Positions 1 to 32,127 of a stretch of 32,127 nt of DNA are shown here, piece after piece. Within the stretch, counting starts at the first letter, position 1. Every line of letters begins with the position of its first letter. The notes beneath the pieces are model-generated. The model was given only the letters and a program-made list of their open reading frames with translations, was not told the DNA's origin and made no database searches. The stretch is from Clostridia bacterium. GTDB taxonomy: Bacteria; Bacillota; Clostridia; Oscillospirales; CAG-272. The DNA lies in assembly GCA_017536635.1 (NCBI GenBank), contig JAFXHA010000053.1, positions 1-32,127 on the forward strand. Direction: 5' to 3'. The position numbers and the translations under genes are program-made.

Positions 1-1
1 T

Positions 2-601
2 GGCGGAATGAAGCTTGAGGCGGCGCTTGATGCCTTTTCTGTAAACGTCAACGGAAAAAAGGTGGTTGACGTGGGTGCGTCCACGGGTGGATTTACCGAC
101 TGCCTGTTGTGTCGCGGTGCGAAAAAGGTTTATGCCGTTGACGCGGGCATCGGTCAGCTTCACGAGAAGCTGCGCACCGATAGCCGAGTTGTATGCATCG
201 AGCGATTTAACGCACGAGAGCTGACAAGCGAGATAACCGAGGGAAAATGCGATGCGGCGGTAGCTGACGTTTCCTTTATCTCGCAAACCTATATAATCGA
301 GGGTATTGCCGATTGCGTAAAGGACGGCGGTGTCTTTATCAGCCTTATAAAGCCGCAATTTGAGGCAGGCAGATCCGCGCTGTCCAAGGGTGGCGTGGTA
401 ACGAATGCCGCATACCGCTTCCTTGCCGTAAAGCGCGTTATCAGCTTCGCATGCGAGCACGGATTTGACCCCGTGGGGCTGATAAGATCGCCTATCGAGG
501 GCGGCGACGGCAACAAGGAATACCTCGCTTGCTTTGTTAAAAAGAAATGTATAAAATGCAATGTCGAGGATAAGGTCATAAAGCACATAACCTCGCTTTG
601 A
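2..601 (+). CDS. tlyA: TlyA family rRNA (cytidine-2'-O)-methyltransferase, 5'-truncated by window edge
   Basis: This is the catalytic part of a TlyA-type 2'-O-methyltransferase, a family with an N-terminal S4 RNA-binding domain followed by an FtsJ/RrmJ-like SAM-dependent domain. The reading frame is open to the first base, and the residues before the first ATG (GG, then MKLEAAL) match the family's GG-KLE-AL stretch, so the ATG at 8 is internal and the S4 domain lies outside the window. Visible motifs are the SAM site DVGASTGGFTDCL, AVDAGIGQL, the VADVSFIS block and the IKPQFE block with its lysine. Family members methylate 16S and/or 23S rRNA; some are also called hemolysins. It lies 16 bp before nadK in the tlyA-nadK-argR-recN order typical of Clostridia, so co-transcription is likely. 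Identification is sure; rRNA target specificity is unknown. Confidence 0.93.
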   Translation, partial: GGMKLEAALDAFSVNVNGKKVVDVGASTGGFTDCLLCRGAKKVYAVDAGIGQLHEKLRTDSRVVCIERFNARELTSEITEGKCDAAVADVSFISQTYIIEGIADCVKDGGVFISLIKPQFEAGRSALSKGGVVTNAAYRFLAVKRVISFACEHGFDPVGLIRSPIEGGDGNKEYLACFVKKKCIKCNVEDKVIKHITSL

Positions 602-617
602 TACCGAAAGGATATTT

Positions 618-1487
618 ATGAAGACAATAGCGCTTATAACCAATTTTAACATAACAGATAAATTTGCGGCGGCTATGCGCGTGGTAGATAAAATAGAGCC
701 GCGATGCGAAAATATACTTATACCCGTCGCGCACAAGGATAAGGTAATGCGCAGCCGCGCTCACAGAAAAATATTTTCTTACGAGACTCCCGAGGCAATA
801 TACGACAAGGCTGATCTTGTGATAGTCATCGGCGGCGACGGATATATGCTTGAAGCCGCAAGGCGCGCAGCGCCTGCGGGAATTCCGATACTTGGCATCA
901 ATATGGGCAGAGTAGGATATATGACTGAGCTTGAGCTTGATGAGATAGAGCTGCTCGATAAGGTCTTTGACGGAGAATACCGTCTTGACGAAAGAGCTAT
1001 GCTGAAGGTCGATATAGTTTCGGAGAAGGGACAGAAGCGCTTTTCGGCGGATGCGCTCAATGACGCAGTCGTTGCCAACGGCTCAACCGCAAGGATCGTT
1101 GATCTTGAGCTTTCCGAGGGTGGCAGACTTGTAAACACCTACCGCGCTGACGGACTCGTTATAGCAACACCCACGGGATCAACAGCGTACTCGCTGTCAG
1201 CGGGTGGACCGATAGTCGATCCAAAGCTGTCCTGCATCTGCGTAACGCCGATATGTCCGCACTCGTTGCTCTCACGCCCTCTCGTTTTCCCCGACAGCGA
1301 GGAGCTGAGGGTCAAGAATATTTGTGCGCGCGAGAAGGTGCTGCACCTTACGGTCGACGGCAGAGCGACCTTTGATCTGTTTTACGGCGATTCGGTCATC
1401 GTTACGAAATCCGATATCCGCGCAAAGCTACTCAGAATAAAGGATGAGGACTTTTACTCTAAAATACGAATGAAGAAATTTTTGTAA
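618..1487 (+). CDS. nadK: NAD kinase
   Basis: ATP-dependent phosphorylation of NAD to NADP in the cytoplasm; this is the main source of NADP(H). The 289-residue length is normal for the family. The diagnostic blocks are in order: VIGGDGYML (nucleotide-binding GGDG loop with the catalytic Asp), LGINMGRVGYM, the LNDAVV block, and TPTGSTAYSLSAGGP, the glycine-rich NAD-binding signature. The position after GGDG is tyrosine (GGDGYM), where Thr or Ser is usual (GGDGT); this is a small oddity that should not abolish activity by itself. The ATG at 618 is preceded by an AAAGGA ribosome binding site. The gene sits between tlyA and argR and is probably in the same transcript; no separate promoter is visible in the 16 bp upstream. 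Confidence 0.96.
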   Translation: MKTIALITNFNITDKFAAAMRVVDKIEPRCENILIPVAHKDKVMRSRAHRKIFSYETPEAIYDKADLVIVIGGDGYMLEAARRAAPAGIPILGINMGRVGYMTELELDEIELLDKVFDGEYRLDERAMLKVDIVSEKGQKRFSADALNDAVVANGSTARIVDLELSEGGRLVNTYRADGLVIATPTGSTAYSLSAGGPIVDPKLSCICVTPICPHSLLSRPLVFPDSEELRVKNICAREKVLHLTVDGRATFDLFYGDSVIVTKSDIRAKLLRIKDEDFYSKIRMKKFL

Positions 1488-1504
1488 TTATAACGGAGAA
1501 GAAT

Positions 1505-1963
1505 ATGAAATCAGACAGACAGACGCGAATACTTGAGCTCATATCCACGCAGGATATCGAGACGCAGGAGGCTCTGACGCAGATACTTAAAAACGAGGGC
1601 TTCAAGGTTACTCAGGCGACTATTTCAAGAGATCTCAGAGACTTAAAGCTTTCTAAGGAGCTTACTCCCACAGGTACTTACAGATACGTTGCCGCGGCGC
1701 AGAGACCTGTACGTACGGGTAACGTAAAGATACACAACGCAATGGCGGATTCTATACTGAGCGTAGCTTACTCTATGAATAACGTAGTTCTTAAGACTTA
1801 TCCCGGACTTGCGGGTGCCGTTGCGACGTCTCTCGACTCACTTCATATCGAGACGGTCCTCGGCTGTGTTGCTGGCGACGATACTATAATCGTTATAACC
1901 GAGAGTACTGAGGCGTCGGCAGATATTGCCGCAAAGATCAAGGAACTTATGAAATCGGTTTGA
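1505..1963 (+). CDS. argR: Arginine repressor ArgR
   Basis: Arginine-dependent transcriptional regulator of arginine biosynthesis and catabolism. The 152 residues match the standard ArgR size. The N-terminal winged helix (residues about 5-55) includes the recognition region VTQATISRDLRDL. The C-terminal hexamerisation and arginine-binding domain carries GCVAGDDTIIVI, corresponding to the family's G-xAGDDT ligand-binding motif. It starts 17 bp after nadK with a GGAGAA site. Its position between nadK and recN is a conserved Clostridia arrangement and is not evidence that the neighbours are arginine-regulated. argS lies two genes downstream, but no recognisable ARG box was found before it. Confidence 0.95.
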   Translation: MKSDRQTRILELISTQDIETQEALTQILKNEGFKVTQATISRDLRDLKLSKELTPTGTYRYVAAAQRPVRTGNVKIHNAMADSILSVAYSMNNVVLKTYPGLAGAVATSLDSLHIETVLGCVAGDDTIIVITESTEASADIAAKIKELMKSV

Positions 1964-1985
1964 GTTTGATATAAGGTGGTAACTG

Positions 1986-3656
1986 ATGATAATCTCATTA
2001 CACATTGAGAATATTGCGGTCGTAAAGCGGCTTTACGTGGATCTTTCGGGCGGATTTACCGTGCTTACGGGTGAGACGGGCGCGGGAAAATCGATAATTA
2101 TCGATAGCCTGAATCTTCTGCTTGGATGTCGCGCAGATAAGGAGCTGATCCGTTCGGGCGAGGATAAGGCGTCGGTCTCGGCAATGTTTTGTGATATCGG
2201 AGACGAGTGTCGGTCTTTGCTTTGCGAGCTTGGTATAGAGTGTGAGGAGGACGGAGTCCTGCTTTCCAGAGCAATAACCCAGAGCGGCTCGTCGGCGCGG
2301 ATCAATGGCAGAGCCGTAACGCTTTCGATGCTTCGCGAGGTATCGGGCAAGCTGTTTGGCATTCACGGACAAAATGACAATCAGCAGCTTCTTGATCCGC
2401 AGAATCATATAAAGCTCATAGATAGCTACACGTCAAACGGTGAGCTGCTTGAGAAATATTCGCAAAAGTACCGTGAGATACTCGCCACCAGATGCGAGAT
2501 AGACTCAGCCGACAGGGATACGATGGAAAAGGCGCGGCTTTGCGAGATACTGAAATTTCAAATAAAGGATATCGATTCGGTAAAGCCGAAGAAAAACGAG
2601 GAGCAGGAGCTTGAGGAAATAGTCGCAAGGCTTTCCTCAGCGGAAAAGATCAATAAATGCCGAATGCTCATAGATAAGGCTCTGCGCGGCGGAGAAAAGG
2701 GCGGCGCGATATATCTTGTTGACCGAGCAAAGACGGCGAGCGATGCGGTCGCCGAATCCTTGCCCGAGGCTACGGTGCTTGCGGATAGACTTTCTAACGT
2801 GAGATACGAGCTTGAGGATATTGCGGCGGAGATGTCGGCGATGACCGATTTCTGCGACGAGGATCCTACCGCGAAGCTTGACAAGGCGCAGTCAAGGCTT
2901 GATGCTATATCAAAGCTGAAACGCAAATACGGCGGAAGTGTTGAGGAAGTCATAGCGTTTAGAGATGACGCCGTGGCTCGACTCGAGGCGCTGGAGAATT
3001 CCGAGGTGTACCGAGAGGAGCTTGAGAAAAAGCTCGGAATGCTTTGCTCGGAGGCGGACAGGATCTGCGATACGCTTCGTGAGAAGCGTCGTGAGGGTGC
3101 GAGAGGACTTGTCGAGAGCGTTACCGAAACGCTGAGATTTCTCGATATGCCCAAGGTTCGCTTTGAGGTGCGTATAACGCCCTCAAAGGACTTTTTGCCC
3201 AGCGGCAAGGATAATCTTGAATTTATGATATCGGCAAACCCCGGTGAGCCGCTTATGCCTATGGCAAAAATAGCGTCGGGCGGTGAGCTTGCGCGTATAA
3301 TGCTGGCACTGAAGAATGCTCTTAATAGGCTTGACGGTATCGGCACCGTTGTGTTTGACGAAATAGATACGGGAATTTCGGGTAAGACCTCGCGTAAGGT
3401 TGGCATAAAGCTCAAAGAAATAGGACGTGAGTCGCAGGTAATATGCGTAACTCATTCGGCGCAGATCGCATCTCTGGCGGATAATCATTTTTATATTTCC
3501 AAGCGAGAGGTAGAGGGACGAACCGAAACGGCACTCCGACTGCTTGACAGTGAGGAAAGAGTTGGCGAGATCGCACGAATACTCGGCGGCATAAATATAA
3601 CCGACGCGCAGCGCGCGGCGGCGAAGGAAATGCTTGACGAGAGAGAAAATTATTAA
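1986..3656 (+). CDS. recN: DNA repair protein RecN
   Basis: SMC-like ATPase that acts early in double-strand-break repair on chromosomal DNA. The protein has 556 residues, about the normal length. The N-terminal Walker A GETGAGKS is near residues 29-36. The middle (roughly 150-380) is rich in Glu, Lys, Arg and Leu, as expected for the antiparallel coiled coil. The C-terminal head carries the ABC signature ASGGELARIMLALK, the Walker B VVFDEIDTGISG and the switch-like CVTHSAQIASLAD. A GGTGG-type ribosome binding site precedes the ATG. It is the last gene of the tlyA-nadK-argR-recN group; a new promoter follows it. No LexA-type operator was recognised. Confidence 0.96.
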   Translation: MIISLHIENIAVVKRLYVDLSGGFTVLTGETGAGKSIIIDSLNLLLGCRADKELIRSGEDKASVSAMFCDIGDECRSLLCELGIECEEDGVLLSRAITQSGSSARINGRAVTLSMLREVSGKLFGIHGQNDNQQLLDPQNHIKLIDSYTSNGELLEKYSQKYREILATRCEIDSADRDTMEKARLCEILKFQIKDIDSVKPKKNEEQELEEIVARLSSAEKINKCRMLIDKALRGGEKGGAIYLVDRAKTASDAVAESLPEATVLADRLSNVRYELEDIAAEMSAMTDFCDEDPTAKLDKAQSRLDAISKLKRKYGGSVEEVIAFRDDAVARLEALENSEVYREELEKKLGMLCSEADRICDTLREKRREGARGLVESVTETLRFLDMPKVRFEVRITPSKDFLPSGKDNLEFMISANPGEPLMPMAKIASGGELARIMLALKNALNRLDGIGTVVFDEIDTGISGKTSRKVGIKLKEIGRESQVICVTHSAQIASLADNHFYISKREVEGRTETALRLLDSEERVGEIARILGGINITDAQRAAAKEMLDERENY

Positions 3657-3664
3657 AATAATAC

Positions 3665-3693
3665 TTGAAATAAAGCATTAAATGTAGTATAAT
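3665..3693 (+). promoter_or_regulatory. Sigma-A promoter for argS
   Basis: A -35 box TTGAAA (3665-3670) and a -10 box TATAAT (3688-3693) are separated by exactly 17 bp. They lie in an AT-rich gap 39-67 bp before the argS start codon, so argS probably begins a new transcript after recN. Confidence 0.7.
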
Positions 3694-3731
3694 AAAAAAG
3701 TTGTCTTTAGAATAAAAACAGAGGAAAAATT

Positions 3732-5468
3732 ATGCTTAATATCAAAAAACGGATAGCAGAAAAAATAATAGAAAGGGTAAAGGCTATAAATGAGGCGGCA
3801 CAGATCGATACCGCGGAGCTTATGGGAATGCTTGAGTATCCGCCTGACGCCAATATGGGAGACCTTGCGTTCCCTTGCTTTAAGCTCAGCCGTACGCTCC
3901 GTATGGCACCCCCGAAGATCGCAGAAGCGATCTCCGACGGCTTCGAGCTTGATTGCGTATCCAACGTTAGCGCGGTAAACGGATACCTTAATATAAAAAT
4001 AGATAACGGATATCTCGGCGAGGTTATTTTGCCCGAGATACTCGATAAAAAGGAAAGCTACGGCGCGCCCACATATCTTGGCGAAGGCAAGACGGTGGTT
4101 CTCGACTACTCCTCGCCCAACGTTGCAAAGCCCTTCCACATAGGGCATCTCGGCACGACGGTTATCGGACATTCACTCAAGAAGCTTCACGAGTTTGCCG
4201 GATATAAGTGTATCGGAATCAACTACCTTGGCGACTGGGGAACACAGTTCGGTAAGCTTATCGTTGCATACAAGCTTTGGGGCGACAAGGCACAGATCGA
4301 GGAAGGCGGAATTGACAAGCTCGTTGAGCTTTACGTCCGTATTAACAATACCATCAAGGGTGATGAGGAGCAGGGAATTGAGGCCCGCCCCGATCTTGCG
4401 GATCAGGCGAGAGCAGAGTTTCACAAGATGGAGATCGGCGACGAGGAAAATATCGCGCTCTGGAAATGGTTTGTTGAGATAAGCCTTGCCGAATACGAAA
4501 AGACTTATAAGCAGCTTGGCATAGAGTTTGACAGCTACAAGGGCGAAAGCTTTTATACCGATAAGATGCCCGCACAGGTTGAAAGATTGCGCGAGATGGG
4601 ACTTATGAAGATAGACGACGGCGCATCGATCGTTGACCTCGAGGAATACGGTATGCCGCCCTGCCTCATACTCAAGCGCGACGGCTCGACTCTTTATCCC
4701 ACTCGTGATATCGCGGCGGCGGTATACAGAAAGAACGAATATAAATTCGATAAGGCGATATACGTTACCAGCAACCAGCAGATACTTCATTTCAAGCAAT
4801 GGTTCAAGGTCGTTGAGCTTATGGGCTACGATTGGTACGATCAGCTCGTTCATATTCCTTACGGTACGGTCTCGCTCAACGGCGCAAAGCTTGCGACGAG
4901 AACGGGTAACGTAGTGCTTCTCAAGGATCTCTTTGCTCTTGCTATCGAAAAGGTAAAGGGAATTATGGCAGAGAAGAATCCCGACCTTGCTAATAATGAA
5001 GAGGTGGCTGAGGCAGTGGGAGTTGGCGCGATAGTGTTCTACTATCTTACAAACAACCGTATAAAAGATATCAACTTCAATCTTGAGGATGCGCTTTCCT
5101 TCGACGGAAACACCGGTCCTTACGTTCAGTATACCTACGCACGTACCTGCTCGGTGCTTGAAAAGGTTACCGAAAATTATGGCGGCAAGGTCGTTATCAC
5201 CTCTGACGAGGAAGCGGCTCTTTTGAAAACACTTTGTCAGTATGAGGAAAGAGTGCTCACAGCTATCCGCGATTACGAGCCCTCGACCATAACCAGATTT
5301 ATTCTTGACGTTGCAGTGGCATTCAATAAATTCTATCACGAATGTTCAATACTCAACGCGGAGAATAACGACGTGCGCGGCACGAGAATCCTTCTCACCG
5401 AGGCAACCAGATACGTGCTCGGATCTGCGTTCTCGCTTATCTGTATGAAGAAGACCGAGCGTATATAA
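3732..5468 (+). CDS. argS: Arginyl-tRNA synthetase
   Basis: Class I aminoacyl-tRNA synthetase that charges tRNA-Arg. The 578 residues fit the family. An N-terminal additional domain (about 1-115) is followed by the class I signature SSPNVAKPFHIGHLGTT containing the HIGH motif, then NYLGDWGTQFG, a typical ArgS stretch. The KMSKS-like loop is degenerate, as is common for ArgS: GAKLATRTGNVVLL. The C-terminal anticodon-binding DALR-type domain ends with the conserved sequence around LGLC-like SAFSLICMKKTERI. The ATG is preceded by an AGAGGAAAA site. It has its own promoter at 3665-3693. No T-box leader is present in the short 5' region, so control by uncharged tRNA is not supported. Confidence 0.97.
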   Translation: MLNIKKRIAEKIIERVKAINEAAQIDTAELMGMLEYPPDANMGDLAFPCFKLSRTLRMAPPKIAEAISDGFELDCVSNVSAVNGYLNIKIDNGYLGEVILPEILDKKESYGAPTYLGEGKTVVLDYSSPNVAKPFHIGHLGTTVIGHSLKKLHEFAGYKCIGINYLGDWGTQFGKLIVAYKLWGDKAQIEEGGIDKLVELYVRINNTIKGDEEQGIEARPDLADQARAEFHKMEIGDEENIALWKWFVEISLAEYEKTYKQLGIEFDSYKGESFYTDKMPAQVERLREMGLMKIDDGASIVDLEEYGMPPCLILKRDGSTLYPTRDIAAAVYRKNEYKFDKAIYVTSNQQILHFKQWFKVVELMGYDWYDQLVHIPYGTVSLNGAKLATRTGNVVLLKDLFALAIEKVKGIMAEKNPDLANNEEVAEAVGVGAIVFYYLTNNRIKDINFNLEDALSFDGNTGPYVQYTYARTCSVLEKVTENYGGKVVITSDEEAALLKTLCQYEERVLTAIRDYEPSTITRFILDVAVAFNKFYHECSILNAENNDVRGTRILLTEATRYVLGSAFSLICMKKTERI

Positions 5469-5501
5469 AATAGTAAGTTAAATTGAAAGGATATAAAGAT
5501 C

Positions 5502-6233
5502 ATGTCAGGACACAGCAAATGGGCTAACATCAAGCACAAAAAGGAAAAGACCGACGCGCAGAAGGCGAAGGTATTTACCAAAATAGGTAAGGAGATCACT
5601 ATTGCGGTCAAGGAGGGCGGCGGAGATCCCGCGTCCAACTCCAAGCTTCGCGATCTTATACTTAAAGCAAAGGCAAACAACGTGCCTAACGACAACATTG
5701 AAAGAACCATCAAAAAGGCACTCGGAAGCACGGGCGAGAACTACGAGGAAGTCGTTTACGAGGGCTACGGCCCCGCGGGAATCGCAGTTATCGTTGAGGC
5801 TACTACCGATAACCGTAACCGTACTGCAGGTAACGTTCGTTCCTACTTTTCAAAATATCACGGAAATATGGGACAGACGGGTTGCGTATCCTATCTGTTC
5901 GCTGAGAAGGGACTGATCGTTATCTCCAATGAGGATGGAGACATCGACGAGGATAAGCTTATGGAGACTGCACTTGAGGCAGGAGCAGAGGATTTCGCGG
6001 CAGAGGGTGAGATATTCGAGATATACACCGAGCCCGACGACATCTATGCGGTAAAGGATAGCCTTGAGGAAGCAGGATACACGCTTCTCTCTGCGGAAAA
6101 GACCAAGATCGCTTCCAACTACGTAACGCTTGACAGCGAGGAAGAGATAAAGTTTATGGGACTCCTCATCGAAAAGCTTGAGGACGATGATGACGTTATG
6201 AACGTATATCATAACTGGGAAAACTGCGACTGA
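5502..6233 (+). CDS. YebC/PmpR family (TACO1-like) regulatory protein
   Basis: Member of the widespread YebC family. Members have been described as DNA-binding regulators, and members of the family have also been linked to translation. The 243 residues and the N-terminal MSGHSKWANIKHKK block, followed by RDLILKAKANNVPNDNIERTIKKA and YEGYGPAGIAVIVEATTDN, are diagnostic. The C-terminal acidic tail ends DDDDVMNVYHNWE. An AAAGGA site precedes the ATG. It follows argS by 33 bp and is followed directly by a flippase gene, so the three probably share the argS promoter. The family assignment is certain; the target genes or role here are unknown. Confidence 0.95.
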   Translation: MSGHSKWANIKHKKEKTDAQKAKVFTKIGKEITIAVKEGGGDPASNSKLRDLILKAKANNVPNDNIERTIKKALGSTGENYEEVVYEGYGPAGIAVIVEATTDNRNRTAGNVRSYFSKYHGNMGQTGCVSYLFAEKGLIVISNEDGDIDEDKLMETALEAGAEDFAAEGEIFEIYTEPDDIYAVKDSLEEAGYTLLSAEKTKIASNYVTLDSEEEIKFMGLLIEKLEDDDDVMNVYHNWENCD

Positions 6234-6234
6234 A

Positions 6235-7662
6235 ATGGGAAGGTATAAGCGACTGCTTTCCAATACGGCGATACTCGGCATAGGCACCTTTGCATCAAAG
6301 GTGCTTGTGTTCTTATTGATGCCGTTTTATACGAGCGTGCTTACTACCACGCAGTTCGGCGTGGCGGATATACTTACGCAGACGGCGAATCTGCTTATTC
6401 CGCTGGCGGCGGTCGGTATTTGCGACGGAATATTCCGTTTCGCGCTCGACAGCTCGGACGGTGGTGAGATAAGCGAGAGACAGGTGCTCTCGGGCGGCGT
6501 TGCCGTGCTTGCGCTCGGCTCGGCGCTTTGCGTCGCGCTTGTGCAGATATTGAGACTGTTCGATATCTTCGACGGCTACGTGTGGCTTGTTGCGGCGTAC
6601 GTGCTCTGCGCCAATCTTCACTCGGCGTTTGCAAATTTCCTTCGGGCAAAAGGACATACCACGCTCTTTGCGGTGCAGGGGATAATCAATACCGCGCTCA
6701 CTATCGGACTCAATATCCTGTTCCTTGTCGTATTCGATATGGGAACGCTCGGATACGTTCTGTCTGTCGTTGTGTCGGATCTTTGCGTTACCGTGCTTCT
6801 TTTCTTTGCGGGAAGACTTTACAGATTTTTGTCTTTCCGAGATATAAATGCCGGCGTTATCGGGAAAATGCTGAAATTCAGTATTCCTTATATACCTACA
6901 ACGATCCTTTGGCTTATCACGTCGGTGTCGGACAGATATATCGTAACCGCGTATTGCGGCGAGGCAGAGAACGGACTTTACGCCGCGGCGTATAAGCTCC
7001 CGACCATGCTTTCGCTCGTTTGCGGCGTGTTTATCGAGGCGTGGCATTTTTCAACGGTTAAGGACGCCGAGCCAGAGGAGCGCTCAAGCTTTTTCGGAAG
7101 CGTGTTCAAAAACTATATGGGGATCATTTTTATGGGCGCTTCGGGAATAATCGCCTTTTCAAAGATACTTACCCGCCTGCTGCTCGCCGATTCCTATTAC
7201 AGCTCCTGGGAGTTCGTGCCCGTGCTGACGCTTGCAACCGCATTTTCCGCGCTTGTATCATTCCTTGGAAGCGTGTATTTCCTTGAAAAGAAAAGTATGC
7301 TCTCAATGCTTACCGCACTTGCGGGAGCGGTCGTGAACATTGTTCTGAATTTCGTTATGATACCGACGCACGGAGCAATGGGCGCTGCCGTCGCGACGCT
7401 TATCAGCTATATTACCGTGTACGTTATACGCGCGTATGACACGCGCTTTTATATCAGATTCAATTTGCATAGCGTTAAGGTGGCAATAAATTTTATAGCC
7501 GTGATAGCGCAGACTGTGGTAATCATATCCGAGATAAGATATTGGGTATATATACAGATCGCCATTGTCGCTTTTATGCTGATATTCAACGGAAAGGATA
7601 TACTGAAGGGTGTCCTTGCGGTATTGCATCAGATAAAAAATAAAAAAAGTAAAGAAATTTAA
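6235..7662 (+). CDS. Polysaccharide/oligosaccharide flippase (Wzx-like, MOP superfamily)
   Basis: Integral membrane protein of 475 residues with roughly 12-14 hydrophobic helices over its whole length and a Lys-rich C-terminus. The N-terminal pattern (SNTAILGIGTFASKVLVFLL, then MPFYTSVLTTTQFGVADI) is typical of polysaccharide-export flippases in the MATE/MurJ-like MOP superfamily, which move undecaprenyl-linked sugars across the membrane. The start ATG lies 1 bp after the YebC stop codon with only a weak GGGA upstream, so translation is probably coupled to that gene. No glycosyltransferases lie beside it, so the cargo cannot be named. It ends before the rplS promoter with no clear intrinsic terminator. 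A lipid II flippase role is possible but less likely than a cell-surface polysaccharide role. Confidence 0.85.
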   Translation: MGRYKRLLSNTAILGIGTFASKVLVFLLMPFYTSVLTTTQFGVADILTQTANLLIPLAAVGICDGIFRFALDSSDGGEISERQVLSGGVAVLALGSALCVALVQILRLFDIFDGYVWLVAAYVLCANLHSAFANFLRAKGHTTLFAVQGIINTALTIGLNILFLVVFDMGTLGYVLSVVVSDLCVTVLLFFAGRLYRFLSFRDINAGVIGKMLKFSIPYIPTTILWLITSVSDRYIVTAYCGEAENGLYAAAYKLPTMLSLVCGVFIEAWHFSTVKDAEPEERSSFFGSVFKNYMGIIFMGASGIIAFSKILTRLLLADSYYSSWEFVPVLTLATAFSALVSFLGSVYFLEKKSMLSMLTALAGAVVNIVLNFVMIPTHGAMGAAVATLISYITVYVIRAYDTRFYIRFNLHSVKVAINFIAVIAQTVVIISEIRYWVYIQIAIVAFMLIFNGKDILKGVLAVLHQIKNKKSKEI

Positions 7663-7681
7663 ATAAATTTCAAAAAAGCAC

Positions 7682-7710
7682 TTGCAAAACATAAAAAGAT
7701 GTGATATAAT
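7682..7710 (+). promoter_or_regulatory. Promoter of rplS (extended -10)
   Basis: A -35 box TTGCAA (7682-7687) and a -10 box TATAAT (7705-7710) are separated by 17 bp. The -10 is preceded by TGA, giving the extended form TGATATAAT. The start of transcription would be near 7717, giving a leader of about 80 nt before rplS. Confidence 0.75.
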
Positions 7711-7739
7711 AATTTGCAATGTGCGAAAAAACACAAAAA

Positions 7740-7776
7740 CGGGTAGTCCGCTGCGAAGCTCTGCATGAATGCCCCG
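7740..7776 (+). ncRNA. Candidate ribosomal protein L19 leader
   Basis: The short segment between the promoter and the rplS ribosome binding site is bounded by CGGG (7740-7743) and CCCG (7773-7776), which can close a stem, and contains the element GCATGAATGCCCC. An autoregulatory L19 leader is known upstream of rplS in Firmicutes (Rfam L19_leader). Position and general shape agree, but I could not score it against a covariance model, so the call is tentative. Confidence 0.5.
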
Positions 7777-7796
7777 AAATTAAGGAGGACTGAAAA

Positions 7797-8138
7797 ATGA
7801 ATTTGATTCAGGCTTTTACAAACGAGCAGTTGAAGACCGAAGTACCGGTAATCAACATTGGTGACACCATTCGTGTTCACAACAAGATCAAGGAAGGCAA
7901 CCGCGAAAGAATCCAGATGTTCGAGGGTACCGTTATCGCTAAGCACGGCGGCGGAATCTCCGAGACCTTCACCGTAAGACGTGTTTCTTATGGCTGCGGC
8001 GTAGAAAAGACTTTCCCGATCCACTCTCCCAACGTTGCGAAGGTTGACATAATTCGTCAGGGTAAGGTTAGAAGAGCAAAGCTCTACTACCTCCGCGACA
8101 GAGTTGGTAAAGCTTCCAAGGTTAAAGAGAAGATCTAA
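7797..8138 (+). CDS. rplS: 50S ribosomal protein L19
   Basis: Structural protein of the large ribosomal subunit, placed at the 30S-50S interface. The 113 residues are the usual length. The conserved core [40 protein letters not shown] and [15 protein letters not shown] is intact, followed by [21 protein letters not shown] strong AAGGAGG site precedes the ATG. The gene is monocistronic: it has its own promoter, a probable leader and a strong terminator. It stands alone here, without the rpsP-rimM-trmD genes that often precede it in other bacteria. Confidence 0.98.
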
Positions 8139-8146
8139 AGAAATAT

Positions 8147-8177
8147 GGGGCGGCAGGACCGCCCCGTATTTTTTTTT
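8147..8177 (+). terminator. Intrinsic terminator of rplS
   Basis: GGGGCGG (8147-8153) pairs perfectly with CCGCCCC (8159-8165) around the loop CAGGA, followed by a run of nine T at 8169-8177. It begins 9 bp after the rplS stop codon. Confidence 0.93.
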
Positions 8178-8207
8178 GTTAAAAATTATTAAAAAATCAA
8201 AAAGCTA

Positions 8208-8235
8208 TTGACAAATTTTTTCTTTATGGTATAAT
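8208..8235 (+). promoter_or_regulatory. Promoter of the CNNM / AI-2E membrane operon
   Basis: A consensus -35 box TTGACA (8208-8213) and a consensus -10 box TATAAT (8230-8235) are separated by 16 bp, with TGG before the -10. It is among the strongest promoters in the window and lies about 230 bp before the first start codon, so the transcript has a long leader. Confidence 0.82.
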
Positions 8236-8466
8236 ATCTAATAATAAGAACAAAGTTCTTAAATCTATTTGATTATTTGGAGTATAAAAGTGGATAGCGA
8301 CGGGAGTTGTCGAAGTCGACGTTTCTGTATCTTGAAAAAACTCAATATTTGATAGTGTGAATGCATAACCTGCGCGCGTAAAAGGCTCAGGCTATGCTTT
8401 TTTGCGTTTTTTTGAAAATACCTGCGATTTACGACATAAATTTTAAAAACAATTTTGGAGAAAATA
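8236..8466 (+). promoter_or_regulatory. Long 5' leader, possible attenuator or riboswitch, upstream of CNNM gene
   Basis: This is the only part of the 328-bp gap between rplS and the next gene not taken by terminator or promoter. It contains possible stems at 8293-8331 (GATA with TATC enclosing CGAC/GTCG at 8298-8301 and 8309-8312) and ends with a terminator-like hairpin at 8363-8397 followed by T runs, still about 65 bp before the start codon. A terminator inside a leader is the usual sign of transcription attenuation. The sequence does not obviously match the M-box, yybP-ykoY, fluoride or NiCo riboswitch cores as I know them. No convincing leader peptide was chosen. The ligand, if any, is unknown. 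Confidence 0.5.
8363..8403 (+). terminator. Terminator hairpin inside the CNNM operon leader
   Basis: GCATAACCTG (8363-8372) pairs with CAGGCTATGC (8388-8397) with a single A-C mismatch, followed by six T (8398-8403), then GCG and seven more T. It lies between promoter and coding region, so it would stop transcription early unless an alternative fold forms. Confidence 0.65.
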
Positions 8467-9768
8467 ATGAGAGAACATATAGTTTCTATTGTGATAATGC
8501 TTGTATGCCTTGGCTTTTCGGCGTTCTTTTCGTCAACCGAGACGGCGTATACGTCATTCAACCGCGCAAAGATGAAAAATCTCGCGGCAGAGGGAAATAA
8601 AAAGGCGGCTCGTGCCTTGAAAATTTCGGAAAATTACGACAAGCTGCTTTCCACCATACTCGTTGGTAATAATATAGTTAATATCGTTTTGTCATCGCTT
8701 TCCACTGTGCTCTTTATCAAGGTGCTTACGGGAACTGATGCGGCAGGATACGCTACGGCAATATCTACGGCTGTTACTACGATAGTAGTGCTTCTTTTTG
8801 GTGAGATATCGCCTAAAAGCATTGCTAAGGAGCGCCCCGAGTCCTTTGCTATGGCGGTGGGCGGAGTGCTTCGCGTATTTACTGTAATACTCGCGCCCGT
8901 CAATGCTATTATGATGCTTTGGAAAAAGCTGCTTTCAAAGATCATCAAGCCTCAGCACGACGATACGGTTACCGAGGGCGAGCTTCTCACGCTTGTTGAC
9001 GAGGCTCACGAGGACGGAAGCATCGACGAGTATAACAAGACGGTAATCGAAAATATATTTGATTTTGACGATATATACGCGTCTGATATTGCTACGCACC
9101 GTACCGACGTCAAGCTGCTTTCTGTTGAGGATAGCGATGAGGATTGGGATGAGATAATTATGAGCAGCCGCTATTCAAGATATCCTATCTGCGGAGAAAC
9201 CGTTGACGAGATAGTCGGTATTCTCGACGCGAGAAAATATTTCCGCCTTGACGATAAGGACAGAGCAAGCGTTATGGAAAACGCCGTTGACGCGCCGTAT
9301 TTCGTGCCCGAGACGGTAAAGGCTGACGTTCTCTTTAAGAAAATGAAGGAAAACAAGGCACAATTTGCGATAGTGCTTGACGAGCACGCGGGCTTTACGG
9401 GAATCGTAACGCTTACCGACCTCGTTGAGTGCCTTGTAGGAGAGTTTGCCGAGCCGCAGGATGAGGAAGAGGAGATACAGCTCATCACTCAGCTTGATGA
9501 GGGCAAATGGGAGATAAGCGGCGCCGCGTTGCTTGAGGAGATCGCCGAGGCTATCGGCGTTAAGATTGACGACGGCGAGAGCGATACCTTCGGCGGCTTC
9601 GTGCTTGGTATTTACGGATCTATTCCCGAGGACGGAACCACCTTTGAGGTCTCGACCGACGATATGGATATCGAGATAATGGGAATCAAAGACCATAAGA
9701 TAGAAAAAGCCGTAGTTACGTTTAAGGAAAAGTCAGAGGAGCAGGAAGAGGCTCCGGCTGAGGAGTGA
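8467..9768 (+). CDS. CNNM/CorC-HlyC family transporter-like protein (DUF21 + CBS pair), copy 1
   Basis: Membrane protein of the CNNM/CorC family, whose members are linked to magnesium and other divalent cation efflux or homeostasis. The N-terminal DUF21 domain (about residues 1-160) has several hydrophobic helices and the pattern FSSTETAYTSFNRAKM. A CBS-domain pair follows (about 195-325, including SRYSRYPICGETVDEIVGI and IVLDEHAGFTGIVTLTDL), then a C-terminal CorC_HlyC domain (LITQLDEGKWEISGAALLEE). I chose ATG 8467 because TTGGAG lies 6 bp upstream; the upstream TTG at 8455 is part of that ribosome binding site. First gene of an operon with an AI-2E transporter and a second CNNM copy. The leader suggests regulated expression. 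The transported ion cannot be read from the sequence. Confidence 0.92.
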   Translation: MREHIVSIVIMLVCLGFSAFFSSTETAYTSFNRAKMKNLAAEGNKKAARALKISENYDKLLSTILVGNNIVNIVLSSLSTVLFIKVLTGTDAAGYATAISTAVTTIVVLLFGEISPKSIAKERPESFAMAVGGVLRVFTVILAPVNAIMMLWKKLLSKIIKPQHDDTVTEGELLTLVDEAHEDGSIDEYNKTVIENIFDFDDIYASDIATHRTDVKLLSVEDSDEDWDEIIMSSRYSRYPICGETVDEIVGILDARKYFRLDDKDRASVMENAVDAPYFVPETVKADVLFKKMKENKAQFAIVLDEHAGFTGIVTLTDLVECLVGEFAEPQDEEEEIQLITQLDEGKWEISGAALLEEIAEAIGVKIDDGESDTFGGFVLGIYGSIPEDGTTFEVSTDDMDIEIMGIKDHKIEKAVVTFKEKSEEQEEAPAEE

Positions 9769-9777
9769 GGTATATAA

Positions 9778-11055
9778 ATGAATCTTGATAAAAAAGGAAC
9801 GTTTAAGCTCCTTGGAATAATTTTTGCATCAATAATATTTTTTGCCGCTCTTACCAATTTGGGAGACGTTATACCGGTGATCCGAAAGATATTCGGAGTC
9901 TTGGCTCCCATCGTTGTCGGTATCGCAATTGCGTTTGTCCTTAATATTCCGTTAAGACTTTTGGAGTGCAGAGTTTTCAGAAGCCTCACCTATTCCTCTA
10001 AGGCTAAGGCTTGGAAAAAGATCAAAAGACCGGTTTGCCTGGCTATCAGTGTAGTGCTCGTGCTTGCGTTCACCTCAATACTGATCTCGATAATTCTTCC
10101 TCAGCTTATAGAAGCTCTCATAAAATTCTTCTCCGAGCTTCCCGGATATATGGATGCTCTTAACGCATGGATAGTCGGTTTTATAGACAAATTCCATCTT
10201 CCCGTGGAAAACTCCGGTCAGATTGTAGATTGGGAGTTGATAAGTGCCAATGCTCTCGCGTATTTTAGCGAAAATCAGGGGGATATTGCAGACATTACTA
10301 TGGATGCGCTCGAAACGGTCGCGGTTGGCTTGTTCAATCTGATATTCGGATTTATCTTTGCTATCTATATTCTCGCGTCCAAGGAAAGACTTGCAAGAAG
10401 CGGAAGAAGAATTGTATTTTCGATATTCAAGCCCGAAAGAGCAAGATCGCTCCTGAAATTTGCCACACTTTCCAACAAGGCGTTCAACGGCTTTGTTACG
10501 GGACAGACGCTCGAGGCGCTTACTATCGGAGTTTTGTGCTTTATCGGTGTGCTTATATTGGGAACGCCTTATCCCTTGCTCGTCTCCGTGATCATTGCGG
10601 TAACGGCGTTTATTCCCGTCTTCGGACCTATAATCGGAACGGTCATATGCGCGTTTATCATTCTTATAGTCAATCCGATGAAGGCCATCTGGTTCGTAGT
10701 ATTCATCATCATACTTCAGCAGATCGAGAGCAACGTGATATATCCCAAGATAATGGGCAAGTCGGTAGGACTTCCGGGACTGTGGGTGCTGGTTGCGGTT
10801 ACGGTATTCGGTGGACTGTGGGGAATCGTCGGAATCATAATCAGTATTCCGATATGCTCCGTGCTCTATACTCTGTTTGACAGCTGGATGAGCAAGCGGC
10901 TTATTGAAAGAAACATTTTGCACCACCATTATGAGACGGACGATTCCAAAGCCCCCGAGGAGTCGGGCTTCTTCAAATTTATCAAAAGAAAAAAGAAGAC
11001 CGAAAGTGAAAACGTCGAAGCGGAAGAAAAAACAGAGACTGAAGAAAAAGAATAA
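9778..11055 (+). CDS. AI-2E family (PerM/YdiK-like) transporter
   Basis: Polytopic membrane protein of 425 residues in the AI-2E exporter superfamily, a broad family that includes proteins proposed to export autoinducer-2 and others acting as ion antiporters. Helices lie near residues 10-60 and 85-110. After a central, partly amphipathic region come further helices, with the family-typical stretch GPIIGTVICAFIILIVNPMK, then QQIESNVIYPKIMGKSVGLP and FGGLWGIVGIIISIPICSVL. The last 30 or so residues form a highly charged Lys/Glu cytoplasmic tail. It begins 9 bp after the CNNM copy 1 stop codon and is followed 42 bp later by CNNM copy 2. An ion-homeostasis role would fit the neighbours better than quorum signalling, but this is inference. 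Confidence 0.9.
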   Translation: MNLDKKGTFKLLGIIFASIIFFAALTNLGDVIPVIRKIFGVLAPIVVGIAIAFVLNIPLRLLECRVFRSLTYSSKAKAWKKIKRPVCLAISVVLVLAFTSILISIILPQLIEALIKFFSELPGYMDALNAWIVGFIDKFHLPVENSGQIVDWELISANALAYFSENQGDIADITMDALETVAVGLFNLIFGFIFAIYILASKERLARSGRRIVFSIFKPERARSLLKFATLSNKAFNGFVTGQTLEALTIGVLCFIGVLILGTPYPLLVSVIIAVTAFIPVFGPIIGTVICAFIILIVNPMKAIWFVVFIIILQQIESNVIYPKIMGKSVGLPGLWVLVAVTVFGGLWGIVGIIISIPICSVLYTLFDSWMSKRLIERNILHHHYETDDSKAPEESGFFKFIKRKKKTESENVEAEEKTETEEKE

Positions 11056-11097
11056 AAAATAGAAACTAAATAATATTTTGGAGGAAAAATAATAACA

Positions 11098-12432
11098 ATG
11101 GTACCCTTACTATTGCAGGTTGCGCTTATCTTTCTTAACGCGATATTTGCCTGCGCCGAGATAGCGGTTATCTCGATAAACGACGCAAAGCTCGCTCAGC
11201 TTACAGCGAGCGGAAACAAGCGTGCAAAGAGACTTACCAAGCTTACAAGCCAACCTGCGAAATTTCTTGCTACTATACAGGTAGCCATAACCCTTTCCGG
11301 ATTCCTTGCCAGTGCATTCGCGGCAGAGAACTTTTCGGATAAGCTCGTCAGCTGGGTGATCAGCCTTGGACTTAAAGCCGATCCCGAGCTGCTCGATACC
11401 GTTGCGGTAATACTTATAACCATCGTGCTTTCTTACTTTACACTTGTGTTTAGCGAGCTTCTGCCCAAGCAGATCGCTATGAAGAAGTCGGAGAAGATGG
11501 CTCTCGGTCTTTCGGGATTCGTTTGGTTTATATCCAAGGTGTTTGCGCCTGTCGTGTGGCTGCTCACCGCTTCCACCAACGGATTGCTCAGGCTTATAGG
11601 CATTGATCCTGACGCCAAGGACGACGAGGTAACCGAGGAAGAGATAAAGATGATGGTCGATGCGGGAAGCGAGAGCGGAACTATCGATGAGACCGAAAAA
11701 GAGATAATCAAAAACGTCTTTGAGTTTGACGATCTCTCGGCGGGCGACATAGCGGTACATAGAACCGAGATATCTTTGCTGTGGCTTGAGGAGGACGTCG
11801 CGGATTGGCACAAGACAATTTCCGAGACCAAATTCTCCCGTTATCCCATATGCGACGGAAGTGTTGATAAGGTGTGCGGAATCCTTAACGCAAGAGAGTA
11901 TCTTGTGCTTGAGGATAAAAGCCGTGAAAACGTGCTCGCAAAGGCGGTTCGCCCCGCGTATTTCGTTCCCGAGAGCGTTAAGGCCGACGTGCTCTTTAAG
12001 AATATGAAGGCAAAGAAGGAATCCTTTGCGGTCGTTCTTGACGAGTATGGCGGAACGACGGGCATCATTGCGATGAAGGATATAGTTAAGTGTATCATAG
12101 GCGATATAGTTTCCGAGGCGGAGCCTCAAATCGTCGAGCCGACGGTTGAGCAGATAGGCGATAGCCTGTGGCTCGTGAACGGAAACGCCTCGACCGAGCT
12201 TCTCGCTACTACCATCGGAATTTCTATGGACGACGGAGAATCGGATACCTTCAGCGGCTACGTTCTCGGACTGCACGGAAATATTCCGAGCGACGGCGAG
12301 ACCTTTGAGGTCGAGACCGAAAAACTTTACATAAAGGCGCTTGAGATAAAAGAGCATATCGTTGAGCGTGCCGAGATATTTGTAAAGCCTGAGGTTGACG
12401 GCAAAAAAGAAGAGGATTCGAACGAAGAATAA
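11098..12432 (+). CDS. CNNM/CorC-HlyC family transporter-like protein (DUF21 + CBS pair), copy 2
   Basis: Second member of the CNNM/CorC family in the same operon, 444 residues. The DUF21 membrane domain (about 1-175) contains FACAEIAVISINDAKLAQL and AITLSGFLASAFAAENFSD, then VFSELLPKQIAMKKSEKMAL. The CBS pair (about 215-345) includes SRYPICDGSVDKVCGILNAR and VVLDEYGGTTGIIAMKDIV, and the C-terminal CorC_HlyC domain ends the protein. The cytosolic halves of the two copies are clearly alike (both have SRYPIC, YFVPE-VKADVLFK and DDGESDTF), while the membrane halves differ more: the N-terminal motif is FSSTETAYTSFN in copy 1 and FACAEIAVISIN in copy 2. This suggests an old duplication or two different specificities. 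A GGAGG site lies upstream. The operon ends with a strong hairpin at 12438-12472. Confidence 0.92.
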   Translation: MVPLLLQVALIFLNAIFACAEIAVISINDAKLAQLTASGNKRAKRLTKLTSQPAKFLATIQVAITLSGFLASAFAAENFSDKLVSWVISLGLKADPELLDTVAVILITIVLSYFTLVFSELLPKQIAMKKSEKMALGLSGFVWFISKVFAPVVWLLTASTNGLLRLIGIDPDAKDDEVTEEEIKMMVDAGSESGTIDETEKEIIKNVFEFDDLSAGDIAVHRTEISLLWLEEDVADWHKTISETKFSRYPICDGSVDKVCGILNAREYLVLEDKSRENVLAKAVRPAYFVPESVKADVLFKNMKAKKESFAVVLDEYGGTTGIIAMKDIVKCIIGDIVSEAEPQIVEPTVEQIGDSLWLVNGNASTELLATTIGISMDDGESDTFSGYVLGLHGNIPSDGETFEVETEKLYIKALEIKEHIVERAEIFVKPEVDGKKEEDSNEE

Positions 12433-12437
12433 AACAT

Positions 12438-12472
12438 ACGGCTTGAGAGTGAAAGCTCTCAAGCCGTTTTTT
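12438..12472 (+). terminator. Bidirectional terminator between convergent genes
   Basis: A perfect 12-bp stem (12438-12449 with 12456-12467, core GGCTTGAGAG / CTCTCAAGCC) with a 6-nt loop is followed on the plus strand by a run of six T. On the minus strand it is followed by TATGTTTTATTC, a weaker T-rich tail. It ends both the CNNM operon and the convergent minus-strand pair. Confidence 0.9.
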
Positions 12473-12487
12473 CCTTTGACCGATCTG

Positions 12488-12784
12488 TTATTCCTTTGTA
12501 CGAAGCTCGTCTATTCGGCGATGCGCAAGCTTTACCGATTCTTCCGCGATGATCAGTCGCTCGGTCAGCTCCTTCACGTCGCCCTTGACGTTCGAGAGAT
12601 CTGCCTTTATTTCCGATATGCCTGCGCTGATGTCCTCAAGCTTGACTATTACCATAGTAAGCTCCGAGGTCTCGCGCGAGACGTCCTTTTTATAGCTTCT
12701 TTTTATAGATACCGATCCGGAATATAGGGCAAAAAGAAGCGAGAACAGCGATATGATTATGAGTATTGCCGATTCTACAGACAT
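12488..12784 (-). CDS. Small membrane-anchored coiled-coil protein (phage-like)
   Basis: I do not recognise a named family. The 98-residue protein has one hydrophobic helix near residues 4-24 (ILIIISLFSLLFALYSG), a Lys/Arg cluster, then a heptad-like amphipathic stretch from about residue 40 to the end (LEDISAGISEIKADLSNVKG and following), suggesting a coiled coil. Such short single-helix plus coiled-coil proteins occur next to holins and tail genes in phages, but the reversed order (coiled coil first) is more common there. I set the start at ATG 12784 because GAGG lies just upstream and the previous gene ends at 12786; a GTG at 12796 is the alternative. It is translated directly after the upstream phage-like gene. 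Confidence 0.65.
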   Translation of the reverse strand: MSVESAILIIISLFSLLFALYSGSVSIKRSYKKDVSRETSELTMVIVKLEDISAGISEIKADLSNVKGDVKELTERLIIAEESVKLAHRRIDELRTKE

Positions 12785-12785
12785 A

Positions 12786-13112
12786 TCACACCTCACCGCT
12801 ATCCTCGGGATGATCTCCCGCCACCCAAAGCTCTATCGGTACAGAGGTCTTTGCGAGACCGCCGCCCTCACCTACGGCAAATATAAGGCATTTTCCGCGT
12901 GATGAAAGTATCTTTCGCGGAACCGTTACCGTTTCGCCTTTATGTTTGACGGATATCTGCTCTCCGTCAGGCGCGACGAAAACGATTTTCTTGTTAAGTC
13001 CTTTCCAATCACTTGAAAAAACAAATTCCAACAGATCAAATCCATAGCTTCCGCGACCGAATGCAAATATTCTTTGCGGATATACCGAATTGTTTTTTAT
13101 ATGGATCTTCAT
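12786..13112 (-). CDS. Phage baseplate/tail-like hypothetical protein
   Basis: This 108-residue protein begins MKIHIKNNSVYPQRIFAFG and contains FVFSSDWKGLNKKIVFVAPD. The pattern resembles the N-terminal beta-rich segments of BppU-type phage baseplate proteins and short tail-end proteins of Clostridia phages, from memory of such families rather than a search. There is no signal peptide or transmembrane helix, and the C-terminus is acidic. I chose ATG 13112 because AGGAG lies 5 bp upstream; an in-frame ATG at 13139 lacks a site. It is followed without a gap by the coiled-coil membrane protein, so the two form a two-gene unit driven by an extended -10 promoter at 13149-13157. No other phage genes are nearby, so it may be a remnant or a recruited gene. 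Confidence 0.6.
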   Translation of the reverse strand: MKIHIKNNSVYPQRIFAFGRGSYGFDLLEFVFSSDWKGLNKKIVFVAPDGEQISVKHKGETVTVPRKILSSRGKCLIFAVGEGGGLAKTSVPIELWVAGDHPEDSGEV

Positions 13113-13148
13113 ATTACTCCTGCTTTGCGGTTCGGTCATTCCGATGAT

Positions 13149-13157
13149 ATTATATCA
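13149..13157 (-). promoter_or_regulatory. Extended -10 promoter of the minus-strand phage-like pair
   Basis: Read on the minus strand this is TGATATAAT, the extended -10 form, 37-45 bp before the start at 13112. No good -35 hexamer is seen at 17 bp, which fits an extended -10 promoter. Confidence 0.5.
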
Positions 13158-13174
13158 CGCAAAATTGTCGTACT

Positions 13175-13194
13175 ACTGACCGAAATCTGTCAGT
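13175..13194. promoter_or_regulatory. Inverted repeat between divergent promoters, possible operator
   Basis: ACTGAC (13175-13180) and GTCAGT (13189-13194) form a perfect 6-bp inverted repeat with an 8-bp spacer. It overlaps where the -35 of the minus-strand promoter would be and lies 35 bp before the plus-strand promoter, a good place for a repressor or activator dimer. No binding protein can be assigned. Confidence 0.4.
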
Positions 13195-13228
13195 AAAAGC
13201 AAATAATTTGTAAAATCGGCTAAAAAAC

Positions 13229-13257
13229 TTGCAAAAGTTCCGTATATATGATATAAT
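13229..13257 (+). promoter_or_regulatory. Promoter of the four-helix membrane protein and lipoprotein genes
   Basis: A -35 box TTGCAA (13229-13234) and a -10 box TATAAT (13252-13257) are separated by 17 bp, again with the extended form TGATATAAT. It lies 36 bp before the start codon at 13293 and is nearly the same in sequence as the rplS promoter. Confidence 0.75.
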
Positions 13258-13292
13258 TTTAGGGTAGCCTACAGAAAGGATTTGATTATAAA

Positions 13293-13727
13293 ATGAACTT
13301 CAAGTGTTTTATAAAAAGGCTTTTGGTAAATTCCTGTATATTTTTTAGCTTGATAATGCTCGGATATACTATTGTGGCGGCAATAATGCACGTTACAGAA
13401 GACGAGGTGCTGCTCGATGCGTCGAGAGTTCTTCTTTTCTACGTGTTCTCACTGCTTTTCGCCGCGGCAAATTCACTCAAGAGCATAAAAGCCTTGCATA
13501 AGGCGGTCGCCCTTCTTTTGCATTTCGCAATAACCGTATTCGCGTTTTACGCGTGCTTCCTGCTGCCGCTCGGTATGAGCTCGTCCAACGTATTCATAGG
13601 TCTTGCTGTATATACCGTCGCGTACGTTCTGATCTCTGCCGTAATGGCGATATTCAAGTCGCGCCTGAAGGCTAATTCCGAGGTCAACGAGGAGTACGTT
13701 TCACAGTTTACGAAAGCAAAAAAGTAA
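13293..13727 (+). CDS. Hypothetical four-helix membrane protein (possibly DUF3021-like)
   Basis: The 144-residue protein has four hydrophobic segments near residues 11-32, 45-63, 70-92 and 99-120, with short loops and a charged cytoplasmic tail rich in Lys and Glu (KSRLKANSEVNEEYVSQF). Size and layout resemble the DUF3021 group of small membrane proteins, but no specific motif confirms this. AGAAAGGA lies about 12 bp before the ATG. It is the first gene after the promoter at 13229-13257 and is followed 45 bp later by the SGNH lipoprotein, probably in the same transcript. Function is unknown. Confidence 0.7.
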   Translation: MNFKCFIKRLLVNSCIFFSLIMLGYTIVAAIMHVTEDEVLLDASRVLLFYVFSLLFAAANSLKSIKALHKAVALLLHFAITVFAFYACFLLPLGMSSSNVFIGLAVYTVAYVLISAVMAIFKSRLKANSEVNEEYVSQFTKAKK

Positions 13728-13772
13728 AGCCGATTGTGCCGGATCCGAATACTAACGGAAGGCATCGGATAA

Positions 13773-14582
13773 ATGAAAAAATATAATAATATAATGCTGT
13801 CAATATTCAAAATCTTGTTACTCTCTGTTTGCGCAGTGCTGATCCTATCGTCCTGCGAAAAAAACGAGCCGAGCAACGATACGCTTGATACCGAGGTAAG
13901 CAAAATTTCTGCTGATGCAGAGCTTGAAGCTACCGATGATATGGGCGAGAGGTATATTGACGGCATTATTTTTATAGGTGAATCCACGACTTATCACATC
14001 AAGAGCCGAGGCGTGCTCAGAGACGGCAAGGATACAAAGCAGGTATGGTCGACAAGCGCGGGCACTATGACGCTTGATACCAATATAGCGGCGGCAAGAA
14101 TAGTATATCCCGAAACCCTTGAGGAGATAACGCTGTATGAGGCGGCAAGCAAGGCGAAGCCTCAAATATTCGTGCTGACCTTTGGGCTCAACGGTGCCGT
14201 CAGTAAGGTTCAGCGCGGCGAGGAATATTATAAGAGCTGTTATATGGCGCTTGTTGATGAGCTGAGGCGAGGCTCGCCCGACTCGGATATCATAATTCAA
14301 GCCTGTCCGCCCATTGCCGAGAATATGGACACCTCGGCGTATAGGGTGAGCGTCAAAACACTCAATTCATATATAGATACACTTAACGGCTGGGCAAAAA
14401 GAATGTGCGCTGAGCAGGGGATATATTATCTTGCGAGCAATAGTGCGCTGAAGAATTCAAAGGGATACCTTGAGGCGAGCTATCAGGTAGGAGACGGCTA
14501 TCATCTTACCGCATCGGCGTATGAAAAAATGCTCGGATATATCCGCACGCACGGAATAGTTAAGGAGAACGTGGGAAAATGA
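13773..14582 (+). CDS. SGNH/GDSL-hydrolase-like lipoprotein
   Basis: Secreted, membrane-anchored hydrolase-like protein of 269 residues. The signal peptide ends in a lipobox VLILSSC with the lipidated Cys at residue 28. The SGNH block I is FIGESTTYH with Ser71 as candidate nucleophile (GES in place of GDS), and block V is DGYHLT with Asp241 and His244 in the standard DxxH spacing. The block FVLTFGLNGA (near residue 132) has Gly-x-Asn in the right place. Members of this family in Gram-positives act as esterases or acyltransferases on cell-surface glycans. The stop codon overlaps the start of the DUF4358 gene by 4 bp, so the two are translationally coupled. Substrate is unknown; an O-acetylation or deacylation role would fit the family. 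Confidence 0.8.
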   Translation: MKKYNNIMLSIFKILLLSVCAVLILSSCEKNEPSNDTLDTEVSKISADAELEATDDMGERYIDGIIFIGESTTYHIKSRGVLRDGKDTKQVWSTSAGTMTLDTNIAAARIVYPETLEEITLYEAASKAKPQIFVLTFGLNGAVSKVQRGEEYYKSCYMALVDELRRGSPDSDIIIQACPPIAENMDTSAYRVSVKTLNSYIDTLNGWAKRMCAEQGIYYLASNSALKNSKGYLEASYQVGDGYHLTASAYEKMLGYIRTHGIVKENVGK

Positions 14583-15073
14583 GAAAATATATGAAGCTTT
14601 TTGCCGTTATCTGCGCCTGCCTTTTGATTTGCTCCTGCGCGCAGAAAAAATACCGTAGCGACGTTAGCTGTCGGGAGCTTTGCGATTTGGCACAAAAATC
14701 GATAGATGACGGGTTGGAGTATGAGGAGTACGGAGAGTCGCACTTGAAATATGAGTTTGGAGACGGTGCGCTCGGTGCGGACGATTTTTGCATAGTTTAT
14801 TCGGTAAAGGTCGAGGATATAAATGAGATAGGCGTATTTTTTGCCGACGGTGAGGAGCGGGTAAAGGAGATAGCCAAGGATTGCAGGGAATATCTTGAGG
14901 ATATGCGCGAGAACAAGAGCGCGTTTATCTCAAGCTACGCACCGCTTGAGATGCCAAAGCTTGACAGGGCAGGCGTCAGGGTGTATGGAAATTATGTTAT
15001 CTATGCGGTAACTGACGAAGACCTTGCGGAAAATGCTTTTGAAGAAATAGAAAAACGGCTCACTGTAAGGTGA
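14579..15073 (+). CDS. DUF4358 domain-containing lipoprotein
   Basis: Lipoprotein of 164 residues with signal peptide and lipobox LLICSC (Cys20 lipidated). The mature part matches my knowledge of DUF4358: a YRSDVSCRELCDLAQKSI-like start, then FCIVYSVKVEDINEIGVFFA, and a C-terminal GNYVIYAVTDEDLAENAF. The function of the domain is not known. Genes for it are often found near MBOAT acyltransferases and SGNH proteins in Clostridia, which matches the partner here and the MBOAT operon about 5-9 kb downstream. The start overlaps the previous stop by 4 bp; AAGGAG lies 11 bp upstream, and an ATG at 14591 is a possible alternative. Its last codons lie inside a terminator hairpin that serves the opposite strand. 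Confidence 0.8.
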   Translation: MRKYMKLFAVICACLLICSCAQKKYRSDVSCRELCDLAQKSIDDGLEYEEYGESHLKYEFGDGALGADDFCIVYSVKVEDINEIGVFFADGEERVKEIAKDCREYLEDMRENKSAFISSYAPLEMPKLDRAGVRVYGNYVIYAVTDEDLAENAFEEIEKRLTVR

Positions 15074-15080
15074 GCCGTTT
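15051..15080 (-). terminator. Terminator of the glycoside hydrolase gene, inside the DUF4358 coding end
   Basis: A perfect 11-bp stem (15053-15063 with 15070-15080, core ACGGCTCAC / GTGAGCCGT) with a 6-nt loop. Read on the minus strand it ends in a run of five T, starting 4 bp after the hydrolase stop codon. The plus strand has no clear T run. The left arm and loop are the last seven codons of the convergent DUF4358 gene. Confidence 0.85.
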
Positions 15081-15084
15081 GGCG

Positions 15085-18000
15085 TTATTTGGATTTTTTT
15101 GAAAGTGTAGGAGTGGTCAGAACACCCGTGCGACGAAGTCTGTACTCATAGGTCCAGGAGCTATCTCGCGTTACCCACGCGGTCGGGCCCTGCCATCTGA
15201 GAATTTCGTCGGCGTCATGAACGTCTCCAAAGCAATTTCGACGCGATACGTAGGTGGTAACCGTAACCGTGTGCTTGCCCTCGGAAAGCTTGCCGATATC
15301 GGCAGAATAGGGGGGATAAGCAACGGTCGCGCGTCTCTCTCCGTCAACCTCCACCGTGTTTGTGGCAGATGCGTAATGAGGGATAGTGATATTTGCCTCG
15401 CACTCGCTGTCGCATTCAACGGGCAGATGATATGATACCGCGCCGCCGTAGAAGGGTAGTCCCTGATATGTAAGATCCGAGAAGCCAAGCTTGTCGGGAA
15501 GCTCGGTTACGGTAAGCAAGCGTCCGACGACCTTGACACCGAACTCGCCGAGCAGGTACATAGCCTCGCAGTTTGATCTTTCGGCAAAGGGGATCGTTAC
15601 GCGAAGGACGTTCTCTCCTTTGTTTAGCTTCGGTAACGCTACCTTACGGATCGAAAGGTCGGTATAGTAGCCAACCGTTGTGTTGTCTATCCTCTCGCCG
15701 TTCCAGATTATCTCGGCGAGCTCCGCATCCTCAAGCGCAAGGTAAGGAGAGTCGTAATCTATGTCGCTGTGGATAGTAAATTCGAGCGTTACCGTGTGCT
15801 CTGCGGGCTTTTGCGGAATTACCCACGGCTGAGCTCTTGAGGTAGGATATCCAAGACGGCGACGAATAGTCGCATCGATGCGCAGTATTTCCTCAGGCCC
15901 CGTCAGCTCCTCGCCGTCAAGCGCGTATTTCGGCATATCGAGCAAAAGCACGTTCGGCTCGGATAGGGTGTAGTCAACTGTCCAGGGAAGCTCGACGGCC
16001 TGCGTGTTGTCGATCACCGGGTCGGGTTCCCACGCGCAGTCATCGTTTGTGTCTTCAAGGAAGATAAGCGCGCTGTCGTAGTCGTAAAGGCTCATAGTGA
16101 TATGAGTTTTATCTCCGCGCGTATCGTATCGTACAGGCTTTATCTCACCCGTCAGAGTATCCCAGAGCTGCGGCTTGAATTTGCCGTTAACGTAGATATG
16201 AATGCCCTGAAGCTTCGCAACGTCCTTGTTGTAGGGCTCGGTGCAGTGCGAGATAAAGAGCCACATTCCGTTTTCGTCGCGTCGGATCTGATGTATAAGA
16301 TTATCGGTGAGGGAACCATTGAAGTTGCGTATCTCGATGGTTCTGTCATCTTGGAGCGCTTCAAGGAGCGCACCCTTGCTGAATGCTATGCGGTGCGAGC
16401 GGTCAAAGAGTACCTTGCCGCGCTCTGAAGGAACTGCGCCCTCGTATTTCGGCGCATCGCCCATAAAGACGAGCTTTCCACCCGCATTTCTGAAGGCTTC
16501 AAGACGCTCAAGCGTTGTGGAGCGAAGCGTTTCACATTCGGGTACGATAACGACGTCATACGCCATTTCGCCGACCTTCAGCGGCGCGCCGCCCTGCTTA
16601 CACTGCTCGGGCAGGAGCGATTCGCAGATGTAGTCGAAATCTATGTTTCCCTTGAGCAGCCAATCGGTTACGTTCATAAAATTACCGTTCAGCTTGTCGC
16701 GCACGAGCTGTGTTTGCTCGTTAGGACCAAAGTGGAGCCAATAGCTCTCTACGGGGTGAATTACCGCAACCTTGACGCAGGGCTTGCCTCGAGTGAGCGC
16801 GGTATTGACTCTGCCGAAATGATCCTCAACGTAGCTGTATTCCTTGTACCACGGGGACTGATAGGAGATGGATGCGGGATAGTCGCGCTTTGCCATGCCT
16901 TTCATAGATACCCAGGAGAGATGATGTACTCGTACAGTAACGCCGAGCGCCGCCTGCCAGTCGCCGTGAAGCTTGTGACCGCGGAAATCAAAATCCCAGC
17001 CCGTAACGCCGTAAAGCTCGCTCATCATACCGGGACGTCCGTACTGATGAACCGCCGACTGACATTGCTTTGCGGTAGTAAACTCTATCCAAGCGCAGAG
17101 CATATCGATCCCGGGAATTCCAAACGAGCGATAAGAGCGCATGCAGTCGCCTATTGCCGCCGTTTGCGAGTGAAGCGTAGGCTCTGCCATCATATGACCC
17201 GTAAGCTCGATGCCGTGGTCGCGGCACCATTTACCGCAGGTGTCGGCAAAAGCCTCGGCAAAGCGTTCGGAAACGTGGTCGTGATAACGGTATCTCGTCA
17301 GCGATACCTTGCCGTCGGGAAGATCCCAGAGAAGCTCGGGTAAGCTGTCCACAAGAGATTCTCCGTAAGCCGCAACGTACGTATCCTCAAGATCGTCGGT
17401 CCAGGGAAGACTTACGTTGCTTTTGCTGTCAGCGAAAGGAAGCGTGCCCTTGCGAGCAAACTGAGGCTCGTCGGTAAATATTGCGGGTACGGTCGTGCCG
17501 AAGTCCTCTCCAACCGTAGCGTAATATTTTTCGTGAGTTATTTCAACGAATTTTTCAATAGCCTTTTTATTGAGGGTGTCAACGTAGGATCTGTTACCGA
17601 ATCTGGGTGTATCTGCGGCTATTTCCCGATATACCGTCCAGAGCGTGCCCTCGATCTCATCTCCCTCGTTTACTTTTTTGTAGGAGCAAAGACACTTGTC
17701 CTTACCGAGAACTACGTCAAATCTGGCGAGTATAACTGTGTTGTCGCGGATCTTGTATTCGGGATCGCAGGAGAAGGTTATAAATCTCTGACGGAACTCG
17801 TCGCCCTCAGTAACGTAGCCACCTGCAAAGCCCGAGGGCCACATATCCTCGTCGTAGAGCCAGGCAAGCATCTCGTTTTCCTTTGCGTGCTCGGTGCAAG
17901 ACTTGACGAGTGCCATAAATTCGTCGGACAGATAGGTCGTTGACATGCCCGCGCGGCAATGCATATGAAAGCCGCCGAGTCCCATTTCCTTGAAAATGTC

Positions 18001-18135
18001 TATCTGGCGTAGCAGTTCTTTTTCTTCAAGATCGCAGTTCCATGCCCAAAATGGTGTTCCGCGATATTCGGCGGTAGGATTTTTGAAAAGCTCTTTGCTA
18101 AGCATTTTTTCGCTTCTGTTATTGTCGTAAAGCAT
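15085..18135 (-). CDS. Large glycoside-hydrolase-like protein (GH106/alpha-rhamnosidase-related clan)
   Basis: Probable carbohydrate-active enzyme of 1016 residues. The N-terminal part (about 20-450) has TIM-barrel character with the motifs TPFWAWNCDLEEKELL (start), GLGGFHMHCRAGM, AWLYDEDMWPSGFAGG, a candidate acidic pair Asp222-Glu223 in IFTDEPQF, and GHMMAEPTLHSQ followed by MMSELYGVTGWDFDFRGHK. The C-terminal half is beta-rich with jelly-roll-like segments (VALPKLNKGENVLRVTIPF). This layout matches glycosyl hydrolases annotated as GH106-like alpha-L-rhamnosidase relatives. There is no signal peptide, so it acts in the cytoplasm on imported oligosaccharides. I chose ATG 18135 because AGGAGG lies 6 bp upstream; the open frame runs further to 18183. 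It is monocistronic, with its own promoter and terminator and no transporter nearby. Substrate is not determined. Confidence 0.8.
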   Translation of the reverse strand: MLYDNNRSEKMLSKELFKNPTAEYRGTPFWAWNCDLEEKELLRQIDIFKEMGLGGFHMHCRAGMSTTYLSDEFMALVKSCTEHAKENEMLAWLYDEDMWPSGFAGGYVTEGDEFRQRFITFSCDPEYKIRDNTVILARFDVVLGKDKCLCSYKKVNEGDEIEGTLWTVYREIAADTPRFGNRSYVDTLNKKAIEKFVEITHEKYYATVGEDFGTTVPAIFTDEPQFARKGTLPFADSKSNVSLPWTDDLEDTYVAAYGESLVDSLPELLWDLPDGKVSLTRYRYHDHVSERFAEAFADTCGKWCRDHGIELTGHMMAEPTLHSQTAAIGDCMRSYRSFGIPGIDMLCAWIEFTTAKQCQSAVHQYGRPGMMSELYGVTGWDFDFRGHKLHGDWQAALGVTVRVHHLSWVSMKGMAKRDYPASISYQSPWYKEYSYVEDHFGRVNTALTRGKPCVKVAVIHPVESYWLHFGPNEQTQLVRDKLNGNFMNVTDWLLKGNIDFDYICESLLPEQCKQGGAPLKVGEMAYDVVIVPECETLRSTTLERLEAFRNAGGKLVFMGDAPKYEGAVPSERGKVLFDRSHRIAFSKGALLEALQDDRTIEIRNFNGSLTDNLIHQIRRDENGMWLFISHCTEPYNKDVAKLQGIHIYVNGKFKPQLWDTLTGEIKPVRYDTRGDKTHITMSLYDYDSALIFLEDTNDDCAWEPDPVIDNTQAVELPWTVDYTLSEPNVLLLDMPKYALDGEELTGPEEILRIDATIRRRLGYPTSRAQPWVIPQKPAEHTVTLEFTIHSDIDYDSPYLALEDAELAEIIWNGERIDNTTVGYYTDLSIRKVALPKLNKGENVLRVTIPFAERSNCEAMYLLGEFGVKVVGRLLTVTELPDKLGFSDLTYQGLPFYGGAVSYHLPVECDSECEANITIPHYASATNTVEVDGERRATVAYPPYSADIGKLSEGKHTVTVTTYVSRRNCFGDVHDADEILRWQGPTAWVTRDSSWTYEYRLRRTGVLTTPTLSKKSK

Positions 18136-18165
18136 TTTTTGCCTCCTGTGCTTAATGATAATACC

Positions 18166-18194
18166 ATTATATATTATTCGCAATTAAAAAGCAA
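18166..18194 (-). promoter_or_regulatory. Promoter of the glycoside hydrolase gene
   Basis: On the minus strand a -35 box TTGCTT (18189-18194) and a -10 box TATAAT (18166-18171) are separated by 17 bp, about 30 bp before the start codon at 18135. Confidence 0.65.
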
Positions 18195-18233
18195 CGACCT
18201 AAGTTGACTTTTTTTATGTCTTATTTTATCCTT

Positions 18234-18488
18234 TTACTTGCCGTAGTGCTCCTTGAGTGCCTTTGAAAGCTGATCGGGGCAGGACGTGGGCTTGAAGCCG
18301 CAGCGTATCCCCTCAAGGCGCGTGATCGCGTCCTCGACCGTCATTCCCTCAAGCAAACGGGAAACACCCTGAGTGTTGCCGGCGCAGCCGCCGCTGAACT
18401 TTACTTTGGTTATAACTCCGTCGTCTCCGACCTCTATGTCTATTTTGCGAGCGCAAACTCCGCTCGGTGTGTAGCTTATCTTTTCCAT
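18234..18488 (-). CDS. TSCPD domain-containing protein (TIGR03905-type)
   Basis: Small protein of 84 residues, essentially one TSCPD domain, named for the TSCPD motif seen here as PTSCPDQLSKAL. The four cysteines (GVCARKI, GGCAGN, IRCGF, TSCPD) fit a metal-binding site. The same domain occurs at the C-terminus of some B12-dependent ribonucleotide reductases, but the function of the stand-alone form is unknown. I chose ATG 18488 because AAGGAAGG lies upstream; the frame is open to 18554 without another good start. It has its own promoter at 18531-18559 and is separated from the glycoside hydrolase gene by about 100 bp that includes the hydrolase promoter, so the two are probably separate units. 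Confidence 0.88.
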   Translation of the reverse strand: MEKISYTPSGVCARKIDIEVGDDGVITKVKFSGGCAGNTQGVSRLLEGMTVEDAITRLEGIRCGFKPTSCPDQLSKALKEHYGK

Positions 18489-18530
18489 AATTATTTCCTT
18501 CCTTAAATAAGATTTAATATCTTTAAGAAT

Positions 18531-18559
18531 ATTGTATATTCTTTTTGAATGCAAGTCAA
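18531..18559 (-). promoter_or_regulatory. Promoter of the TSCPD gene
   Basis: On the minus strand a -35 box TTGACT (18554-18559) and a -10 box TACAAT (18531-18536) are separated by 17 bp, about 43 bp before the start codon. It is back-to-back with the ispE promoter, about 50 bp away. Confidence 0.65.
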
Positions 18560-18607
18560 GAAAAATCTACAAAATAGATCAAAAAGTTTTATTTTTATGA
18601 AATTTTC

Positions 18608-18636
18608 TTGAAAATAAGTCGGTTATATGATATATT
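18608..18636 (+). promoter_or_regulatory. Promoter of ispE
   Basis: A -35 box TTGAAA (18608-18613) and a -10 box TATATT (18631-18636) are separated by 17 bp, with TGA before the -10, 33 bp before the start codon. Confidence 0.65.
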
Positions 18637-18669
18637 AAAATATATAATATTTTAAATTTTGGAGTTGTG

Positions 18670-19551
18670 ATGAATACCGTTTTAAAAAAAGGATATGCAA
18701 AAATAAATCTTCATCTTGATATCACGGGACTGATGGATAACGGATATCATAGTGTTCAGACGGTCATGCAGAGCGTTTCCTTGTGCGACGACGTTACCGT
18801 TTCCTTGCGCGACGACGGCGTGTATACCGTTTCATCTAACGTGTCGGGTGTGCCGACCGATGAAAAAAATCTTGCCGTCAAGGCGGCAAGAGCGCTTGAA
18901 AATAGGCTAGGACGTACAATCGGCGCTGATATACACATAGAAAAAAGGATTCCTATGGCGGCGGGACTCGCGGGTGGAAGCGCAGATGCGGCAGCGGTCC
19001 TGCTGGCACTCAACGAGCTTTTGGGAAGTCCGCTTGATATGACGGCGCTTTGCGAGGTGGGGTCGGAGCTTGGCGCTGACGTACCGTTTTGCATCGTGGG
19101 CGGAACTGCCTATGCCGAGGGGAAGGGAGACGTACTTTATCCGTTCCCGAAGCTTTGCGATTGCTATATAGTCGTGGCTTGCGGCGGAGAGGGCGTTTCT
19201 ACTCCTTGGGCTTATAAAATGATTGATGAAAAATACAATAATTTTTCTGACGGAGCCTATTCCCCAAAGGGCGTTGAAATCTTGAAGTATGCTATGGACA
19301 CGGGCGATATTCAAGGCATATGTGACAATATTTATAACATTTTTGAAGAGCCGATACTTTCCGAACGCATTGTGGCGAAAAATATAAAAAATGTTATGAT
19401 CTCCGCAGGTGCTGTCGGTGCAATGATGAGCGGAAGCGGACCGTCGGTATTCGGTATTTTTAACGATGAGCTGACGGCGAAAAACGCGATAGAGAAAATA
19501 AAGGCGCTTGGGAAAGAAAGCATCGTTGCCGAGCTTTGCAGACCTATATAG
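18670..19551 (+). CDS. ispE: 4-diphosphocytidyl-2-C-methyl-D-erythritol kinase
   Basis: GHMP-family kinase of the non-mevalonate (MEP) isoprenoid pathway; it phosphorylates CDP-methylerythritol using ATP. The 293 residues fit. Motifs are the N-terminal KGYAKINLHLDI substrate segment, the GHMP ATP loop PMAAGLAGGSADAAA, the GADVPFCIVGGTAYAEGKGD block and the C-terminal GAMMSGSGPSVFGIF loop. The start could be GTG at 18667 or ATG at 18670; TTTTGGAG ends at 18664, so ATG 18670 has the better spacing. The gene is alone between two promoters, one for it and one for the next operon. It shows the organism uses the MEP route. Purine operon or sporulation neighbours sometimes seen beside ispE are absent here. 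Confidence 0.96.
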   Translation: MNTVLKKGYAKINLHLDITGLMDNGYHSVQTVMQSVSLCDDVTVSLRDDGVYTVSSNVSGVPTDEKNLAVKAARALENRLGRTIGADIHIEKRIPMAAGLAGGSADAAAVLLALNELLGSPLDMTALCEVGSELGADVPFCIVGGTAYAEGKGDVLYPFPKLCDCYIVVACGGEGVSTPWAYKMIDEKYNNFSDGAYSPKGVEILKYAMDTGDIQGICDNIYNIFEEPILSERIVAKNIKNVMISAGAVGAMMSGSGPSVFGIFNDELTAKNAIEKIKALGKESIVAELCRPI

Positions 19552-19602
19552 ATCGGGGAGAATTTTGTCGCTGAAAAAACTTGCTTTGAAGCGCAATTTT
19601 GG

Positions 19603-19631
19603 TTGACAAAGCACTATTTATAGTGTATAAT
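19603..19631 (+). promoter_or_regulatory. Promoter of the Dlt-like operon
   Basis: A consensus -35 box TTGACA (19603-19608) and a consensus -10 box TATAAT (19626-19631) are separated by 17 bp, which predicts strong expression. An AT-rich stretch of TATATA repeats follows to about 19670. The transcript would begin about 60 bp before the first start codon. Confidence 0.82.
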
Positions 19632-19698
19632 ATAATTTGAGTTAATATATATAGTATATATATTAAATTATTTTTAACGTTAACGGAGGTTTTCCGCT

Positions 19699-20748
19699 TT
19701 GTCATATAAAAGAGATATGGAATTTTTTCGCGATGACAGCGAGCGCTTTCGCCGCAAGCTGACAGGCGCTATTAAGATAACTGTTGCGCTTTTTGCGCTC
19801 ATCGCCGTATTGCTGTCCGTTTTTTTGGTTATAGATATTTCTAACGGCGCGGGCTGGGGCAACACGTCTGACAGCGGTAACGACGATATTGATGCGTCGG
19901 CATCGGGTGATACCAAGCCGCCGGTCATAAAGGGCCCCGCCGACAACACCATATACCTTACCGTCGGCGAGACTATCGCGTATAAAAGCGCGGTAAGCGC
20001 TACCGACGACAGCGGAAGCTGCACGCTCGACGTAACCAATAATAACGTAAATACCGACGTTGCAGGTACTTATTCGGTAACCTATGTTGCAAAAGACGCG
20101 GCGGGCAACAGCTCAAAGCTTACCGTTAAGGTAATGGTCATAAAGAGCGATTACACTAAGGAAATGCTGATGAGCGTGGTCGAGAAGCTTGTGGACAAGC
20201 TCGGTATCACGAGCAATATGACTACGGCTCAGAAGGTGCGCAAGATATACGAGTACGTCAACGATCCCGACAAAAACGGATCAAGCGCGAGAATATATTT
20301 CACCGACGAATCCAATATACCGAACATTGACCGCTCAAAGTGGCAGACCGATTGGATAGAGGAAGCTTACAGAACGCTAAAGCCCCTTGCCGACGGCAAT
20401 TCGAGGACCGAGGGAGACTGCTATTCATATTACGCGGCTTCAAAGGCATTCTTTGAGTATTACGGAATAGATAACAAGGGGATCAAGAGAAACGAAAGCG
20501 GATCTAATATGGCGGGTACTCACTTCTGGTCGATAGTAAACGTGGGAAGTGTATCCGAGCCGGTATGGTATTTTTACGATGCTACGCGCCTTGCAGGAAG
20601 CTTTTCGGACGGTAGTAACGAGTGCTGCCTGCGTACGCTTGACGAGCTCAACTCTTATAAGGCGTCTCAGAGCGGACAATACGGATTTTATTCCTTCGAT
20701 CCGAGCGGATATCCGACAATTTCGACTCACAAAACAGATTTTAATTGA
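19699..20748 (+). CDS. Membrane-anchored Ig-like + transglutaminase-like domain protein
   Basis: First gene of the Dlt-like operon, 349 residues. A short cytoplasmic N-terminus is followed by one transmembrane helix (about 24-47), an acidic Ser/Gly/Asp linker, a DUF5011-type Ig-like domain (about 74-150, beginning PPVIKGPADNTIYLTVGETI), and a C-terminal transglutaminase/protease-like domain with a full candidate triad: Cys241 (EGDCYSYYAA), His275 (GTHFWSIV) and Asp294 (WYFYDATRL). The catalytic domain should lie outside the membrane, so it could crosslink or cleave a surface protein or peptide. The start is TTG at 19699, supported by GGAGGT 8 bp upstream; no in-frame ATG before residue 7 fits. 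The adenylation gene follows after 15 bp. The substrate is unknown. Confidence 0.82.
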   Translation: MSYKRDMEFFRDDSERFRRKLTGAIKITVALFALIAVLLSVFLVIDISNGAGWGNTSDSGNDDIDASASGDTKPPVIKGPADNTIYLTVGETIAYKSAVSATDDSGSCTLDVTNNNVNTDVAGTYSVTYVAKDAAGNSSKLTVKVMVIKSDYTKEMLMSVVEKLVDKLGITSNMTTAQKVRKIYEYVNDPDKNGSSARIYFTDESNIPNIDRSKWQTDWIEEAYRTLKPLADGNSRTEGDCYSYYAASKAFFEYYGIDNKGIKRNESGSNMAGTHFWSIVNVGSVSEPVWYFYDATRLAGSFSDGSNECCLRTLDELNSYKASQSGQYGFYSFDPSGYPTISTHKTDFN

Positions 20749-20763
20749 TTTTAAGGAATACGT

Positions 20764-22272
20764 ATGCAAAAAAACATACTTGAATATCTTGAAAGAACTG
20801 CCGCAAGGCTACCCGATAAAATGGCTTTCTCCGGCGGTAAGGAATCTATGACCTTTGGAGAGGTGCTCTCTCAGGCGCGCTCTATCGGTACGGCGCTCGC
20901 AGAGAGAGGGATATATCGCGAGCCTGTGGTGATCTTTATGGACAAGCATCCGAAAACTGTAACTGCCTTTTGGGGAGTTATTTATTCGGGAAGCTTTTAC
21001 GTCTGCCTTGACGAAAAAATGCCGCGCGCGAGAATCGATGCGATATTGCAGAATCTCTCACCCCGCGCCGTAATAAGTGATAAAAAGAATTTTGAGACGG
21101 CAAAGAGCTTTGGGCTTGAGCACACTATGCTTTACGATGACGTTGCCGAGACCGAGACGGAAAGCGCGCTTCTTGATGAAATACGCGGCAAACAGTGCGA
21201 TACCGACGCGATATACGTCGTCTTTACCTCGGGCTCAACGGGCGTTCCTAAGGGTGTTATAGCTTGTCATCGCTCGGTAATAGATTATACCGAATCACTT
21301 TGCGATGCACTTGAGTTCTCAGAGGATACTGTATTTGCAAATCAGACTCCGCTTTATTTTGACGCACCGCTTAAGGAGCTGATGCCGACCTTAAAGCTCG
21401 GCGCTACGACCTATTTTGTGCCGAAGATGCTCTTTTCTTTCCCCGTGCGTCTTATAGAATTTCTTGATAATTACAAAATAAATACTATTTGCTGGGTGGT
21501 TTCGGCGCTCGTGCAGGTATCAGCGCTCGGTGCGCTTGCATCTCATACGCCGAAATATCTTACCACGGTAGCATTTGGAAGCGAGGTCTTTCCGAAAAAG
21601 CAATATGATCTATGGCGCGAGGCACTGCCCGATGCACGCTTCTTTAATCTTTACGGACCTACCGAGGCAACGGGAATGTCTTGCTATTGGAGAGCCGAGC
21701 GTGAGATCGCCGAGGACGAGCCCATACCGATAGGCCGTCCGTTCGATAACACCGAAATACTTCTGCTTACCGACGAGAATAAGAGAGCAGAGTATGGCGA
21801 GAGCGGCGAGATATGTATTCGAGGCACCTGCGTTACTATGGGATATTACAATAATCCCGAAAAGACCGATGCCGCGTTTACCGTCAATCCTCTGAATAAG
21901 GCTTACAGAGAAATAATATACCGTACGGGAGATATCGGAAGAATAAATGAGTATGGCGAGCTCGTTTTCGTGTGCCGCAAGGATAACCAGATAAAGCATA
22001 TGGGACACCGAATAGAGCTTGGCGAGATAGAGAGCAACGCCGCAAAATGCGACGGCGTGGCGCGCGCCTGCTGCGTTTATAACGACGATAAAAAGGAGAT
22101 AGTCCTTTTCTTTGCGGGCGAGGCCGACGAAAAGAGCGTAGCTTCGTTTATGGCAACGGTCGTGCCGAGATATATGCTTCCCGCAAGGATCGAGCGACTT
22201 GCCGCTCTGCCGCAGACTGATAACGGCAAGATAAACCGTATGGCGCTTAAAGACAGAGCAAAAAATTCTTGA
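20764..22272 (+). CDS. DltA-like amino acid adenylation enzyme (AMP-binding)
   Basis: Stand-alone adenylation enzyme of 502 residues, the size of DltA, which activates D-alanine with ATP and loads a carrier protein. The core motifs are complete: P-loop TSGSTGVPKG (155-164), YGPTEA (297-302), YRTGD (386-390) and the terminal lysine in NGKINR (Lys489). Asp200 in LYFDAPLKEL matches the amino-group-binding Asp of DltA, so an amino acid substrate is likely. At the position of the conserved DltA cysteine (FCGEV, Cys269 in Bacillus cereus), which helps select D- over L-alanine, this protein has glycine (FGSEV, Gly272). It is followed by carrier protein, MBOAT and SGNH genes. D-alanine is the default guess, but another small amino acid is possible. 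Confidence 0.88.
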   Translation: MQKNILEYLERTAARLPDKMAFSGGKESMTFGEVLSQARSIGTALAERGIYREPVVIFMDKHPKTVTAFWGVIYSGSFYVCLDEKMPRARIDAILQNLSPRAVISDKKNFETAKSFGLEHTMLYDDVAETETESALLDEIRGKQCDTDAIYVVFTSGSTGVPKGVIACHRSVIDYTESLCDALEFSEDTVFANQTPLYFDAPLKELMPTLKLGATTYFVPKMLFSFPVRLIEFLDNYKINTICWVVSALVQVSALGALASHTPKYLTTVAFGSEVFPKKQYDLWREALPDARFFNLYGPTEATGMSCYWRAEREIAEDEPIPIGRPFDNTEILLLTDENKRAEYGESGEICIRGTCVTMGYYNNPEKTDAAFTVNPLNKAYREIIYRTGDIGRINEYGELVFVCRKDNQIKHMGHRIELGEIESNAAKCDGVARACCVYNDDKKEIVLFFAGEADEKSVASFMATVVPRYMLPARIERLAALPQTDNGKINRMALKDRAKNS

Positions 22273-22316
22273 ACAAAATAAAAAAGGTAAAAAACCGAAA
22301 GGAAAACTGATATATT

Positions 22317-22544
22317 ATGCAACAGCTTCTTGATATTCTTTCGGGGCTCCACCCCGAAGTAGATTTTGAGACGACCGAGGACCTTATCGACGACGGAATA
22401 CTCGACTCGCTCGATATCGTGTCTATCGTAAGCTCTGTTTATTCAGAGTTTGACGTAACTATTCCGCCCGAGGAGATAATCCCCGAGAATTTCAATTCCG
22501 CCGTAGCTCTTATGGAGCTTATAACGAGACTCGACGAAGAATAA
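22317..22544 (+). CDS. Acyl/peptidyl carrier protein (DltC-like)
   Basis: Carrier protein of 75 residues, close to the length of DltC (about 78). The phosphopantetheine attachment site is Ser31 in DDGILDSLDIVSIVS, a good match to the DSL motif. The rest is acidic and helical, as expected for a four-helix carrier. It should be loaded by the DltA-like enzyme encoded just upstream and present its cargo to the MBOAT protein, whose gene begins 3 bp after this stop codon. An AAAGGA sits 13 bp before the ATG, a rather long distance. No phosphopantetheinyl transferase gene is in the window. DltC is the likeliest name; the loaded group is unproven. Confidence 0.88.
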   Translation: MQQLLDILSGLHPEVDFETTEDLIDDGILDSLDIVSIVSSVYSEFDVTIPPEEIIPENFNSAVALMELITRLDEE

Positions 22545-22547
22545 TAT

Positions 22548-24137
22548 ATGTCCTTTACATCTTATACGTTTATAGCCTTTCTCGGCGTGATGCTGCTTGC
22601 GTATTTTCTGACGTACGGCAAGCGTCAATGGATAACGCTGCTTGTGGGAAGCTATATTTTCTATGCGTTTGCGGGTCTGGATTGCCTTGCGTTCATACTT
22701 ATAACGACGCTCTCGTCCTATCTCGTGTCGAGATTGCTCGGACGTGCGATTGGACGCGAGAGGGCTTTTCTCGAGGCAAACAAGGAGACGCTTGATAAGG
22801 CGCAGAGAAAGGAATATAAGGCAAGATCAAAGAAAAAGAGATTCCGCATATTGCTTTGCGGTCTCTTCTTTAACTTTGGAATACTTGCCGTTCTCAAATA
22901 TTCGGCTTTCGCGGTGCGCAACGTCAATTCGATAATCGGATTGTTTGGTGGAAAAGGCTTTGACGTGCCGTCGCTGCTTTTGCCGCTCGGCATATCCTTT
23001 TATACCTTTCAGACGATGGGATATCTCATCGACGTTTACAGAGGAAAGGTCGCGCCCGAGCGCAATATAGCAAAGCTCGCGCTCTTCGTTTCCTTCTTTC
23101 CGCAGCTTGTTCAGGGACCTATTTCTCTGTATTCCGAGCTTGCCCCCAGCCTTTACGAGCCGCACAAGTTTGACTTGAAAAAGTTCAGCTTCGGTATGCA
23201 GCGCGTTATCTGGGGATATTTCAAAAAGCTGGTTATTGCCGACCGAGTGCTTATCGCTATGAACACTATGCTCGACGCACCCGAGCAGTACGGCGGTGCG
23301 TACGTGCTTCTTTTGATAGTGCTTTACTCGGTGCAGATATATGCCGATTTTACGGGTGGAATCGATATTACTATCGGTATTGCCGAGAGTATGGGTATCA
23401 AGCTTGCCGAGAACTTTGACAGACCTTTTTCTTCAAGGTCTACAAAGGAATATTGGCGCCGTTGGCATATCACGATGGGCAGATGGTTCAGGGAATACAT
23501 ATTCGTTCCGATAGCGACCGTAAAGCCAATGCTGAAGCTCAATAATTTCTGCAAGAACAGAATAGGGGTAAAGGCGGCAAGTAAGGTCGTCGCTTACACC
23601 GCAAGCATAGTTACCTGGTTCGTTACGGGTATCTGGCACGGCGCGGCGTGGAACTTTATCGTTTGGGGACTTCTCAATTGCCTTATAATAATGGTTTCCG
23701 AGTCGCTTGAGCCGCTTTATAAAAAATTCCACGCGAGATTTCCAAAGCTTGCGGGAAACCGCTTTTACGGCGGATTTTGCGCGACAAGGACCTTCTTGCT
23801 TATGGGACTTATCCGTTCGCTCGACTGCTACCGCAACGTTGCTACGACCTTCAGAATGTGGGGAAGTATGCTGACGTTCCGCGGAATTGGCGAGATATTG
23901 GGGGGCGGAATACTCAGGCTCGGACTTGACCTTACAGATATCGTCATAATCCTTTGCGGTATCGCGGTAATGTATGCCGTCAGCAAGATATCGGCGAAAA
24001 CCGACGTGCGCGAGTCGCTTTATGAGCGTCCCGTGCTGTCTGCGATCCTTACCTGCGCCCTGCTTATCTGCGTGATAATGATAGGCAATTACGGCATAGG
24101 CTACGACGCAAGTCAGTTTATTTACGACCAATTTTAA
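22548..24137 (+). CDS. MBOAT family O-acyltransferase (DltB/AlgI-like)
   Basis: Polytopic membrane acyltransferase of 529 residues with about 10-12 hydrophobic segments. The MBOAT core is present: the PLGISFYTFQTMGYLIDVYR block, FFPQLVQGPISLY, FADFTGGIDITIG-type block, RRWHITMGRWFREYIFVPI, and the catalytic histidine His364 in TGIWHGAAWNFIVWG. Family members transfer acyl groups from a cytoplasmic donor to an extracellular polymer. It is longer than canonical DltB (about 400) and nearer to AlgI in size. It is coupled to the carrier protein gene (3 bp gap) and followed 16 bp later by an SGNH protein, the typical partner of both DltB and AlgI types. It should accept the aminoacyl group from the carrier. 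The acceptor polymer is unknown. Confidence 0.9.
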   Translation: MSFTSYTFIAFLGVMLLAYFLTYGKRQWITLLVGSYIFYAFAGLDCLAFILITTLSSYLVSRLLGRAIGRERAFLEANKETLDKAQRKEYKARSKKKRFRILLCGLFFNFGILAVLKYSAFAVRNVNSIIGLFGGKGFDVPSLLLPLGISFYTFQTMGYLIDVYRGKVAPERNIAKLALFVSFFPQLVQGPISLYSELAPSLYEPHKFDLKKFSFGMQRVIWGYFKKLVIADRVLIAMNTMLDAPEQYGGAYVLLLIVLYSVQIYADFTGGIDITIGIAESMGIKLAENFDRPFSSRSTKEYWRRWHITMGRWFREYIFVPIATVKPMLKLNNFCKNRIGVKAASKVVAYTASIVTWFVTGIWHGAAWNFIVWGLLNCLIIMVSESLEPLYKKFHARFPKLAGNRFYGGFCATRTFLLMGLIRSLDCYRNVATTFRMWGSMLTFRGIGEILGGGILRLGLDLTDIVIILCGIAVMYAVSKISAKTDVRESLYERPVLSAILTCALLICVIMIGNYGIGYDASQFIYDQF

Positions 24138-24153
24138 AAAATAAAGGGAATAT

Positions 24154-25170
24154 ATGAAAAAAAGAATTATAATTCTGGTCTGCTCGGCTCTGATCGTAAT
24201 TCTGTTGCTCGGACTTTTACAGGCTCTTGTAGTTCCTAAATACACCGATAACACCGAGGGGTTGCTTATCGGAGAGTATTACGGTGAGACGGGAGAAAAC
24301 GACGTGATAATGGTCGGCGACTGTGAGGTCTACGAGAGCTTTGTGCCCGCCGTGCTTTACGAAAAGTATGGGATAACATCTTACATACGCGGCAGCGCTC
24401 AGCAGCTTGTCTGGCAGTCCTATTATCTGCTTGAGGAGACCTTCAGATATGAGACTCCAAAGGCGGTAGTGTTCAACGTGTACGCGCTTAAATACGGCGA
24501 GCCGCAGGACGAGGCGTACAACAGAATGACGCTTGACGGTATGAAGTGGTCGGGGGCGAAATACGATGCCATTAAGGCTTCTATGACCGAGGGCGAAAAT
24601 ATGCTTGATTACGCGATGCCGTTGCTTCGCTTCCATTCTCGTATAACAGAGCTGAATTCGGACGATTTTAAATATATGTTTAATGATAAAAAGGTCTCGC
24701 ACAGCGGCTATCTTATGAAAAAAGGCGTGGTGCCGATGCGTGAGGAAGCCGAGAGCGGCAGAGCTCTCCTTGATTACACTCTGCCCGAGACGGCGATGGA
24801 GTATCTTGATAAGATGCGCCAGCTTTGCGAGGAGAATGACGCTGAGCTTATTCTCGTGAAAGCACCGACGAATACCTGGGGCTTCTGGTGGTACGACGAG
24901 TGGGATGCGCAGGTAAGCGAGTATGCCGAAAATAACGGACTTGCTTATTATAACTTTATAAAATGCAGGGACGAGATCGGAATTGATTTCGCGACCGATA
25001 CCTACGACGAGGGAATGCATCTCAACGTGTACGGCGCAGAAAAGCTGACCGAATATTTCGGAAATATACTTGTTTCCGATCACGGACTTGGAGATGCTAC
25101 GCATTCTCAGGACGTGCTTGACAGATGGCAGGCGAATATCGACGCTTATTATAAGGAAAGAAATTCTTAA
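24154..25170 (+). CDS. SGNH/DltD-like membrane-anchored protein with Cys at nucleophile position
   Basis: Protein of 338 residues with an N-terminal signal anchor (about 4-26) and an extracellular SGNH-like domain. Block I reads MVGDCEVYESF, with Cys57 where Ser of GDS is expected. The last block is TYDEGMHLN with His289 and either Asp285 or Glu286 as partner; in the usual DxxH spacing the partner would be Glu286. It is shorter than DltD (about 400) but in the same operon position, after the MBOAT, and should finish the transfer of the activated group to the outside polymer. The stretch IRGSAQQLVWQSYYLLEETF is highly characteristic of this Clostridia group. A thiol-based mechanism or loss of hydrolysis is possible. 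GGGA precedes the ATG. Confidence 0.8.
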   Translation: MKKRIIILVCSALIVILLLGLLQALVVPKYTDNTEGLLIGEYYGETGENDVIMVGDCEVYESFVPAVLYEKYGITSYIRGSAQQLVWQSYYLLEETFRYETPKAVVFNVYALKYGEPQDEAYNRMTLDGMKWSGAKYDAIKASMTEGENMLDYAMPLLRFHSRITELNSDDFKYMFNDKKVSHSGYLMKKGVVPMREEAESGRALLDYTLPETAMEYLDKMRQLCEENDAELILVKAPTNTWGFWWYDEWDAQVSEYAENNGLAYYNFIKCRDEIGIDFATDTYDEGMHLNVYGAEKLTEYFGNILVSDHGLGDATHSQDVLDRWQANIDAYYKERNS

Positions 25171-25182
25171 AGGAGAAATAAA

Positions 25183-25710
25183 ATGAAGATAGCAAAGAGA
25201 ATATCTCTCATACTCGCGGCGCTCTGCCTGCTTGTAAGCCTTATTGCGTGCGACACAGGCAAGGGAACTACCGCAAATACGAGTGAAGATACAGAGAACG
25301 TGGGTGGTGTGAGCTACTACGTAAACTACAACGGCACAAAGATAACTCTCGGCGGTGCGGCAGACGCGACCGTCTCGGCACTCGGTACCCCCCAGAGCAA
25401 GAGTGAGCTCGGCAACTGTGGCGGCCTCGGAAGTCAGGTGAAGTACACCTATTCCTCAATATACGTTTACGTTCTTGAGACGGATTCGGGCAACACCATC
25501 GACCAGATAGAGTTCCGCGACGACCTCGTATCCACACCCGAGGGCGTGTCCATAGGCATGTCTAAAAGCGATGTGCTTGCAAAGTGCGGCGAGGCAAGTG
25601 CCGAGTCTGCTACTTCACTGACGTATACGAGCGGAAAGCTTAATCTCTCTATCGGATTTGACGCTAACGGAACGGTAAATAAGATAGCTTATATCCGCGA
25701 TGGAGTGTAA
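25183..25710 (+). CDS. Lipoprotein with two tandem BamE-like repeats
   Basis: Secreted lipoprotein of 175 residues with lipobox SLIAC (Cys23 lipidated) and a Thr/Ser/Glu-rich linker. The mature part appears to hold two copies of a small alpha-beta module: residues about 50-113 (TLGGAADATVSALGTP to DQIEFRDD) and about 118-175 (SIGMSKSDVLAKCGEA to NKIAYIRD). Each has a G-x3-V-LG/KCG-P/EA helix start followed by a beta sheet ending in an I-x-F/Y-R-D strand, like the SmpA/BamE fold. I do not recognise a named family. AAGGAG lies upstream, and it is the last gene of the Dlt-like operon, before the terminator. It could be an accessory or scaffold for the surface reaction. Confidence 0.75.
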   Translation: MKIAKRISLILAALCLLVSLIACDTGKGTTANTSEDTENVGGVSYYVNYNGTKITLGGAADATVSALGTPQSKSELGNCGGLGSQVKYTYSSIYVYVLETDSGNTIDQIEFRDDLVSTPEGVSIGMSKSDVLAKCGEASAESATSLTYTSGKLNLSIGFDANGTVNKIAYIRDGV

Positions 25711-25728
25711 ATTAAATATATAAATATT

Positions 25729-25758
25729 TCTCCGCGCCATGTGCGCGGAGATTTTTTT
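25729..25758 (+). terminator. Terminator of the Dlt-like operon
   Basis: TCTCCGCGC (25729-25737) pairs perfectly with GCGCGGAGA (25743-25751) around a 5-nt loop, followed by seven T (25752-25758). It lies 18 bp after the lipoprotein stop codon. Confidence 0.92.
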
Positions 25759-25903
25759 GTGCGTTTTTGCAAAAATTCTTCAATTTATATTAAATTGTAT
25801 TAAAAATCGCTTTTAGGCGAAAACTTTTATTGTGGAAATGACGGTTTTTAGCAAAAAGTTAGCACTGTTCATAAATAATTAACAAAAAACTTTTCAAAAA
25901 CTA

Positions 25904-25932
25904 TTGACAAAAAGGCAGGAAAGTGATAAATT
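25904..25932 (+). promoter_or_regulatory. Promoter of the hrcA-grpE-dnaK-dnaJ operon
   Basis: A consensus -35 box TTGACA (25904-25909) has the best-spaced -10 at TAAATT (25927-25932), 17 bp away; the -10 is weak. The CIRCE element lies directly downstream, over the predicted start of transcription, as in other HrcA-controlled promoters. The rest of the gap from 25759 to 25903 is AT-rich, with only a lone CIRCE-like half site at 25859-25866. Confidence 0.65.
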
Positions 25933-25944
25933 TTATATTGTGAA

Positions 25945-25971
25945 TTAGCACTTAACCAAAAAGAGTGCTAA
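25945..25971 (+). promoter_or_regulatory. CIRCE operator (HrcA binding site)
   Basis: TTAGCACTT (25945-25953), nine bases, then GAGTGCTAA (25963-25971). This matches the CIRCE consensus TTAGCACTC-N9-GAGTGCTAA with one mismatch in the left arm. It is 33 bp before the hrcA start, so HrcA represses its own operon and heat stress releases it. Confidence 0.97.
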
Positions 25972-26004
25972 AAATCAAAAAATCACAAAGGCAGGTGAGT
26001 CGGA

Positions 26005-27090
26005 TTGGCAAAAAGCAACTCCTCGGAGCTCAGCGAAAGAAAAAAGTTAATACTTAAAGCTATCGTCGAGGCACATATCGAGGGCGGTGAACCGGTCGGC
26101 TCAAAGGCAATAGTGAGCAGCAATATGCTGTCCTGCTCGTCAGCAACCATTCGTAATGAGATGGCGGAGCTTGAGCAAATGGGTTATCTTCAGCAGCCTC
26201 ACACTTCGGCAGGCAGAGTGCCAAGTGAGGCAGGATACCGCTTCTACGTCGATTCACTCGTCGAGCAGTACGAGAGAACCACACGCGAGGTCGGACAGAT
26301 AAACCGTCTGCTTCAGCTTAAAATGGCGGAGATAGATCAGATACTTGAAACGGCGTCAAAGCTCGCGTCGGCAATGACCAATTATACGGGAATCGCGATA
26401 AAGCCTAAGGCTTCGTCGGTTACAATGTCAAAGATCGAGGTCATCGCAATAGACACCACGCATTTTGCAATGGTGCTTATAACCTCGAGCGGATCGGTCA
26501 AGACCAAAAAGGTCAAGGTCGACAGAGCATTTCCCGACTATGCGCTCGCAAGGCTTTCAGAGCTTCTTAACTCAATGATCTGCGGACTTTCAAACGATAT
26601 GATAACGTTACCGATCATTATGAGAATGGAAGCCGAGATGAGAGACGAGAGCTTCCTTGTCGGACCCGCTATAAAGTGCATTTACGAGGTTATGAACGAG
26701 ATAGACGGCGGAGAGCTGAGATATACGGGCATCAATCATTTGCTTAAGTATCCGGAGTATGCGGATACACATCAGCTTGGACAGCTGCTCGGTACGCTTG
26801 AAAATCAGGATGAGATACTTGATCTTGTTTCAACGAGCGAGGGCGACGGAATCAACGTGCTTATCGGCTCGGAGAGCTCGGTCAAGGTAATGAATAACTC
26901 GGCGCTCGTGTTCCAGCCGATCAAGGTTGACGGCAAAACGGTGGGAGTTATCGGAGTTCTCGGCCCTCGTCGAATGAATTACAAGCAGGTGCTTCAGACC
27001 ATCGGCGAGATAGGTGGAAGCATATCGAGTATGATGAACGATGAAAAGGCTCTCACGGATGAAATAAAAACCAAAGGAGATACAAACTGA
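26005..27090 (+). CDS. hrcA: Heat-inducible transcription repressor HrcA
   Basis: DNA-binding repressor of class I heat-shock genes, acting on the CIRCE site found just upstream. The 361 residues are slightly longer than the usual 340-350. The N-terminal winged helix holds LSERKKLILKAIVEAHIEGG, then EPVGSKAIV and the recognition segment SSATIRNEMAELEQMGYLQQ, followed by PHTSAGRVPSEAGYRFYVD, a strong HrcA signature. The C-terminal dimerisation part contains GVIGVLGPRRMNYKQVL. The start is TTG at 26005, chosen because AGGTGA lies 6 bp upstream and the protein begins in step with the family; no earlier ATG fits. It leads the operon hrcA-grpE-dnaK-dnaJ-prmA and is autoregulated. Confidence 0.97.
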   Translation: MAKSNSSELSERKKLILKAIVEAHIEGGEPVGSKAIVSSNMLSCSSATIRNEMAELEQMGYLQQPHTSAGRVPSEAGYRFYVDSLVEQYERTTREVGQINRLLQLKMAEIDQILETASKLASAMTNYTGIAIKPKASSVTMSKIEVIAIDTTHFAMVLITSSGSVKTKKVKVDRAFPDYALARLSELLNSMICGLSNDMITLPIIMRMEAEMRDESFLVGPAIKCIYEVMNEIDGGELRYTGINHLLKYPEYADTHQLGQLLGTLENQDEILDLVSTSEGDGINVLIGSESSVKVMNNSALVFQPIKVDGKTVGVIGVLGPRRMNYKQVLQTIGEIGGSISSMMNDEKALTDEIKTKGDTN

Positions 27091-27092
27091 TA

Positions 27093-27704
27093 ATGGAAGA
27101 AAAGGTTACGCCAAACGAGGAGATCGTAAACGAGGCGACAGAGCAGGCCGAAGCAGAGGTCAGCGAGGAGCTGGCACCTGAGACAGAGGAGTGCGAAAAG
27201 GCTTCCCGCGGCGACAAAAAGAAGCTCAAAAAAGCCGAGGCTGAGATCGAAAGACTTACCGCGCTTCTGGCGGATAAGGAAAAAGAGCTTTCTGAGGCAA
27301 GCGACAAATATATGAGGCTTTACGCCGAATACGACAACTTCCGACGCCGCACGGCGCTTGAAAAGGAAGGAATATACTCCGATGCTTACGTTGATGCGCT
27401 GACGCAGATATTGCCAATACTCGACAATATGGAGAGAGCGGCACAGTTCAGCCCCGAGGATGCGGAGTCTCCCATCGCAAAGGGAATCGCGCTTACCGTA
27501 AAGAGCTTTGCGGAAACGCTCTCGAAGATGGGCGTTGAGGAGATCGAGGCGCTTGGCGCACAGTTCGATCCCAATCTTCATAACGCGGTAATGCACGTCG
27601 ATGACGAGCAGTACGGTGAAAATGAGATCGTCGAGGTGCTTATGAAGGGTTATAAGCGCGGCGACAAGGTGCTCCGTTACTCAATGGTAAAGGTAGCAAA
27701 CTAA
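27093..27704 (+). CDS. grpE: Nucleotide exchange factor GrpE
   Basis: Exchange factor that releases ADP from DnaK. The 203 residues include a long acidic N-terminal region (about 1-45), then a Lys/Glu-rich coiled coil (about 45-85) and the conserved YAEYDNFRRRTALEK helix, then the beta domain with VEEIEALGAQFDPNLHNAVM and GYKRGDKVLRYSMVKVAN, the usual GrpE ending. The ATG is 2 bp after the hrcA stop codon, and a GGAG lies 13 bp upstream within the end of hrcA, so translation may be coupled. It belongs to the CIRCE-controlled heat-shock operon and is followed 61 bp later by dnaK. Confidence 0.97.
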   Translation: MEEKVTPNEEIVNEATEQAEAEVSEELAPETEECEKASRGDKKKLKKAEAEIERLTALLADKEKELSEASDKYMRLYAEYDNFRRRTALEKEGIYSDAYVDALTQILPILDNMERAAQFSPEDAESPIAKGIALTVKSFAETLSKMGVEEIEALGAQFDPNLHNAVMHVDDEQYGENEIVEVLMKGYKRGDKVLRYSMVKVAN

Positions 27705-27765
27705 TAACGAAAAAAATTAAACAAAAATAAATTTAAAAAATTTAAATCCCAAGGAGGAAATTATT

Positions 27766-29595
27766 ATGGGAAAGATCATAGGAATAGATTTAGGAACAAC
27801 TAACTCTTGCGTAGCAGTTTTTGAGGGAACCGACCCCATCGTTATACCTAACCCCGAAGGAGCTCGTACGACTCCCTCGGTAGTAGCATTTACAAAGACC
27901 GGCGAGAGAATGGTAGGTCAGGTCGCAAAGCGTCAGGCTATCACCAACCCCGACAGAACTATCTCAAGTATCAAGAGAGAGATGGGAAGCTCTTACAAGA
28001 AGGACATCGACGGTAAGTCCTACACTCCCCAGGAGATCTCCGCAATGGTGCTCCAGAAGCTCAAGGCTGATGCTGAGGCATATCTCGGCTCTCCCGTAAC
28101 TCAGGCGGTTATTACCGTTCCCGCATACTTTACCGATGCTCAGAGACAGGCAACCAAGGACGCAGGTAAGATCGCAGGACTTGATGTACTTCGTATAATC
28201 AACGAGCCTACCGCGGCTGCTCTTGCTTACGGTATGGATAAGGAAGCAGACCAGAAGATACTCGTATTCGACCTCGGCGGCGGAACCTTTGACGTTTCCG
28301 TTCTTGAGATCTCCGACGGCGTATTCGAGGTTCTCGCAACCAAGGGTAACAACAAGCTCGGCGGCGACGACTTCGACCAGAGAGTAATCAATTGGATCGC
28401 AGATAAGTTCAAGGCAGAGAACGGACTTGATGTCCGCGGAGATAAGATGGTAATGCAGAGACTCAAAGAGGCTGCAGAGAAGGCAAAGATCGAGCTTTCG
28501 GGTATGACCAGCACGAACATCAACCTTCCTTACCTTACCGCAACCGCTGCAGGTCCTCTCCACTTTGATGCAACACTTACCAGAGCGGAGTTCGACAGAA
28601 TCACCGCTGATCTCGTAGAGAACACGATGACACCCACCAGAGATGCGCTCTCCGATGCAGGACTTTCCGCTTCTCAGATCGACAAGGTGCTTCTCGTAGG
28701 CGGTTCTACAAGAATTCCCGCAGTTCAGGAAGCAGTTAAGAAGTTCCTCGGAAAAGAGCCCTTCAAGGGCATCAACCCCGACGAGTGCGTAGCGATCGGT
28801 GCGGCAATTCAGGGCGGCGTTCTCGGCGGCGACGTTAAGGACCTTCTCCTTCTCGACGTAACTCCTCTGTCTCTCGGAATCGAGACTCTCGGCGGAGTAT
28901 TCAATAAGATAATCGAAAGAAACACCACTATCCCCGTAAAGAAGAGCCAGGTATATTCTACCGCGGCTGACGGACAGACGTCTGTTCAGATCCACGTTCT
29001 TCAGGGTGAGCGTGAGATGGCGGCTTATAACACCACGCTCGGCCAGTTTATTCTTGACGGAATCCCCGCAGCACCCCGCGGAGTTCCTCAGATCGAGGTA
29101 ACCTTTGATATCGACGCTAACGGTATCGTTAACGTTTCCGCAAAGGATCTCGGAACCGGCAAGGAGCAGAACGTAACCATCACTTCTTCCTCGAATATGT
29201 CCAAGGAAGATATCGAAAAGGCAGTTAAGGATGCAGAGAAATTTGCTGAAGAGGACAGAAAGCAGAAGGAAGCGGTAGATACCAAGAACCACGCTGACAG
29301 TCTTATCTTCCAGTCCGAGAAGGCGCTCGGTGAGATCGGCGACAAGCTGCCCGAGGCTGACAAGGAAGAGGTCAAGAGCGCAATAGAGAAGCTCAAGACT
29401 ACTGTTGCAGGCGGAGATACCGCTGCTATCAAGGCAGATACCGAGGCTCTTGAGAAGGCATTCTACGCACTCTCCGAGAAGCTCTATAAGCAGAGCGGCG
29501 CTGCAGGTGCAGGTGCTGACGCAGGTGCAGAGGGTACTGAGGGTGGCGACGGAACCTACTACAACGCAGAGTACGAGGATAAGACCGAGCAATAA
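27766..29595 (+). CDS. dnaK: Molecular chaperone DnaK (Hsp70)
   Basis: Hsp70 ATPase chaperone for nascent and damaged proteins. The 609 residues are typical of Gram-positive DnaK, which lacks part of the loop found in the ATPase domain of Gram-negative forms. Signatures are [16 protein letters not shown] at the N-terminus, [15 protein letters not shown], and [19 protein letters not shown]. The substrate domain follows ([16 protein letters not shown], then [15 protein letters not shown]), and the C-terminus is a helical lid with an Ala/Gly-rich, acidic tail ending DKTEQ. An excellent AAGGAGG site precedes the ATG, fitting high expression. It is regulated by HrcA/CIRCE. A hairpin without T run follows before dnaJ. 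Confidence 0.99.
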
Positions 29596-29603
29596 TTATA
29601 TTT

Positions 29604-29630
29604 GGGACTGCCGCAAGCCGCGGCAGTCCC
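29604..29630 (+). other. Stable intercistronic hairpin between dnaK and dnaJ
   Basis: GGGACTGCCGC (29604-29614) pairs perfectly with GCGGCAGTCCC (29620-29630) around a 5-nt loop, 9 bp after the dnaK stop codon. No T run follows (GAAAGTCATATATAC), so it is not a standard intrinsic terminator; a role in mRNA processing or stability, lowering dnaJ relative to dnaK, is more likely. Confidence 0.8.
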
Positions 29631-29688
29631 GAAAGTCATATATACGACATTAGCACAATTAAGATTTTTTGCATAAATGGGGGCCAAA

Positions 29689-30837
29689 ATGGCAGATAAA
29701 AGAGACTATTACGAGGTGCTGGGACTTAGCAAGGGTGCGGGCGATGCCGAAATAAAAAAGGCGTACCGCGGACTTGCTAAAAAATATCACCCCGATATGA
29801 ATCCCGGAGACAAGGAAGCCGAGGCGAAATTCAAGGAAATAAACGAGGCTTACGCTGTTTTGTCCGATGCCGATAAGAAGGCACAGTACGATACTTACGG
29901 ACACGCGGCGTTCGATCAGACCGCAGGCGGAGGTGCAGGCGGATTCGGCGGCTTTGGCGGATTCGGTGATTTTAGTGATTTAGGAGATATCTTCGGAGGC
30001 ATTTTCGGTAGCGCATTCGGCGGCGGCGGAGCTTCAAGACGTAATGCGCCCACCAGAGGCGAGGACGTTGTAGCTCAGGTTACCGTTGATTTCGACCAAG
30101 CAGCCTTTGGAGTTAAAAAGGATATTTCATATAACAGAATACAGAAGTGCTCGGATTGCGGCGGAAGCGGCGCACAGAAGGGCACAAGTGCTGAGACCTG
30201 CTCGGCGTGCGGCGGAAGCGGACAGAGACGCGTAACGCAAAGACTTGGCGGTATGGCATTTCAGAGCACCGTAACCTGCGATTCCTGCAGAGGCAAGGGT
30301 AAGATAATCAAAAGTCCTTGCCAGAGCTGTAAGGGTACGGGCTACGTTAAGGTTAACAAAAAGCTGTCTGTAAGCATTCCTGCTGGAATCGGTGATGGCG
30401 AGAGCATCGTGCTTCGCGGTCAGGGCTGCGACGGACGAAACGGCGGACCTGCAGGCGATCTTATTATTACGGTAAGCGTCAGAAAGCACGCAATATTTAC
30501 CAGACGCGCAAACAATATTTATTGCGATATTCCGATAACAGTTGCTGAAGCGACACTCGGCGCTGAGATAGACGTTCCCACGCTTGAGGGTAATCAGAAA
30601 TACAATATTCCCGAGGGAACTCAGCCGGGCACGCAGTTCACGCTCAGACAAAAGGGAATACCTTACGTGAACAGCTCAAATCGCCGCGGAGACCTTGTGT
30701 TTACCGTTAGCGTAGAGATACCGAGAAGCCTTAGCGAGAAGCAGAAGGAGCATATGAGAGCCTTTGCCGACGCTTGCGGAGAAAACAATTACTCAAAGCG
30801 AGAGGGCTTCTTCAAGAGAATATTTGATAAAAAATAA
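29689..30837 (+). CDS. dnaJ: Molecular chaperone DnaJ (Hsp40)
   Basis: Co-chaperone that stimulates the DnaK ATPase and delivers substrates. Layout: an N-terminal J domain with the HPD motif ([15 protein letters not shown]), a Gly/Phe-rich region ([18 protein letters not shown]), a zinc region with four CxxCxGxG repeats ([32 protein letters not shown]), and two C-terminal beta domains. It is a complete type I DnaJ of 382 residues. An ATG at 29677 is in frame but has no upstream site. The ATG at 29689 has GGGGG just before it and starts the protein at MADKRDYYE, the family's normal start, so I prefer it. It follows dnaK after 93 bp holding a stable hairpin, and prmA follows after a few bases. 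Confidence 0.96.
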
Positions 30838-30849
30838 AGGATGACTACT

Positions 30850-31635
30850 ATGGATAAGGATTATGTTTGCGAGGATTGGGGAACCGAGAGCGAATGGACA
30901 CAGATAAAGGTTACCGTTCCGCTCGAGCAAAGAGATGCGACCGCGGACGTGATGAGTATGATATCGAATTATCTTCAGATAGAGGATTACAGCGATATCG
31001 ATCTCAAGACCTGCTACGGCGATCTTATCGACGAAAAGATACTTAACGCCGATAAAACGATAGCCTCAATATCGGTGTATCTTCCTGCGCAGAACGGCGT
31101 TGCCGATACTCTGGTGTTTCTCAAGGAGAGATTTTCTTCGCTTGCTATCGATGCAAAGATCGAGATAAGCGGCGTTAATGAAGAGGATTGGGCGAACTCC
31201 TGGAAGGCTTATTATAAGCCGATAGAGATAGGTGAGAGAATAGTTATCGTTCCCGCTTGGGAAAAATACAGCGGTAGCGCTGACAAGATACTCGTCAGAA
31301 TGGATCCGGGTATGGCGTTCGGAACGGGAAGCCACGAAACGACCCGTCTCGTTATCACGCTCCTTGAAAAATACATCAAGGGATCGGATCAGAGAGTCCT
31401 TGACGTTGGCTGCGGTAGCGGAATACTTGCCATTTGCGCAGCAAAGCTCGGTGCCGGCGAGTGTAAGGCGTACGATATCGATCCCGTTGCCGTCAAGGTC
31501 GCAAGAGAGAATATCAAGGATTCGGGGCTTGAGGAAAAGGTTACCTGCGATCGCTCTGACTTGCCTTTCCATCAAATACCAGTTTTACGTCTTTTTCGAA
31601 TTTTTCTAGCTTTCTCTGATACTCTTCTTCATTAA
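30850..31635 (+). CDS. prmA: Ribosomal protein L11 methyltransferase PrmA, broken at about 31560
   Basis: PrmA trimethylates ribosomal protein L11 using SAM, and its gene follows dnaJ in many Firmicutes. The N-terminal domain begins with WTQIKVTVPLEQRDATADVM, and the catalytic start is clear: MDPGMAFGTGSHETTRLVI, then the SAM loop DVGCGSGILAICAAKLGA and AYDIDPVAVKVARENI. After EEKVTCDRSDL (about residue 237) the expected NI(L/I)A catalytic block and the last 70 or so residues are missing. They are replaced by an unrelated tail (PFHQIPVLRLFRIFLAFSDT) that is the antisense of a different gene. The product would be inactive. I chose ATG 30850, with AGGA 8 bp upstream; ATG 30841 is too close to that site. 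Confidence 0.85.
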   Translation: MDKDYVCEDWGTESEWTQIKVTVPLEQRDATADVMSMISNYLQIEDYSDIDLKTCYGDLIDEKILNADKTIASISVYLPAQNGVADTLVFLKERFSSLAIDAKIEISGVNEEDWANSWKAYYKPIEIGERIVIVPAWEKYSGSADKILVRMDPGMAFGTGSHETTRLVITLLEKYIKGSDQRVLDVGCGSGILAICAAKLGAGECKAYDIDPVAVKVARENIKDSGLEEKVTCDRSDLPFHQIPVLRLFRIFLAFSDTLLH

Positions 31636-32127
31636 ACATCAAGATGTTTTCTTCCAACTCATCATTGTTTTGAGCAACACTATATGGCATTTCTGTATCG
31701 ATACTTGGAGTCATATCCTTATTATTTTTTACAACAGCTTTTGAATCAAGAGACATATTCCACTGCATACCACCACGGTCTTTCATATACTTTTCTATAT
31801 CATCTGCATAGAGAAATACCGGCATATGTGCATAACTTGCATCCACCGCTACACTGGAATAATCTGTAATACAGACATCCATTGCCGCCAAGATTTCTGA
31901 CATGTCATCTCTTTGACTCTCATCAATGAGACGTCCTTTTAATGCTTCGTTTTCATAACCTTTAAATCCTGCTGCCAATTGTGGATGCATTCTCAAGCAA
32001 AGATACCATTCACCGCCGAATCGTACTGTTAAGTTCTTTAATAGTCGTGCGAAATCCATTGTCCAGATTTCGGAGAAAACAATACGCTTGCCATCTACAG
32101 AACCTTCACGGAATGTAGGAGCATACA
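31541..32127 (-). CDS. CDP-glycerol glycerophosphotransferase (TagF/TagB-like), partial
   Basis: C-terminal part of an enzyme that polymerises or primes glycerol-phosphate (teichoic acid type) chains at the inner face of the membrane. The frame is open to the last base of the window and reads YAPTFREGSVDGKRIVFSEI before the first in-frame ATG (32059), so that ATG is internal. Family motifs are LCLRMHPQLA and ITDYSSVAVDASYAHMPVFL, then YADDIEKYMKDRG. It ends EKFEKDVKLVFDGKAS, then a few residues (QSDRR) that come from the prmA side of the junction, so the true C-terminus is also cut. The DNA is much richer in A+T than the rest of the window. Substrate could be glycerol- or ribitol-phosphate related. 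Confidence 0.8.
   Translation of the reverse strand, partial: YAPTFREGSVDGKRIVFSEIWTMDFARLLKNLTVRFGGEWYLCLRMHPQLAAGFKGYENEALKGRLIDESQRDDMSEILAAMDVCITDYSSVAVDASYAHMPVFLYADDIEKYMKDRGGMQWNMSLDSKAVVKNNKDMTPSIDTEMPYSVAQNNDELEENILMFNEEEYQRKLEKFEKDVKLVFDGKASQSDRR
31551..31570. other. Junction between prmA and an unrelated AT-rich gene fragment
   Basis: On the left the plus-strand prmA frame is homologous up to about DRSDL; on the right the minus-strand glycerophosphotransferase frame is homologous down to about FDGKAS. The two signals meet within this 20-bp interval, with no repeat, target duplication or integrase gene. Both genes are broken at the same point, which is the sign of a chimeric join or a deletion/inversion breakpoint. 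Confidence 0.75.

Follow-up and report, generated by a model that had tools for sequence, protein, structure and literature searches.

A conserved six-gene MBOAT-SGNH operon of gut Clostridia that is related to Dlt and may add an acidic amino acid to the cell envelope

Does an operon that joins a DltA-like ligase, a carrier, an MBOAT protein and an SGNH-type protein to two further outside proteins carry out the D-alanylation of teichoic acids known from Dlt, or a different modification of the cell surface? We examined this question for six plus-strand ORFs (19699-25710) in a window of 32,127 nucleotides, the whole stretch of DNA analysed, from a Clostridia bacterium (contig JAFXHA010000053.1). 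The layout described by an earlier, sequence-only reading was recovered (Table 1). All six ORFs are present at the expected place and strand with intergenic gaps of 15, 44, 3, 16 and 12 bases, the gene order A-C-B-S is correct, and a sigma-70-type promoter with perfect hexamers and a strong terminator enclose the operon. The transglutaminase-like gene starts with TTG and has CGGAGG at 19684-19689. A perfect 12/12 promoter match arose in 1 of 300 simulated windows (first-order Markov), and the plus strand of the real window has two, at 8208 and 19603. Between 17500 and 28000, neither promoter-like sites (19 versus a shuffle mean of 15.1, sd 3.9) nor terminator-like sites (14 versus 11.4, sd 3.5) are in clear excess; thus only the perfect promoter hexamers carry weight.

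Table 1. Positions of the operon features within the window
Feature	Coordinates	Strand	Basis or details
Promoter, TTGACA-N17-TATAAT	19603..19631	+	12/12 consensus match
TG, transglutaminase-like protein	19699..20748	+	Hydrophobic N-terminal anchor (by eye), Ig-like domain, core Cys241/His275/Asp294
A, amino-acid-adenylating ligase, DltA-like but outside DltA	20764..22272	+	TIGR01733, pocket, tree
C, carrier, 75 aa, phosphopantetheine Ser31	22317..22544	+	PF00550
B, MBOAT, 529 aa	22548..24137	+	PF03062, tree
FIYDQF, an FxYxxF acyl-shuttle motif at the MBOAT C-terminus	24117..24134	+	Motif as given in passages of PMC12148441
S, SGNH-type protein	24154..25170	+	Hydrophobic N-terminal anchor (by eye), GDCE block I, D-x-x-x-H
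Cys57 codon of the SGNH protein, opposite the SGNH catalytic Ser	24322..24324	+	Alignment
L, lipoprotein	25183..25710	+	Lipobox Cys23; second conserved Cys79
Intrinsic terminator	25729..25758	+	9-pair stem (7 GC) at 25729-25751, then T7

Conservation of the gene set and its separation from Dlt

Relatives of the locus were matched by the MBOAT protein; 582 were confirmed, and the best 80 of them were examined. Linkage was counted in the 49 of these 80 loci that extend for 4.5 kb or more on both sides of the MBOAT gene. The carrier and SGNH genes are linked in all 49, the ligase in 48, the transglutaminase-like gene in 47 and the lipoprotein in 44, which speaks against a chance neighbourhood. 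The six genes are a conserved cassette, and the transglutaminase-like and lipoprotein genes that the sequence-only reading had counted in do stay with it. Apart from the racemase and synthase genes described below, a recurring neighbour family that might name the acceptor was sought among 423 other neighbouring ORFs, and none exceeds 6 of the best 80 loci. Among 197 genomes of the window's order, 10 (the window's own included) have SGNH matches of at least 335 bits; in another clostridial family, matches reach at least 454 bits in 35 out of 200 genomes. We found no description of the gene set in openly licensed papers (CC0, CC BY and CC BY-SA); carried by many gut Clostridia, it is apparently undescribed so far.

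Models of the Dlt proteins fit these proteins poorly. The MBOAT scores 145 bits against the DltB equivalog TIGR04091 (cut-off 375) and the ligase 267.6 bits against the DltA equivalog TIGR01734 (cut-off 559.85); the ligase passes TIGR01733 (325.5 bits, cut-off 317.4). The carrier passes PF00550 (22.8 bits, cut-off 20.8), its Asp-Ser pair is kept in 82/82, and it lies below the cut-offs of the DltC models NF003464 (31.6 versus 68) and TIGR01688 (19.9 versus 52.35). A DltA above cut-off is absent from 10 of 10 system genomes. In a quick-method MBOAT tree, the system clade (support 100) is separate from the canonical DltB clade (99); this tree holds 47 system rows from the best 80 of 582 loci (even-numbered loci plus a few, size-filtered), with other clostridial MBOATs beside named loci as comparison rows. 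The ligase tree, with 41 system rows drawn from those loci in the same manner, places the system clade apart from five canonical ligases (98/97).

Two size differences pointed out earlier were confirmed. The MBOAT is longer than DltB (529 versus 381-395 aa in five canonical clostridial DltB), and the SGNH protein is shorter than DltD (338 versus 384-420 aa in five DltD-like ORFs adjoining canonical DltB, hand-picked, with each start set at the earliest start codon available, the L149 ORF being cut by the end of its stretch). DltD family models do not match the SGNH protein, and its profile aligns with the five DltD-like proteins at 14.6% probability over 48 columns. Lipase_GDSL_2 is matched by 47 of 52 SGNH proteins (E up to 0.1); the window protein is unrecognised by Pfam, and a PDB profile search with it gave one short, meaningless match.

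The assignment of the first gene to a transglutaminase-like enzyme is upheld. The Cys241/His275/Asp294 triad is present in 65/65 aligned proteins and Pfam finds Transglut_core in 16 of the 21 scanned, but not in the window's protein, where the Ig-like domain PF16403 is matched. In a PDB profile search, most matches were to surface and Ig-like domains, and a single weak one was to a cysteine protease. Matches of the lipoprotein to Pfam are weak and inconsistent, the most shared being DUF7738 (13/51, E up to 0.1). By eye, the lipoprotein appears to consist of two similar halves.

The SGNH cysteine, the ligase pocket and linked genes

In the SGNH protein, block I reads GDCE, with Cys57, and the D-x-x-x-H motif corresponds to Asp285 and His289. 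Cys57 lies opposite the outgroup Ser in a profile alignment of 332 columns. This nucleophile position is Cys in 84/84 system proteins and Ser in 20/20 outgroup proteins. The 84 comprise 82 distinct proteins (two pairs are one protein from two collections). Nine of the 84 are order-level, and two of these nine repeat a named locus; L054, L064, L071, L092, L105 and L111, with no SGNH ORF of at least 280 aa, are left out of the counts. The partner MBOAT ends in FxYxxF in 88 of 89 system proteins. According to passages of PMC12148441, the Tyr of this motif is the residue that bears the acyl group in DltX and PatA.

The ligase pocket (D200, A201 and K204 correspond to positions 235, 236 and 239) is nearly invariant among 70 system ligases: D235 and A236 occur in 70/70, position 239 is Lys in 69 and Arg in one, G301 is found in 64 and varies in six, and K517 is kept in 68/68 of those reaching that position. 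Ligases beside five canonical DltB have L236, M, S or A at 239, and C, I or V at 301. Such a pocket suggests an acidic alpha-amino acid. The surfactin Glu code, with its Lys239, was what first pointed to such a substrate. That code does not appear in the passages of PMC3039948 and PMC12283262. Asp-selecting pockets are described in part of PMC13126170 as marked by basic residues. The system pocket does not match the Asp code DLTKVGHVGK and agrees with the Glu/Gln code DAQDLGVVDK (from passages of PMC12283262) at 235, 236, 301 and 517 only; Glu, Asn or an Asp analogue may therefore also be considered. K239 is present too in the related ligases L177 and L183, whose SGNH partners have Ser, so Lys239 and the SGNH Cys are not strictly coupled.

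Two further genes recur beside the cassette. Of the 49 loci (from the best 80 of 582), 26 have an aspartate-type racemase gene, eight an asparagine synthase gene, four both, and 19, the window's sub-group included, neither; across the best 80 of 582 the synthase is linked in 14 loci. Two proteins of each kind were scanned. The racemases score 217 and 214 bits against TIGR00035 (cut-off 93.1), far above their scores on glutamate-racemase models, and 195 and 200 bits against a cysteate-racemase model, just above its cut-off of 190; the synthases score 436 and 438 bits against TIGR01536 (cut-off 267.1). The window's own genome (88% complete) encodes a racemase of the same family at another place and no asparagine synthase above cut-off.

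A proposed aminoacyl relay and its alternatives

With moderate confidence, and on sequence grounds, we propose that the operon encodes a carrier-dependent MBOAT-SGNH system that adds an acidic amino acid, most likely Asp, to a component of the envelope; the Asp would probably be in the D form. The ligase would adenylate Asp and load it onto the carrier, and the MBOAT would then carry the aminoacyl group across the membrane onto the Tyr in the FxYxxF at the MBOAT's own C-terminus. From this Tyr ester the group would move to Cys57 of the SGNH protein as a thioester, to be passed on to an envelope acceptor. The lipoprotein and the transglutaminase-like protein may have roles outside the cell on the acceptor or the product, and in one sub-group the asparagine synthase may amidate Asp or the product, by analogy with AsnH. 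A surface aminoacyl (or other) modification unlike D-alanylation, as proposed by the sequence-only reading, is supported by the ligase and MBOAT falling outside the DltA and DltB clades and by the conserved flanking genes, so that neither outcome which this reading had named as its refutation occurred; the attachment itself we infer. The racemase and asparagine synthase partners, the acidic-type ligase pocket, the fused shuttle motif and the SGNH Cys go beyond what that reading had noticed.

The operon could be a diverged Dlt operon, with a ligase that loads D-Ala and lipoteichoic or wall teichoic acid as target, since it has the same kinds of part (ligase, carrier, MBOAT and SGNH protein), DltA, DltC and DltB are the top-scoring named equivalog models for these proteins, and D235 is always kept. 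We regard this as very unlikely, given that every Dlt model is far under its cut-off, the ligase and MBOAT clades are separate from the canonical ones, Lys239 and Gly301 differ from the five canonical ligases, the SGNH profile fails to align with the DltD-like proteins, and the linked racemase is of the Asp type. Moreover, of 10 system genomes, some of them incomplete, only four have the wall-teichoic TagA/WecG family, which lends no support to wall teichoic acid as the acceptor. Models, trees, pocket and SGNH profile all speak against a canonical Dlt operon, and the gene set is, as judged from these features, an MBOAT-SGNH acylation system of an altered type.

A closer competitor keeps the relay and replaces Asp with Glu, Asn or another Asp analogue. 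The four positions shared with the Glu/Gln code, the 14 loci with a linked asparagine synthase (best 80 of 582) and the racemase scores above the cysteate-racemase cut-off favour it; the far better fit of the racemases to aspartate-type than to glutamate-racemase models counts against it, and we regard it as unlikely. Asn supplied by the linked synthase is further disfavoured by residues 235, 236 and 239, which are alike in 12 ligases from synthase-bearing loci and 58 from loci without (one R239, without synthase); 301 varies in 2/12 and 4/58, respectively. It is also conceivable that Cys57 is structural or redox-active and that the Tyr ester reaches the acceptor otherwise. A second cysteine, C225, is invariant in 52/52; yet it occurs in 99% of 104 aligned SGNH proteins, the Ser-type outgroup included, and is thus no partner acquired with Cys57. 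Among the same 104, the triad residues His289 (100%) and Asp285 (99%) are kept, and the SGNH gene is in every one of the 49 loci from the best 80 of 582, so we consider a non-nucleophilic Cys57 quite improbable.

Within the favoured Asp relay, the change from Ser to Cys could itself be a change of bond: the SGNH aminoacyl thioester would move D-aspartate to an amine, so that an amide forms on the outer side of the membrane. The transglutaminase-like protein and Cys-bearing lipoprotein would then use or cross-link the residue. We hold this extension to be doubtful; if true, the operon would be an extracytoplasmic, ATP-independent system of aminoacyl-amide transfer.

Relation to known systems and significance

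Dlt shares with the operon an adenylating ligase, a discrete carrier, an MBOAT, an SGNH-type protein and, by motif, acyl-Tyr shuttle chemistry. In Dlt the shuttle is on a separate peptide (DltX), whereas here it is fused to a longer MBOAT. The operon differs further in its ligase pocket, its separate ligase and MBOAT clades, an SGNH Cys for Ser, a DltD profile match of at most 48 columns, two extra outside proteins, and its linkage to an Asp-type racemase and to an asparagine synthase. Systems of the PatA/PatB and AlgI type resemble it, by length and motif, in that their MBOAT is longer, ends in a fused FxYxxF and has an SGNH partner. However, passages of PMC12148441 present those pathways as lacking a carrier and evidently fed by acyl-CoA, while the operon has a carrier in 49/49 and a ligase in 48/49 loci (from the best 80 of 582) and Cys at the SGNH residue.

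The RacD/AslA/AsnH pathway, which according to passages of PMC4155827 builds the D-Asp/D-Asn bridge in the peptidoglycan of lactic acid bacteria, with AsnH amidating after RacD and AslA, is similar in its kinds of enzyme: an aspartate racemase, an asparagine-synthase-type amidase and an Asp-activating enzyme. There, an ATP-grasp ligase adds D-Asp to peptidoglycan precursors inside the cell, whereas the adenylating ligase, carrier and MBOAT of the operon point to transfer outside the membrane. Other clostridial A-C-B-S clusters (L162, L174, L175, L177, L182 and L183) also bring ligase, carrier, MBOAT and SGNH protein together, but their SGNH proteins have Ser and their ligase pockets differ (position 235 is Ser in L162 and L182). 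The stretches read around them gave no racemase, transglutaminase-like or lipoprotein matches except a 28-bit lipoprotein-profile match in L162.

The gene set is open to testing because at least one bacterium that carries it, Anaerocolumna sp. AGMB13025 (L069), has a complete genome. Passages of PMC12148441 divide the present systems into Dlt, with a carrier and DltX, and all others, which use acyl-CoA and have the shuttle fused. If our proposal is true, this two-way split, as given there, would be broken, carrier-fed MBOAT-SGNH systems would extend beyond D-alanine, and an SGNH transfer enzyme could work by Cys chemistry. An amino acid that bears a carboxylate would alter the charge of the cell surface in a manner unlike that of D-alanine.

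Layout and distribution of the cassette

The six genes of the operon lie on the + strand between a promoter and a terminator, with spacings of 3 to 44 bases in the window (see table). When the operon was re-examined there, the coordinates, gene order and size comparisons of the sequence-only reading all proved correct. A second perfect TTGACA/TATAAT pair (spacing 16-18) occurs at window position 8208, with an ORF beginning downstream of it at 8455. Elsewhere in the window, a large - strand ORF (15085-18183; 1032 aa) resembles a glycoside hydrolase, presumably akin to GH106-type rhamnosidases.

Features of the six-gene operon in the window
Feature	Position	Strand	Description
Promoter	19603-19631	+	sigma-70-type; 12/12 hexamer match
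TG	first gene	+	Ig-like/transglutaminase-like protein; N-terminal anchor judged by eye
A		+	adenylating ligase
C		+	carrier, 75 aa
B		+	MBOAT, 529 aa
S		+	SGNH-type protein; N-terminal anchor judged by eye
L	25183-25710	+	lipoprotein
Terminator	25729-25758	+	9-pair stem, then seven T

Conservation was evaluated by scanning the window MBOAT against a one-genome-per-species collection and retaining the best 80 of at least 582 relatives, so that these loci are selected on MBOAT similarity. Genes were called as ORFs and identified by iterated profile searches seeded with the six window proteins. Linkage was counted in the 49 of these best 80 loci that extend at least 4.5 kb to each side of the MBOAT, where TG is found in 47, A in 48, C, B and S in all 49, and L in 44. 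Across the best 80, the commonest order is TG-racemase-A-C-B-S-L (25 loci), followed by the window-type order TG-A-C-B-S-L (17 loci); rearranged orders are also present and contig ends interrupt many of the remaining loci. Among the other neighbours in these best 80 loci (423 clustered ORFs), no family occurs in more than six loci. The one reaching six comprises ABC-transporter ATPases, and the next most recurrent are dnaK-region genes, which also flank the window cassette: hrcA-, grpE- and dnaK-like genes lie downstream of it (26005-29595), as do hrcA-like and dnaK-like genes in four related loci (L033, L035, L041 and L074). In another relative, the ligase gene is broken into two ORFs (L082:5215-6747).

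Within the order, 10 of the 197 genomes have a strong match to the SGNH protein (at least 335 bits), the window's own among them. In stretches around these matches from eight of the nine other genomes, A, C, B, S and TG are present in all eight and L in seven. A phylum sample gave S matches at 1e-60 in 3 of 398 genomes, again including the window's own, and another clostridial family (f52) gave them in 41 of 200, 35 of which reach at least 454 bits. The distribution is patchy, since none of the 12 other genomes listed from the window's own family has a strong (at least 335 bits) S match. Two cassettes on contigs labelled Anaerolineaceae (L044) and Gastranaerophilales (L074) are placed inside clades of clostridial rows, reflecting either transfer or mislabelled contigs.

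Ligase pocket and partner enzymes

The ligase passes the general amino-acid-adenylation model and scores 268 bits against the DltA model (cut-off 560). In the ligase tree, 41 system ligases (98/97) stand apart from the five encoded beside canonical DltB (99/98). Pocket positions were set by alignment and numbered by likeness to known adenylation motifs. Asp235 and Ala236 are found in all 70 aligned system ligases and Lys239 in 69, with Arg239 once; A299 (66), G301 (64), L322 (70), G330 (70) and M331 (64) are also well represented among the 70, and Lys517 is present in all 68 that extend that far. Asp235 and Lys517 are associated with alpha-amino acids in the portion of the source available (PMC12283262). 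Basic residues are described as a mark of Asp-selecting pockets, Asp and Glu pockets drawing charge from different residues, in the available part of a further source (PMC13126170). The basic residue in the pocket suggests a substrate with an acidic side chain, and the code is identical to none of the Asp or Glu codes compared. Lys239 also occurs in two neighbouring systems with Ser-type SGNH proteins (L177 and L183) and is therefore not unique to the set.

Two partner genes recur. One (~238 aa), mostly between TG and A, encodes an aspartate-type amino-acid racemase; the two proteins scanned score 217 and 214 bits against TIGR00035 (cut-off 93.1), and both are also narrowly above the cysteate-racemase cut-off. 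The other (~612 aa) encodes an asparagine synthase of the glutamine-dependent type; the two proteins scanned reach 436 and 438 bits against TIGR01536 (cut-off 267.1). Of the 49 loci drawn from the best 80 of at least 582, 26 carry the racemase and 8 the synthase; these figures include 4 loci with both, and 19 loci have neither. Positions 235, 236 and 239 are identical in the 12 ligases with a synthase and the 58 without, one Arg excepted, and position 301 varies in 2 of the 12 and 4 of the 58. The sameness of the pocket suggests that the synthase works after loading, or elsewhere.

Neither partner adjoins the operon in the window. Its genome has one racemase of the partner family, on another contig, and no asparagine synthase above cut-off was found in this 88% complete assembly. 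This aspartate-type racemase gene lies immediately upstream of a ligase gene that, from reading the sequence, is MurE-like (L147:8281-10552).

A fused shuttle and a cysteine SGNH protein

The window MBOAT scores 145 bits against the DltB model (cut-off 375); only 5 of 148 genomes from the class encode a DltB above that cut-off. A quick tree of 99 rows, built without named AlgI or PatA, places the 47 system MBOATs in a single clade (support 100) that lies within other clostridial MBOATs; those closest to it adjoin Ser-type SGNH proteins. Five canonical DltB form a separate clade (support 99). A second MBOAT of the window's own genome (L113:2976-4379, contig C77) falls elsewhere in the tree, outside the set. 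FxYxxF is the exact C-terminal end of 88 of 89 system MBOATs, the exception (L034) ending in FIYGDRFR. As described in the accessible part of one source, this motif is an acyl shuttle whose Tyr is acylated; in Dlt it sits on DltX, and PatA and other systems have it as a fused part of the MBOAT, these fused-shuttle systems having no carrier protein (PMC12148441). The set, by contrast, combines a fused shuttle with a carrier and a ligase.

Lipase_GDSL_2 matches 47 of 52 SGNH members at E<=0.1, and does not match the window protein at that threshold. All 84 aligned members (82 distinct) carry GDCE; at the Cys position, Ser is found in each of the 20 outgroup proteins, and the Cys aligns opposite the outgroup Ser in a profile-profile comparison (332 columns, 100% probability). 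Block V is D-x-x-x-H, with one extra residue. In the f52 sample, Cys was found in all six inspected of the 35 proteins with at least 454 bits, and Ser in all seven inspected of eight weaker rows. Only 48 columns could be aligned with DltD-like proteins by profile comparison. From sequence, we infer that Cys57 would be the nucleophile of the window protein. Ser is the nucleophile of the SGNH family in a review whose available text mentions cysteine twice, both times about disulfides (PMC9487903).

In further ligase-carrier-MBOAT-SGNH clusters (L162, L174, L175, L177, L182 and L183), the SGNH protein is of the Ser type and the ligase pocket differs. In two of them (L162 and L182) Ser replaces Asp at 235, hinting at possible substrates without an alpha-amino group.

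Possible donor and envelope acceptor

The linked racemase points to a donor acid in the D form. An analogy of parts can be drawn with the lactic acid bacterial proteins RacD, AslA and AsnH, as far as the available part of the source describes them (PMC4155827). The wall-teichoic TagA/WecG family is found in only four of ten genomes that carry the cassette, and DltA above cut-off in none of ten. A partial - strand gene at the window's end (31631-32125) matches PF04464, the family of CDP-glycerol glycerophosphotransferases, with 75 bits; teichoic-acid-type polymers may be present in this genome.

Of the two outside proteins, TG retains its Cys, His and Asp in all 65 aligned members; among 77 L proteins, the lipobox Cys is present in 75 and another Cys in 71. 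Our best reading of the cassette is transfer of aspartate to an envelope acceptor. The ligase and carrier would make an aspartyl-carrier, from which the MBOAT would hand the aminoacyl group to its own terminal Tyr; S would then receive the group as a thioester and pass it to the envelope acceptor, at which TG and L would act.
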